The position numbers and the translations under genes are program-made. From Thiothrix subterranea (GTDB lineage Bacteria; Pseudomonadota; Gammaproteobacteria; Thiotrichales; Thiotrichaceae): a DNA stretch of 64,000 nt. This document shows, in pieces, positions 1 to 64,000 of the stretch; positions within the stretch are counted from its first letter, which is position 1, and each line of letters begins with the position of its first letter. The notes beneath the pieces are model-generated. The model was not told where the DNA came from, searched no databases, and saw only the letters and a program-made list of their open reading frames with translations. The DNA is taken from positions 2,542,001-2,606,000 of the forward strand of contig NZ_CP053482.1 in the NCBI RefSeq assembly GCF_016772315.1, given 5' to 3'.

Positions 1-752
1 AACACGAAGAAATGCGGGTTCAGCATGGATTCTTTGGTGTTGTAACGCAACGGTTGCATATCAGCACGAGTGAAGTGCCCACCGGCTTCTTCCACAATAA
101 TTTGCGCAGCGGCGGTGTCCCATTCCGAGGTTAAGCCGAGGCGTGGGTAAATATCCGCAGAACCTTCAGCAACGCGGCAGGCTTTGAGAATGCTGCCCAT
201 CACTGCGTATTCGTGTGCGCCAATGCGTTCTAAAAATTGCGGCATGATCGGGTCACGGTGCGATTTGCTGCCCATGACTTTGAGCGGCTTGCCGGTGGCA
301 CGGGTGCTGATTGGGAAGGTTTCCCCGTGCATTTGCTTGAATGCGCCGCCACCTTGATGTGCAAACCAGGTTTCATTTAACGCGGGAGCGTGGACTACGC
401 CGAGAATGGGGGCGTGGTTGTGTATCAGTGCAATCAGGGTGCTGAATTCGCCATTGCGTTTGACGAATTCGCGGGTTCCATCCAGCGGGTCAACCAGCCA
501 GTAGGTTTGCCATTGGCTGCGCTCGCTGAAGGGCAGGCTGGCGGATTCTTCGGAAAGTACCGGGTATTGCGGGGTGAGTGCGGTAAGCGCATCCACAATA
601 TGGTGGTGTGATGCCATATCCGCCGCTGTGAGCGGGGAATCGTCGGCTTTGTGTTCCACCGCAAAGTCTGGCGAATTATAGACCACCATGATTTTGTCGC
701 CTGCGTCTTGGGCAATGCGCACGGTGGCGTGGAGGAGGTTTGGCAGGTCCAT
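1..752 (-). CDS. cysQ: 3'(2'),5'-bisphosphate nucleotidase CysQ (3' end beyond window)
   Basis: Translation of the minus strand from the ATG at 752 runs open to the window edge, giving about 250 residues. It carries the inositol-monophosphatase-family metal motif WLVDPLDGTREF, an upstream E-E pair in LSEESASLPF, and the late motif SEWDTAAAQIIVEEAGG. This family hydrolyses 3'-phosphoadenosine 5'-phosphate to AMP, relieving inhibition of sulfate-activation and RNA-decay enzymes in the cytoplasm. Only the last few residues are missing. In many gammaproteobacteria cysQ lies beside nudE; here nudE is at 2682-3233 and a restriction-modification pair sits between them. Confidence 0.93.
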   Translation of the reverse strand, partial: MDLPNLLHATVRIAQDAGDKIMVVYNSPDFAVEHKADDSPLTAADMASHHHIVDALTALTPQYPVLSEESASLPFSERSQWQTYWLVDPLDGTREFVKRNGEFSTLIALIHNHAPILGVVHAPALNETWFAHQGGGAFKQMHGETFPISTRATGKPLKVMGSKSHRDPIMPQFLERIGAHEYAVMGSILKACRVAEGSADIYPRLGLTSEWDTAAAQIIVEEAGGHFTRADMQPLRYNTKESMLNPHFFV

Positions 753-822
753 GTGGTTTCTCTGTTGATGTATTTCGCGTTGGGAGGCTATCATGCTCAG
801 ATAGTCTTAAGCAAAAGTTGTC

Positions 823-1767
823 ATGTTAAAAGTTGCGTCATTTTTCGCTGGCATTGGTGGTTTTGATCTGGGCATGGAACGTGCGGGAATGCAGGTAGTT
901 GTTCAGTGTGAAATTAGTACCTTCTGCCAGCAAGTGTTAAAAAAGCATTGGCCGGATGTGCCACTATTTGGCGATATTAACCAGATGACGGCTGATGATA
1001 TTCCAGCGGATACCGACGTATGGTGTGGCGGTTTTCCCTGCCAAGATTTATCGCTGGCCAACCAAGGTAAACGTAAAGGATTAGAAGGTGAACGCAGTGG
1101 ATTGTTCTTCCAATATGCAGCACTCATTGCCGCTCGAAAACCCCGTTGGGTCATTATCGAAAATGTCCCCGGTTTGCTTAACAGCCATGAAGGCAAAGAT
1201 TTCCGGGTTCTCCTCGAAAAGCTGGATGAACTCGGGTACGGCGTTTCGTGGCGAGTATTCGATGCAAAATATTTTGGAACACCCCAACGCCGTCGCCGTG
1301 TCTACCTTGTCGCAAGTCTTGGCAACCTCCGCTCCGCTGAAGTACTTTTTGAACGAGGGCCACTTGCAATCGCTCCTCGTGCGGGCATCGGTCAGAAAGA
1401 AGCCATTGCCGGAGAATTTGGAGATGGCGATCAGGAAACAGATTGCTACGCTATCCAGCACGCGGGTATTGGCAGAAAACCCAGTGCAGGCCCCCAAGCC
1501 AAAGGCTACCGCAACGATGGCGAATCCTACACCCTCGATAGCCGGGGAAGTGCCGATGCTGTCTGTCAGGCGCTTGATGCCTTCGGAGTGCGAGATACTT
1601 CAGGGATTTCCAGCGGGGTGGACAGCAATAGATACCGTGCCGTAGGCAACGCGGTGTGTGTGCATGTGGTGGAATGGATTGGGCGGCGCTTGCTGGCGGT
1701 GGATGCCGAATGGCAAGCCTCACTCCAAGGTGATGTAGGGTTCAGCAAACAGGCTGTTACAGGGTGA
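823..1767 (+). CDS. C5-cytosine DNA methyltransferase, motif IX out of frame
   Basis: The 314-residue reading frame has motif I FAGIGGFDLG near residue 9, motif IV GGFPCQDLS with catalytic Cys73, motif VI ENV, motif VIII QRRRRVYLVAS, and a motif X-like RYRAVGNAV near the end. These identify a C5-cytosine methyltransferase, the protective partner of the convergent NotI-like endonuclease at 1720-2640, whose 3' end it overlaps by 48 bases. The region between the recognition domain and motif X is wrong in this frame: motif IX (VRRLMPSECEILQGFP) is read only in the +2 frame at about 1556-1640. A tandem TGTC duplication at 1560-1567 explains the first shift; a second change before motif X restores the frame. 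The gene is therefore either damaged or carries assembly errors. Confidence 0.85.
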   Translation: MLKVASFFAGIGGFDLGMERAGMQVVVQCEISTFCQQVLKKHWPDVPLFGDINQMTADDIPADTDVWCGGFPCQDLSLANQGKRKGLEGERSGLFFQYAALIAARKPRWVIIENVPGLLNSHEGKDFRVLLEKLDELGYGVSWRVFDAKYFGTPQRRRRVYLVASLGNLRSAEVLFERGPLAIAPRAGIGQKEAIAGEFGDGDQETDCYAIQHAGIGRKPSAGPQAKGYRNDGESYTLDSRGSADAVCQALDAFGVRDTSGISSGVDSNRYRAVGNAVCVHVVEWIGRRLLAVDAEWQASLQGDVGFSKQAVTG

Positions 1768-2640
1768 GCCTTGGTTGGTGATGGCTTGCACAAACGAGCT
1801 GTAGTTGGTGAATAGCGAGCGTTCCACGTCAATTTTTAAAGCTAAAGAATGTGGGGCGCAGTCGGGGCGTTGGGTTTCGCTGGGGTCTTCGATGAAGGTC
1901 AGTAATGCGAGTGTCCAATTGCTTTGGCGCAAATCCCTGAATTGTATGGTTTCGCGTAGGCGTGGCATCAGGTAACGCTCAATCATTGAGCCAATGCAGA
2001 ATACCATTTTACCGCCCGTCATCATGGCTACATTGCCTTTGACTAAGAACTGCTCTTGCTGTCTACGCCATGCGTTGGTCACGAGTGGGGCGGTTTTTTT
2101 GACGGGTTGAGTCAGTATTTCAATAGTCGGTGAGGGCAGTTTTTCCCACTGGTCAATGTGACGTGTTAATTCGCCGGTTGCGGTCGTTTCCCCACCACCC
2201 TGCATTTCCAAAATGACTGGACGATCCGGCGCGGTAAGTGTGGTGGTGTTAGGATTGCGTCGCCACATGACGTAATCCGCTGAGTAGCTGCTGTCTTCGG
2301 TGACAGGGATAGCCGTTTCGCGTTTAACCAATACATCTGGTCTGGTGATGTCTGGTGTGAAAATAGTTTGAGCGACTGAATGCAGGATGGTCTTTTGATG
2401 TTCGTTTAAGGGCTGATCTTTGGGGGAAGTCGCGCACAGGCGATGCGAGCAAACAATCCAGAGTTCACGAGTATCGGCATCCCAAACCGAGCAAACGGGT
2501 TTATTACCGCGTGCTGCTTTGTCGCAGTGGGCATTCCTGAACGGGCAAGGTATTTTTGCACGGGAGCTAACGTTAACGGGGGTAATGGGTGAACCCGTGT
2601 CGGTTCTGACACCCAAGTATTCTGCAACAATAACGGTCAT
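1720..2640 (-). CDS. NotI-family type II restriction endonuclease
   Basis: A 306-residue protein resembling the NotI restriction-enzyme family. The N-terminal part has a Cys-rich stretch (CPFRNAHCDKAARG followed by a further Cys in PVCSVWD and another in IVCSH), matching the Fe-binding Cys4 knot known in NotI. A PD-(D/E)xK-type core is suggested by YSADYVMWR followed by PVILEMQGGG, where E-x-Q matches the NotI active-site pattern. The start follows a purine-rich ribosome-binding stretch. It is convergent with the cytosine methyltransferase and overlaps its 3' end, the usual layout for a compact type II system. NotI itself cuts GCGGCCGC; whether this enzyme shares that site cannot be read from the sequence. 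Confidence 0.75.
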   Translation of the reverse strand: MTVIVAEYLGVRTDTGSPITPVNVSSRAKIPCPFRNAHCDKAARGNKPVCSVWDADTRELWIVCSHRLCATSPKDQPLNEHQKTILHSVAQTIFTPDITRPDVLVKRETAIPVTEDSSYSADYVMWRRNPNTTTLTAPDRPVILEMQGGGETTATGELTRHIDQWEKLPSPTIEILTQPVKKTAPLVTNAWRRQQEQFLVKGNVAMMTGGKMVFCIGSMIERYLMPRLRETIQFRDLRQSNWTLALLTFIEDPSETQRPDCAPHSLALKIDVERSLFTNYSSFVQAITNQGSPCNSLFAEPYITLE

Positions 2641-2681
2641 AGCCCTTTCCGCGTGATGATTGTATGCGCCCGATTATTGCA

Positions 2682-3233
2682 CTAAGAGTGGTGTTTTCCT
2701 AGCCAATCCTGTGCCAAATACAGCGCCAGCAAGCTGCGCCCTTCGGTGAAATCATCCTGTAACAGCAAGTCGGCAGCATCGGACAATTTCCACGGCACGA
2801 CTTCCAGCGGCTCAGGTTCGTCGCCTTCCGTGCGCTGCGGATAAAGGTCGCGGGCAAGAATCAGGTGGGTGCTGTGTTGCATGTAACCGGGGGAGAGGCT
2901 GACGCGCCGCAATACATGCAAGTCGCGTGCGCCGTAGCCGACTTCTTCCATGATTTCGCGGTTGGCAGCGTCGAGGACATCTTCGCCGCGTTCCACTTTG
3001 CCTTTGGGGAAGCCGAGTTCGTAGCGTCCTGTTCCGGCAGAGTATTCGCGAATCAACAGCAAGGTGTCGTCATCCAGCAGCGGTACGATGAGCACCGCGC
3101 CATTGCCAAGGTTGGCAAGGCGTTCGTAGGTGCGGCGTTCCCCGTTGCTGAATTCCAAGTGGATCTCTTCCACATGGAACAAGCGGCTGCTGGTGACGGG
3201 GTGTATGGCGTGTATCGTGGGTGGTTTTTGCAT
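2682..3233 (-). CDS. nudE: ADP compounds hydrolase NudE (Nudix family)
   Basis: The 183-residue protein carries a complete Nudix box, GKVERGEDVLDAANREIMEE, at about residues 97-116, preceded by the family pattern YELGFPKG. NudE enzymes hydrolyse ADP-ribose, NADH and diadenosine polyphosphates to AMP products in the cytoplasm. Length and motif placement fit NudE rather than other Nudix classes. The gene lies 14 bases upstream of the start region of nothing else on its strand: the preceding minus-strand gene is the NotI-like endonuclease, which separates nudE from its common partner cysQ. Confidence 0.9.
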   Translation of the reverse strand: MQKPPTIHAIHPVTSSRLFHVEEIHLEFSNGERRTYERLANLGNGAVLIVPLLDDDTLLLIREYSAGTGRYELGFPKGKVERGEDVLDAANREIMEEVGYGARDLHVLRRVSLSPGYMQHSTHLILARDLYPQRTEGDEPEPLEVVPWKLSDAADLLLQDDFTEGRSLLALYLAQDWLGKHHS

Positions 3234-3247
3234 CCCGCAATTCTAAC

Positions 3248-5248
3248 CTACCACGCCTGACTTATCACCTTGTCGCCGTGCAGGTAATGGATGAATTCGC
3301 CAATCATCACCGAACGGTCATTTGGCCATTGGTAGCTGGAGTAGCTGTACGGGTCGGCGATTGAGGCGGTTTCGCTAACGATGGGCGCAAGTGCTTGCAT
3401 TGTGCCGGTTTGGGTGTTGATGTTGAGGCGGTACAACTCATCCTGTGTCCAGCGGTAATCTTCGCGCTCATACAAACTGACGGGCAGGGCGACTTGCAAA
3501 TTGTTGCCTTGTTGCAAGCTGGTGAAAGCATGGTGCGTTTGCGAAACCGCTGTATCCGTTCCGGTTTTGCCGATAATGATTTTCTGCTTTTCGTAAGGAT
3601 GACTGGGATCGGTGAGGTCAATCAACGACAGTTTTACCCCGCCATCTTTGCCAATGCCGAGCAGGTAATTGTCACCGATAGGGTGCAGGTAATCCGAAAA
3701 GCCGTCAATTTCCAGTTCACTGATGATATAAGGATCAGCCGGTTTGCTTAAATCCAAGACATACAGCGGATCTGTGCGGCGGAATGTGACCAAATACGCT
3801 GTGTCGCCCAGAAAACGGGTGGCGTAGATTTGTTCGCCAGGTTTGCCTAAAGGCGCGGGGCGGGTGGCGTTGGGCAGTTTGGCAAGAATATCCAGCGATT
3901 GCGTCGCGGCATTTTCCTGCATGGTGTAGAGCCGAGCAGGGGAAGCACTGCTAGATAACTCATCGCCGGTATAGGTCAGCAGGCGCAGCACGCCGTTGTG
4001 TTCGCTCAGGCGGAACGGTTTTAAATCTTGTTGCCAGCCGAGATGCCCATCCACACGCCCAGAACCACGGTAGTTAATGCCATCCTCCAGTGAAAATTTA
4101 TGCAGGTCGGTGGTAATGGTTGGCGGGTAATAGGCAATGCTGGTACTAACCGCTGCATCGTTACCGTTTCCCGTGGTGACAGGTGCGTTGTCGGGGTAAC
4201 TGTAACTGGTGGTTGCCAGATAAATGGCTTCGGTGGAGGCGTATAAGGTTTCAGTGTCGCCTGCGAAACACTTGCCCTGTGGTGTTGGTGTGGCGCTGTT
4301 CATGTCAATTGCCAGCAAGCTGACGATACTGGTCTGGTAGCTTTTCTTGTCGGTGTATTGCGTCATGAAGCAATCTGCGCCGTTGAAAATTTCGTTTTTG
4401 CTGCCGCCGTTGTATTGGTAATCGGGCAGGAAATCAGCAAGCGTGGCGTTGTTGATCAGGGCGCGATTAGCCGCCGCATCCGCTTCGGTGGTCGGGTATT
4501 GCACCAAATTGGGAAGCGTGGGGCTGTGGCGGGTGGCGACGTACAGCGTCGAACCCATGCGGCGGCTGCTAATGACTTGCCCATCCACCGTGAGTTTGGC
4601 GGTTTGGCTGGGGCTTTCAGGGGTGGTAACGTCTAACAGGTAAAGCTGGGTTTGTTGGTTTTGCCAGTAGCTGGGAATAAACCAGCGATCCCAAATATTG
4701 TACATTTGCTGTTCTTCCGCGAGAGCAGCCAGTTTTGTGCCATCAAGGTACAGACCACTCAAGCGGGTATTGCCGTCATTGCCCAATGGCAAGTCTTTCA
4801 CCAGCGTGTTACTGGCGTCCTTCGTTTTGAAAATGCGCACATTCGGCTGGTCGGTTGCGGTGGTGTAGAGATACGTGCCGTCGGTTTTGATGCGGTCGGC
4901 TTCGTCGACATGGGTTTCTTGGGTATTGGTGCTGGAAACGCTTTTGGCGGTGTCGGCAACGGCAGTTGGTGCGTTTGTCGTTGTCATGACGGGCATAATG
5001 CACACGTCACCTTTGCACGGGTATATTTCAGGGCGCACCGTGCCGTAGATTTCGAGCATTTGCTGTTTGATCAACGTTTCGAGTTCGGTGTTGTTAGCCG
5101 CTTGTTTCAACGCCGGTTTATTGGCGCTGGTGGCTGGGGGCGTTGTATTGCCGGGGTTGACGGCAGTATTGCTGGAACTGCCCCCGCCACAGGCGCTGAG
5201 TAACAAGGCGATGGAAATGCTTAATCCCAATGAATGCAGATTTTTCAT
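3248..5248 (-). CDS. Secreted beta-propeller domain lipoprotein
   Basis: The 666-residue protein begins with a lipoprotein signal, MKNLHSLGLSISIALLLSAC, with the lipobox Leu-Ser-Ala-Cys near residue 20, then a Gly/Ser linker. The remainder resembles the Beta_propel family: the early motif THVDEADRIKTDGTYLYT and repeated blade-like segments such as YLVTFRRTDPLYVLDLSKP. It is expected at the outer face of the cell envelope. The substrate or partner is unknown, and no catalytic residues can be assigned. It ends 14 bases before nudE begins and could be cotranscribed with it. The promoter would lie in the 49-base gap shared with divergent yrfG. Confidence 0.82.
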   Translation of the reverse strand: MKNLHSLGLSISIALLLSACGGGSSSNTAVNPGNTTPPATSANKPALKQAANNTELETLIKQQMLEIYGTVRPEIYPCKGDVCIMPVMTTTNAPTAVADTAKSVSSTNTQETHVDEADRIKTDGTYLYTTATDQPNVRIFKTKDASNTLVKDLPLGNDGNTRLSGLYLDGTKLAALAEEQQMYNIWDRWFIPSYWQNQQTQLYLLDVTTPESPSQTAKLTVDGQVISSRRMGSTLYVATRHSPTLPNLVQYPTTEADAAANRALINNATLADFLPDYQYNGGSKNEIFNGADCFMTQYTDKKSYQTSIVSLLAIDMNSATPTPQGKCFAGDTETLYASTEAIYLATTSYSYPDNAPVTTGNGNDAAVSTSIAYYPPTITTDLHKFSLEDGINYRGSGRVDGHLGWQQDLKPFRLSEHNGVLRLLTYTGDELSSSASPARLYTMQENAATQSLDILAKLPNATRPAPLGKPGEQIYATRFLGDTAYLVTFRRTDPLYVLDLSKPADPYIISELEIDGFSDYLHPIGDNYLLGIGKDGGVKLSLIDLTDPSHPYEKQKIIIGKTGTDTAVSQTHHAFTSLQQGNNLQVALPVSLYEREDYRWTQDELYRLNINTQTGTMQALAPIVSETASIADPYSYSSYQWPNDRSVMIGEFIHYLHGDKVISQAW

Positions 5249-5297
5249 AATGCCCTCCGGTATGATGTCATTTTAGTGGTAGGTGGAAGCCCATAAA

Positions 5298-5966
5298 ATG
5301 AATTATAGCGCAATCAATTTAGACTGGCATGAGATTAACACGGTGTTTTTGGACATGGATGGCACGCTGTTGGATTTGCATTTCGACAACCATTTCTGGC
5401 TGGAACATTTGCCGGTGCGTTTAGCCGAACAGCGCGGTGCTACGCCGGATGAAATTCGCGCCTATTTGCACGAGCGTTATACCGAAATGGAAGGCACGTT
5501 AGATTGGTATTGCCTTGATTTCTGGCAGAATCATCTGGGCACAGACTTGGTGGCGCTCAAACACGAAATCGCGGATCGAATTGCGATTCGGGCGCACGTC
5601 GAACGCTTTCTCGAATCCCTGCGCGAACGTGGCAAGCGGGTGGTGTTGCTTACCAATGCGCACCAGAAAAGCGTGGCAATGAAATTTGGCTATGTGGCGT
5701 TAGGGCATTATTTTGATGAAATTATTACGTCGCATTCCTTGGGTTTACCGAAAGAGCATCCCGATTTCTGGCAGAAATTGAGTACGGTGGAAGTGTTTGA
5801 TCCTGCACATTCCTTATTCATTGATGACAATTTGCACGTATTACGCGCCGCACACGCGCACGGGGTGAAGTATTTGCTGGCAATCCACCAACCGGATTCG
5901 CAACAGCCACCGAAAGATACCGCCGAGTTTACGGCGGTGGCGTGTTACACGCAGTTGCTGGGCTGA
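5298..5966 (+). CDS. yrfG: GMP/IMP nucleotidase YrfG (HAD superfamily)
   Basis: HAD motif I is FLDMDGTLLDL near residue 18, followed by the family pattern DWYCLDFW, motif II VLLTNAH, and a motif III/IV region with LPKEHPDFW and LFIDDNLHVL. This matches YrfG, which dephosphorylates GMP and IMP. A GTG codon at 5283 is in frame upstream, but the ATG at 5298 matches the usual N-terminus. The gene is divergent from the propeller lipoprotein. Its last 22 bases overlap the end of the hydrogenase-protease remnant on the other strand. Confidence 0.9.
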   Translation: MNYSAINLDWHEINTVFLDMDGTLLDLHFDNHFWLEHLPVRLAEQRGATPDEIRAYLHERYTEMEGTLDWYCLDFWQNHLGTDLVALKHEIADRIAIRAHVERFLESLRERGKRVVLLTNAHQKSVAMKFGYVALGHYFDEIITSHSLGLPKEHPDFWQKLSTVEVFDPAHSLFIDDNLHVLRAAHAHGVKYLLAIHQPDSQQPPKDTAEFTAVACYTQLLG

Positions 5967-6145
5967 ACCACTACCACGCTCCACACCTCCAAACGTTTCG
6001 GCAATGCGCCCAAGGCAGCACCCATTGCCAAGGCTTCGGCGACCCCAAAACCGTGGGTCGAGGTGGGGGATTCGAGTCGTGCCAACTCATCCGGTTTGAG
6101 TTTGAGGATCAGGCCGGGTGAATGCTTGGGCGAAATGACCGCTTG
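5945..6145 (-). pseudogene. C-terminal part of a [NiFe]-hydrogenase maturation protease, cut off by the TnpB element
   Basis: Minus-strand translation from 6145 to the TAA at 5945-5947 gives QAVISPKHSPGLILKLKPDE followed by ESPTSTHGFGVAEALAMG and KRLEVWSVVVV. The segment THGFGVAEALA...LEVW is typical of the C-terminal half of [NiFe]-hydrogenase maturation proteases, which trim the large subunit after nickel insertion. The reading frame is open but has no start; it is interrupted exactly where the TnpB element begins. The matching upstream piece lies on the far side of the element at 7618-7690, where the text ends VILID. Joining VILID to QAVIS keeps the frame, so one gene was split by one insertion. 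Confidence 0.8.
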
Positions 6146-6300
6146 ACATCCTCCCCTCCCTGAAGGAAGGGGATTCCTACTGCATTCAGCTAGATAGCTG
6201 ACTTACTTCGGCGAGTTCCTGCTTCATCGAGGCGCGTAATGCTCCATCTCCACAGGCTAACAAGCGGTGTCCCCGCTCTTTAACATTGATCGCGCCGACA
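6146..6300 (-). ncRNA. Probable omega (reRNA) guide scaffold at the 3' end of tnpB
   Basis: In this transposon family the guide RNA is made from the 3' part of tnpB and the adjoining right end, and the guide is the flanking DNA. Here the expected region ends at 6146, so the guide would be read from the protease remnant just below 6146 (caagcggtcatttcgccc on the minus strand). A strong foldback lies at 6151-6176. The 5' limit is a guess and expression cannot be seen from sequence. Confidence 0.4.
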
Positions 6301-7421
6301 TGATCGGCGTGATTTTCATAGTGACACTTCACGCACACAAACTTCGCTTGCGTTTGGCGGTTATCCGCCGAGACGTGATGGCATTCGGGGCATTCTTGGC
6401 TGGTATAATGGGCGGGAACAGCAAACAACATGCCGCCGTTCCATGCCAGTTTGTAGTCGAGTTGCCGCCGAAACTCACCCCAGCCTTGGTCGACAATGGC
6501 TTTGTTTAAGCCCGATTTTGCAGCCACGTTTTTGCCGGGGTTTTCTGCCGTGCCTGCCGCTGATCTGGACATATTGCCTACCTGCAAATCTTCGATGAAC
6601 ACGAGCGCGTGGTTTTGGCTGATCGTGGTCGTCGCTTTGTGCAGGAAATCGCGGCGGGTATCGGCGATTTTTGTGTGGATTTTTTGAACCTTGGCTTTCG
6701 CTTTTTTCCAGTTGTTACTGAATTTCTGTTTATGCGCCATGCGCCGTTGGTATTTGGCGAGCTTGGCTTGTTGGGTTTTGAAGCTATTGAGCGGGGCAAT
6801 GTAGCTGCCATCTGAGAAGGTGGCGAAACGGGCTATGCCCAAGTCAATGCCGATAGCCGTGGTAGCGGTGGATACGGGCTGTTCTATTTCCCGCTGGGTT
6901 TGAATGCTAATGTACCACTTGCCGTTTTTACCGGACACGGTGACATTGCGCAATTCCCCCAACACTTCGCGGCTGTTGCGGTAGCGTAACCAGCCCAGTT
7001 TAGGCAGGAAAATACGGTTGTTACGCTGATCGAGCTTGATTTGTTTGGGGTCTGGGTAGCGAAAGCTGTCGCCGCTACCCTTGCGCTTGAAACGGGGAAA
7101 ACCTGCCCTGAGGGCAGCCGAAGGGTCGGCACGCTTGGCAAAGAAATTTTTGTAGGCTTTTTCCAAGTCCTTTAAAGCGTGTTGCAGCGGATGGACGGGG
7201 GAATCTTTCAGCCAAGAGGTTTCTGTGCCATTCCGCCATGCGGTCAGGTGTTTTGCCATTGCCACGTAACCGATGAATTTTTCACCCGCCTCATGATTGG
7301 CTTGCTGCAACGCTAACGCCCTGTTGTAAACAAACCGACACGACCCCGCGTAACGGCGAAGATTGTGCCGTTGTCCGCCGTCGGGCTTGAGTTCGTATTT
7401 AAAGGCTTGGAGTCGTTGCAT
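6186..7421 (-). CDS. tnpB: RNA-guided nuclease TnpB of an IS605-type element
   Basis: 411 residues from the ATG at 7421 (MQRLQAFKYELKPDGGQ); an in-frame ATG further upstream lacks family similarity. The RuvC-like acidic residues all appear intact: GIDLGIARFAT, VFIEDLQVGNM and HADHVGAINV. A zinc-ribbon with CPEC and CVKC lies between the last two. TnpB proteins are programmable DNA nucleases, ancestors of Cas12, guided by an RNA from the right end of their own element. The gene is full length, which suggests recent activity. It interrupts a hydrogenase maturation protease gene. Confidence 0.93.
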   Translation of the reverse strand: MQRLQAFKYELKPDGGQRHNLRRYAGSCRFVYNRALALQQANHEAGEKFIGYVAMAKHLTAWRNGTETSWLKDSPVHPLQHALKDLEKAYKNFFAKRADPSAALRAGFPRFKRKGSGDSFRYPDPKQIKLDQRNNRIFLPKLGWLRYRNSREVLGELRNVTVSGKNGKWYISIQTQREIEQPVSTATTAIGIDLGIARFATFSDGSYIAPLNSFKTQQAKLAKYQRRMAHKQKFSNNWKKAKAKVQKIHTKIADTRRDFLHKATTTISQNHALVFIEDLQVGNMSRSAAGTAENPGKNVAAKSGLNKAIVDQGWGEFRRQLDYKLAWNGGMLFAVPAHYTSQECPECHHVSADNRQTQAKFVCVKCHYENHADHVGAINVKERGHRLLACGDGALRASMKQELAEVSQLSS

Positions 7422-7617
7422 ACCCGTAGTATAGCTTGGGGGGTGGGCAATTATCTGGGTGAACCGTCTTAAAGGCGTTTTTAGCCGGATGATACGCAAG
7501 AAAAATTATCCGTCATCCAGCAGCAGCAAACACCCCAACATCACTCCGAACACAGGGAGGCTTCGCCTCCCGCGCTATCCTCCCCGCCCTGAAGGACGAG
7601 GTTTGCCGCGCAACCTG

Positions 7618-7789
7618 ATCAATCAGGATCACGTAGTCATAATCAGCCAAGTATTTCAGCAAATCCGCGCCTGATTCTGGCTGGTGGGCGGCACAATCCG
7701 TGCGGTTTTCACCGTGCCATCGGCATGAAAAGCGTAGCGATGCCACAACATTCCGCGTGGTGCTTCGGTGCAACCAAACCCGGTACTTT
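7618..7789 (-). pseudogene. Fused remnants of hydrogenase large subunit (C-terminal part) and maturation protease (middle part)
   Basis: Directly after the stop of the gamma-subunit gene, the minus strand reads [18 protein letters not shown] and then [14 protein letters not shown] before a stop at 7656. This is the conserved C-terminal region of [NiFe]-hydrogenase large subunits. In another frame the same DNA continues as [17 protein letters not shown] up to 7618, which fits the middle of a hydrogenase maturation protease and joins in frame with the piece at 5945-6145 once the TnpB element is removed. A deletion must have removed the small (delta) subunit, most of the large subunit with its nickel-binding cysteines, and the start of the protease. 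Confidence 0.75.
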
Positions 7790-8626
7790 TCAAAACCCCT
7801 TCACCCCTAACAGGTGGCTGATTTCTGGTAACGGGTAAACCGGGCCGTCTTTGCAGATAAAGCTGCCACCGAATTGGCAATGCCCGCAATGCCCGACGGC
7901 GCAGTGCATATTGCGTTCCATGCTCAACCAGATGTCATGGTCGGGCAAACCGCGTTCCTGCAACGCATGGGCGGTGGCTCGCATCATCCCTTCCGGGCCA
8001 CACAACATGGCAACCGCATTGGCGGGGTCGAATTGCGCTTGCCCAATCAATTGCGTGACTAGCCCAGTGTTGAACGGCCAGCCTTGCCCGGTTTGGTCAG
8101 CCGTGAGCAATACTTGGGTATTGGGAGCTGCCGCCCAGGTGTCGTATTGCCTGCGCCAAATCAAATCGTGGGTGTGTTTCACCCCTTGCATAATGATTAA
8201 ACGGGCGTAATGGGCGCGACGCCGCAATACGTAATGCACCACCGACACCACCGGCGCACAACCCAAGCCGCCGGTAATCAGCAAGACATCACGCCCTTGC
8301 GCCGCTGCCATCGGCCAACCCCGCCCGAAAGGGCCGCGCAACCCTAAGTAATCACCGGTTTGCAATTGCGCCAACGCTTTGGTGACACGCCCCACAACCC
8401 GCACGGTGTGATCAATCAAATGCGTGTCTTTCGGGTCAGAGGCAATCGAAATCGCGACTTCGCCGACCCCATGCAGGTACAGCATATTGAATTGCCCCGC
8501 ATCAAAATGGTAACGCGCATGGTGGGCAAGATCGGTGAAGCGCAGCCGTAGGGTGAAAATATCCGGGGCTTCTTGCACCCGTGCGACGATTTGCACTTCG
8601 TGTGGTAAGTAATCATTGGATTTCAT
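7790..8626 (-). CDS. hydG: Group 3b [NiFe]-hydrogenase (sulfhydrogenase) gamma subunit, FAD/NAD(P)-binding
   Basis: The 278-residue protein is of the ferredoxin-NADP-reductase type used as the diaphorase arm of cytoplasmic NAD(P)-linked hydrogenases. It has a flavin-binding region (residues 1-100, with [10 protein letters not shown]), a nucleotide-binding motif [24 protein letters not shown], and a C-terminal [2Fe-2S] Cys cluster [20 protein letters not shown]. The ending is full length. It overlaps the beta-subunit gene by four bases (ATGA). The catalytic genes that should follow are lost, so it may be unused or serve another partner. Confidence 0.87.
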
Positions 8627-9696
8627 CCCAGTTGTTCCACCTCAGCGGTCAAATCAATCCCCGCCGGACACCAGCTAATGCAGCGCCCGCAACCCGTGCA
8701 GCCACTGCGCCCGAATTGCTCATGCCAGCCTGCGAGTTTGTGCGTCAGCCATTGGCGGTAATAGTCGGTGGCATTGCTGCGAATTTGCCAGCCGTGGATG
8801 TAGCTGTGACCGGGTTGAAAACACGAATCCCAGCGCCGTTCATGACGGCTGGTGTCACCGTCCAGATCCGGGATTTCCACCGCTTGATGGCAGAAACAGG
8901 TGGGGCAAACACTGGTGCAGTTGCCGCAAGCCAGACAGCGTGCGCCGACGGTTTGCCAATGTGGGTGATCGAGGTGTGCAAACAAGGGCGGTTTAGCGGG
9001 CAAATGGCGTTGCTGCTGGGTTGCGGCGTGCATCCGCTGCTGGGCGGTGTGTTGTTGCGCATTACTGGCGGGGGTAAGCGGCAATTGGGCGGCAAGGGTC
9101 GCGCCTGCTGTGGAGCCGCTGCTCAGCAGAAAACCTGCCGCAATTTCGCTTAATAACAGGTCGTAAGGTTGGCGAATTTCAGGGCCATCGCCGGTTGATA
9201 CGCAAAAACAGGTGGCAGCGGCGTGGGTACAATTTACCCCGATTAGCAGCAAGCTCTCCCGCCGTGCTTGGTAATACGGGTCGACATGCTTGCCGTGTAA
9301 AAAGTGCTGATCTTGCAGCGCGAGTGCGGCAAGGTCACAGGCACGCACCCCGATAATGGCGGTTTTTTGCGGCTTGGGCAGGGTGGCTTGAAAACGCAAG
9401 CGCCCGCTCTGATCGCGTTGCACTGTCCACAAATTTTCTTGCGGGGCAAAGGTATACGGTTTAATGGCGGATGCACCATTGCTCCAATCGAACCAATAAG
9501 GCGAATCGGTTTGCTCTAAGCGGTAATGCGCCGGTTGTTGCTCATCTTGCCAGCCTTGGGGCAGTTGCGTGACGCTGTGTAAGTGGTCGAACACGATTGC
9601 GCCTTGGCGGATTTGCGGGCCGACACAATCGTACCCCGCTTGTGTTAATGCACGTAGCAGGTGGGGGAAGTCTTCCCGCGCAAGAAAATGATTCAT
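8623..9696 (-). CDS. hydB: Group 3b [NiFe]-hydrogenase (sulfhydrogenase) beta subunit, 4Fe-4S protein
   Basis: 357 residues. Two ferredoxin-type clusters are visible toward the C-terminus: [16 protein letters not shown] near residue 250 and [19 protein letters not shown] near residue 335. The N-terminal half has [17 protein letters not shown], typical of the beta subunit that passes electrons between the hydrogenase and the flavin subunit. It is the first gene of the residual operon. With the large and small subunits deleted downstream, this subunit and HydG are orphans. Confidence 0.87.
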
Positions 9697-9920
9697 GACT
9701 ACACATGCTCAATTTGAGTCTTCCACTGAGTTTAGTGTGTTTGCCGAAAAAGTGTCATAAATAAAGTGCAAATATATTCACGGTTATTTAAAAGCTTTCG
9801 GTTTGGGTAATAACGGTGATATGTGCTTATTTTGCATAACCTTATGTTTTATAATGGGTTGTGATTCGGATAGTTGTGTGTTACATAATGAAACATCCTG
9901 TTGCAGACTGAAATACTTCT
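9697..9920. promoter_or_regulatory. Divergent intergenic region between hydB and the histidine kinase
   Basis: An AT-rich 224-base gap. A perfect TATAAT lies at 9850-9855 on the plus strand, about 65 bases before the kinase start, with only a poor -35 (TTATTT) at a 17-base spacing. No gene, tRNA or strong terminator is seen. Regulation of either gene cannot be assigned. Confidence 0.4.
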
Positions 9921-11390
9921 ATGATCAGCATTCACCGAAAAATCACTTTAGCGTTTTCCACCTTAGCTGTTTTGGCAGTTGGCGTTGCTACGTTTACTTC
10001 CCTCGACTTACTGTTTCTTCAGCAGCGTGTCGAAGACGGTATGGCAATCTCCCGTCTCGAAACTACGGTGCAGGACATGCGCCGAGAGGAAAAAAATCTG
10101 TTTCTTTATCAAGATGCCAATGCCGGTGATGCAGCAGGTAAGTTTGCAGAATTGGCTTTAAAGGAATTGAATACTTCCCCTAAAGCACTGGCAAAAGTTG
10201 GTAGTATTCTGCAATTAGGGCAATTGCGTAGTGGCTTACAAGAATACCAGAAACTGTTAAAACTCTATCTTAAGCAGTTGCCCGTTGATGTTATGCTGGA
10301 AAATCAAATCCGCAACCAAGGTCATAATCTTTCCCAACTGGCTGAAAACCTTGCTCTGCACGAACGTGAGTTGTTGCGGCTTTCTATTGAAAATGCCAAG
10401 TCAGCACAAGTCATCGGAATCGCAATTTTCGCCATCTTGTTGTTATTAGTGGGTTGGCGGCTTGATCGTTCGGTGATCAAACCAGTGAAACAGCTCATGC
10501 AAGACCTTAACCCGATTGCGGAAGGGCGTTTTGACCGGCTGGAAACTGATTCCAGTAATACCGAAATGATTTCCCTGCGTGAAGCCTTCAACCGGATGTT
10601 GGACGAACTCGAAGCCCGCCGCCGTCGTCTTATCCAGTCTGAAAAGTTGGCTGCTATTGGTATCCTCGTTTCTGGCGTTGCTCACGAACTCAATAATCCG
10701 TTATCAAACATTTCCTCCTCCTGCCAGTTGTTGTTGGAGGAACTGGATACCGCTGATCATGCCTCGCTACAAGACTGGGCGCAAACCATTGATAATGAAA
10801 CCGAACGTGCCCGTCGTATTGTCGATGCGCTGCTGGATTTTGGGCGCAGGCAGGAACCGCACTTGGAACAGGTCAATCTTGCCGATTTGCTGGAACGTAC
10901 CTTGCTGTTGATCCGTGGTCAGGTGCGTAAAACTGGTGCGACAGTGCATACTCACATTCCGCTGGATCTGATGTTGCTTGCTGATCCACAGCGTTTGCAG
11001 CAAGTATTCATCAACCTATTACGCAACGCGGCAGAAAGTAGCGAAAACCTTGATTTACATGTCCGTGCCAAAGGGTGCAGTTTTTCCGGCACAGCCTTAC
11101 CATCCACAGCAACGGTGGTTGGCGAGTTGGGTTGCCATCTCAACAAGCGCCAACCAATGATCGAAATCATTATCGAAGATAATGGCCCCGGTATCCCGCC
11201 TGATACTCTGCCGCGTATTTTCGAGCCGTTTTTCACCACCCGTGAACCCGGTCATGGTATGGGGTTGGGTTTGTATATTGTGCAGGAAATCATACAAGAA
11301 CACGGCGGCTGCATCGCGATTGCCAGCCAACCGGGGCAGGGAACGCGGGTGGTGCTGCGCTTGCCGTGTCGAGAGCACCGCTACGTTTGA
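9921..11390 (+). CDS. Membrane sensor histidine kinase
   Basis: 489 residues: an N-terminal membrane segment (about 8-30), a helical periplasmic sensor region, a second membrane segment (about 158-176), HAMP-like linker (VIKPVKQLMQDLNPIAEGRF), a HisKA domain with SGVAHELNNPLSNISSSCQL (His255), and a HATPase domain with EDNGPGIPPDTLPRIFEPFF and GMGLGLYIV. The HELNNP form of the H-box is common in kinases of the NtrB/ZraS type that pair with sigma-54 activators. No response regulator lies next to it. The 3' end overlaps the convergent sulP gene by ten bases. The stimulus is unknown; position beside the residual hydrogenase genes and the carboxysome operon may be coincidental. Confidence 0.88.
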   Translation: MISIHRKITLAFSTLAVLAVGVATFTSLDLLFLQQRVEDGMAISRLETTVQDMRREEKNLFLYQDANAGDAAGKFAELALKELNTSPKALAKVGSILQLGQLRSGLQEYQKLLKLYLKQLPVDVMLENQIRNQGHNLSQLAENLALHERELLRLSIENAKSAQVIGIAIFAILLLLVGWRLDRSVIKPVKQLMQDLNPIAEGRFDRLETDSSNTEMISLREAFNRMLDELEARRRRLIQSEKLAAIGILVSGVAHELNNPLSNISSSCQLLLEELDTADHASLQDWAQTIDNETERARRIVDALLDFGRRQEPHLEQVNLADLLERTLLLIRGQVRKTGATVHTHIPLDLMLLADPQRLQQVFINLLRNAAESSENLDLHVRAKGCSFSGTALPSTATVVGELGCHLNKRQPMIEIIIEDNGPGIPPDTLPRIFEPFFTTREPGHGMGLGLYIVQEIIQEHGGCIAIASQPGQGTRVVLRLPCREHRYV

Positions 11391-13159
11391 CGTTTTAAAA
11401 CTAACGGCGTGATGTCAATGGCATCGCCAAACATCTGTTGTGCGTATTGCAACGCATCCTTACGCTCTTTAAAGAAATGTTGTTTGCCTATGCTTGCCAC
11501 CAAGCCTGAACGTTCCAAAGCGTTGTAGACCTGTGCTTTGGTACGCGCAAAGTACAAATAAATGTTTTTGGTTGACAAACGATCAGCCACTTTCTCCAGC
11601 ATATTTTCACCCGTTGCATCAATTTGCCCGACGCCCTCCATATCAAGTATCACTATTTTCAGATTCGCCTTGTCAGCCATGCTGTTAAGCAATTTGCCTT
11701 CCAAATAACCCGCATTGGCAAAATACAAATCGCCGTCGAAACCGTAAATGGCAACGGTGTCGCTGGTCGGTAAACCGTGCAGTTCGGCATCACGCAAAAT
11801 GCCATCTTCTGGGTCACGTGCCAGTTCCACAAAATTAGGGCGCATGGTGCGGTATAGGAACAAACCAATCGACAATATAATGCCGGTGAGAATGCCGATT
11901 TCCAAATGTGGAGCAAACACCAGCGTGGCGACAAACGTGACAATTGCGGCAACCCCATCATGACGTTCTACCGTCCAAGCGCGTTTGATCGGATTGATGG
12001 CAAGCAGGTTCAGCACTGCCATGATAATCACGGCTCCCAAAGTTGCCTGTGGCAGGTAGTACAACAAATCGGTCAGGAACAAGAGCGTAACAGCCACCAA
12101 ACAGCCTGTCACAATGGAGGCAAATCCCGTGACTGCACCCGATGAAAAGTTTACCGCCGAGCGCGAAAACGAGCCGGAAACCACATACCCTTGGAATAAC
12201 CCTGCGGTGATATTTGCCATGCCTTGTCCCACCAGCTCCTGATTCACTGACCAAGGCTGGCGCGTCTGCGATGCAATGGTTTTCGAGATGGAAATGGCTT
12301 CAACCAGCCCCATCAACCCGATGACCATTGCCGCCACCATCAGTGAGCTTAGGTGTGAAAAATTAAATTCAATGCTAGGAAAACTGAGGGATGGCAAGCC
12401 TTTAGGAATTTCCCCCAATACCGCACCGCCGATAGCGTCATACTGAACCAACCAAGCAATCAGTGTCGTCAATACGACAGTAATTAAAATGCCCGGTAAC
12501 ACAGGAGCATAACGTTTCAGGATAAACAAACAATAAAGTGCAGCAGCACTCATGATCAAAGTAGCTTGGTTGGCGTCCCCTGTACTTATGGTAACGCTCC
12601 ACAAGTATTCGTAATAATAGGTAAACTGATCCGCTTTAATATCCAGCCCCAACAATTTCGGGATTTGCGAGGTGGCAATAATCAAGGCAGCCGCATTGGT
12701 AAAACCGATCACCACCGGATTGGAGAGAAAATCAACCACAACCCCCAAACGCAGTAAACCCAGTGACAAGCGGAAGATACCGATCATGAGTGCCAGTAAT
12801 GCTGCATAAGTCATCATCACTTCAACGCCCAAGCTTGCATAGGGTTGGATTGCGGTTGCTGACATCAGCGAAGCCAACGCCACCGGCCCGGTACTTAATT
12901 GGCGTGAAGAACCGAACAGTGCCGCCACCATGACTGGTAAGAAAGAAGCATATAAACCAATGTAGGCAGGCAATCCGGCCAATTGCGCATACGCCATTGC
13001 CTGAGGAATGGCAATCGTTGCTACGGTCAACCCAGCCACGAGATCCGCTTTAATAGTGGCTGGGTTTTTCAGCTCACCCAACCAAGTTCGGTAAGGCGTA
13101 AAAAAGCTTCCCCAGCTCTGTATCAAGGAGAATAGCCAGTTTTGGGAATACGGTGTCAT
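11381..13159 (-). CDS. SulP-family anion (probable bicarbonate) transporter with STAS domain
   Basis: 592 residues with the SulP N-terminal signature (LVAGLTVATIAIPQAMAYAQ, then GLYASFLPVMVAALFGSSRQ), about 10-12 membrane segments, and a C-terminal STAS domain (about 445-560; IVILDMEGVGQIDATGENML). SulP proteins carry sulfate or bicarbonate. Its start overlaps the stop of cbbO (ATGA), so it is the last gene of the carboxysome operon. That linkage makes Na+- or H+-coupled bicarbonate uptake the best inference, as for SulP members near carboxysome loci in other chemoautotrophs. Substrate cannot be proved from sequence. Confidence 0.85.
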   Translation of the reverse strand: MTPYSQNWLFSLIQSWGSFFTPYRTWLGELKNPATIKADLVAGLTVATIAIPQAMAYAQLAGLPAYIGLYASFLPVMVAALFGSSRQLSTGPVALASLMSATAIQPYASLGVEVMMTYAALLALMIGIFRLSLGLLRLGVVVDFLSNPVVIGFTNAAALIIATSQIPKLLGLDIKADQFTYYYEYLWSVTISTGDANQATLIMSAAALYCLFILKRYAPVLPGILITVVLTTLIAWLVQYDAIGGAVLGEIPKGLPSLSFPSIEFNFSHLSSLMVAAMVIGLMGLVEAISISKTIASQTRQPWSVNQELVGQGMANITAGLFQGYVVSGSFSRSAVNFSSGAVTGFASIVTGCLVAVTLLFLTDLLYYLPQATLGAVIIMAVLNLLAINPIKRAWTVERHDGVAAIVTFVATLVFAPHLEIGILTGIILSIGLFLYRTMRPNFVELARDPEDGILRDAELHGLPTSDTVAIYGFDGDLYFANAGYLEGKLLNSMADKANLKIVILDMEGVGQIDATGENMLEKVADRLSTKNIYLYFARTKAQVYNALERSGLVASIGKQHFFKERKDALQYAQQMFGDAIDITPLVLKRQT

Positions 13160-15489
13160 TTTGTCATCCCTAGGTACAACGCAGGCAATTTCTCCGGCAA
13201 GCGCGTGATATTGTCCAGCACCAGATAGTGCTTTGCCCCAAAGATGCGTTCCACGTACTGATCGGCTTGTGGGTCAAGCGTCATGCAGAAGGTGCGGATA
13301 CCGCGCCGTGTCAATTCTTCCACTGCCCGCCGGGTGTCGTGACGTAAATATTGCGGGTCACGCACGTCGTTATCCGCCGGTTCGCCATCGGTGAGCAGCA
13401 GGATCAGCTTTTTCTGGCTGGCACGTTGGGATAGTAACTGTCCGGCATGGCGCAATGCCGCCCCCATGCGCGTGGAAAGCTTGCCACCCATTGCGGCTAG
13501 TCGCCCTTTTACGGTGTCGTTGTAGGGCGCATCAAAATCCTTGAAGCGGAAATATTCCACGTCATGCCGCCCGTTGGAGTCGAAGCCGTGAATCGCAAAC
13601 GGGTCGCCAATTTTGTGTAACGCTTCCGCGAGTAAAGCGGTGGCTTCGCGGGCAAGGTCAATCACTTTCACGCCTTCGGCAGCACCCCGTGCTTGATCAT
13701 TGGTAGATTCCGACAAATCAATCAGCAATAGCACCGATAAATCACGGATTTGCAAACGGGTGCGGATATTAATACGTGGGTTGGGTTGCTTGCCCATGCG
13801 AATATCCACCATCGCCTGCACAGCGGCGTTCAGGTCAATGGTGTCGCCGTCTTCGACATTGCGCTGGCGGATCACGCCTTGCGGTTGCGCGGCTTCGATC
13901 AAGCGTTTCAGGCGTTGGATAATCGGTTTGTGCTTTTCTACCGCTTGCTCAATGAGGTCGGTATCACCGCGTTTGGGGCGTTTTTCCAACACTGTTACCC
14001 AGTTGGGGCGTTCCAGTTGGGTTTGGTAATCCCATTCGGGGTAATGCACGGGCGATGCCACCGGCTCTTTGCCCTCTTTTTCATTAAGGGTCGTGCCGTC
14101 GTCATGGAAGAATTCGGTTTCCAGCACCCAAATTTCTTGCGCGTCATCGCCTGCGTATTCCACGTCCAGCCCCATGACCATTTCCATCATGCTGACGTAT
14201 TTGCGCACTTGCTGGGTTTGTCCCGGCAATAACACGGTGTTTTCGGCATCGTCGGGGGATTGCCACAGGTAGCGGTTATCGTCGCGGTAGGGGTTGGTGG
14301 GCTGATCCTGGCGCGGGTTGTATTTGAAATCCAAAGCTTTTGCTTGTTCCGCCAGTTGCAAACCAATGTCCAACGCCAAGGTTTGGTCGTTTAAACGCTC
14401 GGTGTGTTGCGCAAACAAAGCAGCGGCGGCCTCCACCAGGGGGTGATCATCGCGGTAATCTTTGTCCAGCAAGCCACGTGCCATGCGCCCCAACACACTG
14501 GCGGCACTGTTGTCTTGCGGGTCAGCCGGTAACAGGTTTTTCCACAAGGTCAGCAAGCCGGGGAAATCCTGCACCGCCAGTGTTTCCACCCGTGCGTCTT
14601 CCACCACGCCGACCATTGCTTGTTGCAACGGGGTCAAACCTTGGGCATCGTCATAATAACGGGAATACACGATATGCGCGGCAGTATGAGCCGCCGCCGC
14701 CCGGTACACATCCATGCCCTTGGCTTTTTCGCCATTGGGCAGGGTGAAATCGTCAAACGCATCCGGCAGGTGGATAAAGCTGGCTTCGATATACGGGCGG
14801 TAGCCTTCGCGGGTTTCAAAGTCGCCGGAGGTTGGGCGCAGGAAAAAGTCACGTCCCCACAAGGCGCGTAAATACATGATCAGGCGGCGTTGCACATCGA
14901 CGAACAATACCCCGCGCTGCTCTTTCTTCAGCACGTTCATGGCCGCATCGTTTTGCAGCCCGAAATACTCAGCCTGTCCGTTAAAATCGTTGCGGTAAGC
15001 GGAAATGCCCCACATTGCCCAGCGGCGCAACCCGCCCAGCGTCAGGTGCGCCAATAACACATCGAGCTTTTCCAGCATCGGGCGCAAAGCACGCGGGGCT
15101 TGCGCCAGCAAATGGTTTAACAGGCTCAGGTAGCCTTTGAACAGTTCCAATTCGCCCAGCCGCGCCGCCGCTGTGGGTGCGGTGGAAAACAGCAGCACCA
15201 AGACACTGGCACTGGTTTTGGAGAACATCTGAATGGCTGCGGATAACAGTTCGGAAACGGCTTGTTCCCCCACTTCTCTGGCAACCAGCGGGGCAGCTTC
15301 CAAGAAGGATTCGACCAAATCCGTGCCGCGCCCCAGCGATTTCAGCCCCGCCGCACCGCGCAAATAGGTATCCAGTCCACGCGGGGAAAACACCCGTGCG
15401 GCTTCTTGCCAGTTGGCTTCCAGCACTTCGTTGGCGGTGTCCCCTAAATCGTCGAGGATGTCCTGATAATCGCTGAGTTGTAACGCCAT
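13156..15489 (-). CDS. cbbO: CbbO, VWA-domain component of a RuBisCO activase
   Basis: 777 residues from the ATG at 15489, which follows a good AAGGAG site. The long N-terminal region is of the CbbO/NorD type. The C-terminal von Willebrand A domain has the metal site LLIDLSESTND (DxSxS) near residue 600 and LLLLTDGEPADNDVRDP further on. CbbO binds RuBisCO and is driven by the hexameric AAA+ protein CbbQ to remove inhibitory sugar phosphates. No cbbQ is found anywhere in this window, unlike the usual cbbQ-cbbO pairing. The gene is followed by overlapping sulP. Confidence 0.9.
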   Translation of the reverse strand: MALQLSDYQDILDDLGDTANEVLEANWQEAARVFSPRGLDTYLRGAAGLKSLGRGTDLVESFLEAAPLVAREVGEQAVSELLSAAIQMFSKTSASVLVLLFSTAPTAAARLGELELFKGYLSLLNHLLAQAPRALRPMLEKLDVLLAHLTLGGLRRWAMWGISAYRNDFNGQAEYFGLQNDAAMNVLKKEQRGVLFVDVQRRLIMYLRALWGRDFFLRPTSGDFETREGYRPYIEASFIHLPDAFDDFTLPNGEKAKGMDVYRAAAAHTAAHIVYSRYYDDAQGLTPLQQAMVGVVEDARVETLAVQDFPGLLTLWKNLLPADPQDNSAASVLGRMARGLLDKDYRDDHPLVEAAAALFAQHTERLNDQTLALDIGLQLAEQAKALDFKYNPRQDQPTNPYRDDNRYLWQSPDDAENTVLLPGQTQQVRKYVSMMEMVMGLDVEYAGDDAQEIWVLETEFFHDDGTTLNEKEGKEPVASPVHYPEWDYQTQLERPNWVTVLEKRPKRGDTDLIEQAVEKHKPIIQRLKRLIEAAQPQGVIRQRNVEDGDTIDLNAAVQAMVDIRMGKQPNPRINIRTRLQIRDLSVLLLIDLSESTNDQARGAAEGVKVIDLAREATALLAEALHKIGDPFAIHGFDSNGRHDVEYFRFKDFDAPYNDTVKGRLAAMGGKLSTRMGAALRHAGQLLSQRASQKKLILLLTDGEPADNDVRDPQYLRHDTRRAVEELTRRGIRTFCMTLDPQADQYVERIFGAKHYLVLDNITRLPEKLPALYLGMTK

Positions 15490-15508
15490 CAAAGTACTCC
15501 TTATTACC

Positions 15509-15976
15509 TTACACCTTGCAGAATTGTTCTGGCAGAACGGACGAATGGTGATGGGTAATGAGCCACTCTCCGGCACGCGGACGATACACAAAGGTATAAC
15601 GTGCGGTCACTTTGCGTCCGTCAGCAAACACGAAGGAATACGTACCCATATCCACTGCCATATCCCAGCCGACTTGCACATGGCGTTCGGTGACAGTGCC
15701 GCGTGGTGAACCAGCGAGGAAATGCTTGAAATAGTCAGCAATCGACTTGTGCCCAACGTGCGGCTCATCAGCAACCGTAGGCAGCAATACCGCATCATGG
15801 CTGTAACAGGCAACCACAGCATCGACACTGCGGGTATGCAAGGCAGCATCCCAACGTTTGAACAGGGCATCCACATCCACGGGTGGCGGGGTGGTATTGC
15901 CAACATAAGCCCCGGTGACAGCACCACGCGGAGCGCGTGACTGCATGGAAGCGGAAGTGGTTACTCTGGAAGTCAT
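15509..15976 (-). CDS. SnoaL/CaMKII association-domain-like protein in the carboxysome operon
   Basis: 155 residues from the ATG at 15976. After a flexible N-terminal tail of about 40 residues, residues 45-155 look like a SnoaL-like/CaMKII association domain (VDALFKRWDAALHTRSVDAV, then YTFVYRPRAGEWLITHHHSS). These alpha+beta cone domains form oligomers and some are enzymes; the family call rests on pattern only. Position between a disordered small protein and cbbO suggests a carboxysome or RuBisCO accessory role. No catalytic function can be assigned. Confidence 0.75.
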   Translation of the reverse strand: MTSRVTTSASMQSRAPRGAVTGAYVGNTTPPPVDVDALFKRWDAALHTRSVDAVVACYSHDAVLLPTVADEPHVGHKSIADYFKHFLAGSPRGTVTERHVQVGWDMAVDMGTYSFVFADGRKVTARYTFVYRPRAGEWLITHHHSSVLPEQFCKV

Positions 15977-15992
15977 GGTGTCTTCTCGCAGG

Positions 15993-16214
15993 TTAATCAG
16001 GCCAAACACGCTCAGGGTGCAGCGGGAAACCTGGTTGGTTCAGGTCGTCGGCTGCGGCTGGCGCGGCTGGTGGCACTGTGGGTGCTTGCGGTACATCAGC
16101 AACGGCTGGAACGGTATCTTCTTGCACTACCGCTGCTTCGGGTGCTTCAAGCACCACTGGTGCGGCTGCGGCTGGTTTCACCGCTTTGGGTTTGCTGGAT
16201 TTTGCTGTAGACAT
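15993..16214 (-). CDS. Small disordered Ala/Pro-rich protein of the carboxysome operon
   Basis: 73 residues, not recognised. Residues 1-15 are Lys/Ser-rich (MSTAKSSKPKAVKPA), 16-57 are almost entirely Ala, Pro, Val and Glu and must be unstructured, and the end is a non-repetitive peptide NQPGFPLHPERVWPD. A GAGG site lies nine bases upstream of the ATG. The layout, a disordered tether with one aromatic peptide at the end, is what would be expected of a linker that binds RuBisCO or shell, as CsoS2 does with its own peptides. That role is inference. Confidence 0.6.
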   Translation of the reverse strand: MSTAKSSKPKAVKPAAAAPVVLEAPEAAVVQEDTVPAVADVPQAPTVPPAAPAAADDLNQPGFPLHPERVWPD

Positions 16215-16240
16215 CTGCCAAACCTCGTGGTTAAACCAAA

Positions 16241-16501
16241 TTATTGTTGGGCGAAAGCATCAGCTTCGGCAGCGTAGGCATACTCCGCATCCGTTAATGC
16301 GTCACCTTCCGCATTGATACTCACGCTCACGTGATTGCGGGCGAAATTTAGGTTCGGATGCAAACCCGTGCGTTCGGAAAGCGCGGCAAGTTGATCCAAA
16401 AACGTGCGTGTTTCAGCGTAGGAGGCAAATTCATAACGGCGGGTCATTGCCGCTGGGCGTTGCTGGATGTTCCATGCGCTGCTGGGTTGGGTTGCGGTCA
16501 T
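16241..16501 (-). CDS. Pterin-4a-carbinolamine dehydratase-like protein (acRAF-like RuBisCO assembly factor)
   Basis: 86 residues starting at the ATG at 16501, which has GGAG upstream (aaggagcactatc). The fold signature of the PCD/DCoH family is visible: MTRRYEFASYAETRTFLDQL, HPNLNFARNHVSVSINAE and a final helix LTDAEYAYAAEADAFA. Carboxysomal PCD-like proteins act as RuBisCO assembly factors rather than as enzymes. The active-site pattern of true dehydratases (H-H-P-x2-x-W) is degraded to LHPNLNF, which supports that view. It lies downstream of the csoS1 pair, with a hairpin repeat between. Confidence 0.8.
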   Translation of the reverse strand: MTATQPSSAWNIQQRPAAMTRRYEFASYAETRTFLDQLAALSERTGLHPNLNFARNHVSVSINAEGDALTDAEYAYAAEADAFAQQ

Positions 16502-16523
16502 GATAGTGCTCCTTGGTTGAAGA

Positions 16524-16625
16524 TACCCCTCACCCCCCAGCCCCCTCTCCCTCAAGGGGCGAGGGGGAGCAAGAGAGGTTGTTTTCTTAGCCCCTCTACC
16601 CTTGAGGGAGAGGGGGTGAGGGGTA
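16524..16625. repeat. Imperfect inverted repeat inside the carboxysome operon
   Basis: A C-rich left arm starting TACCCCTCACCCCC and a G-rich right arm ending GGGGGTGAGGGGTA can pair over about 27 positions, with an interruption (a few extra C/A bases) in the left arm and a loop of about 40 bases. It lies between the stop of csoS1 and the start of the acRAF-like gene. Palindromes of this kind are dispersed in many proteobacterial genomes. As RNA it would form a strong hairpin that could slow decay or attenuate transcription, giving high shell-protein and lower accessory-protein expression. Confidence 0.7.
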
Positions 16626-16632
16626 AAATACA

Positions 16633-16923
16633 TTACTCCGACTTCGGCAAAATGCTTTCGACTTCGGAGTGGACGCGGGCAATAATGTGCGCCGCGACCA
16701 AACCGTCACCCACGCGCTCACAAGCGTCAGCACCGGCACGCACTGCTGCGTTGACCGCACCCGTTTCGCCGCGAACCAAGACGGTGACATAACCACCGCC
16801 AACGAATTGACGCCCGATCAGCTTGACTTCCGCCGCTTTGGTCATGGCATCGGCGGCTTCGATAGCCGGAACGAGACCCCGTGTTTCAATCATGCCTAAT
16901 GCAACACCTGTTACTTGTGCCAT
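16633..16923 (-). CDS. csoS1: CsoS1 major carboxysome shell hexamer protein (copy 2)
   Basis: 96 residues forming a single BMC domain. The N-terminus VTGVALGMIETRGLVPAIEA and the pore loop region KLIGRQFVGGGYVTVLVRGE are those of alpha-carboxysome CsoS1 proteins. These hexamers tile the shell facets and pass bicarbonate and sugar phosphates through a central pore. It is nearly identical to the upstream copy at 16952-17269, differing in a few residues and in lacking its C-terminal extension. Confidence 0.96.
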   Translation of the reverse strand: MAQVTGVALGMIETRGLVPAIEAADAMTKAAEVKLIGRQFVGGGYVTVLVRGETGAVNAAVRAGADACERVGDGLVAAHIIARVHSEVESILPKSE

Positions 16924-16951
16924 GTGTATTCTCCTTATAAACGCTTAACCA

Positions 16952-17269
16952 TTAACCAATTACTGCATTGTCAACCGGCTGACCGGCTTTCGGCAGAATG
17001 CTTTCGACTTCAGAGTGGACGCGGGCAATAATGTGCGCCGCCACCAGACCGTCACCCACGCGCTCACACGCATCAGCACCTGCCCGCACCGCCGCATTGA
17101 CAGCACCGGTTTCGCCGCGTACCAGCACGGTCACGTAACCGCCGCCTACGAATTGGCGACCAATCAGACGTACTTCTGCCGCTTTAGTCATGGCATCAGC
17201 GGCTTCGATAGCCGGTACCAGACCGCGTGTTTCAATCATGCCTAAGGCAATACCAGTTACTTCAGCCAT
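16952..17269 (-). CDS. csoS1: CsoS1 major carboxysome shell hexamer protein (copy 1, with C-terminal extension)
   Basis: 105 residues from the ATG at 17269 (MAEVTGIALGMIETRG); an upstream in-frame ATG would add ten unlikely residues. One BMC domain, the same facet-forming protein as the neighbour, but with the tail AGQPVDNAVIG after ESILPK. Gene order csoS4B-csoS1-csoS1 is typical of alpha-carboxysome operons, where two or three csoS1 paralogues follow csoS4B. Confidence 0.96.
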   Translation of the reverse strand: MAEVTGIALGMIETRGLVPAIEAADAMTKAAEVRLIGRQFVGGGYVTVLVRGETGAVNAAVRAGADACERVGDGLVAAHIIARVHSEVESILPKAGQPVDNAVIG

Positions 17270-17317
17270 TTGAATATCCTCTCGTAAAAAATCAGTCATT
17301 AATTAACCCAGCGGCGG

Positions 17318-17563
17318 TCATTCTTCCCAATGGTCGATGATTCCGGCGATGGTCAAATCCGTTAGCACCTTGGGATCTTTGAGCGCGTAACGCGCCGCTG
17401 ATCCGCTGATGGTGAAAACCCACGCTCCGGGCGGTGCGCCCACCGGATCGCAAGCCACATTCTGAGCACCCTTGCTGTCCACCAAAACCCGCAAGGACAT
17501 ATTTTTCAAGCCAGGTACGCGCTGGGTGGCGACCAAATCAGACTGTACCCGCATGATTTCCAT
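17318..17563 (-). CDS. csoS4B: CsoS4B carboxysome vertex pentamer protein
   Basis: 81 residues from the ATG at 17563 (MEIMRVQSDLVATQRVPG), preceded by AAGGAG. BMV/EutN-like fold with the family pattern VACDPVGAPPGAWVFTISGS followed by SAARYA, and the ending DLTIAGIIDHW. Pentamers of CsoS4A/B cap the twelve vertices of the icosahedral shell and keep it CO2-tight. It starts ten bases after csoS4A ends. Confidence 0.95.
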   Translation of the reverse strand: MEIMRVQSDLVATQRVPGLKNMSLRVLVDSKGAQNVACDPVGAPPGAWVFTISGSAARYALKDPKVLTDLTIAGIIDHWEE

Positions 17564-17573
17564 GTGCTGCTCC

Positions 17574-17825
17574 TTATTCCCCGTTCCAGCGGTCGATAAT
17601 GCCGACGATGGTGAGGTCGGAAGGGTATTCCTTACTGCCTGCGGCTTCGCGAGCGGCAGAGGAACCCACACAAATCACCCAGTCACCGGGGACGCAACCG
17701 ATGGCATCCACTGCCACTTGCCGCGCTCCGCCGACTTTTTCCTGTACCACTAACAAGCCCTTATGCCCCAGTTCGGCAAGGCGGTTGGTGGATACCAGCG
17801 TTTTTTCTACGCGCATGATCTTCAT
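17574..17825 (-). CDS. csoS4A: CsoS4A carboxysome vertex pentamer protein
   Basis: 83 residues; BMV fold with VAVDAIGCVPGDWVICVGSS and the terminal DLTIVGIIDRWN. The ATG overlaps the stop of csoSCA (ATGA), so the two are translationally coupled. Function as for CsoS4B: pentameric vertex cap. Retention of both pentamer genes indicates a shell able to close fully. Confidence 0.96.
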   Translation of the reverse strand: MKIMRVEKTLVSTNRLAELGHKGLLVVQEKVGGARQVAVDAIGCVPGDWVICVGSSAAREAAGSKEYPSDLTIVGIIDRWNGE

Positions 17826-19378
17826 GCCACATCCTCCACGACTTCGACCGGGCTACCTGTCGGCGTATCCTGCACTGACAAATGGCACAGCAACAAACCC
17901 TGTTCCACCAATGCCGCGTAACGGTTACGGATAGCAGCGGCAACCCGCTGGGCTTTCGCCACTGTGCGTTCGCGTGACCCCGGTACACCGGCATCGTAAC
18001 GGTAGTGAATCGCGACCGGCACCGGCAGACCGTGTTTCACGTTCAAGCCTTTGAAAATCTTGATGCCGACATCCATGTCTGCCACGCCTTCTTCCAGCGT
18101 GTGCAGATGGGCGTAATACGCCACATTGCGGATTTGCACTTCCTCGAAGCCATCCCCGACGCTGATGTAGCGTTCGGCGTGTCCGATGTCGGTGTATTGC
18201 CCGTTGTGCAAATCCATCACGTAATCCATCTGTGACAGGTTGTTAATCAGCAAGTTAGTCACCAGCCGTCGCATCCCGTCGTGCGGCGCACCTTTGCCGG
18301 TTCCCCAGCCGTGCTGGTTAATCGCGGCTTCTACCGCCTCGTGTACTGCCAAGCCTGCTTGATCTGCCGACAAACCCAGCGTGGTGTGGAACAGCACCTT
18401 GTTATCCACAAAGCGTTGCGGGGAAAGCTCACCGTTGCCATCGGGGATATGCACCCGGATGGCATCGGTGTCGGTATCGACCCCAATCAACAAAATATCT
18501 GTGCTGGCACCACAACAGAACGAATTCTCAATAGCCTGGCGGAACTGGTTTAGGCGATCCAGTGCCGCTGCCACCGCTTGATGGTCGTTACTCCCGTGGG
18601 CAGCACATCCCTCATGGCAGGGGGAACTGCTACTGGTGTGATACACCGCGATTTTCAGGTAACGAGTCCCTGCATCGACGGTGGTTGGCACACCTTCGCG
18701 GAAACGGCGTAATTCGGTTGCCATCCAGTGGCGCACGTCCGTTTCCACGTCGAATAATGCCCCGGCATACGCCTTGCGCCGGGTAAACGAAGTCAAAGGC
18801 AGACGCAAAATGTAGCGCATCAAACCTTTGAGGCGACCATCGGCACAGGGGCTGATGTCCACCGCGTGAAAGCCACAGTCGAGGAAGAAGTTGCGGGTAT
18901 CCTGCACCGCTTCCACCTGTTGGCGTAAATCGTTGGCAAACTGTTCGGTTGCCAGCTTCAAAGCCTGAAACGCGCAATACGCATACAGGGCTTTCATGTC
19001 CACTCCACTGACCCACGCATCGTTGAGGATGCGTTCCGGCAAGCGGTAGCCGAGTTGGGCTTCCGCAATCGCTTGTGCTTGTGCGCTGAAACCTGCCCCC
19101 AGATGCAAACCGGCAATGGCTTGCAGGGCGGGGGCGATGGCTTCAAAACGCCCTTTAACACTTTCTTCACAATGCGCCAGCCGTGCATTGGCGTGCTGGT
19201 TAGCCAACGGGTGGCGGCGAGAACCCACCGCCGCCGTGTTGACGGGTGTTAAGCGCGTCCCCGTTTCTACCCTTAACGCCACTGGCGTTACGGGGTGTGT
19301 CACTTTGCGCGGCGTGAGTCCCTTGCCTTGGGTTTGGCGGGTCACACGCAGTGCTTGTTGCGCTTGACGGCTATTCAC
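17822..19378 (-). CDS. csoSCA: CsoSCA carboxysomal beta-type carbonic anhydrase
   Basis: 518 residues from a GTG start at 19378 with AGGAGG upstream. The catalytic domain shows the zinc ligands of the family: CADGRLKG (Cys with the Asp-Arg dyad in C-x-D-x-R) and AVYHTSSSS plus HEGCAAHGSN, with the His and second Cys eleven residues apart as in characterised CsoSCA. The enzyme sits inside the shell and turns bicarbonate into CO2 for RuBisCO. The N-terminal region is Arg/Gln/Thr-rich and probably disordered, consistent with its role in tethering to RuBisCO. Confidence 0.96.
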   Translation of the reverse strand: MNSRQAQQALRVTRQTQGKGLTPRKVTHPVTPVALRVETGTRLTPVNTAAVGSRRHPLANQHANARLAHCEESVKGRFEAIAPALQAIAGLHLGAGFSAQAQAIAEAQLGYRLPERILNDAWVSGVDMKALYAYCAFQALKLATEQFANDLRQQVEAVQDTRNFFLDCGFHAVDISPCADGRLKGLMRYILRLPLTSFTRRKAYAGALFDVETDVRHWMATELRRFREGVPTTVDAGTRYLKIAVYHTSSSSPCHEGCAAHGSNDHQAVAAALDRLNQFRQAIENSFCCGASTDILLIGVDTDTDAIRVHIPDGNGELSPQRFVDNKVLFHTTLGLSADQAGLAVHEAVEAAINQHGWGTGKGAPHDGMRRLVTNLLINNLSQMDYVMDLHNGQYTDIGHAERYISVGDGFEEVQIRNVAYYAHLHTLEEGVADMDVGIKIFKGLNVKHGLPVPVAIHYRYDAGVPGSRERTVAKAQRVAAAIRNRYAALVEQGLLLCHLSVQDTPTGSPVEVVEDVA

Positions 19379-19390
19379 TTAATGACCCTC

Positions 19391-21916
19391 CTAACCTCTA
19401 GCCCCGCCGGAAACGGTGATCAGCGCACCTTTGCCACTGTTGCCGCTGCTGCCGGTCACGTTAGCGATAGGCGGCGCTTCGGGGCGTTCCAGTGACTTGT
19501 TGGCGTGTGCATTCACCATTGCCATCGCTGGTTGCATCCCGCGTAAGGTCGGGTTGCGGTTTTGCGCCCACCGCCCTTCCGTACCGGTCATGCGTTGGCT
19601 ACGACCCCAGTCGTCACCCGTGATGCGCAGGTTGTCACGCCCGTCGCCGGTCACACGCGAGGCGGCTGGTTCGGCACTGGTCGCTACCGGTTCGCTGGCA
19701 ACAGTGGCTGCTGCTGGCTGCTGGTAACGAAACTCCGGTGTGCCGGAAACCACTTGGTTGCCACGATTGCCAGGGCCGGTAATGCGCCCTGCGCCTTCGT
19801 AGGCATTGCCTGTTACGCGCCCCAGTGCGGCTTGTGCCGGTGATTGAATGCTGAAACTCGCTGCCGCTTGTTGGGCTGCTTGTTTCGCTTCTGCTACGGC
19901 ACTGTCAGCACAGCCATGACACATCACCGGCGGCGGTGGCAACATGCGCCGTGCCTGCGCCACTTTCACTTTCAGTAAATGATCGGCTGCGCACTCATCG
20001 CAGCAAAAGCCGTGTTCACCGTCACCGTGGTCATGGTGGTGTGGTGCCTGCTCAACGACGCTCAGGTACGGTGTACCACTGACGTGTTGTTGTGCGCCGT
20101 ATTCATTTCCCGTGACATGCTTGGACGTCATCAGCGAAATGCCGGAAACGTGTTGCCCTTGCTGGGTCATGCCTACGTGCACTTTGGCAGGGACAGGTGG
20201 CGGTTCGCTTGCACAATACCCGGCAAAATGTTCCTTGCCGTAGTATTCCGTACCGGTGACGGGCAAGCAGCCGCCACGATCATCACCGGTGAGCTTTGGG
20301 CTGTGATCCACCCGATTGCCTGTCAGACTGCGCCCCGCAAGGGTTTGCATCGGATACGCTTTCGGTGGCGCACGATTTGCCACTTGGCTGTCGCCATACT
20401 GTGAACCGGTTACTTTACCCACTGCTGTTGCCTCGTTTCCTGTGACTTTTTCAGTACGATTGACGAGATTGCCGGTAATACGCTGTCCTTTCTGGCTGTT
20501 ATCCTCACCCACTTTGGCAGAACGTGCGGGTGCTTGCGTCTTGCAAATGGATTGGAATTGCTCGCTGGACACGTATTCCGTCCCCGTTACCGGGCGGCAA
20601 CTGCCGTATTCATCACCTGTTACCTTGGTCGAACGCCCGACTTCTGTCCCTGTCACTTCACGACCCGCGACGGTGTGCGTTAAGGCAACCTTCTGCGGCC
20701 CATTAATGGTCAGGCGTGAAGCACCGGCATCCGAATATTGCGAACCGGTAATGCTGCGTCCCGCCCCCGGCTCATTGCCGGTGACAGGTTGCAGGCGGGC
20801 TTCATCCACACCTGTTACCGTTAACTGCTTGCGTGCCGTTGTACCAGCCACTACCTTGGGAGCGCGAGTCGTCAACCCTTTGTTTTCACAAAACGCTGAG
20901 AACTGCTCCAGCCCTAGGTACTCCGTGCCAGTGACAGCGCGGCAACTGCCCACTTCATCACCGGTCACTTTGCCGGAACGACCGACTTCCGTCCCAGAAA
21001 CGGCCAGACCGCCACCTGTTACCGTTAACCCGACTTTTGGCGGATTCGGTTCGGGACGTGTCCCGCAAATGGTGTCGAAATGGTCAGTACCCAGGTATTC
21101 CGTTCCTGTTACCGCACGGCAAGTACCGGCTTCGCCCCCCGTCACGGTATTAGCAGTAATACGGCTAACCTGAGTGCCGGTCACGGCGTTTCCCAGCAGG
21201 GTCTCGTCAACCTCGACCTTGGGGGGAACACGCTGTGGGCGCATCCGCCCGGTGGGGCGTGGTGCGGCGGGTGCATCGGGACGTTGCCCACGTGCCGCTT
21301 GTACACGGTGCTGGCGAGCAGCATCACGTCCTTGCGGAACGATACCTAAGCGTGGGTTGCGCCCGTTCGGGCGGCTACCGGGGCGACGGGGTGCGGCGGC
21401 TTTGCCTTGCGCTGCCAGTTGTTGGCGACGGTTACGGCAAATCGCGCGGACACTGTTGCCACTCACACCTAAGGCATTAGGGTCAGCATCAACCAATTCG
21501 CACAGCGCATCCAGCGCTTCTTCTGTTACCGGCTCATTGCCAAACAGACTGCCCAGATTGTTTTCCAAAGCAGTGCTGGTGGGGTAAGCGGCAACCGCTG
21601 GTGCGGGCGCTACTACCGGTTGTGAACGCTGCCGGGCTTGTGAACCACTGCGTTGGGCGGCGCTACGGCGGCGTTCTGCCGCTTCCCGCGCTTTGTTTGC
21701 ACTGGCATTGATGGCAACGACAACAGACGTGGACGGGGCTGCATAAGCCACCACTGGGGCAGCTTGTACAGGTTCAAGTCGGGTGGATGCCGCAGATACT
21801 GCCTTAACAGCAGCTACCGGGCGTGACTGACCGGCACTGCGCTGGGCAGCAGCCCGCCGACGCGCGGCGGCTGCTTCGCGGGCTTTATCCGCGCTGTTTG
21901 CAGGTTGTGCAGGCAT
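19391..21916 (-). CDS. csoS2: CsoS2 carboxysome assembly scaffold
   Basis: 841 residues, intrinsically disordered and repetitive. The N-terminal part has basic RuBisCO-binding helices (AREAAAARRRAAAQRS, AREAAERRRSAAQRS, VRAICRNRRQQLAAQGK). The middle (about 220-600) has repeats with V-T-G motifs such as VTGDEVGSCRAVTGTEYLG, several carrying paired Cys. The C-terminal part has the shell-anchoring region ending in ITVSGGARG. CsoS2 links RuBisCO to the shell and is essential for alpha-carboxysome formation. Some species make a short form by ribosomal frameshifting; I did not identify a slippery site with confidence. Confidence 0.96.
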   Translation of the reverse strand: MPAQPANSADKAREAAAARRRAAAQRSAGQSRPVAAVKAVSAASTRLEPVQAAPVVAYAAPSTSVVVAINASANKAREAAERRRSAAQRSGSQARQRSQPVVAPAPAVAAYPTSTALENNLGSLFGNEPVTEEALDALCELVDADPNALGVSGNSVRAICRNRRQQLAAQGKAAAPRRPGSRPNGRNPRLGIVPQGRDAARQHRVQAARGQRPDAPAAPRPTGRMRPQRVPPKVEVDETLLGNAVTGTQVSRITANTVTGGEAGTCRAVTGTEYLGTDHFDTICGTRPEPNPPKVGLTVTGGGLAVSGTEVGRSGKVTGDEVGSCRAVTGTEYLGLEQFSAFCENKGLTTRAPKVVAGTTARKQLTVTGVDEARLQPVTGNEPGAGRSITGSQYSDAGASRLTINGPQKVALTHTVAGREVTGTEVGRSTKVTGDEYGSCRPVTGTEYVSSEQFQSICKTQAPARSAKVGEDNSQKGQRITGNLVNRTEKVTGNEATAVGKVTGSQYGDSQVANRAPPKAYPMQTLAGRSLTGNRVDHSPKLTGDDRGGCLPVTGTEYYGKEHFAGYCASEPPPVPAKVHVGMTQQGQHVSGISLMTSKHVTGNEYGAQQHVSGTPYLSVVEQAPHHHDHGDGEHGFCCDECAADHLLKVKVAQARRMLPPPPVMCHGCADSAVAEAKQAAQQAAASFSIQSPAQAALGRVTGNAYEGAGRITGPGNRGNQVVSGTPEFRYQQPAAATVASEPVATSAEPAASRVTGDGRDNLRITGDDWGRSQRMTGTEGRWAQNRNPTLRGMQPAMAMVNAHANKSLERPEAPPIANVTGSSGNSGKGALITVSGGARG

Positions 21917-21938
21917 GGTGTCTCCTCCCTGTCAGTCA

Positions 21939-22268
21939 TTAAGCGCGGTACACAACAAAGGATGTGCCTTGGCTTTGGGTGTAGTTGTCGTAACCGATCA
22001 GACGCACGTGGTGGTTGGGGTATTCCCGATGGCACGCTTCGATCTCTGACAGGATGCGGTCAACGCTTTGCTCACCGAACATGGGCAGCTTCCACATGAA
22101 CCAGTAGTACTTGTGGGATCTGGCAGGCTCCACGTGTTCGATAGCCGGGTTCCAGCCCTGTGACACGATGTATTGAATTTGCTGGCGGGTTTGGTCTGCC
22201 GTCAGCGCAGGCAAGTAAGAAAAGGTTTCGTACTTGACGGTTTGTTTGTAATCCTGAGAATCAGCCAT
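21939..22268 (-). CDS. cbbS: RuBisCO form IA small subunit CbbS
   Basis: 109 residues from the ATG at 22268 ([20 protein letters not shown]). The small-subunit pattern [14 protein letters not shown] and the end [20 protein letters not shown] are clear. It sits 18 bases downstream of cbbL with a GGAG site. As in other form IA carboxysomal enzymes the order is cbbL-cbbS-csoS2. Confidence 0.97.
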
Positions 22269-22286
22269 GGTTTGCAACTCCTGTGA

Positions 22287-23705
22287 TTAGCGGTTCTGAA
22301 CATCAAGTTTGTCAACGGTGTCGAACTCGAACTTGATTTCTTTCCATGTTTCCATGGCGATCTTGAGTTCAGGGCTAGACTGTGCCGCTTTGGTGAGGAT
22401 TTCCTTACCGTTACGCTCCAGTTCAACACCACGGTTACGCGCTTCGACGCACGCTTCCAGTGCTACACGGTTAGCCGCCGCACCTGCTGCATTGCCCCAC
22501 GGATGCCCTAATGTACCGCCGCCGAATTGCAGAACCGACTCATCACCGAAAATGTTCACCAGTGCAGGCATGTGCCAGACGTGGATACCACCGGATGCGA
22601 CCGCGAATGCGCCAGGCATTGAACCCCAGTCTTGGTCGAAGAAAATACCGCGTGAACGGTCTTCTGGAACGTAAGATTCACGTAACAGGTCGATCCAGCC
22701 CAGTGTGGAAGCGCGGTCGCCTTCCAGCTTGCCTACTACCGTACCGGTATGCAGGTGGTCGCCACCGGACAGGCGCAGTGCTTTGGTCAAGACGCGGAAG
22801 TGGATACCGTGGTGCGGGTTACGGTCGAGTACCGCGTGCATCGCCCGGTGGATGTGCAGCAACATGCCGTTTTTACGGCACCAGCGAGCCAGACCGGTGT
22901 TAGCCGTCATACCGCCAGTCAGGAAGTCGTGCATGACAATCGGTGAGCCGATTTCTTTGGCAAATTCAGCACGCTCATACATTTCTTCAGGGGAAGGTGC
23001 AGTCACGTTCAGGTAGTGACCTTTGCGTTCGCCGGTTTGCGCTTCTGCGGTTTCAATCGCGTCCTGCACGAACAGGAAGCGGTCACGCCAGCGCATGAAT
23101 GGCTGTGAGTTGATGTTTTCGTCGTCTTTGGTGAAGTCCAGACCACCGCGCAAGCATTCGTATACCGCACGACCGTAGTTCTTCGCCGACAAACCCAGCT
23201 TAGGCTTGATGGTGCAACCCAGCATGGGGCGACCGTATTTGTTCATCTTGTCACGTTCAACCTGAATGCCGTGTGGTGGGCCATTACAGGTTTTGACGTA
23301 AGCAATCGGGAAGCGCACGTCTTCAAGACGCAACGCGCGGATCGCTTTAAAGCCGAATACGTTACCCACCAATGAGGTGAAGACGTTAACGACAGAACCT
23401 TCTTCAAACAGGTCAATCGGGTAAGCGATAAAGGCATAGAAGCAGGCATCGTCGCCCGGTACATCTTCGATCATGTACGCACGACCACGGTAGTAATCCA
23501 TGTCGGTCAGCAAGTCTGTCCACACGGTCGTCCAAGTACCCGTGGAAGATTCTGCTGCGACTGCCGCCGCCGCCTCTTCACGGTCAATACCCGGTTGCGG
23601 GGTGATCTTGAAGCACGCCAGAATATCCGTATCCAACGGGATATAGTCAGGCTGCCAATAGGTTTGCCGGTATTCCTTCACCCCGGCTTCGTATTTCTTT
23701 GCCAT
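22287..23705 (-). CDS. cbbL: RuBisCO form IA large subunit CbbL (carboxysomal)
   Basis: 472 residues. Active-site motifs are intact: [16 protein letters not shown] with the carbamylated Lys, [20 protein letters not shown], and loop 6 GKLEGDR. The Trp/Gln-rich N-terminus [20 protein letters not shown] is typical of form IA. Two ATGs lie in tandem at 23708 and 23705; the GGAG site is six bases from the second and three from the first, so 23705 is preferred. It is the first gene of the carboxysome operon and is expected to be under CbbR control from the operator at 23790-23805. Confidence 0.98.
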
Positions 23706-23770
23706 CATCTTCTCCTTGCAGAAGTTGCTCTAGGGAATCTTGCTCTGACCTCGGTGCATCAGATGGAGCA

Positions 23771-23805
23771 ACTATAAGCAAGGCGAATGATCAACTAAAG
23801 TTAAT
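23771..23805 (-). promoter_or_regulatory. cbbL promoter with a CbbR-type operator
   Basis: On the minus strand TTTAGT (23799-23794) and TATAGT (23776-23771) are 17 bases apart. The -35 lies inside ATCAACTAAAGTTAAT (23790-23805), which contains the LysR-type T-N11-A pattern with a near-palindromic TCAACT/AGTTAA. The same 16-mer with the same distance to the same -10 occurs beside cbbR at 33786-33820. Further GTTAATG half-sites lie upstream between about 23832 and 23870. A weak -35 overlapped by the activator site is usual for LysR-activated promoters. Confidence 0.72.
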
Positions 23806-23973
23806 TGTAAAAATTGTTTTCATAAACTCTGGTTAATGTTAATGGTGAGGATTAAGGGGAGTTAATGGTTCGCAGAGGGGGGCGCAGCTTCGGTATTTAC
23901 ATTGCAGTGCGTTAATCAGTGGTCTAAAATCTTTACTATTCACCCTATAGTAAAACCCAAACCGGAGAACGCC

Positions 23974-24198
23974 ATGCACAAAGTCAGTGCCAAGCGGCAA
24001 GTGACTCTACCGAAAGAATTGTGTGATCGCACGGGGATTTTACCGGGTGATTATGTGGAGATTTTTGAATACAACGGTCAATTAGCGGTCATCAAGAAAT
24101 GCCGTGGCGCGAGTCGCGGTAGCCTTAAACACCTCAAGCCGTTGCACCCGATTAGCGATGCCGCCTCACGTCAGGATGCGCTCGATGATCGCCGTTGA
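23974..24198 (+). CDS. vapB: AbrB/MazE-type antitoxin (VapB-like)
   Basis: 74 residues from the ATG at 23974, preceded by GGAG. Swapped-hairpin AbrB fold: MHKVSAKRQVTLPKELCDRT, then DYVEIFEYNGQLAVIKK. Such proteins bind their own promoter and the partner toxin. The stop overlaps the start of the PIN-domain gene by 14 bases. The remaining gap up to the cbbL promoter (about 23810-23970) is AT-rich with no gene. Confidence 0.85.
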   Translation: MHKVSAKRQVTLPKELCDRTGILPGDYVEIFEYNGQLAVIKKCRGASRGSLKHLKPLHPISDAASRQDALDDRR

Positions 24199-24625
24199 TA
24201 CGAATGTGCTGTTACGCCATTTGTTGCAAGATGATGCGGTGCAATCCCCCAAAGCCAGTGAGTTGATTGAGCAGCACGAGCGTGTCTTGGTAACAGATGT
24301 GGTATTGGTGGAGTGCATCTGGACACTGAGCGGTAAAAAGTATCAAGCCAGTCGTGAAGACATCGTGACACTGGTAACAGATTTAGTGCGCGAACCCGCG
24401 ATTGTGTTTGAGAACCCACAGGCGATTTGGGCAGCGTTGAACGACTTTCAAGCCGAATACCCCGCGTATGATGCGGATGGGCGTAAGTGGAAATTGCCGG
24501 ATTTTGCCGATGCATTGATCATCCACAAAGCCAAACAGACCGCGAAACAGTGGCGTGAAATGCTGGATGGCGTTTACAGCTTCGATGTGGGCGCGTTGCG
24601 AATTGCTGGCACGCGCACTCTCTGA
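24185..24625 (+). CDS. vapC: PIN-domain ribonuclease toxin (VapC-like)
   Basis: 146 residues from the ATG at 24185 (MIAVDTNVLLRHLLQDDAVQ). The PIN acidic residues are visible: VDTNVLL (Asp), VLVECIWTL (Glu), and LPDFADALI (Asp). VapC toxins are Mg2+-dependent RNases, often cutting tRNA or rRNA. Coupled by overlap to the AbrB-type antitoxin, it borders the type III-like restriction genes 34 bases downstream and may help stabilise that island. Confidence 0.87.
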   Translation: MIAVDTNVLLRHLLQDDAVQSPKASELIEQHERVLVTDVVLVECIWTLSGKKYQASREDIVTLVTDLVREPAIVFENPQAIWAALNDFQAEYPAYDADGRKWKLPDFADALIIHKAKQTAKQWREMLDGVYSFDVGALRIAGTRTL

Positions 24626-24659
24626 TTTCCCGTTATTTTAAGCACAAGGATTCCCTCGC

Positions 24660-27600
24660 ATGGCGACCCCCGACAATTCCACCTACGGCAAACTCGTCGA
24701 TAAACTGCGCGAGTTGTTCGAGCTGGATAAAGCCGATCTGGATTTTGGCATTTACCGCATTATTAGCCAGCGGCAGGATGAGGTTGATGATTTCCTGCGC
24801 AACCAGTTGAAAGCGACAGTGAGCGGTTTGCTGAATTCAGCGCAAGGTAGCCAGCAGGTGGAGTTGCAGGCGGAATTGCGCAAAGCCGAGCAAGCCATGC
24901 AGGATTTGGGAATGAACCCTGAGCAGTCACCGAAGGTGCAAGCCTTGCGTGAACAATTGCTGGCGTTGGGCAATCCACAGCGGTTGGAAGATGAGGTGTA
25001 TGAGCATTTGTACCGCTTTTTCAGCCGCTATTATGAGGAAGGCGATTTTATTTCGTTGCGGCGTGTGTCGCGCACCGCGAAGTATGCGATTCCGTACAAT
25101 GGCGAGGAAGTGAAGCTGCATTGGGCGAATGCCGATCAGTATTACATTAAATCCAGCGAGAATTTCCGCGATTATCGCTTTACCTTGGCGGATGGGCGCG
25201 GGGTGCATTTTAAACTGCTGGATGCAGACACTAGCCGCGATAATACCAAGGGCGATAAGCGGTTTTTTGTGTTGGCGGGTGAAAATTCGCTGGCGGTTCA
25301 CGCGGGTGAATTGCGGGTGCATTTCCATTACACCACCACGGCTGAGAAAAAAATTACGGATACCGATGGCAAGGTGAAAACACCGAGTCAGAGCGTTTTT
25401 AATAATCTGACGTTGCTGGCGATAGCGCACGATGTGGGTAAAGTCGCGCCGGAATGGTTGGGGGCGTTGAATGCGTTGCAGCCGACGAAGGCGAATGTGA
25501 AACGCACGCTGTTGGAAAAGCACCTGACGGATTATACCGCGAAAAACAGTTTTGATTATTTCATCCATAAAGATTTGGGTAGGTTTTTGCGGCAGGAATT
25601 GGATTTTTATATTAAGAATGAAGTGGTGTATTTGGATGATATTGATAATCCGGCGCGGGATGGGGAGGCGGAAAAAGCGTTAACGAATTTGCAGCAGACT
25701 TTGCAGAAGATTACCGCGATTCGTAAGGTGGCGGGGAAGGTGATTGCGTTTTTGGCGCAGTTGGAGGATTTCCAGAAGAAGCTGTGGTTGAAGAAAAAAT
25801 TTGTGGTGGCGTGTGATTATTGCCTGACATTGGATCGTGTGCCGGAGTCGTTGTATGGGGCGATTGCGGGGAATGCGGCACAGGCGGCGGAGTGGTGCAA
25901 GTGGCATTTTATTGCGGTGGATACGGTGGTGGATGAGAGGTTGTTGCGTTCGCAGCCGTTTTTGATGGTGGATACGCGGTTTTATCCGGCGGATTTTAAG
26001 GCGGCGTTGCTGGCATCCATCGACGATATTGACGCGCAATGTGACGGCTTACTGATCAATGCCGACAACTTCCAAGCCCTCAACCTCCTGCAAGACCGCT
26101 ACCGCGAACAAGTCAAATGCATCTACATCGACCCCCCCTACAACACCGGAAATGATGGATTTATTTACCGCGACAACTACCAACATTCGTCATGGTTAGG
26201 ACTTTTTAATAGTCGTTTGCAAATTTTAAAAAGTCTACTTTCAAATGATTCGTTGTTTTATGCAAGCATTAGTGATAATGAATCAGCAAATATGAAAATC
26301 AGTTTAGATGATTTTTTTGGAAAAGATAAATTTGAATCTCAAATAGTAGTTCAATCCAATAAACGCGGTCAAACATATCAAGCCATTGCAAAAACACATG
26401 AATATATTTTTGTTTATGTGTCTGGCGATAATTCTGAAATTATGGAGCTACCAAAAGAAATATCTGATTCTGCATTAAAAGATGCTGATGGTACGTATGA
26501 ACTTTGGGAGCTTAGAAATAGAAATCCGAAGTTTGGAAGATTCAATAGACCAAATTTATTCTATCCAGTATATGTGAACACTAAGGTATTAGATATTGAT
26601 GGTTATGCTCAAGTTTCATTGATTAAAACATCAAATTTTATCTACGAGACGTTCCCTAGAAATAGTAATAATGAAGACTCTTGCTGGAGATGGGGAAAAG
26701 AGAAATTTTTAAACTCTATAGGAAAAGGAAATATTTTAATCGCAAAACAGAAAAGAGATGGTGGATGGAATATTTACGAAAAAGCTAGAAAAGGCACAAC
26801 AAAAGTAAAATCTATTTGGGATGAAACTGATGTTATTAGCGAACAAGGAACAGTTGAATTAGGTGCTTTAGGTTTTACCGAATTTGGATTTCCAAAACCA
26901 ACAAAATTAATAGGTAAGATTTTAAAAATTAGTACGTTAGATCATGATTTGGTGTTGGATTATTTTGCGGGGTCGGGGACGACGGGTCATGCGGTGATTA
27001 ATTTGAACCGCGAGGATGGCGGCAACCGTAAGTATATTCTGGTGGAGCAAGGCGCGTATTTCGATACGGTGCTAAAGCCGCGTATTCAGAAAGTGGTGTA
27101 CGCGGAAAACTGGAAAGACGGCAAGCCGGTTGCGAAAGAAGCGGGGAACTTAGGTGGCATTTCCCATTGCTTCAAAACCATGCGCCTAGAAAGCTACGAA
27201 GACACCCTCAACAACCTTGAACTCAAACGCAGCGGGCAACAACACTCCCTACTCGCCGCCAACCCAGCCGTCAAAGAAGACTACCTGCTGCACTACATGC
27301 TCGACATCGAAGCCCAAGGCTCATTGCTCAACATTGACGCATTCACCCACCCCTTCGACTACCAACTCCACATCGCAGGCGATTCCGCCGGAGCAACCCG
27401 CCCGCAAACCGTCGATCTGGTCGAAACCTTCAACTACCTGCTAGGCTTAAGCGTCCACACTCAGCGCACCGAAACCCTGCAACTCACCTGCGCACCCAAC
27501 GAACACGGCATCTGGCAACGCCAAAAACACCCCGATTCCGCCCAAGCCATCACCGCCACTTACACCTTCTTGAGCATCCACGGCACACTCCCCGACGGCA

Positions 27601-27848
27601 AAACCGCGCTCATCATCTGGCGCATCCTCAACGATTTCAACCAGCCCATCAGCAAAACCTGCCACAATATCGCCCTCGACCACTTCCTGCTCGAACGCCA
27701 ACGCATCAACCCGCGTGAAGGCGAACTCGATGTCATTTACGTCAATGGCGACAATACCCTACCCAATATCCGCACTGAAGCAGAACACTGGAAAGTGCGT
27801 TTGATTGAGGAAGAGTTCCAGCGGCTGATGTTCGCGGGGGCGGTGTGA
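24660..27848 (+). CDS. mod: Type III-like restriction-modification methyltransferase (Mod), N6-adenine
   Basis: 1062 residues, longer than classical Mod proteins. DPPY (IYIDPPYNTGNDG) is near residue 491 and the AdoMet motif FAGSGTTGHAVI near residue 767, the order of beta-class adenine methyltransferases. The first 420 residues start NSTYGKLVDKLRELFELDKA and have no clear motif. The stretch from about 26150 to 26940, between the two motifs where the target-recognition domain lies, is strikingly AT-rich compared with both sides. Wobble positions also differ: G/T-rich before it, C-rich after about 27180. The gene looks like a mosaic. Its partner res is at 29689-32940. Confidence 0.88.
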   Translation: MATPDNSTYGKLVDKLRELFELDKADLDFGIYRIISQRQDEVDDFLRNQLKATVSGLLNSAQGSQQVELQAELRKAEQAMQDLGMNPEQSPKVQALREQLLALGNPQRLEDEVYEHLYRFFSRYYEEGDFISLRRVSRTAKYAIPYNGEEVKLHWANADQYYIKSSENFRDYRFTLADGRGVHFKLLDADTSRDNTKGDKRFFVLAGENSLAVHAGELRVHFHYTTTAEKKITDTDGKVKTPSQSVFNNLTLLAIAHDVGKVAPEWLGALNALQPTKANVKRTLLEKHLTDYTAKNSFDYFIHKDLGRFLRQELDFYIKNEVVYLDDIDNPARDGEAEKALTNLQQTLQKITAIRKVAGKVIAFLAQLEDFQKKLWLKKKFVVACDYCLTLDRVPESLYGAIAGNAAQAAEWCKWHFIAVDTVVDERLLRSQPFLMVDTRFYPADFKAALLASIDDIDAQCDGLLINADNFQALNLLQDRYREQVKCIYIDPPYNTGNDGFIYRDNYQHSSWLGLFNSRLQILKSLLSNDSLFYASISDNESANMKISLDDFFGKDKFESQIVVQSNKRGQTYQAIAKTHEYIFVYVSGDNSEIMELPKEISDSALKDADGTYELWELRNRNPKFGRFNRPNLFYPVYVNTKVLDIDGYAQVSLIKTSNFIYETFPRNSNNEDSCWRWGKEKFLNSIGKGNILIAKQKRDGGWNIYEKARKGTTKVKSIWDETDVISEQGTVELGALGFTEFGFPKPTKLIGKILKISTLDHDLVLDYFAGSGTTGHAVINLNREDGGNRKYILVEQGAYFDTVLKPRIQKVVYAENWKDGKPVAKEAGNLGGISHCFKTMRLESYEDTLNNLELKRSGQQHSLLAANPAVKEDYLLHYMLDIEAQGSLLNIDAFTHPFDYQLHIAGDSAGATRPQTVDLVETFNYLLGLSVHTQRTETLQLTCAPNEHGIWQRQKHPDSAQAITATYTFLSIHGTLPDGKTALIIWRILNDFNQPISKTCHNIALDHFLLERQRINPREGELDVIYVNGDNTLPNIRTEAEHWKVRLIEEEFQRLMFAGAV

Positions 27849-27929
27849 GATGCGAATATTCCAAACACTGCCTGGAAAATTGATGAATATTTATACGGGG
27901 TTTGCCGTGGCATACCAAGTGAGCAGCAA

Positions 27930-29081
27930 ATGAGTGCACAAACTATGAAAGGCTATCTGGATCATGTTGAGATTCGCGGTTTCCGCAGCCTCAAAGACGT
28001 ATCGGTTGATCTGTCACCCTTGACGGTGCTGATTGGTGCAAACGGCTCGGGCAAGTCCAACTTCATCAAGTTTTTTGAGCTAATGCGCTGGCTGATGGAC
28101 GGGCGCAGCTTGCGCGAATGGGTAGCACGGGAAGCGGGTGCAGATGATCAGCTTTTCATGGGGCGTACCGTGACGGAAAAATTACGTTGGCAAGTGAGTA
28201 TGCAGGCTAATGATAGCCTTAACCGCTATCAATATGAGGCTGTTGCGCTGGCAACGGGAGCAGATCAGATGGCATTCGCTTCTGAGCATTGCCGTTACAT
28301 ACGAGCGGATAAACAGAATTCAGTCAATGATTGGGTCGATTTGCACGCCCACGCTGATTATTCACAACTATTATTTGCGGCGCAAAACGATAAACTGCCT
28401 GTTCGAGATAAAATGACGGCGAAAGTATTGCTACACTTATTACGACGTTGCCATGTTTATCATTTTCACGATACATCCCGCTATGCCAATCTCAAGAAAC
28501 ACCATGATGTCACTGATAGCGTTTATTTGAATGCTGATGGCGGTAATTTGGCAGCCTTATTATTGAGTCTCAAGGAAAACGAGTTCCCGTATTTTCAGTT
28601 GATAGAACATCAAATCAAACGGGTATTGCCCGCTTTTGATGGTTTTTTATTAGAACCAGAATATGGCAAAGTCATGTTGCGCTGGCGACACAAAGACAGC
28701 GAAAAAATCATGGGTGCGCATTTAACATCGGATGGTTCATTACGCCTATTCTGCCTAATTACGCTGTTTAATCTACCGGATGAACGTTTACCCGACGTAA
28801 TTTTATTGGATGAACCGGAACTAGGTTTGCATCCTTATGCGATTCAGCTTCTGGCAGCCATGATGAAAAGTGTTTCCAAACGCACTCAAATTATTGCTTC
28901 AACGCAGTCGGTCACATTGGCAAATGAGTTGAGTTGGCAAGATATTGTCGTGGTGCAATATGAAAATAATGCCTCGCGCTTGGTGCGTTTGGATGAGCAG
29001 CAATTAAAACCGTGGCTGGAAAACTACGCTATCGGCGACATCTGGCAAAAAAACCTGATCGGGGGTACGCCTGTATGTTGA
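27930..29081 (+). CDS. AAA-family ATPase of the OLD/AbiEii-like type, embedded in the RM locus
   Basis: 383 residues. Walker A is LIGANGSGKSNFIKFFELM near residue 33, and the signature and Walker B region is LLDEPELGLHPYAIQLLAAM near residue 290, followed by QIIASTQSVTLANEL. This is the SMC/RecF-like predicted ATPase family often found with a DUF4276 partner, as here. Such ATPase/TOPRIM-like pairs are common in phage-defence islands. The stop overlaps the start of the DUF4276 gene by seven bases. A later ATG at 27945 is an alternative start. Confidence 0.85.
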   Translation: MSAQTMKGYLDHVEIRGFRSLKDVSVDLSPLTVLIGANGSGKSNFIKFFELMRWLMDGRSLREWVAREAGADDQLFMGRTVTEKLRWQVSMQANDSLNRYQYEAVALATGADQMAFASEHCRYIRADKQNSVNDWVDLHAHADYSQLLFAAQNDKLPVRDKMTAKVLLHLLRRCHVYHFHDTSRYANLKKHHDVTDSVYLNADGGNLAALLLSLKENEFPYFQLIEHQIKRVLPAFDGFLLEPEYGKVMLRWRHKDSEKIMGAHLTSDGSLRLFCLITLFNLPDERLPDVILLDEPELGLHPYAIQLLAAMMKSVSKRTQIIASTQSVTLANELSWQDIVVVQYENNASRLVRLDEQQLKPWLENYAIGDIWQKNLIGGTPVC

Positions 29082-29692
29082 GAATTGCAATCAGTGTGGA
29101 AGGAGCAACCGAACGTGAATTTGTCCAGCAAGTGTTAGTCCCGCATTTCATGATGGCGGGAAAATACCTTCAGGCGGTTGATATTCGTGGCAATGTGAGT
29201 CTCGATAAAATCAAGGCGGAATTGCCGGGATTACTGTATGGCTTTGATTATGTGACTACGCTGTATGATTTTTATGGATTCAAACGCCGTGAGAATCGTT
29301 CTATTGAGGAATTGGAACAAGCCATTCACGCGCTTGTTCCGGCAAGCAAACAAAGCTGTTTCATCCCTTATGTGCAGCAGTATGAATTCGAGGCTTTGCT
29401 ATTCAGTGCGCCAAGCTTGTTGGCTGAACACTTGGGTGTGGCTGATCACGCGGTGCATTTTCAGCGGCTTACCCAAGCCTGTGGTGGTGCTGAAAGGATT
29501 AATGACGGTTTTGATACCTGCCCTAGTCGGCGGATTGTGGCAGTTTTTTCGGCTTATAACAAAAAATTGCATGGGCCAGACATCTGCCAGCGGATTGGTT
29601 TGCCCCAAATTCGGGAAGCCTGCCCGCGTTTTCATTGCTGGTTACAGACGTTGGAAAACCTGTCTGATACCGTTGCAGGAGAAACCCCATGA
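29075..29692 (+). CDS. DUF4276 (TOPRIM-like) protein, partner of the AAA ATPase
   Basis: 205 residues from the ATG at 29075 (MLRIAISVEGATEREFVQQV). The N-terminal V-E-G-x-T-E motif and the following YVTTLYDFYGF and QQYEFEALLFS match the DUF4276 family, judged to be TOPRIM-like with a probable nuclease role; E in VEG and the D in LYDFYG are candidate metal ligands. It overlaps the ATPase gene upstream and the res gene downstream (ATGA), so all three are translated together. Confidence 0.8.
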   Translation: MLRIAISVEGATEREFVQQVLVPHFMMAGKYLQAVDIRGNVSLDKIKAELPGLLYGFDYVTTLYDFYGFKRRENRSIEELEQAIHALVPASKQSCFIPYVQQYEFEALLFSAPSLLAEHLGVADHAVHFQRLTQACGGAERINDGFDTCPSRRIVAVFSAYNKKLHGPDICQRIGLPQIREACPRFHCWLQTLENLSDTVAGETP

Positions 29693-32600
29693 GCGATTTC
29701 CCCCGCCAACTGATCTTAAACGACTGGCTGCTAACGCAATTCGGTGTCACGCAATTTGCTGACCTTTCCGCCGCCTTACACCATAAGGAACTCAGCGGGT
29801 TCACCGAAGAGGGTAATAGCCGTTTTTACGTGCGGCTGGTGGAAACTTTTCCGCAACGTAGCCGCCCGCTGCGTGATGAGCAATTGCGCGATTACGACCT
29901 CAATATCGTGCGTCACTGGAAACGCATCAGCGAAACGCGCAACCACGCGGGGCAAATCCTGTACCCGTTGTATTTCCAGTACATGGCATTGCTGTTCAAT
30001 GAAATTTACCAAGACCGCTATTGGGCAGACCGCGACGCTTTTGCGGGTGAACTCAATACTCACTTACACCGCTTCAACTTAAAGCTGGATAAAAAGCTCA
30101 AACTCGACCCCTATCAGCCGCAGGAACTCAATAAACTGGCATTCTGGATGGCAACGGGCGCGGGTAAAACTTTGCTGATGCACGTCAATATCCTGCAAAC
30201 CCAGCACTACCTGCAACAACACCGCAAACAGCGCGAGATTGAGCAAGTGCTATTGCTGACCCCGAATGCGCGGCTTTCCGAACAACACCAGCGCGAACTG
30301 CGCGATTCGGGTATTAATGCCGATTTCTACACCAAAAACCGCCAGTCTGCCCAAGGCGTGTTGGGTTTTGGGGTGCAAATCCTGCACATCCACCAACTCA
30401 AGGACAAAGACGGCGACACCACGGTAGCGGTTGGTAATTTCGAGGGTAAAAATTTGGTGTTGGTGGATGAGGGGCATCGCGGCGCAAGCGGTGAGGAATG
30501 GCTGGATAAGCGCGAACAGCTTTGCGCGGCTGGCTTTTCCTACGAATATTCCGCCACGTTTGAACAAGCGATTGCCACTGCCGCGACCACCAAAAAAGAC
30601 GGCGTGAGTCAGCAGCAACGCCTGACCCAGCTCTACGCCAAGTGCATTTTGCTGGATTATTCCTACCGCTATTTCTACAACGATGGTTTTGGGAAGGATT
30701 TTCATATCCTCAATCTGGAAAGCAAAGCCTTGGAAGGTTCGCAAGCGCTGTATCTGACGGGGTGTTTACTGGCGTTTTTCCAGCAACGTTTGCTCTATAA
30801 GGATCAAGCTACCCAGATCAAGCCGTATTTGCTGGATAATCCGCTGTGTCTGTTTGTCGGCGGCACGGTGACGGGCAGGGATTTGGATGAGCAGCAAAGC
30901 GACATTTCCCTGATTGTGCATTTCCTCGCGCAATTCCTGAGTGAACAACAGCGCGGCACGTTTGAGCATTATCTGGAACAACTCCTGCACGGGCGTGATA
31001 GCTTGATTGATAAGCAAGATCAGCGCGTGTTTCATGAGCGTTTTAGCTACATCGTCGCGCAATACCACCAGCGAGGCGCGGCAATGCTGTACCACGATTT
31101 GCGCCGCACGGTGTTCAATACTGAACTCGGTGGCTTGCTGCACATTGAAGAACTCAAAGGCACGGATGGCGAAATCGGTTTGCGCGTGGGTGATGCCAGC
31201 GATTATTTCGCGGTCATCAATATCGGCGACACGGGTAAGCTGTGCAAATTGCTGGAGGCAGAGCGCAGCAACCAAGAACGCCCGTTGTATACCGTGAGTG
31301 AAAAAGTGTTTGCGGGTTCGTTATTCCGCGACATTAACACCAGCCGTTCGCGCATTACGCTGCTGATTGGTGCGAAGAAATTCACCGAGGGCTGGAGTTC
31401 ATGGCGTGTCAGCACGATGGGCTTGCTGAATATCGGCAAAAACAAAGGCTCGGAAATCATCCAATTGTTTGGGCGCGGGGTGCGGCTGAAGGGCTATGAT
31501 TTTGGCTTGCAACGCTCCGGTTTCGTGCGTCGTGACGATGAGCAAGCACACCCTGAGTATTTGGCGTATCTGGAAACGCTGAATATTTTCGGGGTACGCG
31601 CCAGTTACATGGATGAGTTTCGTCAATTGCTGGAAGATCAGGGTTTAACTGAGCCTGAGAAACCGGAAACCATTACCCTGAAAGTATTCCCTACCCCTGA
31701 CCAGACAGAATTGCAACGTATCCAGTTAAAATTATTGCGTCCTAGTAAATCCATGCCAAGTTTCAAGCAAGCGGCGCGTCCGGTATTGGCGTTGCTGCCT
31801 ATCGACAGCCCCCACCATGTCAAGGTGGTGCTTGACTGGTATCCGCGAGTACAAAGCAAAGCGGGTAGCAAACAAGGCGCAAACCTGCAACTGCAAGGCA
31901 AACAACACAGTATTAACTTGTACGAAGCGCGGTTTGGGCGGGATCAACTCGCGTTTCTGGACGATGAGCAATTGCTGTTTGAGTTGCTGCGTTTCAAAAA
32001 CGAAAAGGGTTGGCATAACCTGCAAATCACCCGCGAAGCCTTACGCACGGTATTAGCGGATTCGTCATGGTACAAACTCACCATCCCCGAAGAATTTTGG
32101 TCGTTTGGTGCGGGGCATTTCGCACGGGTACAACTGTGGCAGGAAATCGCCACCGTCTTGCTGAAACGTTATTGCGAACGCTACTACGCCTTGAAAAAAC
32201 AGGAGTACGAAGCCCCGTATCTGGAATACCAAAGCGTCGCAACCACCGACCCGAATTTCGTTAGGGAATATCAGGTGGATGTACCAGTGACGGAAATAGA
32301 CCTGATTACTGTTTTGAAAGCTGCTGAAAAGCGTCTGAAAAATGCTAAACGCGCGGATGCCGTGCGTGATTTAACCGGTCACGGTGATTTTCACTTCATC
32401 GGCGCGGATTTTCACCTGTATTTTCCCTTGGTTGAGCTTTCCGGTAAGGGGCATACCGTCAAGGTAAAGCCCGTGCATCTGAATCAGGGCGAGGCGCAAT
32501 TTGTGCGTGACCTGACGCAATGGGTAGACAGCAAGCCCGCTTTGCTGCAAGGGTATGAGCTGTATTTGTTGCGTAACCAATCGAAAAGCGGTGTGGGATT

Positions 32601-32940
32601 TTTTGAAGCGGGGAATTTCTACCCCGACTTTATTTTGTGGGTGAAAAAAGATAATCAGCAATGGATTACCTTCGTTGATCCCAAGGGCTTGCATCACAAT
32701 ACGCAAGGTTTTGAGCATCCGAAAATTCAGTTTGCCAAAACGATTAAGACGTATGAAGCCAAGTATCAACACACGGTCGAGCAGCACATTACACTGAATT
32801 CTTTTATTCTCTCGACGACGAGTAAACATGAGATGAATGGGGCTGAGGACAAGGTTTTTTCCGACCATCACATTCTGTTTCAGAAGGATTACCCGCACCA
32901 TTATGTCGATGACATGATGATGCGGGTATTACGGCCTTAA
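29689..32940 (+). CDS. res: Type III-like restriction endonuclease helicase subunit (Res)
   Basis: 1083 residues. Helicase motif I is MATGAGKTLLMHVNIL near residue 153; motif II is LVDEGHRGASGEEW near residue 260; a later motif resembles TEGWSSWRVSTMGLLNIG and QLFGRGVRLKGY (motif VI). The C-terminus has a PD-(D/E)xK-like nuclease candidate, YPDFILWVKKDNQQWITFVD followed by PKG. Type III Res acts with Mod to translocate on DNA and cleave when two unmethylated sites are in opposite orientation. It ends by overlapping the convergent tsaC gene by four bases. Confidence 0.88.
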   Translation: MSDFPRQLILNDWLLTQFGVTQFADLSAALHHKELSGFTEEGNSRFYVRLVETFPQRSRPLRDEQLRDYDLNIVRHWKRISETRNHAGQILYPLYFQYMALLFNEIYQDRYWADRDAFAGELNTHLHRFNLKLDKKLKLDPYQPQELNKLAFWMATGAGKTLLMHVNILQTQHYLQQHRKQREIEQVLLLTPNARLSEQHQRELRDSGINADFYTKNRQSAQGVLGFGVQILHIHQLKDKDGDTTVAVGNFEGKNLVLVDEGHRGASGEEWLDKREQLCAAGFSYEYSATFEQAIATAATTKKDGVSQQQRLTQLYAKCILLDYSYRYFYNDGFGKDFHILNLESKALEGSQALYLTGCLLAFFQQRLLYKDQATQIKPYLLDNPLCLFVGGTVTGRDLDEQQSDISLIVHFLAQFLSEQQRGTFEHYLEQLLHGRDSLIDKQDQRVFHERFSYIVAQYHQRGAAMLYHDLRRTVFNTELGGLLHIEELKGTDGEIGLRVGDASDYFAVINIGDTGKLCKLLEAERSNQERPLYTVSEKVFAGSLFRDINTSRSRITLLIGAKKFTEGWSSWRVSTMGLLNIGKNKGSEIIQLFGRGVRLKGYDFGLQRSGFVRRDDEQAHPEYLAYLETLNIFGVRASYMDEFRQLLEDQGLTEPEKPETITLKVFPTPDQTELQRIQLKLLRPSKSMPSFKQAARPVLALLPIDSPHHVKVVLDWYPRVQSKAGSKQGANLQLQGKQHSINLYEARFGRDQLAFLDDEQLLFELLRFKNEKGWHNLQITREALRTVLADSSWYKLTIPEEFWSFGAGHFARVQLWQEIATVLLKRYCERYYALKKQEYEAPYLEYQSVATTDPNFVREYQVDVPVTEIDLITVLKAAEKRLKNAKRADAVRDLTGHGDFHFIGADFHLYFPLVELSGKGHTVKVKPVHLNQGEAQFVRDLTQWVDSKPALLQGYELYLLRNQSKSGVGFFEAGNFYPDFILWVKKDNQQWITFVDPKGLHHNTQGFEHPKIQFAKTIKTYEAKYQHTVEQHITLNSFILSTTSKHEMNGAEDKVFSDHHILFQKDYPHHYVDDMMMRVLRP

Positions 32941-33503
32941 CCAGGGCGGATCACCTGCCCGGTACGCCCATCGCGAATTTGGGTAGGCTGTAATTGCCCG
33001 CCCAAGGGCGCATCCAAGACAAATCCCAATTGCTGGTCAAATTGCTGGAGGATTTCTGTCACGTTGCGGGCAGGTTCTTGCCCATTTAAATTGGCACTGG
33101 TGGAAATGAGCGGATGCCCCAGACATTGGCACAATTCCCGGCAAACAGGATGCGCTGTGACCCGCACCGCCAGTGTGTCGTGTTCGCCTCGAATGAGCGG
33201 GGAAACCTCAGGGCGCACGGGTAACAACCACGTCACCGCCCCCGGCCAAGTGGGTAAGATTTGTTGCAGTAACGCCGCTTCGAGCGGTAACAACCAAGGG
33301 GCAAGCTGTTGCAAGTCGGCAGCAATCAGAATCAGCCCTTTGTGTGCAGGGCGTTGTTTAAGCGTAAGAATGCGCTGCACCGCCTCAAGATTAGCCGGGT
33401 CACAGCCTAAGCCAAACACCGCTTCGGTTGGGTAAGCAATCACTTTACCCTGTTGCACTGCTTGGCAGGCCGCTGCAATGTTATTGCTTACAAAATGGTG
33501 CAA
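32937..33503 (-). CDS. tsaC: Threonylcarbamoyl-AMP synthase TsaC (YrdC family)
   Basis: 188 residues with the YrdC/Sua5 signature: VIAYPTEAVFGLGCDP, then LKQRPAHKGLILIA, and PLISTSANLNGQEPARN. The enzyme makes threonylcarbamoyl-AMP from threonine, bicarbonate and ATP for the t6A37 modification of ANN-decoding tRNAs. Length fits TsaC rather than the longer Sua5 form. It marks the return to housekeeping DNA after the defence island. Confidence 0.92.
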   Translation of the reverse strand: MHHFVSNNIAAACQAVQQGKVIAYPTEAVFGLGCDPANLEAVQRILTLKQRPAHKGLILIAADLQQLAPWLLPLEAALLQQILPTWPGAVTWLLPVRPEVSPLIRGEHDTLAVRVTAHPVCRELCQCLGHPLISTSANLNGQEPARNVTEILQQFDQQLGFVLDAPLGGQLQPTQIRDGRTGQVIRPG

Positions 33504-33524
33504 GGCGATTTCCTCGTGTTGGCG

Positions 33525-33761
33525 TTAGCGTTTTTCCCGGTGTCGATCATACCAAAGAACTCCCCAGCGGATGGCTAAACCCACCACGGTCGCCCCAACA
33601 ATCAATGGCCATGCACTGGGTAACAGCGCAGAAAAGAACAATACAAATACCAACAAAATCGCCAATACAGCGGGGTCACAGCTTAAGATCGACTGCTTGG
33701 GTGGGGATGTATGTTCCATCGGTTTTGCCTCGTGTTGATCATCGTGCTGTGGTTGCGACAT
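33525..33761 (-). CDS. Small two-helix membrane protein under a cbbL-like promoter
   Basis: 78 residues from the ATG at 33761 with AGGAA upstream. Not recognised. The first 28 residues are hydrophilic and His-rich (MSQPQHDDQHEAKPMEHTSP). Two close membrane segments follow, roughly PAVLAILLVFVLFFSALL and WPLIVGATVVGLAIRWGVLW, then a basic end YDRHREKR. It is divergent from cbbR. Its promoter copies the cbbL promoter: the same TATAGT, the same 16-base operator, and the same distance between. That points to co-regulation with RuBisCO, but the function is unknown. Confidence 0.7.
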   Translation of the reverse strand: MSQPQHDDQHEAKPMEHTSPPKQSILSCDPAVLAILLVFVLFFSALLPSAWPLIVGATVVGLAIRWGVLWYDRHREKR

Positions 33762-33785
33762 AGTAAATTCCTCGAATTGAGGCGC

Positions 33786-33848
33786 ACTATAAATTAGCTT
33801 GACAATCAACTAAAGTTAATCATTAATATTACTTAGATTAACCTAAGT
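33786..33848. promoter_or_regulatory. Divergent cbbR control region with two LysR-type operators
   Basis: Minus-strand promoter for the 78-residue membrane protein: TTTAGT (33814-33809), 17 bases, TATAGT (33791-33786). Plus-strand promoter for cbbR: TTGACA (33799-33804), 17 bases, ATTAAT (33822-33827). The 16-mer ATCAACTAAAGTTAAT (33805-33820) lies between the -35 and -10 of cbbR, where binding should repress it, and over the -35 of the divergent gene. A second dyad ACTTAG-N6-CTAAGT at 33831-33848 also has T-N11-A form. The gap up to 33880 holds nothing else. Confidence 0.72.
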
Positions 33849-33879
33849 AAATGTAAATGCTCTTGATAAAGCGGACTTA

Positions 33880-34869
33880 ATGATGAACCTGCGCCACATT
33901 ACCCTGCACCAGTTGCGCCTGTTTTACAGCGTAGGCAAGCACTTGTCCTTTACTCGTGCGGCGGAAGAATTGCACCTGACGCAACCGGCGGTGTCTATCC
34001 AGATTAAACGCTTGGAGGAGAGTGTCGGTATCCCGTTGACGGAACAAATCGGCAAACGTTTATTCCTAACCGAAGCGGGGCGTGAACTGTTTGAGGCGTG
34101 TCGCGATGTTCTCGACCGCTTGCGGGTGCTCAACGACGACATGATCGGCATGGAAGAAGGGGTGAAAGGCCCTTTGAATATTTCAGCGATTACCACCGCG
34201 AAGTATTTCATGCCGCATTTACTCGGCACCTTCCTCAAGGATTACCCACGGGTGGAGCCACGTCTCACCATTACCAACCAAGCGAAAGTGATCCGCCGTT
34301 TGGAGGATAATCTGGATGACTTGGTGATCATGGGGACGGTTCCCACCAGCGGTAATCTGGAACTCGCCGCTGAATATTTCCTTGATAACCCCATTGTGGT
34401 GATTGCCCCGCCTAATCACCCCTTGGTTGGGGAACGCAACATTACCTTGGAACGCATTGCCCAAGAACGCTTTTTGTCACGCGAAGAAGGTTCCGGCACT
34501 CGCGCTGCCCGCATCAAACTGTTTGCCGAACACGGGTTGGAAGCCAATATTTACATGGAACTTGGCAGTAGCGAAGCCATCAAGCAAGCGGTCATGGCAG
34601 GCTTGGGCATTTCGGTATTGTCGTTTCACAATTTGCGCCTCGAATTGGAAGCGGGTTTGCTCGCCGTCTTGGATGTGCAACATTTTCCGCTCATGCGCCG
34701 TTGGCACGCGGTGCATTTGAAGGGGAAAAAGCTTTCCAATACTTCCAAACGCTTTCTCGATTTTCTGTTGCAAGACGGGGCGCGGATGTGGGAAGACATC
34801 AACGTTAAGCGCTTGCACCTGCCAACCTCGCTTTTGAACCCAAAACTTGAGCCTGATGCCGATGAATAA
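33880..34869 (+). CDS. cbbR: LysR-type regulator CbbR
   Basis: 329 residues. The N-terminal winged helix is [20 protein letters not shown] followed by [20 protein letters not shown], and the effector domain follows from about residue 95 ([20 protein letters not shown]), typical of CbbR proteins that sense reduced pyridine nucleotides or Calvin-cycle metabolites. It is expected to activate cbbL and, from the shared operator, the divergent small membrane gene. Tandem ATGs occur at 33880 and 33883. The end overlaps csoS1D by eight bases, so regulator and shell protein are coupled. Confidence 0.92.
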
Positions 34870-35491
34870 TGTCACTTTGCGCGTGTATTCCTTCATTGAT
34901 TCGTTGCAACCCCAGCTTGCTTCGTACTTAGCGACCTCTTCGCAAGGCTTTTTGCCGATTCCCGGTGATGCCTGTTTGTGGATTGAAGTGGCACCGGGCA
35001 TGGCAGTCCACCGCCTCAGTGACATTGCGCTCAAAGCCACGAATGTGCGCCTCGGTCAGCAGGTGGTGGAACGCGCGTTTGGTTCGATGGAAGTCCACTT
35101 CCGCAACCAAAGTGAAGTGACTTCGGCGGGCGAAGCGGTATTGCGTGAGATTCATGCTGATGTCGAAAACCGCATGGCATGTCGGGTGGCATGGAAAGAA
35201 ATCATCCGTGCCATTACCCCCGACCACGCGACCCTAATCAACCGCCAATTGCGGCACGGTTCGATGTTGTTACCGGGCAAAAGCATGTTTATTTTTGAAA
35301 CCGAACCCGCCGGTTACATTGTGTACGCTGCCAACGAAGCCGAAAAAGCCGCGCACGTCACCTTGGTGGATGTGAAAGCTTACGGCGCATTCGGGCGGCT
35401 GATTATGATGGGCAGTGAAGCGGAAACCGCCCAAGCCATGCAAGCAGCAGAACGCGCCATTGCCAGCATTAATGCACGGGCGACGGCGTAA
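34862..35491 (+). CDS. csoS1D: CsoS1D tandem-BMC shell protein
   Basis: 209 residues from the ATG at 34862, inside the end of cbbR. Two circularly permuted BMC domains: the first with [20 protein letters not shown] and [20 protein letters not shown], the second with [20 protein letters not shown] and [17 protein letters not shown]. This matches cyanobacterial CsoS1D, whose stacked trimers have a large gated pore thought to admit RuBP and related metabolites. It is about 11 kb from the main operon, separated by the defence island. Confidence 0.94.
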
Positions 35492-35515
35492 CACGAATGA
35501 ATACAGAGGAATACC

Positions 35516-35815
35516 ATGAGCGGAAAATACGAAGGTTTGGATAACGATAAACAATTTGGCATGAGTTCGGTCGGGCGACTGATTCGCGATGCATGGGTGT
35601 TTGGCTTACTGCCCGACACCGAACAATGCGCGGGCTGGAGTGCTGGAATGCTGCAAAACCTGTATGAAAAAGTCCACGCGGAGTGGATGAAATACGGGCA
35701 TTTGCCCAGCCGTTTGCCACCGGAATTGCAGCAGCGGCACAGCGACAGGCATAGTCGTGCGATTCGTGAGGCGAAAGCGAAGGGGTGGGATGCGGAGTTG
35801 GGTGAGGGCGACTAA
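35516..35815 (+). CDS. Uncharacterised 99-residue protein between csoS1D and the LCIB-like gene
   Basis: Not recognised. Starts MSGKYEGLDNDKQFGMSSVG after a GAGG site, contains one Cys, a Trp-rich centre (DAWVFGLL, GWSAGMLQNLYEKVHAEW) and a charged Arg/His/Lys helix toward an acidic end. No membrane segment or signal. Its stop is one base from the LCIB-like start, so the two are cotranscribed and probably coupled. A role in inorganic-carbon handling is inferred only from position. Confidence 0.7.
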   Translation: MSGKYEGLDNDKQFGMSSVGRLIRDAWVFGLLPDTEQCAGWSAGMLQNLYEKVHAEWMKYGHLPSRLPPELQQRHSDRHSRAIREAKAKGWDAELGEGD

Positions 35816-35816
35816 C

Positions 35817-36968
35817 ATGTACAACGTCCGTGACAATGTGCAGGCCAGTTTGGGGCATTTTCGCATGGAAAATTACTGGTTTCGTTACAGTAATTTCGTG
35901 CCGCGCTTGTATAACTGGTGCATCGAACTGGGGTTTGAACCGGGGAAAATCATGCCCTCACGGGCGTTTTGTTCGGATGAGAGTCAAGGCTACCCGGTAA
36001 TTTTGCTGGCAAAACATTTTGGGATATTTCCATTCAATCACGGGCAAGTGGGCGGAATTATGGCGTGTGACCGGCATGGCCCGCACGCGCATCACGGTAA
36101 AGATTTGGTGATTGTGCATTCCAGCCACGTCGGTTATGACCCCGAAGCCATGACCTTTGGTTCCTATCGGCGCATCCAGACGGCGAATCATCGCTGTTCC
36201 AGTAACTGCGGCAAAATCCACGCCACGTTGGAATGGTATTTGCGCGAATACGAATTTGCTTGCCAAAACATTTTCGTGGATATGCGGGCGGATCATTGCC
36301 GCTTGACCTTGGACAACCAATATTTGTCGCGTAGCCGGGAACGCAGTTTGGTATTGCATCTGGAAAAAATGGTGGAACACCAGCACGACGGTGAAATGTT
36401 ACCGATTGCCATGCAAAGCACGTCGCGCACGTTCATGGCGACCGACGCTTTTTTTCAGCACATGCGCTGGTTTTTCAACGAAGGCACTGGCAGGCAACCG
36501 CTTGGTGATGCCTTGTTGCCGGAATATTTCACCTACCACACCAGTTTGCGGGAAGACACCGACGGGTCACGCCAATTGGAGCAAAACCTAATCGGCGCAA
36601 TGCCCTGGATTGTGACGTCCGCTGAGCCAATGCTGACGGCAGCGCAAGCCAATACGCAAGCCGAATTCGACCGTGCTTACCGCAGCATCTCACAAGATAG
36701 CGCTTATCGGGGGCGTAATTTGCTCTACGTTGCAGGCTTGCATGTGGATATTTCACCGTCGCCGGAACAGGCGTTTGTGTTAACCAAATTCATTCCTTGG
36801 GCGGCGTATGTGCAATTGAAAAACGGTGAGCGCTATGTGCTGGAACAAGAGGCGCTGTTTGCGCGTTTGCAGGCGTGTAGCGCGGATAACCCGCAGCAAT
36901 TGGGCTTGGATGCGGCGATTCAGATGATGGAAGACGAGGAAGAGATTTACCTGCACTTGCCTTATTAG
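35817..36968 (+). CDS. LCIB/LCIC-family beta-carbonic-anhydrase-like protein
   Basis: 383 residues from the ATG at 35817. Pattern fits the limiting-CO2-inducible LCIB family: a C-x-D-E motif (AFCSDESQGYP, Cys52 and Asp54), a Gly-rich stretch (FNHGQVGGIMACDRHGPHAH), DLVIVHSSHVGY with His101/His104, and RCSSNCGKIHATLEWY with Cys127/Cys131. Cys52, one of the histidines and Cys131 are the candidate zinc ligands. An Arg two residues after the Asp, present in the C-x-D-x-R form of beta-carbonic anhydrases, is absent. The C-terminal 150 residues carry FVLTKFIPWAAYVQLKNGER and are less clear. LCIB proteins hydrate or recapture CO2 near pyrenoids in algae. Here it follows csoS1D and precedes an Mrp-like operon. 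Confidence 0.72.
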   Translation: MYNVRDNVQASLGHFRMENYWFRYSNFVPRLYNWCIELGFEPGKIMPSRAFCSDESQGYPVILLAKHFGIFPFNHGQVGGIMACDRHGPHAHHGKDLVIVHSSHVGYDPEAMTFGSYRRIQTANHRCSSNCGKIHATLEWYLREYEFACQNIFVDMRADHCRLTLDNQYLSRSRERSLVLHLEKMVEHQHDGEMLPIAMQSTSRTFMATDAFFQHMRWFFNEGTGRQPLGDALLPEYFTYHTSLREDTDGSRQLEQNLIGAMPWIVTSAEPMLTAAQANTQAEFDRAYRSISQDSAYRGRNLLYVAGLHVDISPSPEQAFVLTKFIPWAAYVQLKNGERYVLEQEALFARLQACSADNPQQLGLDAAIQMMEDEEEIYLHLPY

Positions 36969-36979
36969 TGTTATCCGCA

Positions 36980-37000
36980 TAAGGCAATCGTGTTGCCTTA
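36980..37000 (+). terminator. Hairpin after the cbbR-csoS1D-LCIB operon
   Basis: TAAGGCAA, five-base loop, TTGCCTTA: an eight-base-pair stem 12 bases after the LCIB-like stop. No T-run follows, so termination may be partial and read-through into the Mrp-like genes is possible. A possible promoter for those genes (TTGTCA at 37018, weak -10 near 37041) lies after it. Confidence 0.45.
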
Positions 37001-37131
37001 ACTAAGCCAATGCGGTTTGTCAAGACAGTTAAGCAATCTTACGTAAATTGGCGGCTATTCAATACGTTTACTATATTAATCCCATTCTTGATTGTTTTTT
37101 TAGGAAATAATCCAGCAGAGGGTAACATGTT

Positions 37132-37620
37132 ATGCCATTGATTATCATCGTATTTATATTGTTGCTGGCACTCTGGTTATTATTGACCAGCGGTGATCTC
37201 GGTTCTTTGCTGGTCGGGTTGCCGTTCATTATGCTGGCGCTGTGGAGTTATCGGTTGCAGCGCCATGCCCCTTATCCCTTAACGTTTTCATTCCTTGGTG
37301 CATTGCGCTTTGCGGTATTTTTCCTGCGCGAATCTTTGCGTGGTGGCTTGGATATTGCGTTGCGGGTGTGGCAACCGCGCGTGTCATTGTCGGTGGCCTT
37401 TTATGAATACCGTCTTATTTTTCCTCAAGGGCCAATCCGCTCGTTTTTTATGTATTGCATCAGTTTATTGCCGGGTACGTTGAGTGTGTGCGTGTCAGAA
37501 AATGGCAAGTTACGCTTGCATGTGCTCGATGATCGTGGCGCGGTAGCGGAAGATTTAGCCCGTTTGGAACAGCGGGTTTGTGATTTGTTTGCATTGCCTT
37601 GTTACAAGGGGGCGCTATGA
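37132..37620 (+). CDS. mrpE: MrpE/MnhE-type subunit of an Mrp-like complex
   Basis: 162 residues, two or three N-terminal membrane segments followed by a cytoplasmic part with FFLRESLRGGLDIALRVW and LPGTLSVCV, as in MnhE/MbhA proteins. GAGGG precedes the start. It is the first of eight overlapping genes in the order E-F-G-B-C-D-D-D, which is the order of the antiporter half of Mbh-type membrane complexes rather than the A-to-G order of classical Mrp operons. Confidence 0.85.
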   Translation: MPLIIIVFILLLALWLLLTSGDLGSLLVGLPFIMLALWSYRLQRHAPYPLTFSFLGALRFAVFFLRESLRGGLDIALRVWQPRVSLSVAFYEYRLIFPQGPIRSFFMYCISLLPGTLSVCVSENGKLRLHVLDDRGAVAEDLARLEQRVCDLFALPCYKGAL

Positions 37621-37877
37621 ATACGGTGCTATTGGCGCTAGTGGTGGTATTAGCCCTGGTGTTACTCATCAGTTTACTGATTATGTTAGCGCGGACGCGG
37701 TTAACTGACCGCTTGTTGGCGGTGCAATTGTTGGGAACGTTGGGTGTCGCGATGTTGCTGGTGCTGGCAGTGGTGATGCAGCAACGGGCGTTTTTGGATA
37801 CCGCCTTGGTTCTGGTGATGCTGGCGGTTGTGGTCACGGCAGTCTTTACCCACCGGCAGCGGGGAGGCAAATCATGA
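37617..37877 (+). CDS. mrpF: MrpF/MnhF-type subunit
   Basis: 86 residues from the ATG at 37617, overlapping mrpE by ATGA. Three predicted membrane helices; the loop LARTRLTDRLLAVQLLGTLG with Arg-Leu-Thr-Asp-Arg is the MnhF signature. Small core subunit of Na+/H+ antiporter-type complexes. Confidence 0.85.
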   Translation: MNTVLLALVVVLALVLLISLLIMLARTRLTDRLLAVQLLGTLGVAMLLVLAVVMQQRAFLDTALVLVMLAVVVTAVFTHRQRGGKS

Positions 37878-38173
37878 TCCTTGATGCGCTTTCCGTGCTA
37901 TTGCTGGTGCTGGGTTTGTTTTTCTTTGTGTCCGGTTTGTTGGGGTTGTGGCGGTTTCCCGATACGTTTGCGCGGCTTCATGCCCTGACTAAGGCGGATA
38001 ATTTGGGCTTGGGGTTGGTGATGACCGGCTTGCTATTCCAAGTACCCGATGTGTTGTGGGCGATTAAATTCGTCTTGGTGTGGTTGCTGGCATTGGTGGC
38101 GAGTGCGGTGAATGCGCATTTGATTGCGGTATTCCTGCACCGGCAACAGGAGGGACACGATGAATCTGCTTGA
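37874..38173 (+). CDS. mrpG: MrpG/MnhG-type subunit
   Basis: 99 residues starting at the ATG overlapping mrpF. Three membrane helices and the conserved LWRFPDTFARLHALTKADNL, in which the R-F-P-D-x-x-x-R-x-H-A core marks MnhG. It overlaps the next gene by 14 bases. Confidence 0.88.
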   Translation: MILDALSVLLLVLGLFFFVSGLLGLWRFPDTFARLHALTKADNLGLGLVMTGLLFQVPDVLWAIKFVLVWLLALVASAVNAHLIAVFLHRQQEGHDESA

Positions 38174-39098
38174 TGGCTTATGGGGCATTTTGGATCTGTT
38201 GCTGGTGGCGGTGTTGTTGTTATTGGCAATGGCGGCGGTACTGAGCAGTGATCGGCGGCGTAGCATGATGCTGTTTATCGTGTTTGGTTTGGTATTGGCG
38301 TTGGTGTGGGCGCGGTTACACGCCCCGGATATTGCACTGGCGGAAGCCGCGATTGGGGCGGGGTTGGGCGGGGCGTTGTTAATGGCAACCTTGCGGCGCG
38401 ATACGCATCAGCAGACCGATCAGTTTCCACAACACCCTGTGGTGTTATGGGGCGCGGGCGTGTTGGTAATGGTACTGGGAACGATGATTGCGTGGGGCTT
38501 GTTCTCGGTATTGCCCACGGTGGAACAAACCTGGCGCAAAGGCGCGGCGGTCGATGCGCACTTGGCATTCAGCGGGGTTAGCCACCCGGTAACAGCGGTG
38601 TTATTGAATTTCCGAGCATGGGATACCTTGTTGGAATTGGCGGTGTTGTTGGCGGCCATTTTGGGGATTCGTGCCTTGGGGTATGTGCGTTCGGCGTATG
38701 TGACGGAAGCCGCATTCAGCCAATTGGCGGTGTGGTTGGTGCCCTTATTGATTCTAATGGCGGGTTATGTGCTGTGGGCGGGAGCGCATTCACCGGGTGG
38801 AGCATTTCAGGCGGGGGCATTGCTGGCGGGGGCGGGCATTTTGCTGCGCTTGGCGGGGTATTCCCATGCGGGGTTGCCGACGACACGTTGGTTGGTACGT
38901 TTGGGCTTGGTGGCAGGAACGGGTGTGTTTTTGCTGGTGGGTTTGGGGCTGTTGGGGTGGGGGCAGGGTTTCCTGCATTACCCGGTCGCTTATGCAAAAT
39001 GGTGGATATTATTGATTGAAATGCTGGCTACGGTGTCGATTGGGATGACGCTGACGTTGGCTTTCATGGGCGGGATACCGCAGAAGGAGGCAGCGTGA
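38160..39098 (+). CDS. mrpB: Fused MbhD-MbhE-MrpB-type subunit
   Basis: 312 residues. Residues 1-80 match the DUF4040/MbhD part (ARLHAPDIALAEAAIGAGLG), 90-190 an MbhE/MrpA-C-like segment, and 195-312 an MnhB domain with AGYVLWAGAHSPGGAFQAGA, its signature loop. In Mbh complexes these are separate proteins; in Mrp they belong to MrpA and MrpB. About nine membrane segments. The stop shares one base with the mrpC ATG. Confidence 0.82.
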   Translation: MNLLDGLWGILDLLLVAVLLLLAMAAVLSSDRRRSMMLFIVFGLVLALVWARLHAPDIALAEAAIGAGLGGALLMATLRRDTHQQTDQFPQHPVVLWGAGVLVMVLGTMIAWGLFSVLPTVEQTWRKGAAVDAHLAFSGVSHPVTAVLLNFRAWDTLLELAVLLAAILGIRALGYVRSAYVTEAAFSQLAVWLVPLLILMAGYVLWAGAHSPGGAFQAGALLAGAGILLRLAGYSHAGLPTTRWLVRLGLVAGTGVFLLVGLGLLGWGQGFLHYPVAYAKWWILLIEMLATVSIGMTLTLAFMGGIPQKEAA

Positions 39099-39397
39099 TG
39101 GCGGGGTTAAGTGCAATCAATCCGCAGTTTTTGTATGTGTGCGCTGGCATTTTCCTGTTCGCCATTGGTTTGTGGGGAACTTGGTTACATGCCCATTATG
39201 TGCGCAAAATTATTAGCTTGAATGTGATGGGTGCGGGGGTGTTTCTGACGCTGATCGCGGTGGCGTATCGCGGTGAAAATCTGCCCCCCGACCCTGTGCC
39301 TCATGCCTTGGTGTTGACCGGCATTGTGGTGGCTGTCAGTGCAACAGCGTTGGCATTGGTGATTATCCGCCGTTTGGAGGATGCAACCGATGAATGA
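39098..39397 (+). CDS. mrpC: MrpC/MnhC (NuoK-like) subunit
   Basis: 99 residues. The ATG at 39098 is seven bases from AGGAGG; a GTG three bases upstream is in frame but less well placed. Three membrane helices with FLFAIGLWGTWL and NVMGAGVFLTLIAVAYRG, the NuoK-type pattern. NuoK-like subunits line part of the ion path in complex I and its relatives. Confidence 0.86.
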   Translation: MAGLSAINPQFLYVCAGIFLFAIGLWGTWLHAHYVRKIISLNVMGAGVFLTLIAVAYRGENLPPDPVPHALVLTGIVVAVSATALALVIIRRLEDATDE

Positions 39398-40844
39398 AGC
39401 TGCGAGTGTCGTTTGGGTAATTAGCCTGCCGTTGCTGGGCGCATTGCTGGCAACGGTGTGGCGGCAACGCGCGGCGACGATTGGTTGGATCAGCAGCGCA
39501 TTAACGGCGGGATGCGCGGTCTGGCTGTTGTGGGTGGTGCAACACGCTGGAGTGCAACAACTGGCGCTGGGTGGCTGGGAAATCGGTCTGGGCATCAGCT
39601 TGTACGCGGATGGTTTGGCGGCTGTCATGGTGCTGATGAGCAGTCTGGTGGTGTTGGGGTGCAGTGTGTATGCGCGGCAGTATTTTCGGGCGCAGCGTCA
39701 GCATGAATTGTTTTGGCCGTTGTGGTTGTTGTTAGCCACGGCGTTGAATGCGTTGTTTTTGGCGGGTGATTTGTTCAATGTGTATGTCACTTTGGAATTG
39801 TTGGGAATTTCAGCGTCGGCACTTACCGCGTTAGGGGCGAAACGGGCGGCATTGCGGGCAGCCTTGCGCTATCTGGTGGTGGGGCTATTGGGGTCGATGC
39901 TGTATCTAATGGCTATCACCTTGCTGTATGCCGCTTACGGCACACTGAACGCTGTGCAAATTGCCGAGGCATTGCAAGTTAACCCCTTGGGCTGGGCAGC
40001 GCTGTTGCTGATGTTGGCAGGGTTGGCGTTGAAAATGGCGTTATTCCCGCTGCATTTCTGGTTGCCTCCAGCGCATTCTAATGCGCCCGCGCCGGTGAGT
40101 GCGGCATTATCGGCGTTGGTGGTGAAAGCGGCATTTTATTTGGTGGTACGGCTGTGGTTTGAGGTGTTTGCACCGTTGACAACGCCACTGCTGGCGAATG
40201 TTTTGGGCGCATTGGGTGCAATGGCAGTGTTGTGGGGGTCTTGGTCAGCGTTGCGGGCAGAACGCTTGAAATTATTGGCGGCGTATTCCAGTGTGGCGCA
40301 ATTGGGCTATTTGGTGATGTTTTTCCCGCTGTTGATGGTGTTGGAGGGCGAAGCACGGCACTGGTTGTTTGGGGCAATGGTGTTGTTTGCGCTGTCTCAT
40401 GCGTTTGCGAAATCGGCATTGTTTTTGGCAGCGGGGATTTTGATGCAATACGCCGGGCATGACCGTATCCGCGAATTGAGTGGTACGACGCAAGCCTTGC
40501 CATTGACCACGTTTGTGATTGCGTTGGCGGGCATTGCCTTGGTGGGCTTGCCACCGAGTGGGGCGTTTCTGGGTAAGTGGTATTTGTTGGATGCGGCGTT
40601 TAAGACGGGGCAATGGTGGTGGGTGCTGGTCTTGGTGGCGGGGTCGTTATTGGCAACCGCTTATGTGTTCCGTTTGTTGGGGCACGCTTTCGGGCATTTG
40701 CCAGCGGTTAAGCGCCCGATTGTGGCGGCTACGCAGGAAATGCCTGCCTTGGCATTGGCATTGCTGGCAACCTTTGGGCTGGGCTTAGGGGCAATGAGTC
40801 TGTGGTCATGGTTGGCGCACACTGGCACAGGGGCAGGGCTATGA
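39390..40844 (+). CDS. mrpD: MrpD-type antiporter subunit (first of three)
   Basis: 484 residues; the ATG at 39390 is nine bases from GGAGG. About 14 membrane helices of the proton-conducting Proton_antipo_M family. The key TM5 glutamate is present (VTLELLGISASAL, Glu136) and the TM7 lysine in LALKMALFPLHFWLPPAH; a second Lys appears in ALVVKAAFYLVV. It should be a working H+ or Na+ channel half. It overlaps mrpC and the next gene. Confidence 0.9.
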   Translation: MNEAASVVWVISLPLLGALLATVWRQRAATIGWISSALTAGCAVWLLWVVQHAGVQQLALGGWEIGLGISLYADGLAAVMVLMSSLVVLGCSVYARQYFRAQRQHELFWPLWLLLATALNALFLAGDLFNVYVTLELLGISASALTALGAKRAALRAALRYLVVGLLGSMLYLMAITLLYAAYGTLNAVQIAEALQVNPLGWAALLLMLAGLALKMALFPLHFWLPPAHSNAPAPVSAALSALVVKAAFYLVVRLWFEVFAPLTTPLLANVLGALGAMAVLWGSWSALRAERLKLLAAYSSVAQLGYLVMFFPLLMVLEGEARHWLFGAMVLFALSHAFAKSALFLAAGILMQYAGHDRIRELSGTTQALPLTTFVIALAGIALVGLPPSGAFLGKWYLLDAAFKTGQWWWVLVLVAGSLLATAYVFRLLGHAFGHLPAVKRPIVAATQEMPALALALLATFGLGLGAMSLWSWLAHTGTGAGL

Positions 40845-42364
40845 ACGAGTTATTGAATGTTCTCACCGAAGCGCTGGGAAAAAATTTACCGCTGTGGATT
40901 GTGCTGAGTTCGTTTAGCGTCGGTTTGGTGATTTTCTTTGTGCAGGAAGGCAGCCATCGCTTACGCACCACCTTGAATTTGCTGGCGGCAGTGGTGAAGT
41001 TGGCATTGGTTGGGGTCTTGCTGTGGGGGGTGTATCACGGGCAGGTGTACGAAGTGCGCTGGGTGATTGCGCCCAATCTGGAATTGCTATTGCACGCCGA
41101 TGCATTGTCGATGTTGTTTGTGACCTTATCTGCCTTGCTGTGGTTGGTGACAACGGTTTATGCGATTGGGTATCTGGAGCATTCCCCGCACCGCAGCCGC
41201 TTCTTTGGGTTTTTCAGCTTGTGCGTATCGGCAACCGTGGGTTTGGCGTTGGCGGGCAATCTGGTGACGTTTGTGATGTTTTACGAGTTTTTGACCTTGG
41301 CGACTTACCCCTTGGTGGCGCACAAAGGCTCGCATGAAGCCCGCAAAGCTGCGCGTTTGTATTTGGCTTATACCTTCACGGGTGGATTGCTGTTGCTGGT
41401 GGCAGTGGTGTGGTTGAAGTCGATTGCCGGGCCGTTGACGTTTGTGCAAGGGGGGATTCTGGATACCTTGCCTGCGGAAACGCACAGCGCCTTGCGTTGG
41501 ATTTTCTTGCTGATGATCGTGGGTCTGGGGGTCAAAGCCGCTTTGGTGCCGTTGCACGGTTGGTTGCCCAAAGCAATGGTTGCGCCCGCGCCGGTCAGTG
41601 CGTTATTGCACGCGGTGGCGGTGGTGAAAGCAGGGGCATTTGGGATTGTGCGCGTGGTTTACGATGTGTATGGGGTGGAGTTTGCCGCTGTCTTGGGCGT
41701 ATTAGTGCCATTAGGAATAGTGGCGGCGTTCACGATTGTGTACGGATCGACCTTGGCATTGTTTCAGGATGAGTTGAAAAAACGTTTGGCGTATTCGACG
41801 GTGAGTCAGGTGTCTTACATCATTTTGGGGACGGCAATCCTAGGCCCGTTGGCGACCGTGGGCGGTATTGTGCATTTGGTTCACCAAGGCTTGATGAAAA
41901 TTACCTTGTTCTTTGCCGCCGGTAATTACGCGGAAACCTTGGGGATTCACCGCGTCAGTCAAATGAACGGGGTGGGCAAACGAATGCCGCTAACCACGTT
42001 GGCATTTACCTTGGGGGCGTTGGGGATGATTGGGATTCCACCAATGGCGGGGTTTATTTCCAAATGGTATTTGGGGTTGGGGGCGTTGGAAGCAGGGGTA
42101 TTGCTGTGGGTAATGCCGGTGTTGATTGCCAGTAGCTTGCTGAACGCGGCGTATTTTCTGCCCATTTTGTACCGTGCGTGGTTTTTGCCTGCTGACCCTT
42201 GGCCAGACGAACACATTAAGGCGCAGCGTTGGGAAACGCATGGCATGTTGTTGTGGCCGCCCGTGATTACCGCGAGTTTGGCGTTATTGGCAGGCTTGTT
42301 CGCGTCTTTGCCGTTTAGTCCGTTGGAGTGGGCGCAATTGATCACCGCTAGGGAGTACAAATAA
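40841..42364 (+). CDS. NuoL/MrpA-like antiporter subunit (second of three)
   Basis: 507 residues, overlapping the previous gene by ATGA. Membrane antiporter-like protein of the complex I family. TM5 glutamate present (VMFYEFLTLATYPL, Glu149); the TM7 region is GVKAALVPLHGWLPKAMVAP with its lysine, and HAVAVVKAGAFGIVR follows. The nearest relatives in layout are NuoL/NuoM/HyfB and DabB-type subunits, but no DabA gene accompanies it. Confidence 0.87.
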   Translation: MNELLNVLTEALGKNLPLWIVLSSFSVGLVIFFVQEGSHRLRTTLNLLAAVVKLALVGVLLWGVYHGQVYEVRWVIAPNLELLLHADALSMLFVTLSALLWLVTTVYAIGYLEHSPHRSRFFGFFSLCVSATVGLALAGNLVTFVMFYEFLTLATYPLVAHKGSHEARKAARLYLAYTFTGGLLLLVAVVWLKSIAGPLTFVQGGILDTLPAETHSALRWIFLLMIVGLGVKAALVPLHGWLPKAMVAPAPVSALLHAVAVVKAGAFGIVRVVYDVYGVEFAAVLGVLVPLGIVAAFTIVYGSTLALFQDELKKRLAYSTVSQVSYIILGTAILGPLATVGGIVHLVHQGLMKITLFFAAGNYAETLGIHRVSQMNGVGKRMPLTTLAFTLGALGMIGIPPMAGFISKWYLGLGALEAGVLLWVMPVLIASSLLNAAYFLPILYRAWFLPADPWPDEHIKAQRWETHGMLLWPPVITASLALLAGLFASLPFSPLEWAQLITAREYK

Positions 42365-43890
42365 TGTTGCAACCCGTGCTGCTGGAGTTACCGTTTTTAT
42401 TGCTGTTAGCGCCCTTGTTACCGCTGTGCTTTGCCTTGGTGGGGAATGACCGTATTGGGCAATGGCTCTTGCCGGTGGCTGCATTGCCTGCGTTAGTCGC
42501 AGCGTTTGTGTTGCCAGTGGGAACGTCGGTGGCGTTGCCTTGGGTATTATTGGGAGCGCAATGGGGGCTTGATGCTACAGGGCAGGTATTTTTACTGGTG
42601 ACAGCACTATTGTGGTTGTTAGCAGGTTTGTACAGTGTGAGTGGTACGCCTGCGGGGTCAAGTTGGTGGCGTTTTCGGGTGTTTTTCCTGTTGACCTTGA
42701 GCGGCAATGTGTTGTTGGTTATTGCGCAGGACATGGGGAGCTTTTTTCTGGGTTTTGCCTTAATGGGGCTGGCGGCGTATGGGTTAATTGCGCAACAGGC
42801 GTCGGTGACGACGCGCCGTGCTGGGCGCATTTACCTGATTTGGACGGTGTTGGGTGAGGTGTTGTTGTTTGCCGGTGCAGTGTTCACGGCGGGGGCGGTG
42901 GGGAGTGTGTATTTCAGTGAGGTGGTGGGCAAGGATTTACCCCTCGCTGCGGTGATATTGGTGACGCTGGGCTTGGGAATTAAGGTGGCATTGCCGGGTT
43001 TGCATGTGTGGTTGCCGATTGCGCACGGTGCAGCCCCTCCGGCGGTGTCGGCATTGTTGAGCGGCGTGATGGTGAAAGCGGGGATACTGGGTTTGGTGCG
43101 GTTTCTGCCAGCGGGTGCAGCCAGCACGGTGTGGGTGGCAGAGTGGTTGGTGTGGCTGGGATTGGTGGGCGCGTTTTACGGGGTGGTGTTTGGCTTGCGG
43201 CAAACCGCGCCGAAAGTGATTCTGGCGTATTCGACCATGAGTCAGTTGGGGGTGTTGACTTTATTGACGGGATTGGTATTGCAAGCCCCTGCGGATGCGA
43301 TGTTGGCAATGGCGTTGTTATTGTATGTGGCACACCATGCTTGGGTGAAAGGGGCATTATTCCTTGGGGTGGGCTTATTTAAGCAAACCTTGTCTTGGTG
43401 GTTATTGGGTGTGCTGGTGGTCTTGGCGTTGGTGTTGATCGGCGTGCCATTGACCAGTGGCGCGTTGGCAAAAGGCAGTGTGAAAGCGGCATTGCCAGCC
43501 GATTGGCAGCACTTGGCGCTGGGTTTATGGCTGAGCAGCTTGGCAACCACTTTGCTGATGGGGCGCTTTGTGTGGAGTTTGTGGCGTTATCGCCGCCAGC
43601 ATGAGGCTGTATCCAGCCATCACACCAGCACTTCCCCCGGTCTGACACAATGGTTGGGGTGGGCTATTTTAGTGGAATGGGTGTTGTGGTGGCCGTTTCT
43701 GTTTGCGCTACCGGCGTTTAAGTGGTGGGATGTCGTGCCGATTTTGCTGGGCTTGGGGATGGTTGCTTTGGCGTTATTGCCGCGTATTCCAGCGGGGGAT
43801 GTGCCGGTGTTGTTGGCGCACGCTGGCTACCGTGGGTGGCATTGGGTGCGGCAATCGCGCAGTAAGCATAGGCATTATTTATCTGATTGA
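42364..43890 (+). CDS. NuoL/MrpD-like antiporter subunit lacking the TM5 glutamate (third of three)
   Basis: 508 residues, first base shared with the previous stop. Family membership is clear from GIKVALPGLHVWLPIAHGAA and LLSGVMVKAGILGLVRF. At the TM5 position where the two paralogues have Glu, this protein has Ala132 (FFLGFALMGLAAYGLI aligned with FVMFYEFLTLATYPLV). It is also the most divergent of the three and its basic tail RQSRSKHRHYLSD is unique. It may be structural or have a different coupling role. It ends the operon; the 106-base gap that follows holds no gene. Confidence 0.85.
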   Translation: MLQPVLLELPFLLLLAPLLPLCFALVGNDRIGQWLLPVAALPALVAAFVLPVGTSVALPWVLLGAQWGLDATGQVFLLVTALLWLLAGLYSVSGTPAGSSWWRFRVFFLLTLSGNVLLVIAQDMGSFFLGFALMGLAAYGLIAQQASVTTRRAGRIYLIWTVLGEVLLFAGAVFTAGAVGSVYFSEVVGKDLPLAAVILVTLGLGIKVALPGLHVWLPIAHGAAPPAVSALLSGVMVKAGILGLVRFLPAGAASTVWVAEWLVWLGLVGAFYGVVFGLRQTAPKVILAYSTMSQLGVLTLLTGLVLQAPADAMLAMALLLYVAHHAWVKGALFLGVGLFKQTLSWWLLGVLVVLALVLIGVPLTSGALAKGSVKAALPADWQHLALGLWLSSLATTLLMGRFVWSLWRYRRQHEAVSSHHTSTSPGLTQWLGWAILVEWVLWWPFLFALPAFKWWDVVPILLGLGMVALALLPRIPAGDVPVLLAHAGYRGWHWVRQSRSKHRHYLSD

Positions 43891-43996
43891 TGAAATCTTT
43901 AATGCGTTTGTTCTGGATGGTGTGGAAACCTAGCGTTTAGGGCGATATGCTACGTGCTGTTACCCATTAAAATGATAAGCACCGTTAGGGAACCCC

Positions 43997-46624
43997 ATGA
44001 ATTGCTACCCCGATACTCACCCCGCCGAGTTATTAACGGTGGGCGATTTGCCTGATGATCCGCACACATTGCGCGTCTTATTGGCACAAACGCGCCAAGC
44101 ACTCCAGCGCAGCGAGGAACGTTACCAGACCTTGATGTCGTCCATGAGTGATTTAATTTTCCTGATAGATGCTGACGACTGCTTGTTGGACGTTCAGTGC
44201 CGTTCCCCCCAACTCTTATTCGCACCGCCCGAAGCCTTTCTCGGCAAACCCATTACAGCGGTGCTGCCGCCGGATACCAGTGAGCCTTATTTGGAATGCG
44301 CTGAATACGTGCGGCGTACTGGCGAGAACCGTCGTTACGAATACCCGTTAGTGATTCAAGGGGAAACACGCTGGTTCATGGCCTCGCTTAACCGCCATGA
44401 AGATGGCTGTAAATTGGTGGTCGACGTGCGCGACATTACCAAGCGTAAACAGGCTGAAGCGGAAGCCCGTGAACAAACCCGCCTGTTTAATTTGATTACC
44501 GAGAACATGCACGACTACATCGGCGTGCTCAATCTCGATATGAGTGTGTTGTACGCCACGCCCTCACTGTATCAGCGCACCGGGTATAGCGCGGCGGAAT
44601 TTCGTTGTCTACCGTTTGAGCACTTGATGACACCGGAATCGTTGGTGCGACTCAAGCAATTGGTGGCAGACAATTTAACCCCAGAGAAATTAGCCGACCC
44701 GCAGTGTGATATTGCCTTTGATGTGAATCTTGATGTCATTCGCAAAGATGGTTCGCATTATTGGTGTAATAGCAGTCACCGGCTGATTCGGGATTCGCAA
44801 GGGCGACCCGAATACATTCTTGAAACCGGTCGCGATATTACTGAGCGTAAACAAGCTGAAGATTTGTTGTTGCGCAAAGATGCGTTATTTGAAGCGGTAG
44901 CGATTGCAATGCAGGCATTGTTATTTGAACCCTGCATCAATGAAGCCATGCAACAGGCATTGGCAGCCGTGGGGAGTGCCACCAACCAAGATCGGGTGTA
45001 TTTATTTGAATACCACGTTGACCCGCTCACGGCTGAACGTTTCATGAGTCAACGTTACGAATGGGTGCGTGATGGTGTGAGTCTTCAAATCGACAACCCT
45101 GATTTGCAAAATTTGTCGTTTGATGGCTTGTTTCCACGTTGGTTTGATACGCTGTCTCAAGGGCGAGCGGTGTCTGGGTCAGTGGCTAGTTTTCCTGAAA
45201 CAGAACGCGCTATTTTAGAAGCGCAAGATATTGTGTCATTGATGGTTGTCCCCGTGAACGTGGAAGGGCGCTTTTGGGGCTTTATCGGTTTTGATAACTG
45301 CTACAGTGATTACCAGTGGGGAGTAGAAGATCAGGCCATTCTTACCTCGATGGCGGCATCGGTCGGCGCGGCGGTGATACGGCATCGCTCGGAAGTGGCG
45401 TTGCGGGAAACCAACCTCAAGTTAGCGCAAGCCATTGAACATTCCCTCGCGATGGCGGCGAAAGCGGAAGAAGCCAGCAAAGCCAAAAGCTTGTTTCTGG
45501 CCAATATGAGTCACGAAATCCGCACCCCCATGAATGCGATTATTGGCATGAGCCATTTGGCATTGGGCAGTGATTTGAACCAGCGGCAGCACGATTACGT
45601 GGTTGAAATACAGCACGCGGCTCAATCATTGTTACGCATCATCAACGACATCCTCGACTTTTCCAAAATCGAAGCGGGCAAATTAACGCTGGAAATGACC
45701 CCTTTCCGTTTGGAAGACGTGGTGAGTAATGCGCTAAGTTTGCAGCGTCAACAAGCACTGGAAAAAGGCGTGGCGCTATTGTTTGAGCTACGCAGCCCGC
45801 AGTTGGAAGGGGAGCAGGGCTTTTTCTTAGGCGATGCCTTGCGTTTGGAACAAATACTCACCAATTTACTCACCAATGGCGTGAAATTTACCAGCCAAGG
45901 CCATGTGGCGTTGTACATTGATGAATTGGAACGCGGGGCAAACAGCAGTCGCTTGTGCTTTTGCATCGAAGATACCGGCATCGGTATGGATAGCGTGGCG
46001 GTGAATGGTTTGTTTCAGGAGTTTTCGCAAGCGGATGATTCCACGACGCGCCGTTACGGTGGCACGGGTTTGGGTTTGAGCATTGTGAAACGCTTGTTGG
46101 ATTTAATGGGCGGTGAGATTACGGTGAGCAGTGAACCCGGTCAGGGTTCGCGGTTCAGCATGACGCTTACCTTGGCACATGCGCGTTCGTCTGCGGTTAA
46201 TCCATCGCATGTGGTGAGTACCGCATCCCCTATGCTTGGCACACCGTTGCACCATCAACGCATCTTGGTGGTGGAAGATAACCCGATTAACCAATTGATT
46301 GCCTCCGAAATCCTCACGCAATACGGCGCGATTGTGGAATGTGCGGATAACGGTCGGGATGGTGTGAGAAAAATCTTTGCCACCCTGCCGCCCGCGTATG
46401 ACGCAGTGTTAATGGATATTCAAATGCCGGTGATGGATGGTTACGAAGCAGCCCGCTTGATTCGCGCTGATACCCGTTACGCAGCCATGCCCATTGTCGC
46501 ACTGACGGCAAATGCAATGCGTGAAGAAAAAGAGCGTTGTTTAGCGGTGGGGATGAATGCGCATGTGGCGAAACCGTTTGAACCTAGCGCGTTATTGCAA
46601 ACGCTGATGGATTTGCTTGGGTAA
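43997..46624 (+). CDS. Hybrid sensor histidine kinase/response regulator (PAS-PAS-GAF-HisKA-HATPase-REC)
   Basis: 875 residues, no membrane segment. Two PAS domains (about 40-150 and 165-290, the second ending VRDITKR-type and [12 protein letters not shown] linkers), a GAF domain (about 300-460, with [20 protein letters not shown]), HisKA with [20 protein letters not shown] (His506), HATPase with [20 protein letters not shown], and a receiver with [11 protein letters not shown] and phospho-acceptor Asp807 in [16 protein letters not shown]. BarA/ArcB-like architecture without HPt, so phosphotransfer must go through another protein. No output partner is adjacent. Confidence 0.92.
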
Positions 46625-46694
46625 GTCTGCGTTGCAAACACCACAAACAAAGGGTTTGTTGAAAGTACTTTTTGCCTTATTTTATAGTAAATTT

Positions 46695-46719
46695 AATTCC
46701 TAGTAAAAAGGTAGGAATT
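46695..46719. promoter_or_regulatory. Small inverted repeat upstream of the P-type-like gene
   Basis: AATTCCTA, nine bases, TAGGAATT, in the 135-base gap after the hybrid kinase. It precedes the P-type-like start by about 40 bases. It could be an operator or an RNA hairpin. The rest of the gap is AT-rich without a gene. Confidence 0.4.
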
Positions 46720-46759
46720 TGGTGGACTTGTGTAGGGTTATTTTGTAAGGAGTACGCTG

Positions 46760-49700
46760 ATGTTCAACGACACCCCAAGCACAACCGATTCTATCCCTTG
46801 GCATAGCCTTGCACCGCAGGTTGCTTTGCAACAGCTTGATACCCAAGAACAAGGTTTGAGTATCGCATCTGCTAAATTACGCTTGCGGCAACACGGCTTT
46901 AATCGATTTGCCACACCGCAACGCGCTGGTTTCTTCAACCGCTTGCTGCACCAATTTCACCATCATTTTATTTACATTTTGCTCTTAGCCGCGACACTGA
47001 CGCTGATGTTGCAGTTGTGGCTGGATACTTTGGTAATTCTGGGAGTGGTCGTACTCAATATTGTGTTGGGTTTGCTGCAAGAGCGGCGCACGGCGAAAAC
47101 GTTGGAAGCGGTGCAGCGCTTATTGTCACCCACCGCGCCGGTATTGCGTGATGGGCAAGTACAAGCGTTGCCCGCTGAGCAGCTTGTGCCGGGTGATGTG
47201 GTGTTATTGGAAGCCGGGAATCAAGTGCCAGCGGATGTGCGTTTGCTGCACAGCGACGGTTTGCAGTTGGATGAATCGGTCTTAATGGGGTATTCCGCCC
47301 CTGTTTTGAAAGGCATTAGTCCTTTGGATGCTGATACTGCCCTGCCAGACCGCAGCAATATGGCGTATGCGGGAACGTTGGTATTGGCAGGGCAAGGGCG
47401 GGGTGTGGTGGTTGCCACTGGGTCACGTACCGAATTGGGGATGCTGAATGCCTTGCTGGATAGTAACGAGCCGTATGCTACCCCACTGGGTGATGAATTA
47501 AAGCGCCTGATGAATGCGGTGGCCTTGGTATTGGCAGCAGCAGCGGCTTTGATTTTGTTGATTGGCTGGTTGACGCCGGGGGTGAGCGGACATAGCCCGC
47601 AGGGGTTGTTGCAAGCGATGGCGAGTTTTGCAGTCGCGATTGTGCCGGAAGGTTTACCGGCGTTGTTTGCGATTATGTTGGCGATCAGTGTCAGGCGTTT
47701 GGCGCGACAGGATGTGATGGTGCGCCAGCTTGCTGCCGTGGAAACCTTGGGAACGGTGAGCGTGGTGTGTACGGATAAAAGCCATACCCTGACCCGTCAT
47801 GAATTAACCGTGCAAAAGGTGATTACCCCGCGTGGTGGCGTGCGCTTGCAGGGAGCGGGGTATGCCCCACAAGGCGCTATTTTGCGCGAAAGTTTTGAGC
47901 TGCCCGAACACGATGACCGCGCTGATTTGCAACGTTTAGCCCAAGCCGCTGTATTAGCCAGTGACGCACAGTTGCAGCAGTTGGATAAACACTGGCGAGT
48001 GCTGGGCGACCCCTTGGATGGGGCATTGCTGGTAATGGCGCATAAATGTGGGGTGGAGCCTGACGCATTGCGGCAGCAATTTACCCGCCTGGCAAGTATT
48101 CCATTTGATCGAACTTACCGCTATGCGGCGACGCTAAGTCAAGATGCAACGGGGGCGCAGTATGTGGCGTTGAAAGGCGCACCCGAAGCCATTTTGCCGC
48201 GTTGCAGTCATGTGCAAACCGATACGGGTCTTGAGCCATTGCAACAAGATGTCTGGGAAGACAAACTGAAAAAGCTTGCGGAAGAGGGCATGAAGCCGTT
48301 GGTGATTGCCAGCCGCCAACCCGACGCACTGTTGCAAACCCTAACGCATCAGGATGTGGGCTACGGGATGGTGTTATTGGGTGTGGTGGGCATCGGCGAC
48401 CCGCCGCAAGCGTCAGCATTGGCAGCGGTACAAGCCTGCCAAGAAGCGGGATTGTCCGTCAAAATGCTGACGGGGGATCACGCGCTGACTGCTTGCGCCT
48501 TAGCCAAACAAGTGGGCATTGGTGACGGTGAAACGGTGTTAACCGGCGCTGATTTGGACGCATTGGATGAGAATGCCTTGCGAGAAACGGTGATGCACGT
48601 TGATGTGTTTGCGCGGTTACGCCCGGAACAAAAATTACGTTTAGTCAAAGCCTTGCAAGCACACGGTGAGCGCGTGGTAATGCTTGGCGGTGGGGTGAAC
48701 GATACGCCCGCACTGGAACAGGCGGATGTTGGGGTGGCTCCCGGTATTCATGGCACGGAAGCCGCTAGGCAGTCAGCGGAAATCGTGTTGATGCGTGATC
48801 AGTTGCCCATGCTGATGACGGCAGTGCAGGAAGGCCGTCAGGTCTTTCAGAATTTTTACAAAATGGTGCAATTCATGTTGCCGACCAATGGCGCACAAGC
48901 CGCTGCCATTATTTTGGCGTCATGGTTTGGCTTGGCATTGCCGCTGATGCCGGTGCAAGTGTTGTGGGTCAATTTGGTGACGGCGGGTATTTTGGCACTC
49001 ACCTTGGCGTTTGAAAAAGCGGCGTTACCGGTTGCTCGCGGGCAACCCATCGAACAGCCGGTGGGATCGTTAATCAGTGGCTTCTTGGTGTGGCGGCTGT
49101 TGTTGGTATCGGGGCTGCTCTTGGTGAGTGTATTAGCCATTTTCCACTGGGAATTGCAGCGCGGTGAAACCTTGGAGGCGGCTCGCACGGCAGCGCTGAA
49201 TACCTTGGTAATCGGGCAGATTTTCTACTTGTTGAGTGTGCGCCATGCGAGTGAACCGGGGTGGCAATGGGCAAGCTTGCGTGAAAATCCGTGGTTATTA
49301 GCCGCGATTGTCTCCGTATTGGTATTACAGGGGTTGTTTACGTATATGCCTGCTTTTCAGGGCGTATTTGGCACGGATGCAATTGATTTGTATGCGTGGT
49401 TCTGGATAGTCGGCGTTGGTTCATTGGTTTTTGTGGTCGTGGAGTTTGAAAAGGCAATGCAACGTAATGTGGAAGGTTGGGGGCGTGCCGTTTTGATTTA
49501 CCTGTTACGGCATTTTGACCCGCGTTTCTGGCGGGAAAAAGGTTTGCGTTGGACGCTGCAATTTTTCCTGATTATTTTCTTGGTCACGCAGGCGCTCTTG
49601 ATGTTTTTGTGGAGCCGTGACCCGGATACCTTTGACGTGCGTGCCAATGCGCGGCAGATGGTGGGTGTTAGTGCGAATGAGCCGTTGCGCCCCGGTGTTA

Positions 49701-50560
49701 TTACCACCGCTACCTTGGTGCACATTGCCAATACGTTATTGGATAAGCCCGGTGGTTATTTGAGTAATGATGTGACCCCGCCAGGCATTGTTATGGACAA
49801 TATTCCGAACTGGGAATTGGGTGTATTGACCCAACTGCGGGATATGTCGCTGGCAATGCGGGATGATTTGAGCCGTTCGCAATCACAGTCAGCCGCCGAC
49901 CCGGACTTGGTGAGGGCGCAATTGCGGTTGAATACTGATGGCAAGCTGTGGTTATTTCCCCCGACAGAAAGCCAATTCAATGATGGCGCGGAAGCATTGG
50001 AGGCGTATTTGCAGCGCTTGCAGCAAGGTCAGGCACAGTTTTATGCACGTTCGGATAACCTGAATAACTGGTTGAATAAGGTGCAACGCCAAATGGGTTC
50101 GCTATCCATTGCCTTGAGTGCCAGCGTTGGTATTCGCCAAGTGAAAGAAGAGGGCGCGGCGATGCAACGTGACGGCAGTGCGACACCCGTACCCGGCATT
50201 GAGTTGCAACCCGAAGTGTTACCGGCAACCGATGACCCTAATGAAGTGATCGTGAAAACCCCGCGTTTAAAGGTTGACGATGTGTTTTATCAAGCACGGG
50301 GGCAAACTTGGGCGCTGTTACATTTATTGAAAGCGATTGAAGCTGATTTTGAGGATATTCTGCGTCAGAAAAATGCTTTGGTGAGTTTGCGCCAAATCAT
50401 TAATAAGCTGGAAGATACACAAGCCATGATATGGAGTCCGGTTATCCTCAATGGCAGTGGTTACAGTTTTGTGGCTAACCATTCCTTGGTGATGGCATCG
50501 CAAATTTCACGGGCGAATGCGGCATTGATGGATTTGGGTATTTTGTTGCGGGAAGGTTAG
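46760..50560 (+). CDS. P-type ATPase-like membrane protein with degenerate catalytic motifs, fused to a DUF2333 domain
   Basis: 1266 residues. Residues 1-890 have the whole P2-type cation-ATPase layout: N-terminal actuator region, M4 motif AIVPEGLPALFAI, KGAPE nucleotide-domain motif, MLTGDHALTA, and a ten-helix membrane part. Key residues are changed. The actuator TGES is MGYS (176-179). The phosphorylation motif DKTGT is DKSHT (Asp339 kept). GDGVND is GGGVND (Gly644). The M6 metal-site NLVTDG is NLVTAG (Ala742), and M5 has N-x-x-Q where SERCA has N-x-x-E (Gln713). From about residue 917 (RHFDPRFWREKG) the protein continues as a DUF2333 domain with PPGIVMDNIPNWELGVLTQ and RDDLSRSQSQSAADPDL. 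This is likely a pseudo-ATPase used for sensing or structure. Confidence 0.85.
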   Translation: MFNDTPSTTDSIPWHSLAPQVALQQLDTQEQGLSIASAKLRLRQHGFNRFATPQRAGFFNRLLHQFHHHFIYILLLAATLTLMLQLWLDTLVILGVVVLNIVLGLLQERRTAKTLEAVQRLLSPTAPVLRDGQVQALPAEQLVPGDVVLLEAGNQVPADVRLLHSDGLQLDESVLMGYSAPVLKGISPLDADTALPDRSNMAYAGTLVLAGQGRGVVVATGSRTELGMLNALLDSNEPYATPLGDELKRLMNAVALVLAAAAALILLIGWLTPGVSGHSPQGLLQAMASFAVAIVPEGLPALFAIMLAISVRRLARQDVMVRQLAAVETLGTVSVVCTDKSHTLTRHELTVQKVITPRGGVRLQGAGYAPQGAILRESFELPEHDDRADLQRLAQAAVLASDAQLQQLDKHWRVLGDPLDGALLVMAHKCGVEPDALRQQFTRLASIPFDRTYRYAATLSQDATGAQYVALKGAPEAILPRCSHVQTDTGLEPLQQDVWEDKLKKLAEEGMKPLVIASRQPDALLQTLTHQDVGYGMVLLGVVGIGDPPQASALAAVQACQEAGLSVKMLTGDHALTACALAKQVGIGDGETVLTGADLDALDENALRETVMHVDVFARLRPEQKLRLVKALQAHGERVVMLGGGVNDTPALEQADVGVAPGIHGTEAARQSAEIVLMRDQLPMLMTAVQEGRQVFQNFYKMVQFMLPTNGAQAAAIILASWFGLALPLMPVQVLWVNLVTAGILALTLAFEKAALPVARGQPIEQPVGSLISGFLVWRLLLVSGLLLVSVLAIFHWELQRGETLEAARTAALNTLVIGQIFYLLSVRHASEPGWQWASLRENPWLLAAIVSVLVLQGLFTYMPAFQGVFGTDAIDLYAWFWIVGVGSLVFVVVEFEKAMQRNVEGWGRAVLIYLLRHFDPRFWREKGLRWTLQFFLIIFLVTQALLMFLWSRDPDTFDVRANARQMVGVSANEPLRPGVITTATLVHIANTLLDKPGGYLSNDVTPPGIVMDNIPNWELGVLTQLRDMSLAMRDDLSRSQSQSAADPDLVRAQLRLNTDGKLWLFPPTESQFNDGAEALEAYLQRLQQGQAQFYARSDNLNNWLNKVQRQMGSLSIALSASVGIRQVKEEGAAMQRDGSATPVPGIELQPEVLPATDDPNEVIVKTPRLKVDDVFYQARGQTWALLHLLKAIEADFEDILRQKNALVSLRQIINKLEDTQAMIWSPVILNGSGYSFVANHSLVMASQISRANAALMDLGILLREG

Positions 50561-50720
50561 GCGTATTTTGATTCTGGCGTTGCATCGAATAAATCGAATG
50601 CAACGTTAGAAATAATCCACTATGAAATCCATCAGCACCTGCTTATACTGCGCCCATTCCAATCAGTTTTATAGATTGTTAAGTAATTGTTAAATTGTTT
50701 TTTCTCAAAAGGAGCTTCCC

Positions 50721-51455
50721 ATGTTTGAAAATAAAGAAGGTCAACGCATTCCTAGCGTCACATTCCGTACTCGCCAAAACAATGCGTGGGTCGATGTATC
50801 CAGCGACGCGCTGTTTGCGGGCAAGACTGTCATCGTTTTCTCACTGCCGGGTGCATTTACCCCGACGTGTTCTTCTACCCACGTTCCGCGTTATAACCAA
50901 TTGGCGGATACCTTCAAGCAAAATGGCGTGGATGAAATTATCTGCATGTCGGTCAACGACACGTTTGTCATGAACGAGTGGAAAGTTGACCAGAAAGCCG
51001 ACAAAATTACCTTCATCCCAGACGGCAACGGCGAATTCACCGACGGCATGGGGCTGCTGGTTGATAAGCAAGACATCGGTTTCGGCAAGCGTTCATGGCG
51101 TTATTCCATGCTGGTAAAAGACGGCGTGGTTGCTAAAATGTTTATCGAACCCAACAAACCGGGCGACCCGTTTGAAGTGTCTGACGCTGATACCATGCTG
51201 GCTTATGTTGCACCACAAGCGACTGCCCCGGCTGACGTTGTAGTATTCACACGCCCAGGATGCCCGTTCTGCGCCAAAGCTAAGGGTCTGTTGCATGACG
51301 CTGGCGTTGATTTCGACGAACTGGTATTGAACCAAGACTACACTAACCGCAGTTTGCGTGCAGTTACAGGCGTTGACATGGTGCCACAAGTCTTTATCAA
51401 CGGCGCGTTGATTGGCGGTTCGGACAAACTCGAAGCGTGGTTGAGCGCACGATAA
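50721..51455 (+). CDS. Hybrid peroxiredoxin-glutaredoxin (hyPrx5)
   Basis: 244 residues. Residues 1-160 form a Prx5-type domain with the peroxidatic Cys in [16 protein letters not shown]; residues 170-244 form a glutaredoxin with [15 protein letters not shown] and [15 protein letters not shown]. The fusion reduces H2O2 and alkyl hydroperoxides directly with glutathione. GGAG precedes the ATG. The next gene is glutathione reductase, so the pair forms a self-contained cycle. The 160-base gap before it is AT-rich and must hold its promoter. Confidence 0.95.
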
Positions 51456-51468
51456 GACCCCTCGATAG

Positions 51469-51496
51469 GTAGAGACGCAAAATTTTGCGTCTCTAC
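51469..51496. repeat. Perfect 28-base palindrome between hyPrx5 and gor
   Basis: Two 14-base arms, GTAGAGACGCAAAA and its complement, with no loop. The form GTAGAGACGC...GCGTCTCTAC is a dispersed intergenic palindrome known from filamentous cyanobacteria and seen in other large-celled genomes. It lies 13 bases after the hyPrx5 stop and could act as an RNA hairpin between the two genes. Confidence 0.85.
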
Positions 51497-51537
51497 GGCT
51501 GGTTGTATAAAGTACAGCAAGAATTACGGAGAACAGC

Positions 51538-52902
51538 ATGAGCCAACATTACGATTTAATCGCCATCGGCGCGGGCAGCGGTGGTTTGTCAGTGGTCGAA
51601 AAGGCTGCGAAACACGGCGCGAAGTGCGCGGTCGTGGAAGTCAATGACGACCTCGGCGGTACGTGCGTCAATCGGGGTTGTGTCCCCAAAAAAGTGATGT
51701 GGTTTGCCGCGAACTTGGTTCATGCCCAGCACGATGCGCAGGATTACGGTTTCGCTACCGTTCCCGGCAAGCTCGATTGGGGCAAGCTGGTGAACAAGCG
51801 CGACAATATGATCGGTGGCATTACCGACTGGTACATGGATAGCTTTTTGTCCGAAGCGGGCATTGACCTGATCCAAGGGCAAGCGCGTTTTGTTGATGCA
51901 AAAACGCTGGAAGTGAACGGCGAAACCTATACCGCTGACCATATCGTGATTTCCACGGGTGGTCGCCCGATTGTGCCAACGGATATTCCCGGTGCAGAAC
52001 ACGGCATCAGCTCCGACGGCTTTTTTGAGCTGGACGAGCAGCCTGAAAAAGTCGCGGTGGTTGGCGGCGGTTACATTGCGTTGGAATTAGCGGGCGTGTT
52101 GAATGCCCTCGGTTCAGAAACGCACATGCTGCACCAAGGTTTCCCCGTGTTGATCGGTTTCGATAGCTTGATGCAGAAAACACTGCGCACGCAAATGGAA
52201 CATGACGGCATTGTGTTCAATGACACGGCGAAAATTGCCAGCGTGGAAAAGCAGGCTGACGGCAAACTTACCGTGAACTATGCCGATGGCAGCACGTTAA
52301 GTGATCTGGATCAGTTGTTGTGGGCGATTGGTCGCAAGACTAATACCGACGATATTGGTTTGGAAAACATTGGTTTGCCACTCGCGCCCGGTGGGTTCAT
52401 CGACGTAAACGACTATCAGGAAACCAGCGTTCCCGGTGTTTACGCGATTGGTGACATTATCAATAAGCGCGGTGTGCAACTGACCCCGGTAGCGATTGCC
52501 GCCGGTCGTCGCCTCGGTGATCGTTTATTCGGTGGCATGAAAGACCGCAAGGTCGATTACAGCCTGATTCCAACCGTGATGTTCACGCATCCGCCGATTG
52601 GCACGATTGGTTTGTCGGAAGAAGCGGCGCGGGAAAAATACGGCGATGCGGTGAAGGTGTACAGCACCGAATTCACCCCAATGTATTATTCCTTCGTCAA
52701 GCACAAAGCTAAGACCGCAATGAAGCTGGTGGTGGTCGGTGCGGAAGAAAAGATCGTTGGTTGCCACGCGATTGGCGTGGGTGTGGATGAAATGATGCAA
52801 GGTTTTGCGGTTGCTATCCGCATGGGTGCGACTAAGCAGGACTTTGACGACACCATTGCGATTCACCCCGTCAGCGCCGAAGAAATGGTTACGATGAAAT
52901 AA
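51538..52902 (+). CDS. gor: Glutathione-disulfide reductase
   Basis: 454 residues. FAD motif [18 protein letters not shown] at the start, redox-active pair in [21 protein letters not shown] motif [15 protein letters not shown], and the C-terminal HPVSAEEMV with the active-site His. It regenerates GSH for the hyPrx5 encoded just upstream. Length and motifs are typical. Confidence 0.96.
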
Positions 52903-52912
52903 TGTCGGGAAG

Positions 52913-52976
52913 AGGGCGACCAGCCGGTCGCCCCTACCGGGGATAATATTCGTAGGGGCGACCGGCTGGTCGCCCT
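52913..52976. repeat. Perfect 25-base inverted repeat after gor
   Basis: Arms at 52913-52937 and 52952-52976 are exact complements around a 14-base loop. Each arm contains its own palindrome (GGGCGACC/GGTCGCCC), so two folded forms are possible. TTTT follows the right arm, so it could terminate gor transcription; convergent eamA could use the same stem. The sequence style (GTAGGGGCGACC) is that of dispersed intergenic repeats. Confidence 0.85.
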
Positions 52977-52992
52977 TTTCGTTTCGGTTAAG

Positions 52993-53883
52993 TTATTTCC
53001 GCAGCAAACTCACGCCACCCATCACCAACGCCATCCCCGCCAAATGAAACCAGCCAAACGGTTCACCCAATAACCACACCGCCAGTAAAATCGTCAATAC
53101 GGGACCAACCGTGCCCACAATGCTGGTTTTCGCCGCGCCAATCCGGTGAATCGCTTCGCTTACCATGAAACTCGGCAATAAGGTGCTGAATATCGCCAGC
53201 AATACCGCATAACCCCATACCGGCAAGGGCAGTTTTCCCAAATCGGCTAACGCATGTGTCAGCAGAAATTGCACAAAAATAAACCCTGTGGACACCAACA
53301 TAGCGATGCTGGTGAACAATAAACTGCCTAATTTACCAATCAAGTGCTTGCTGAATACCACGTAAAACGCAAACGTCAACGCCGCCAATGTCACCAGTGT
53401 TACACCTAGTGCGGCATTATTCGTGTTCCATGCCGCTTCGTGCGCGTACAGCAATAAAATGCCACCGTAAGTTAACACCAATGCACTCACAATTTGCCAA
53501 GTGATTTTTTCCCGCAAAAACAACCAGCCTAGCAAGGTGGTCATGATCGGGTAGGTATACAACGTCAAGCGTTCGAGTTGTGCGGAAATGTATTGCAAGC
53601 CCTCCATGTCCAGCCAAGAAGCGAGGTAATAGCCCATGAAACCCAAGCCGGTCAGCATGAGCAATTCCCTTGGTACGGGTTTGACCACATCCGCTTGGCG
53701 CAACAGCCATAGCAGCATTCCGGCGTAAAACGGCAACGCAATCAACATGCGCAAGGTTAGCAAAGTGGTGGTATCCACCCCGTATGCGTAAGCCAATTTG
53801 ATGAAAATCGACTTGAGCGCAAACAAGGCCGTGCCGCCAATTGCCAGCGTTAAACCGAATTGCGTGGTATTTTTTTGCATCAT
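52993..53883 (-). CDS. EamA-family (DMT) transporter
   Basis: About 296 residues; tandem ATGs at 53883 and 53880, the second six bases from GGAG. Ten predicted membrane helices in two five-helix halves, the EamA layout, with LTGLGFMGYYLASWLDMEGL in the first and IGAAKTSIVGTVGPVLTILL in the second. These are metabolite exporters; the substrate is unknown. Confidence 0.87.
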   Translation of the reverse strand: MMQKNTTQFGLTLAIGGTALFALKSIFIKLAYAYGVDTTTLLTLRMLIALPFYAGMLLWLLRQADVVKPVPRELLMLTGLGFMGYYLASWLDMEGLQYISAQLERLTLYTYPIMTTLLGWLFLREKITWQIVSALVLTYGGILLLYAHEAAWNTNNAALGVTLVTLAALTFAFYVVFSKHLIGKLGSLLFTSIAMLVSTGFIFVQFLLTHALADLGKLPLPVWGYAVLLAIFSTLLPSFMVSEAIHRIGAAKTSIVGTVGPVLTILLAVWLLGEPFGWFHLAGMALVMGGVSLLRK

Positions 53884-53964
53884 CCACTCCAAAGCCAAAA
53901 ATAATCCATGCACGGTGCATGGAGCTGGCTAAAATACCCCAATCGCGTTACTGACAGGAATTTT

Positions 53965-54783
53965 ATGTTGTGGCTAAAACCAACTTTTGCGGGTGTGTGC
54001 TTATGCTTGATGGCTGGTTTCACCACGGTGGCACGCGCTGAAACCCCCGCATGGCACAAAGTGGCTTACCAAGTGCCAGCGGAATCGTCCATCGCACAAT
54101 TGGCGCATAAACATTACGATTTGTTTGCGTTTTTTCTGAGCAATGCGCTGCATGGCGAGGGCAAAACCACCTTCTTGCAAGTGAGCGAACAGGTGCGCAA
54201 TAAAATTCAGTGGCGCGACGCTAACGGCAAGAATGATTATTTGCAGGCGTTTATTCGCTCGTACCCGTTTGTGAAAAAAGCCGATTTGCAGGGGATGCCG
54301 GATAGCATTTTGTTGATTGCGTATCTGGAGTCGCAGTGGCATGGCAAAAAAGGTAAAAAATCCGCCGATTACGGCTATTGGCAATTAACCCCGGAAGTGT
54401 TGAAAGAAATTCAGACGCTGGATTATGTCAGTGATGCCATTAAAACCACGGGCATCAATAAATTACGCTCAAATGCCAGCTTGAGTACGCAGGCGGCGCA
54501 AGTGCATTTGCACCGTTACCATTTCTATTTTGCGGATGTGGCAGGCTTTGCGGAAAGCGATGCGTGGTTATTGACGTTTACCGCGTATAACTGGGGTTCG
54601 GGCAATGTCAAACGTCTGATTGCGGACATGGAAAGTCGCGGAATAGCGTTGAATTTTGCCAATTTTTACCATGAGCTTTATGCGCAACACCTCAAGCAGC
54701 CGAGCGATAGATCCTTGAAAGCGGCCGTGGAATACGTGCCGAGTTTGTGGAATATCGCGCAACTGCTCAAAGATGCGCATTAA
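53965..54783 (+). CDS. Periplasmic lytic transglycosylase (SLT-like domain)
   Basis: 272 residues from the ATG at 53965 after AGGAA. A signal peptide ends at TVARAETP. The SLT core is visible: LLIAYLESQWHGKKG with the catalytic Glu, ADYGYWQLTPEVLKE, and FTAYNWGSGNVKRLI. It cleaves peptidoglycan glycan strands with anhydro-muramyl ends. It is followed convergently by the NamZ-like gene, another cell-wall enzyme. Confidence 0.88.
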   Translation: MLWLKPTFAGVCLCLMAGFTTVARAETPAWHKVAYQVPAESSIAQLAHKHYDLFAFFLSNALHGEGKTTFLQVSEQVRNKIQWRDANGKNDYLQAFIRSYPFVKKADLQGMPDSILLIAYLESQWHGKKGKKSADYGYWQLTPEVLKEIQTLDYVSDAIKTTGINKLRSNASLSTQAAQVHLHRYHFYFADVAGFAESDAWLLTFTAYNWGSGNVKRLIADMESRGIALNFANFYHELYAQHLKQPSDRSLKAAVEYVPSLWNIAQLLKDAH

Positions 54784-54788
54784 GTCGT

Positions 54789-56012
54789 TTAAGCCGTGTA
54801 CAGCAAAAATGGCTCACGGGCGGCTTCCCATGCTTGTTCGTCGGGCAGGGTGAGTGCATCCAAATCTGCCGGGGTGGCTTGCGGGTCATCCACCCATTCG
54901 CGTAGCAAGGTGGAGCCGTTGATTACGTCAATCGCGAGTTTGCCGAATTCGTATTCGTAGGGGAAATCCCGCCACAGCGGATAATCAGGGTACAACTGGC
55001 GAATCGCTTTGAACGCCAACGCTTGCACGCGCCAAGGGCGGAACGCGGCGTGGTCGTAATGCGGCGCTTCGACGTGGATTTGCACCCCCGCACACAGTTT
55101 GCCCGCGTGTTTGTGGAAGGTGGGTTCAAACCAGCATTCACGCAAGCGACAGCCGTGCAGCCAGTGCGGGGCAAGGGTTTGCATGGTGTGAATAATGGCG
55201 CGAGCGTCAAGGTCGGGTGCGCCGAACAATTCCAGCGGGCGGGTCGTGCCGCGCCCTTCCGAGAGGGTGGTGCCTTCCAGCATCACCGTTCCGGCGTAGC
55301 AACGTGCCATGAATAGGTTGGGGGCGTTGGGGCTGGGGTTGATCCATTCTCGTTCACCCAGTGGCCAGCCGTAGCCGGGTGCTTGCTTGGGTTGCCAGCC
55401 TTCCATGCCGATTACGCGGTATTCGAGCGTGAGCTTGAGTTCGCGGATAAACCATAAACCCAACTCGCCCATCGTTAAGCCGTGACGCATCGGCATTGCG
55501 CCCGCGCCGACGAAGCTTTCCCAGCCCGTGCGCAAGGTTAAGCCTTCCACGGGGCGACCGGCAGGATTGGGGCGATCGAGTACCCACACGCTTTTGCCGT
55601 GTTGTTCGGCAGCTTCCAACACATAGCGCAGGGTGGTGATGAAGGTGTAAATGCGGCAACCCAAGTCCTGCAAATCCACCAGCAAGACGTCGAAGGTGTC
55701 GAGCATCGCGGGAGTAGGGCGGCGCACTTCCCCGTACAGGCTGAAAATCGGAATGCCGTGTTGCGGGTCGATCACATCTGGCGATTCCATCATATTGTCT
55801 TGTTTGTCGCCTTTAATGCCGTGTTGCGGGCCGAATGCGGCAGTGAGGTGAATGTCCGGCAACGCGGCGAGTGCATCCAGCGAATGGGTCAAGTCGGCGG
55901 TGACGGAGGCCGGGTGCGCGAGCAGGGCAACCCGTTTGCCGTGCAAGGGGGCGCGAAGGCTGGCATCGTTTAGAAAGCGGTCAAGACCAAATTGCATGTA
56001 CAAATCCGTCAT
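54789..56012 (-). CDS. DUF1343/NamZ-family exo-beta-N-acetylmuramidase-like protein
   Basis: 407 residues. Family motifs: VALLAHPASVTADLTHSLD, FGPQHGIKGDKQDNM, DVLLVDLQDLGCRIYTFITT, VWVLDRPNPAGRPVEG and EGRGTTRPLELFGAP. The DUF1343 family includes the exo-N-acetylmuramidase NamZ used in peptidoglycan turnover. No signal peptide is seen, suggesting a cytoplasmic recycling role. ATGs at 56012 and 55997 are both possible; either overlaps the upstream gene. Confidence 0.88.
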   Translation of the reverse strand: MTDLYMQFGLDRFLNDASLRAPLHGKRVALLAHPASVTADLTHSLDALAALPDIHLTAAFGPQHGIKGDKQDNMMESPDVIDPQHGIPIFSLYGEVRRPTPAMLDTFDVLLVDLQDLGCRIYTFITTLRYVLEAAEQHGKSVWVLDRPNPAGRPVEGLTLRTGWESFVGAGAMPMRHGLTMGELGLWFIRELKLTLEYRVIGMEGWQPKQAPGYGWPLGEREWINPSPNAPNLFMARCYAGTVMLEGTTLSEGRGTTRPLELFGAPDLDARAIIHTMQTLAPHWLHGCRLRECWFEPTFHKHAGKLCAGVQIHVEAPHYDHAAFRPWRVQALAFKAIRQLYPDYPLWRDFPYEYEFGKLAIDVINGSTLLREWVDDPQATPADLDALTLPDEQAWEAAREPFLLYTA

Positions 56013-56538
56013 TATGGTGGAAGTCCGGGCGTGTGGCGGGATGCTGCAATGCCCAGTAGGACTTTTCGCCGCTGGTGGTTTCCAGCACCGCTGTTATCCC
56101 CAATTGCCAAGGCTGTTGGGTGCAATTGTCGGGTAAATCAGCGCTGGCAAGCAAGGCTTCCAACACGAATTCATTGCCGCGTACTGCGGTACTGATCACG
56201 GGCGGCTGTTGCGCTTGCCATGCCAGCCGTTCTCGGTAAGCCCTGAATGCATACGCTGCCCATTGGCTCGAAGGCGAAAAGTTGAACTCATGATAACGGT
56301 TTTCACCCAACACGCGAATGAATGTTTCAAAGCAGGTGTGTTCCCACAGGCCATCGGTGGCGGTCGGGGCTTGCGGGCGGGGAATGTTGAGTGCGGCGAG
56401 TGTGCCGCTGAGGGTGTAACGCAGGTGCAAGCCGCCTTTGGTGGGTGTTATTTGCACCTGCAACGCATCGACGGCAGGGCAGGGGGTGCTGGGATGGCAA
56501 TGCAGGCTTAGCACGGTGGGCAACTCAGGCGAATGCAA
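55981..56538 (-). CDS. DOMON-like domain protein
   Basis: 185 residues from a TTG start that overlaps the end of the hemerythrin gene by 14 bases. Contains DGLWEHTCFETFIRVLGENR and YHEFNFSPSSQWAAYAFRAY, the pattern of small DOMON-like proteins, which may bind haem or sugars. No signal peptide. It is coupled by overlap to the genes on both sides. Function unknown. Confidence 0.78.
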   Translation of the reverse strand: MHSPELPTVLSLHCHPSTPCPAVDALQVQITPTKGGLHLRYTLSGTLAALNIPRPQAPTATDGLWEHTCFETFIRVLGENRYHEFNFSPSSQWAAYAFRAYRERLAWQAQQPPVISTAVRGNEFVLEALLASADLPDNCTQQPWQLGITAVLETTSGEKSYWALQHPATRPDFHHNDGFVHAIWS

Positions 56539-56959
56539 GCTCGCCGCCTTTGTCCTGATGCATTTTCAGGAAACGCGCGGTGATCATGTCCATCGTCGCA
56601 ATGTGTTGTTGTAACCAAGCGGGTAATTCGGTTTCGAGATAATGGCGCAAGGCGGGCAGGTCGCGGGTGGCTTTCCAGTGGTCGAACGCGCTGGTCATGG
56701 CGCTGAGGGCGAGGTCGTGTTCATCTTTGTGTACCGGGTAAGGGCGGAATTCGATGATCAACATATTGCGGTTTTCTTGCTCGAAATGCGTGGTGGTGTG
56801 CTGGAGCAGTGCGTCGAGGTGTGCGTCGATGCTGGCAATATCCGGCGTTGCCTGTGCCAGCAAGGTGTAAAGATTGTTGAGCATGACCCGCTCTTCTTCG
56901 TGGAGTTGGGTCATGGCGGGGATTTCCTGTGGCATGAAAGCGTTTTCAGCAATGTGCAT
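56525..56959 (-). CDS. Hemerythrin domain protein
   Basis: 144 residues from the ATG at 56959. The di-iron ligands of the four-helix bundle are visible: MTQLHEEERVM, THFEQENRNM, VHKDEHDLAL and AWLQQHIATMDM. Such proteins bind O2 or iron and often serve O2 sensing or storage in microaerophiles. First gene of a three-gene overlapping set with the DOMON-like and NamZ-like genes. Confidence 0.87.
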   Translation of the reverse strand: MHIAENAFMPQEIPAMTQLHEEERVMLNNLYTLLAQATPDIASIDAHLDALLQHTTTHFEQENRNMLIIEFRPYPVHKDEHDLALSAMTSAFDHWKATRDLPALRHYLETELPAWLQQHIATMDMITARFLKMHQDKGGELAFA

Positions 56960-57054
56960 GGTGAGGTTTTTCCTGATAAAGCGATGGACGCAAAGTGTGA
57001 TGTAGCGGGATGGGAATTTCAATTATCCTTAATTTGCCGATTGCGCTAATGTTA

Positions 57055-57109
57055 AAATCGCGGATTAACTACTTTGCAAATCGCGGAACTTTTATTGTCA
57101 AAATCGCGG
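57055..57109 (+). repeat. Three AAATCGCGG direct repeats at exact 23-base spacing
   Basis: Copies begin at 57055, 57078 and 57101, each followed by 14 unrelated bases. A TATAAA lies at 57121, 12 bases after the last copy, and the AAA/DUF4143 gene starts at 57152. A period near two helical turns puts all copies on one face of the DNA, as expected of an operator array. Confidence 0.7.
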
Positions 57110-57151
57110 GTGATCTATGGTATAAAGGCTAAAAGACTCAGGATACTCACT

Positions 57152-58411
57152 ATGCCCCAGTTTCAATATTCCCGCTGGCAACAACACATCATCAGTAAAG
57201 CGCTGCAATCCCGCCGTGTGCTGGTATTAGCTGGCTCGCGCCAATGTGGGAAAACCACGCTTGCCCGCGCGATTGCTACCGATGCAACGGTTTACCGCAC
57301 TCTGGACGACACCACATTGCTGGCAGCCGCGCTAAGCGACCCGCACGGTTTTGTCCGGCACGGCGATAATCTGATGATTATTGACGAGGTGCAAAAAGCC
57401 CCCGTGCTATTGCCAGCCATTAAGCAGGATGTGGATGTTCAGCAATTGCCGGGGCGCTTCCTGCTGACTGGCTCTGCCAATATCCAAGCATTACCCGGTG
57501 TTTCTGAATCACTGGCGGGGCGGATACGCAAAATCCGCTTACGTCCGCTGGCGCAGGGTGAAATCAAAGGTGTGCCAGCGCATTTTCTGCCTAACGCTTT
57601 TGCAGAAACCTTTCTGCCCAATAGCAGCTTGCAGGCAACTGGGGAATATTCGCTGAAAGATCGCTATATCCTGCTGGCATTGCGTGGTGGCTACCCGGAG
57701 GTGGTGCGCCAATCGGAGGAGCGCGAAGCGCGGCGCTGGCTGAACGATTACCTTGATGCTTTGCTAGACCGTGATTTGCAGGACATTATCAATATCCGGC
57801 GGCGTGACAGTATGGTATTGCTGGTAGAAGTCTTGGCAGCATGGTCGAGCAAATTCATGGATATTGCGGGCATTGGCACGGGGTTAGCACTGGCTCGCGC
57901 CACTATCCAAACGTACATCAATGCGCTGGAAGCCCTGTATTTGGTGGAACGGGTGCGCCCGTGGACAAAAACGGATTACGAGCGGGTTAGCAAACAAGAC
58001 AAACTGTTCATGACTGATACGGGCTTGATGGCGGCGGTATTACGCTGGCGTTTCGATAAGGTGCGGTTGGATGGTGAGAAAAACGGCAAGCTGCTTGAAA
58101 CGTTTGTTTTCACCCAACTGGCAGCACAACGGGATGCGCAAGAAGAAGACTATCAGCTTTACCATTACCGCGACCGCGAACAGCGCGAGGTCGATTTCAT
58201 TGTCGAAAACGAAGACGGCGATTTGTTGGGTATTGAGGTTAAGGCGGGGTCAGCCGTCAGCAAGGACAGTTTCAAACACTTGTATTGGTTTCGTGACCAT
58301 ATGGCGAAAAGTAAGCGGTTTGTTGGGGTGGTGGTGTATACGGGGGAACATGTTGTGCCGTTTGGGGCGGGGATGTGGGCAGTGCCGATTAGTGTGTTGT
58401 GGGGGGCGTAA
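57152..58411 (+). CDS. AAA ATPase with DUF4143 domain
   Basis: 419 residues from the ATG at 57152 (MPQFQYSRWQQHIISKALQS). Walker A VLAGSRQCGKTTLARAIA, Walker B LMIIDEVQKAPVLLP, sensor FLLTGSANIQALPGVSESLA, and a C-terminal DUF4143 part with a PD-(D/E)xK-like end (EVDFIVENEDGDLLGIEVKA). The family is common and mostly uncharacterised, with suggested defence or toxin-like roles. Its end overlaps convergent hipA by 23 bases. Confidence 0.88.
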   Translation: MPQFQYSRWQQHIISKALQSRRVLVLAGSRQCGKTTLARAIATDATVYRTLDDTTLLAAALSDPHGFVRHGDNLMIIDEVQKAPVLLPAIKQDVDVQQLPGRFLLTGSANIQALPGVSESLAGRIRKIRLRPLAQGEIKGVPAHFLPNAFAETFLPNSSLQATGEYSLKDRYILLALRGGYPEVVRQSEEREARRWLNDYLDALLDRDLQDIINIRRRDSMVLLVEVLAAWSSKFMDIAGIGTGLALARATIQTYINALEALYLVERVRPWTKTDYERVSKQDKLFMTDTGLMAAVLRWRFDKVRLDGEKNGKLLETFVFTQLAAQRDAQEEDYQLYHYRDREQREVDFIVENEDGDLLGIEVKAGSAVSKDSFKHLYWFRDHMAKSKRFVGVVVYTGEHVVPFGAGMWAVPISVLWGA

Positions 58412-59597
58412 TCAGCAACGCATACAAGCGTTCTGCAATCGGTGCAAACCCCGCATATTGCTGCTGCAAGCGTTCCAACAGCGGCAGGTTTTGCTGAATA
58501 GCTTGTTCCACGGCTGCATCACTCGCCTCAATTTGTTGCGTATCAAGCAGGCAATGGTGGCGGGCAAACGTGTGCAACACCTTGCGTTTAGGCCAGCGTT
58601 TCGAGCCGGTCAGGGTCAATGCCATCGTGTCGTGCGGCAAATACGGAACGGTGCTAACCAGATCAAATACCGGCGCGAGTGTGCGCGTCATCGCGGGTAT
58701 TTCACCCACACGAAAGTCTTGCAGCCGTGAATAAAGTACTCCAAGGTTTTTCAGATGCGCATCGCCATTTCTGATCCTGACATTGAGATAGGTGAGTTTG
58801 TACAGGTCATGTAATGCCTGTCGATGATGTTCCGCCGACACGAATTGGCGGATGGTATTGGCACAACTTTCCAGTGAACTGTCATATTTTTGCTTTGTGC
58901 CTTTGGCTTGAAGCACGCAAAAATCTTCAAAGCCCAAGGCTTCGCCGTTGCTGTCAATGTCGAAACGCTGACTGATCAGCAGCTTGGCGTTGTCGCTGAG
59001 GTAACACACCGGCACGGTCAACCCCGCGTCTTTGGCAATGCTCATGCACAGGTATTCGTTGCAGCCCAGATGCGGGTAATCCTCCCCCCAGCTTTTGACG
59101 ATGTAGTGTTCCAGCGGCAAAGTCAGATGCCCTTGCAGGTCGAGTAAGACTTTGGGTTGTACCCCAGCAACACCGGATTGTTGGGCGTAACGTTGCAATA
59201 ATTCACTGAATAGGTTGGCATCGGGGTTGTTCAGCAAGGCTTGCAGAGTTAAGGGCTGGTCAGTGGGATGGTGCAAGGGCTGGTCGGCGAGTGCGTAAGC
59301 CATGCGCCCGATTTGGTGTGTGCCGAGAATGGTGAGCAGGGTCAGGTCGTCGCTGCCGTATTGCTTGGCGGTCATGCGCTCCAAGGCTTCGCGCAATGTG
59401 CCTTCGGGCAGGTTCATCTGAAAAATGGGGTGCAGTTGTGTGTAGCTGTAGCTTTCGTGACGTAGTGGCATGGTCAGCGATAAGGCTTCGCGAGCATCGT
59501 GGCGGTAGCTGAAAACGTGGTGTTGCTGGTTGGCACTCAAGCGTCCGGTGAGTGCCGGTTGCGAACCGTGTCCGGTGTAAACGTCGACTTCAGCCAT
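58389..59597 (-). CDS. hipA: HipA-like serine/threonine kinase toxin
   Basis: 402 residues. Couple_hipA N-terminal domain (LSANQQHHVFSYRHDAREAL) and the kinase core: GVQPKVLLDLQG near residue 145, HYIVKSW, LGCNEYLCMSIAKDAGL, RFDIDSNGEALGFEDFC, and catalytic LNVRIRNGDAHLKNLGVLY (N-G-D-A-H-x-K-N). HipA kinases inactivate glutamyl-tRNA synthetase or other targets. Overlaps hipB by eight bases. Confidence 0.9.
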   Translation of the reverse strand: MAEVDVYTGHGSQPALTGRLSANQQHHVFSYRHDAREALSLTMPLRHESYSYTQLHPIFQMNLPEGTLREALERMTAKQYGSDDLTLLTILGTHQIGRMAYALADQPLHHPTDQPLTLQALLNNPDANLFSELLQRYAQQSGVAGVQPKVLLDLQGHLTLPLEHYIVKSWGEDYPHLGCNEYLCMSIAKDAGLTVPVCYLSDNAKLLISQRFDIDSNGEALGFEDFCVLQAKGTKQKYDSSLESCANTIRQFVSAEHHRQALHDLYKLTYLNVRIRNGDAHLKNLGVLYSRLQDFRVGEIPAMTRTLAPVFDLVSTVPYLPHDTMALTLTGSKRWPKRKVLHTFARHHCLLDTQQIEASDAAVEQAIQQNLPLLERLQQQYAGFAPIAERLYALLITPPTTH

Positions 59598-59847
59598 GTT
59601 GTTGTGCCTTTAAATCGTCGAGCGTGGGTAAGCCTACATCTTTGGTGGTGAGGGTTTTGCCCAGTACCATCAATACGCGCTCGACTTTGCGGATGCCAAG
59701 GTCGTTGAAATCGTTGCGTTCGAGTGCGCCGATGGTGGTGCGGTCGAGATGGCACAGGTCGGCAAGTTGTTGCTGGCTCCAGCCGCGTGCTTTGCGGGCG
59801 GAGCGGATGGTTTCACCGATGGCTGCTAACATGATGGTTATACTCAT
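59590..59847 (-). CDS. hipB: HipB-like helix-turn-helix antitoxin
   Basis: 85 residues if started at 59847; an ATG at 59832 is an alternative, and neither has a clear ribosome-binding site. The Xre-type helix-turn-helix is IRSARKARGWSQQQLADLCH followed by LDRTTIGALERNDFNDLGIR. It should repress its own operon and neutralise HipA. Confidence 0.86.
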   Translation of the reverse strand: MSITIMLAAIGETIRSARKARGWSQQQLADLCHLDRTTIGALERNDFNDLGIRKVERVLMVLGKTLTTKDVGLPTLDDLKAQQHG

Positions 59848-59900
59848 CAAAATAGGGATTTTTAGGATTATTGATGAATATTTACATCTTTTCAAGCATG

Positions 59901-60362
59901 TTAAGAACTTGGGCTGTAGCTGGCTTGATCTTCGTGAATCGTATTCCCCTGCAACGCATACGGGCTGATCAACCTCACGCCGGGAATACCTTTGAAATCA
60001 TCAACATTGGTAGTCAGGATGCTATAACCCTGCACCAACGCCGTCGCCGCAATTTGCAGGTCATGCACATTCAAATTACTACGCCGCTGTTGCCCCAAGG
60101 CTTGCGCATACAACTCAGCGTAGGTGCGTGCTACTTCGGTATCAAAATCCAGTACCGGAATGCTATTGAGGATGCTCTCGGCATAAGTATGCCGGTGCAT
60201 GTATTCCTCCGGGGTTTTGGCAAGCTTAACCCCAGCAAGCAGTTCTGATACCGTGATCGCAGCAATGAACACTGGCTCGGTTTGCAACACCGGGATTGCT
60301 CCCAGTTCCAGCCGTCCGTTTTCCGCGTCAATGAAAACATTGGTATCAATGATCAATCCCAT
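59901..60362 (-). CDS. vapC: PIN-domain toxin (VapC-like)
   Basis: 153 residues. PIN acidic positions: GLIIDTNVFIDAE, ITVSELLAG, NVHDLQIAATAL and ILTTNVDDF. Likely a sequence-specific RNase. The start overlaps the antitoxin stop by ten bases. It is unrelated in sequence to the PIN protein at 24185-24625. Confidence 0.88.
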   Translation of the reverse strand: MGLIIDTNVFIDAENGRLELGAIPVLQTEPVFIAAITVSELLAGVKLAKTPEEYMHRHTYAESILNSIPVLDFDTEVARTYAELYAQALGQQRRSNLNVHDLQIAATALVQGYSILTTNVDDFKGIPGVRLISPYALQGNTIHEDQASYSPSS

Positions 60363-60634
60363 GCTGATGTCGGCAACGTTGCCGCCTCACGGATGGTGCG
60401 CAGGTCTTGGCTGAATGCGCGTTTTTCTTCCTGACTGAGACTATGGCGTTTCAACAACCTGTCCAAGTCTGCCAAAGTTGCGCCATTGCTGATCACGGGG
60501 ACAAGCTGGGCAACGTCTTGATTGCCGCGTGTAATGATCAGGCGGGAGCGGGATACGCGCACCTGATCAATGGCGGAAGCGAGATTCCGCGCCAGTTCAG
60601 TGGCGGAAATCCGGGGGGTGAGCAGGTTTGCCAT
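60353..60634 (-). CDS. Phd/YefM-type antitoxin
   Basis: 93 residues. RISATELARNLASAIDQVRV and SRLIITRGNQDVAQLVPV are the Phd/YefM DNA-binding and dimer region; the acidic C-terminal half should wrap the PIN toxin. First gene of the pair, with its promoter in the AT-rich gap above 60634. Confidence 0.84.
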   Translation of the reverse strand: MANLLTPRISATELARNLASAIDQVRVSRSRLIITRGNQDVAQLVPVISNGATLADLDRLLKRHSLSQEEKRAFSQDLRTIREAATLPTSAWD

Positions 60635-60820
60635 TGTGTTACCTCAACTACTTATTATTTGTATTATACATAAAATATGTATTTTGACGAGTGGGAATAA
60701 TATTCGTGCTCACGCCACTATTCAGCGCACACCTACCCGTACTGGTGCAACCCCGCACCATTAAAGTGCTGACACTATTTACGAAAAACCCCAAAAAACC
60801 GCATTATTTCCCATGTGCGC

Positions 60821-60849
60821 TTGCAACATTGTCGACATTTATTGATAAT
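60821..60849 (+). promoter_or_regulatory. nqrA: Probable sigma-70 promoter of the nqr operon
   Basis: TTGCAA (60821-60826), 17 bases, GATAAT (60844-60849), 64 bases before the nqrA ATG. The rest of the 279-base gap from 60635 contains no gene I can support. Confidence 0.55.
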
Positions 60850-60913
60850 CCACCACTTCTAGCGTCTGCTTAGGGTGCGGGCGCATTTCCCCTCAAGAGC
60901 GTTGTTGCAGCAC

Positions 60914-62254
60914 ATGAAAATCACAAAAGGTCTGGATTTGCCCATTACGGGTAAGCCGGAACAAGCGGTTTATGCACACCCTGCCCCCCAGACGGTTGCC
61001 GTGTTGGGGCGTGACTTCCACGACTTGCGCCCTGCTTTGCAAGTTCAGGAAGGGGATCGGGTAAAACGTGGACAAGTTCTGTTCACTGACCGCAAGAGTC
61101 CGGGCGTTAATTTCACTTCACCGGGCGGCGGTGTCATCAAAGCGATCAACCGTGGCGCAAAACGGGTGTTGAACTCGGTCGTCATTCAGTTGGATGCGCA
61201 GGAAGAGGCGGTCAGTTTCCCCGCCTATTCCCCTGAGCAATTGTCGACACTGGATGCCGATACCATCCGCCAGCAATTGCTGGATTCCGGGCAGTGGATT
61301 GCGTTTCGTACCCGGCCTTACAGTAAAGTTCCTAAAGCGGACAGCATTCCCACCTCTATTTTCGTGACCGCGATTGATACCTACGCGATGGCAGCCGACC
61401 CCTTGATCGTGATTAACGAACAGGCAGAAGCGTTTCGCAGTGGCTTGCAAGTGATTGCCAAACTCGCGCCGCAAGTGTTTGTTAATCATGCGGAAGGGGC
61501 AACAATACCGCGTGTTGAAGCCAACCACATCCGTTACAACGGTTGGTCGGGGCCGCACCCGGCGGGTTTACCCGGTACGCACATCCATTTCCTTGATCCC
61601 GTCAGCGAACACAAAACCGTGTGGCACATCGGCTATCAGGATGTGATTGCGATTGGCAAGCTTTTCACCACCGGCACGCTGTACGTGGAACGCATTATTT
61701 CACTGGCAGGCCCAACGGTATTAAAGCCGCGCTTGCTGCGTACCCGTTTGGGCGCAAGCACCGATGACATTGTGGAAGGGCAACTCGATTGCCAGCAATG
61801 CCGCGTGATTGCCGGTTCATTGTTGGCGGGGTTCCGTGCAGCGGGTTGGAGCGCGTATCTGGGGCGTTACACCGTGCAAGTGGCGGTGATTGCCGAAGGG
61901 CAGCCGCGCTTGTTCCTGCATTGGTTGAACCCCTTGCTCAAGCAGTTTTCCATCCTCAATGTGTTTTTGCGCCCCGATGTGCGGCACGCCAGTTTTGCGA
62001 TGACGACCACGCAACACGGCAGTCACCGTGCGATGGTGCCGATTGGCAATTACGAGGAAATCATGCCGTTGGATATTTTGCCGACGCAATTGCTGCGTTC
62101 CTTGCTGGTACGCGACACGGTAATGGCGCAACAGCTCGGCGCGTTGGAACTCGATGAAGATGACCTCGCCCTGTGTACTTTCGTGTGTCACAGCAAATAC
62201 GAATACGGCCCCGCGTTACGCGACTGCCTGCGAATGCTGGAAAAGGGGGAATAA
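60914..62254 (+). CDS. nqrA: Na+-translocating NADH:quinone reductase subunit A
   Basis: 446 residues from the ATG at 60914 ([20 protein letters not shown]). NqrA motifs: [36 protein letters not shown], and the C-terminal [19 protein letters not shown]. NqrA is the cytoplasmic quinone-binding subunit of the six-subunit pump that couples NADH oxidation to Na+ export. The Na+ gradient would serve bicarbonate symport and any Na+-linked Mrp-type complex. Confidence 0.96.
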
Positions 62255-62257
62255 GCG

Positions 62258-63478
62258 ATGACGGATAAATTACGCCGCCTGCTCGACAAGGTTGAGCCGA
62301 AATTCACTAAAGGCGGTAAATATCACAAGTATTACGGCCTGTTTGAAATGGTCGATACCCTGCTGTACAGCCCGCCGAACCGCACCATCGGCGCACCGCA
62401 TGTGCGCGACGCGCTCGATCTGAAACGGGTAATGGGCTATGTGTGGCTGGCAACCTTCCCCGTGATGTTCATGGCGTGTTTCAACACCGGCTATCAGGCG
62501 AATCTGGCGATGCAGTCCATGGGGCTGGAACACGCGGAAGGCTGGCGCGGCACGCTCATGGACATGATTGGCTACGACCCGAAAAGCTTTTTCGATAACT
62601 TTTTCCACGGCCTACTGTATTTCCTGCCCGTTTACATGACCACGTTTATCGTGGGCGGGATTGCGGAAGTGGTGTTCGCGCTGGTGCGTGGGCATGAAGT
62701 CAACGAAGGTTTCTTTGTCACTTCTATCCTGTATTCACTGGTAATGCCACCGGATATTCCGTTGTGGATGGTGGGCTTGGGCATTTTGTTCGGAGTCATT
62801 ATTGGCAAGGAAGTGTTCGGCGGTACGGGTAAAAACTTTATCAACCCGGCACTGGCGGGGCGGGCGTTCCTGTTCTTTGCGTACCCCGCGTTTATGTCCG
62901 GCGATGCGGTGTGGGTAGCGGTTGACGGTTATTCCGGTGCAACCACGCTGTCTGCGGCAGCGGCTGGCGGAATGCAGGCAGTAACAGTGAGCTGGTGGGA
63001 TGCCTTTATCGGGCTGGAACCCGGTTCCTTGGGCGAAACCTCAACGCTGGCAATCCTGATTGGCGGGGCGTTTTTGTTGTTCACCAAGATTGCGAGTTGG
63101 CGCATTGTGTCGGGCGTGATGTTCGGCATGGTCATGATGACGATTTTGCTGAATACCATTGGTAGCGATACCAACCCAATGTTTGCCATGCCTTGGTGGT
63201 GGCATTTGGTCACGGGTGGCTTTGCGTTCGGGATGATCTTTATGGCGACTGATCCGGTGACAGCGGCGCATACCGACACCGGACGTTGGTGGTATGGCGT
63301 GCTGATTGGGGTAATGGTCATCCTGATTCGCGTGGTGAATCCGGCGTTCCCCGAAGGCATGATGCTGGCGATTTTGTTTGCGAATATGTTCGCGCCACTG
63401 ATGGATTACGGGGTGATGAAAGCCAATATCAAACGCCGCCTGAAGCGTCAAGCAGCCAATGCGGGAGCGAAATCATGA
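62258..63478 (+). CDS. nqrB: Na+-translocating NADH:quinone reductase subunit B
   Basis: 406 residues, about ten membrane helices. The flavinylation site for covalent FMN is [13 protein letters not shown], where the Thr in the S-G-A-T pattern near residue 230 carries the flavin. [20 protein letters not shown] is also typical. It lies three bases after nqrA and overlaps nqrC by ATGA. Confidence 0.96.
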
Positions 63479-64000
63479 AACTCGTGCGTCAATTTTTAGA
63501 CTTACCCAATGACAGCAAAGTGAAAACCTACGGGGTAGCGTTGCTGTTGTGTCTGGTGTGTTCGGTCGCCGTTTCTGCTGCTGCCGTGGCCTTAAAGCCG
63601 GTGCAGGACGAAAACAAATTGCTGGACAAGAAAAAGAACATTCTGCAAATCGCTGGTTTAGCCAAACCGGGGCAGTCGGTGGAGGAAGCCTTCAAACAGG
63701 TGGAAGCCAAAGTGGTCGACCTGCAAACCGGCGCATACGTGGAGGGGATTGATGCCAACACCTTTGATGCGCGTGCGGCCTCCGTCGACCCCAAACAAAA
63801 CCTAGTGCTGACGAAGGAGCAAGACATTGCATCCATCAAACGCCGAGCCAAATATGCCACCGTTTATTTGGTGAAAGATACGCAGGGTCAGGTGCAGAAA
63901 ATTATCCTGCCGATCTACGGCTACGGTTTGTGGTCAACCCTGTACGGTTTCGTTGCGTTGCAAGGCGATGCCAATACCGTAGTCGGTTTGGGTTTCTATG
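63475..64000 (+). CDS. nqrC: Na+-translocating NADH:quinone reductase subunit C (3' end beyond window)
   Basis: 175 residues visible. One N-terminal membrane helix ([20 protein letters not shown]) and the periplasmic part with [16 protein letters not shown]. The covalent FMN site (S-G-A-T) lies beyond the window. Overlaps nqrB; the order A-B-C is standard. Confidence 0.94.

Follow-up and report, generated by a model that had tools for sequence, protein, structure and literature searches.

What does an LCIB-like, carbonic-anhydrase-type protein do when its gene stands between a carboxysome regulon and a cluster of antiporter genes? Chemoautotrophs use several inorganic-carbon uptake systems, and a free cytosolic carbonic anhydrase is expected to short-circuit a carboxysome-based mechanism. 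The question is raised by a 64-kb stretch of Thiothrix DNA (hereafter the window), in which an LCIB-like gene is followed by eight genes for a membrane complex of Mrp type. A preliminary description proposed a third vectorial carbonic anhydrase, in which the LCIB-like protein docks on NuoL-like subunit 2 or 3 and ion flow drives one-way hydration of CO2. We consider it probable that the protein is instead a soluble LCIB-type CO2/bicarbonate enzyme working with exchangeable inorganic-carbon uptake modules, here beside an Mrp-type antiporter with three D subunits.

Gene order and genomic setting

All frames at the locus are open, and the order cbbR, csoS1D, 99-aa gene, LCIB-like gene, E-F-G-B-C-D-D-D is as first described. 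The names cbbR, cbbO and csoS1D combine family matches with gene place. The features, in window positions, are:

11381-13159, minus strand: SulP gene beside cbbO (SulP match)
13156-15591, minus strand: VWA protein, read as cbbO (VWA match)
17822-19378, minus strand: csoSCA (CsoSCA_C match)
19391-21916, minus strand: csoS2 (CsoS2_M match)
21939-22277, minus strand: cbbS (RuBisCO_small match)
22287-23708, minus strand: cbbL of the divergent carboxysome operon (open reading frame; RuBisCO match of the same genome)
33880-34869, plus strand: cbbR, LysR-type regulator, named by place (Pfam LysR_substrate, HTH_1)
34847-35491, plus strand: csoS1D/CcmP-like BMC shell protein (Pfam BMC 28.5 bits; NCBIfam CcmP 229 bits, below the cut-off of 340)
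35516-35815, plus strand: 99-aa gene without a family name, its stop 1 nt before the LCIB-like start
35817-36968, plus strand: LCIB-like protein, 383 aa, long divergent LCIB subfamily, with C52, D54, H104 and C131
37132-37620, plus strand: mnhE/mrpE (PF01899)
37599-37877, plus strand: mrpF (PF04066)
37874-38173, plus strand: mnhG/mrpG (PF03334)
38160-39098, plus strand: MbhD-MnhB fusion (B subunit), 312 aa (PF13244 at 18-80, PF04039 at 189-291)
39095-39397, plus strand: mrpC/NuoK-like, NuoK/MnhC type (PF00420)
39381-40844, plus strand: D1, MrpD/NuoL-like, with E139, K218, K249 and K399 (PF00361; residue table)
40844-42364, plus strand: D2, MrpD/NuoL-like, with E148, K231, K262 and K407 (PF00361; residue table)
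42364-43890, plus strand: D3, third NuoL-like subunit, with A132 in place of the TM5 Glu, and K207, K238 and K370 (PF00361; residue table)

Between the carboxysome operon and cbbR (24660-32940) lie genes for a DNA methylase (1062 aa), a type III restriction-like protein (1083 aa) and others. The 99-aa gene had no match in Pfam or NCBIfam searches; homologues 37-50% identical to it occur in carboxysome loci of other genomes (L189, L202, L212) and in L056. The stop of the LCIB-like gene and mnhE are separated by 163 nt, so that a shared transcript of the two is only putative. A promoter scan of this gap gave two promoter-like matches against 3.6 expected, which is not above chance. In Thiothrix caldifontis DSM 21228 the LCIB-like gene is 99% identical to that of the window and the flanking genes are the same.

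As already noted in the preliminary description, no dabA (PF10070) lies within the window; the same genome has two dabA matches at C1:2232774-2240545, about 0.3 Mb away. They belong to a cluster (L057, C1:2225000-2244900) of two dabA and five NuoL/M/N-like genes, and the additional M and N proteins of this cluster are met again next to DabA in the LCIB loci L084, L091, L096, L116, L121 and L132. SbtA was not found in this genome, and its SulP proteins are only 24-27% identical to the BicA-like type, which together count against a direct copy of a sodium-gradient scheme here. Elsewhere in the genome (L261, C1:138000-148000) a beta-carbonic anhydrase gene stands just before two SulP genes.

The LCIB-like protein

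By sequence the protein is a weak member of its family. It scores 22.4 bits against PF18599 (curated cut-off 25), and a profile-profile comparison with canonical bacterial LCIB gave a probability of 8.6% (E 0.0039), the motifs falling in register as expected. A PDB sequence search with family profiles found no LCIB chain. Among 274 genomes, its own included, the subfamily has 11 matches, five above and six below the PF18599 cut-off, the canonical protein L139 being excluded. Compared with algal LCIB/LCIC, PtLCIB4 (PF18599) and 6kfs (an LCIB_C_CA domain protein), the window protein is about 130 residues longer than the solved 240-270 aa, resembles them weakly in sequence and is set among chemoautotroph carbon genes.

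Judged by its predicted fold and the ligand residues it keeps, the protein belongs firmly to the LCIB/beta-carbonic-anhydrase fold, as had been claimed. A first structure model, built from 20 rows, had a pLDDT of 72.6 around the zinc site and a best Foldseek E of 0.019, and was replaced by a later one; the VIA list supports the match to LCIB only and does not exclude other folds. The motifs occur in the same order as in solved LCIB proteins, whose zinc-binding residues we take to be Cys, His and Cys plus Cys-x-Asp. These putative ligands are present in the predicted structure as residues only, the model carrying no metal; on this point the structure did not refute the vectorial reading.

Conservation was read from a 77-row alignment (A2: the window protein, 68 of the 80 best-match loci and 8 of 25 further loci), from which L102 (stop codon), L094 (doubtful) and ten others (near duplicates or by choice) were left out. 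H104 and C131 are kept in all 77 rows, and C52 and D54 in 76 each, with one gap. These four residues of the motif set first listed therefore stand; His101, also listed, is present in the window protein but is no family trait, since position 101 is Gln in 55 rows, His in 20 and another residue in 2. The protein has no membrane segment or hydrophobic finger (best 19-residue Kyte-Doolittle mean 1.14), which argues against docking of the kind proposed for a vectorial enzyme.

Neighbourhoods of LCIB relatives

The same queries were run on 80 LCIB loci, 25 further loci and 20 arbitrary regions. The 80 are the best of 259 and so lean to close relatives; the arbitrary regions are stretches from four genomes at positions that were chosen, not randomised. 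Within 10 kb of the LCIB gene, SulP genes occur in 14, Mrp genes in 8, DabA genes in 7 and cso/cbb genes in 6 of these best 80 of 259 loci. At least one of the four classes is near in 28 of the best 80 of 259 and in 9 of the 25 further loci, as against none of the 20 arbitrary regions (p 7e-4 for the joint class), which upholds the expected tendency of the gene to lie near inorganic-carbon genes. Taken singly, no class reaches significance against the 20 controls; SulP comes nearest (p 0.066). None of the four is near in 52 of the best 80 of 259 loci; the early ends of many contigs explain part of this.

One of the 8 Mrp loci, L067, is 99% identical to the window's own, and in another, L133, the matches are to a 1174-aa complex-I-like protein; among the remaining six, L107 and L109 resemble one another closely. 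A D-type fragment beside LCIB in L046 falls outside the counting rule. Mrp genes recur near LCIB in other lineages (L080, L093, L098, L107, L109, L118, L052). Those beside LCIB come in two types. The window type is E-F-G-(MbhD-MnhB)-C-D1-D2-D3. The second, E-F-G-MbhD-B-C-D-D-small-D, has a third D of 561-587 aa and is found in L080 (MbhD and B in one frame), L093, L098, L107, L109 (sequence cut before E-G) and L118. Adjacency to two different Mrp types speaks for a vectorial enzyme, as does L080, which repeats the arrangement of Mrp, cbbR-LCIB and cbbO/cbbL. Between D genes 2 and 3 of the second type lies a gene for a conserved protein of about 84-118 aa (L098:11763-12038, L107:7970-8233, L080:5543-5899), without a Pfam match in the one member scanned.

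LCIB, Mrp and SulP genes are adjacent in L098, L107 and L109, and the best solved relative of these SulP proteins is 6ki1 (E 4.9e-117), named low affinity sulfate transporter by its depositors and presumably BicA. In L062, L063 and L064 (Cocleimonas and two relatives), LCIB directly follows cbbR at the carboxysome operon and there is no Mrp; a homologue of the window cbbR adjoins LCIB in these three loci and in L080. In two nearly identical Nitrospirota loci (L120:958-9744, L138:3-9744) the LCIB-like gene follows a SulP gene, closest to the 6ki1-type SulP (37%), and a complex-I-like set with NuoH, NuoC/D and NuoB Pfam matches and NuoL-like genes. CitMHS-type permeases, possibly anion or inorganic-carbon carriers, are near LCIB in 14 of the best 80 of 259 loci (e.g. 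L098:3291-6770), one of them with TrkA_C domains.

Separability from Mrp and from carboxysomes

A dedicated LCIB-Mrp complex, as first proposed, does not agree with the distribution of either partner. With Mrp near in only 8 of the best 80 of 259 loci, the LCIB gene lies apart from Mrp in most relatives. At E 1e-40, the window-type D3 was detected in 21 of 369 genomes. It has 24 matches outside the window's own genome; the 20 stretches inspected take in 22 of them, and none contains LCIB. Two of these stretches have little sequence (L223, 13 kb; L232, 3 kb), and small Mrp subunits are seen in 17 of the 20 under the counting rule used for the neighbourhoods. The third D of the second type occurs in 44 of 219 genomes; in 2 of the 44 (G102, G215) LCIB lies no more than 6 kb from it on one contig. 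Co-occurrence of LCIB and Mrp at the level of genomes is not significant for either type (3/21, p 0.16 and 6/44, p 0.10).

The LCIB tree comprises 76 rows (L050 left out), of which 25 carry an assigned partner label, one per row. Across these 25 rows the tree requires at least 9 changes of partner class, against a mean of 12.0 after shuffling; 8 of 200 shuffles were as low (9 of 200 in a repeat). When loci with both Mrp and SulP were relabelled SulP, there were 7 changes against a shuffled mean of 9.7, with 13 of 200 as low. The labels cluster mildly on the tree, yet change frequently. The row nearest to the window's, from Thiothrix UBA5583 (85% identical, support 94), has LCIB between cbbO and DAB genes, pointing away from the latter, and no Mrp in its 21-kb stretch. 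Since the same gene stands beside several carbon-uptake systems in relatives, the antiporter is better read as a likely neighbour of LCIB than as its dedicated partner.

LCIB was also considered as a carboxysome-specific protein, and this was rejected: csoSCA is present in 4 of 25 LCIB genomes, no more than in others (p 1.0), the set being 25 of 26 with G075 (E 6e-4) left out. The RuBisCO family is enriched in LCIB genomes (20/25, p 0.003). Near 20 carboxysome loci in genomes without LCIB, DabA was found at 9, window-type D genes at 1 (G223) and LCIB at none, so neither LCIB nor the window-type Mrp is a usual carboxysome neighbour. csoSCA is commoner in genomes with the window-type D3 (10/20 vs 57/348, own genome excluded; p 9e-4, kinship ignored).

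The membrane complex

The eight genes encode E, F, G, B, C and D subunits with Pfam matches above the cut-offs. The operon has no long A protein in the window but an MbhD-MnhB fusion and extra D-type proteins, and because MrpA is absent the cluster is termed Mrp-type rather than canonical Mrp. The same genome also has an ordinary Mrp set (a 940-aa A' subunit with C, D, E, F and G), so that the complex encoded in the window comes on top of it.

All the listed residues, the TM5 Glu included, are present in D1 and D2. D3 is without the TM5 Glu, and the TM12 Lys is kept in all three (K399, K407, K370). In H. neapolitanus DAB2, according to PMC13144422, DabB2 has Ile151 where NuoL has its TM5 Glu, and a finger of DabA2 brings a glutamate into the place of the TM12 Lys. 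D3 thus resembles DabB2 in TM5, a point for the vectorial reading. Twenty D3 relatives, from stretches without LCIB, were compared: the TM5 Glu is absent in 20/20, the TM12 Lys present in 19/20 (one not aligned) and the TM8 Lys in 17/20. Loss of the TM5 Glu is therefore a trait of the D3 clade that is not tied to LCIB, and the idea that it marks an LCIB-docking subunit was rejected. The TM12 Lys retained in D1-D3 leaves no vacant half-channel for a partner's finger. The two DabB proteins of the window's own genome have Thr in the TM12 Lys column, where the DabB alignment is uncertain, and keep Glu in the TM5 column, unlike the published DabB2.

Like DAB/DAC (DabA-DabB; MpsAB), the locus has a carbonic-anhydrase-fold protein near NuoL-like and RuBisCO genes; unlike in DAB/DAC, this protein belongs to the LCIB rather than the DabA family, the window lacks dabA and no NuoL-like subunit of the window has the DabB change in TM12. 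NDH-1MS and NDH-1MS' (CupA, CupB with NdhD3/F3, NdhD4/F4) share the idea of a carbonic-anhydrase-like protein beside complex-I-like subunits, but the eight window genes match only Mrp/NuoK/NuoL-type models in a search that ran without a Cup model. Group 3 Mrp of cyanobacteria (slr2006-slr2013, NdhD5/D6; Aphanothece mrp) is alike in its extra D subunits, irregular order and, in the excerpts consulted, a published link to inorganic-carbon limitation. It differs from the window complex, which has three D subunits, the MbhD-MnhB fusion, no MrpA, another gene order, and LCIB and cbbR adjacent.

Discussion

A cooperating but separable enzyme probably accounts best for these observations. The LCIB-like protein would be a soluble, cytosolic zinc enzyme, acting either to convert CO2 and bicarbonate into one another or to capture CO2 that leaks. 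It would cooperate with the uptake module of its lineage, be it DAB, a BicA-like SulP or Mrp, and be an obligatory subunit of none. The eight-gene cluster would form a separate three-D, MrpA-less complex of Mrp type, which most likely would exchange cations for protons and, by balancing pH and sodium, support carbon uptake. As a free cytosolic carbonic anhydrase is expected to short-circuit a carboxysome, some control would be needed in this species. Several results weigh against this reading: LCIB genomes are not enriched for csoSCA, LCIB-free genomes show DabA rather than window-type D genes at their carboxysome loci, most of the best 80 of 259 loci have none of the four gene classes nearby, no single class differs significantly from the controls, partner labels cluster somewhat on the tree, and the genome has neither SbtA nor a close BicA to use a sodium gradient.

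The closest competitor, which we think unlikely, is a sodium circuit in which the proton gradient powers Na+ export by the Mrp-type complex, Na+-coupled carriers bring in bicarbonate at the expense of the Na+ gradient, and LCIB does no more than equilibrate the imported carbon. It draws on the loci in which LCIB, Mrp and a SulP nearest 6ki1 are neighbours (L098, L107, L109) and on precedents in PMC4390856, PMC7784846 and PMC13249358. In the first, an ndhR mutant up-regulates an Mrp-like cluster along with genes for high-affinity uptake, and the cluster is cautiously linked to the sodium gradient that serves the uptake of bicarbonate; in the second, bicA of a Nitrospira lies in one cluster with Mrp and additional D-like genes. 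Against it, the window's genome has no SbtA and no close BicA, and DAB2 is described as proton-driven (PMC13144422, in excerpt).

The vectorial carbonic anhydrase is improbable. The lack of SbtA or a close BicA to use a sodium gradient adds to the points in its favour, namely the two Mrp types beside LCIB, the repeated arrangement in L080 and the TM5 change of D3. Set against these are the rarity of Mrp near LCIB, the 20 window-type D3 places without LCIB that share the TM5 loss, the TM12 Lys of D1-D3 (absent in DabB), the missing finger and the nearest tree row with LCIB beside DAB. A wider version, equally doubtful in our judgement, would make the LCIB-type proteins of chemoautotrophs a third class of energy-coupled CO2-hydrating systems that arose independently, with a carbonic-anhydrase-fold module swapped among NuoL-like machines (three-D Mrp, the extra DAB-cluster subunits, the complex-I-like modules of Nitrospirota). 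Least probable is a chance neighbourhood, in which an Mrp-type operon, serving pH or salt balance in general and nothing more, came to lie next to the carboxysome block in a single lineage of Thiothrix: it fits the LCIB-free places of window-type Mrp, the 163-nt gap with its unremarkable promoter scan and the single carboxysome locus of 20 inspected (G223) with such genes, but not the recurrence of Mrp near LCIB in other lineages or the excess of csoSCA in window-type D3 genomes.

In the open-access literature searched, no description was found of LCIB beside Mrp, or of LCIB as common to DAB, BicA-like SulP and Mrp neighbourhoods; a term search of PMC10880623 and PMC9164163 returned neither LCIB nor Mrp. 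The best reading is that chemoautotrophs use the long LCIB subfamily in the context of carbon uptake, and that its neighbours are exchangeable. If the protein is catalytic, how a carboxysome-bearing cell tolerates a cytosolic carbonic anhydrase would become a testable question, as would whether such LCIB-type enzymes are controlled or coupled to ion flow.
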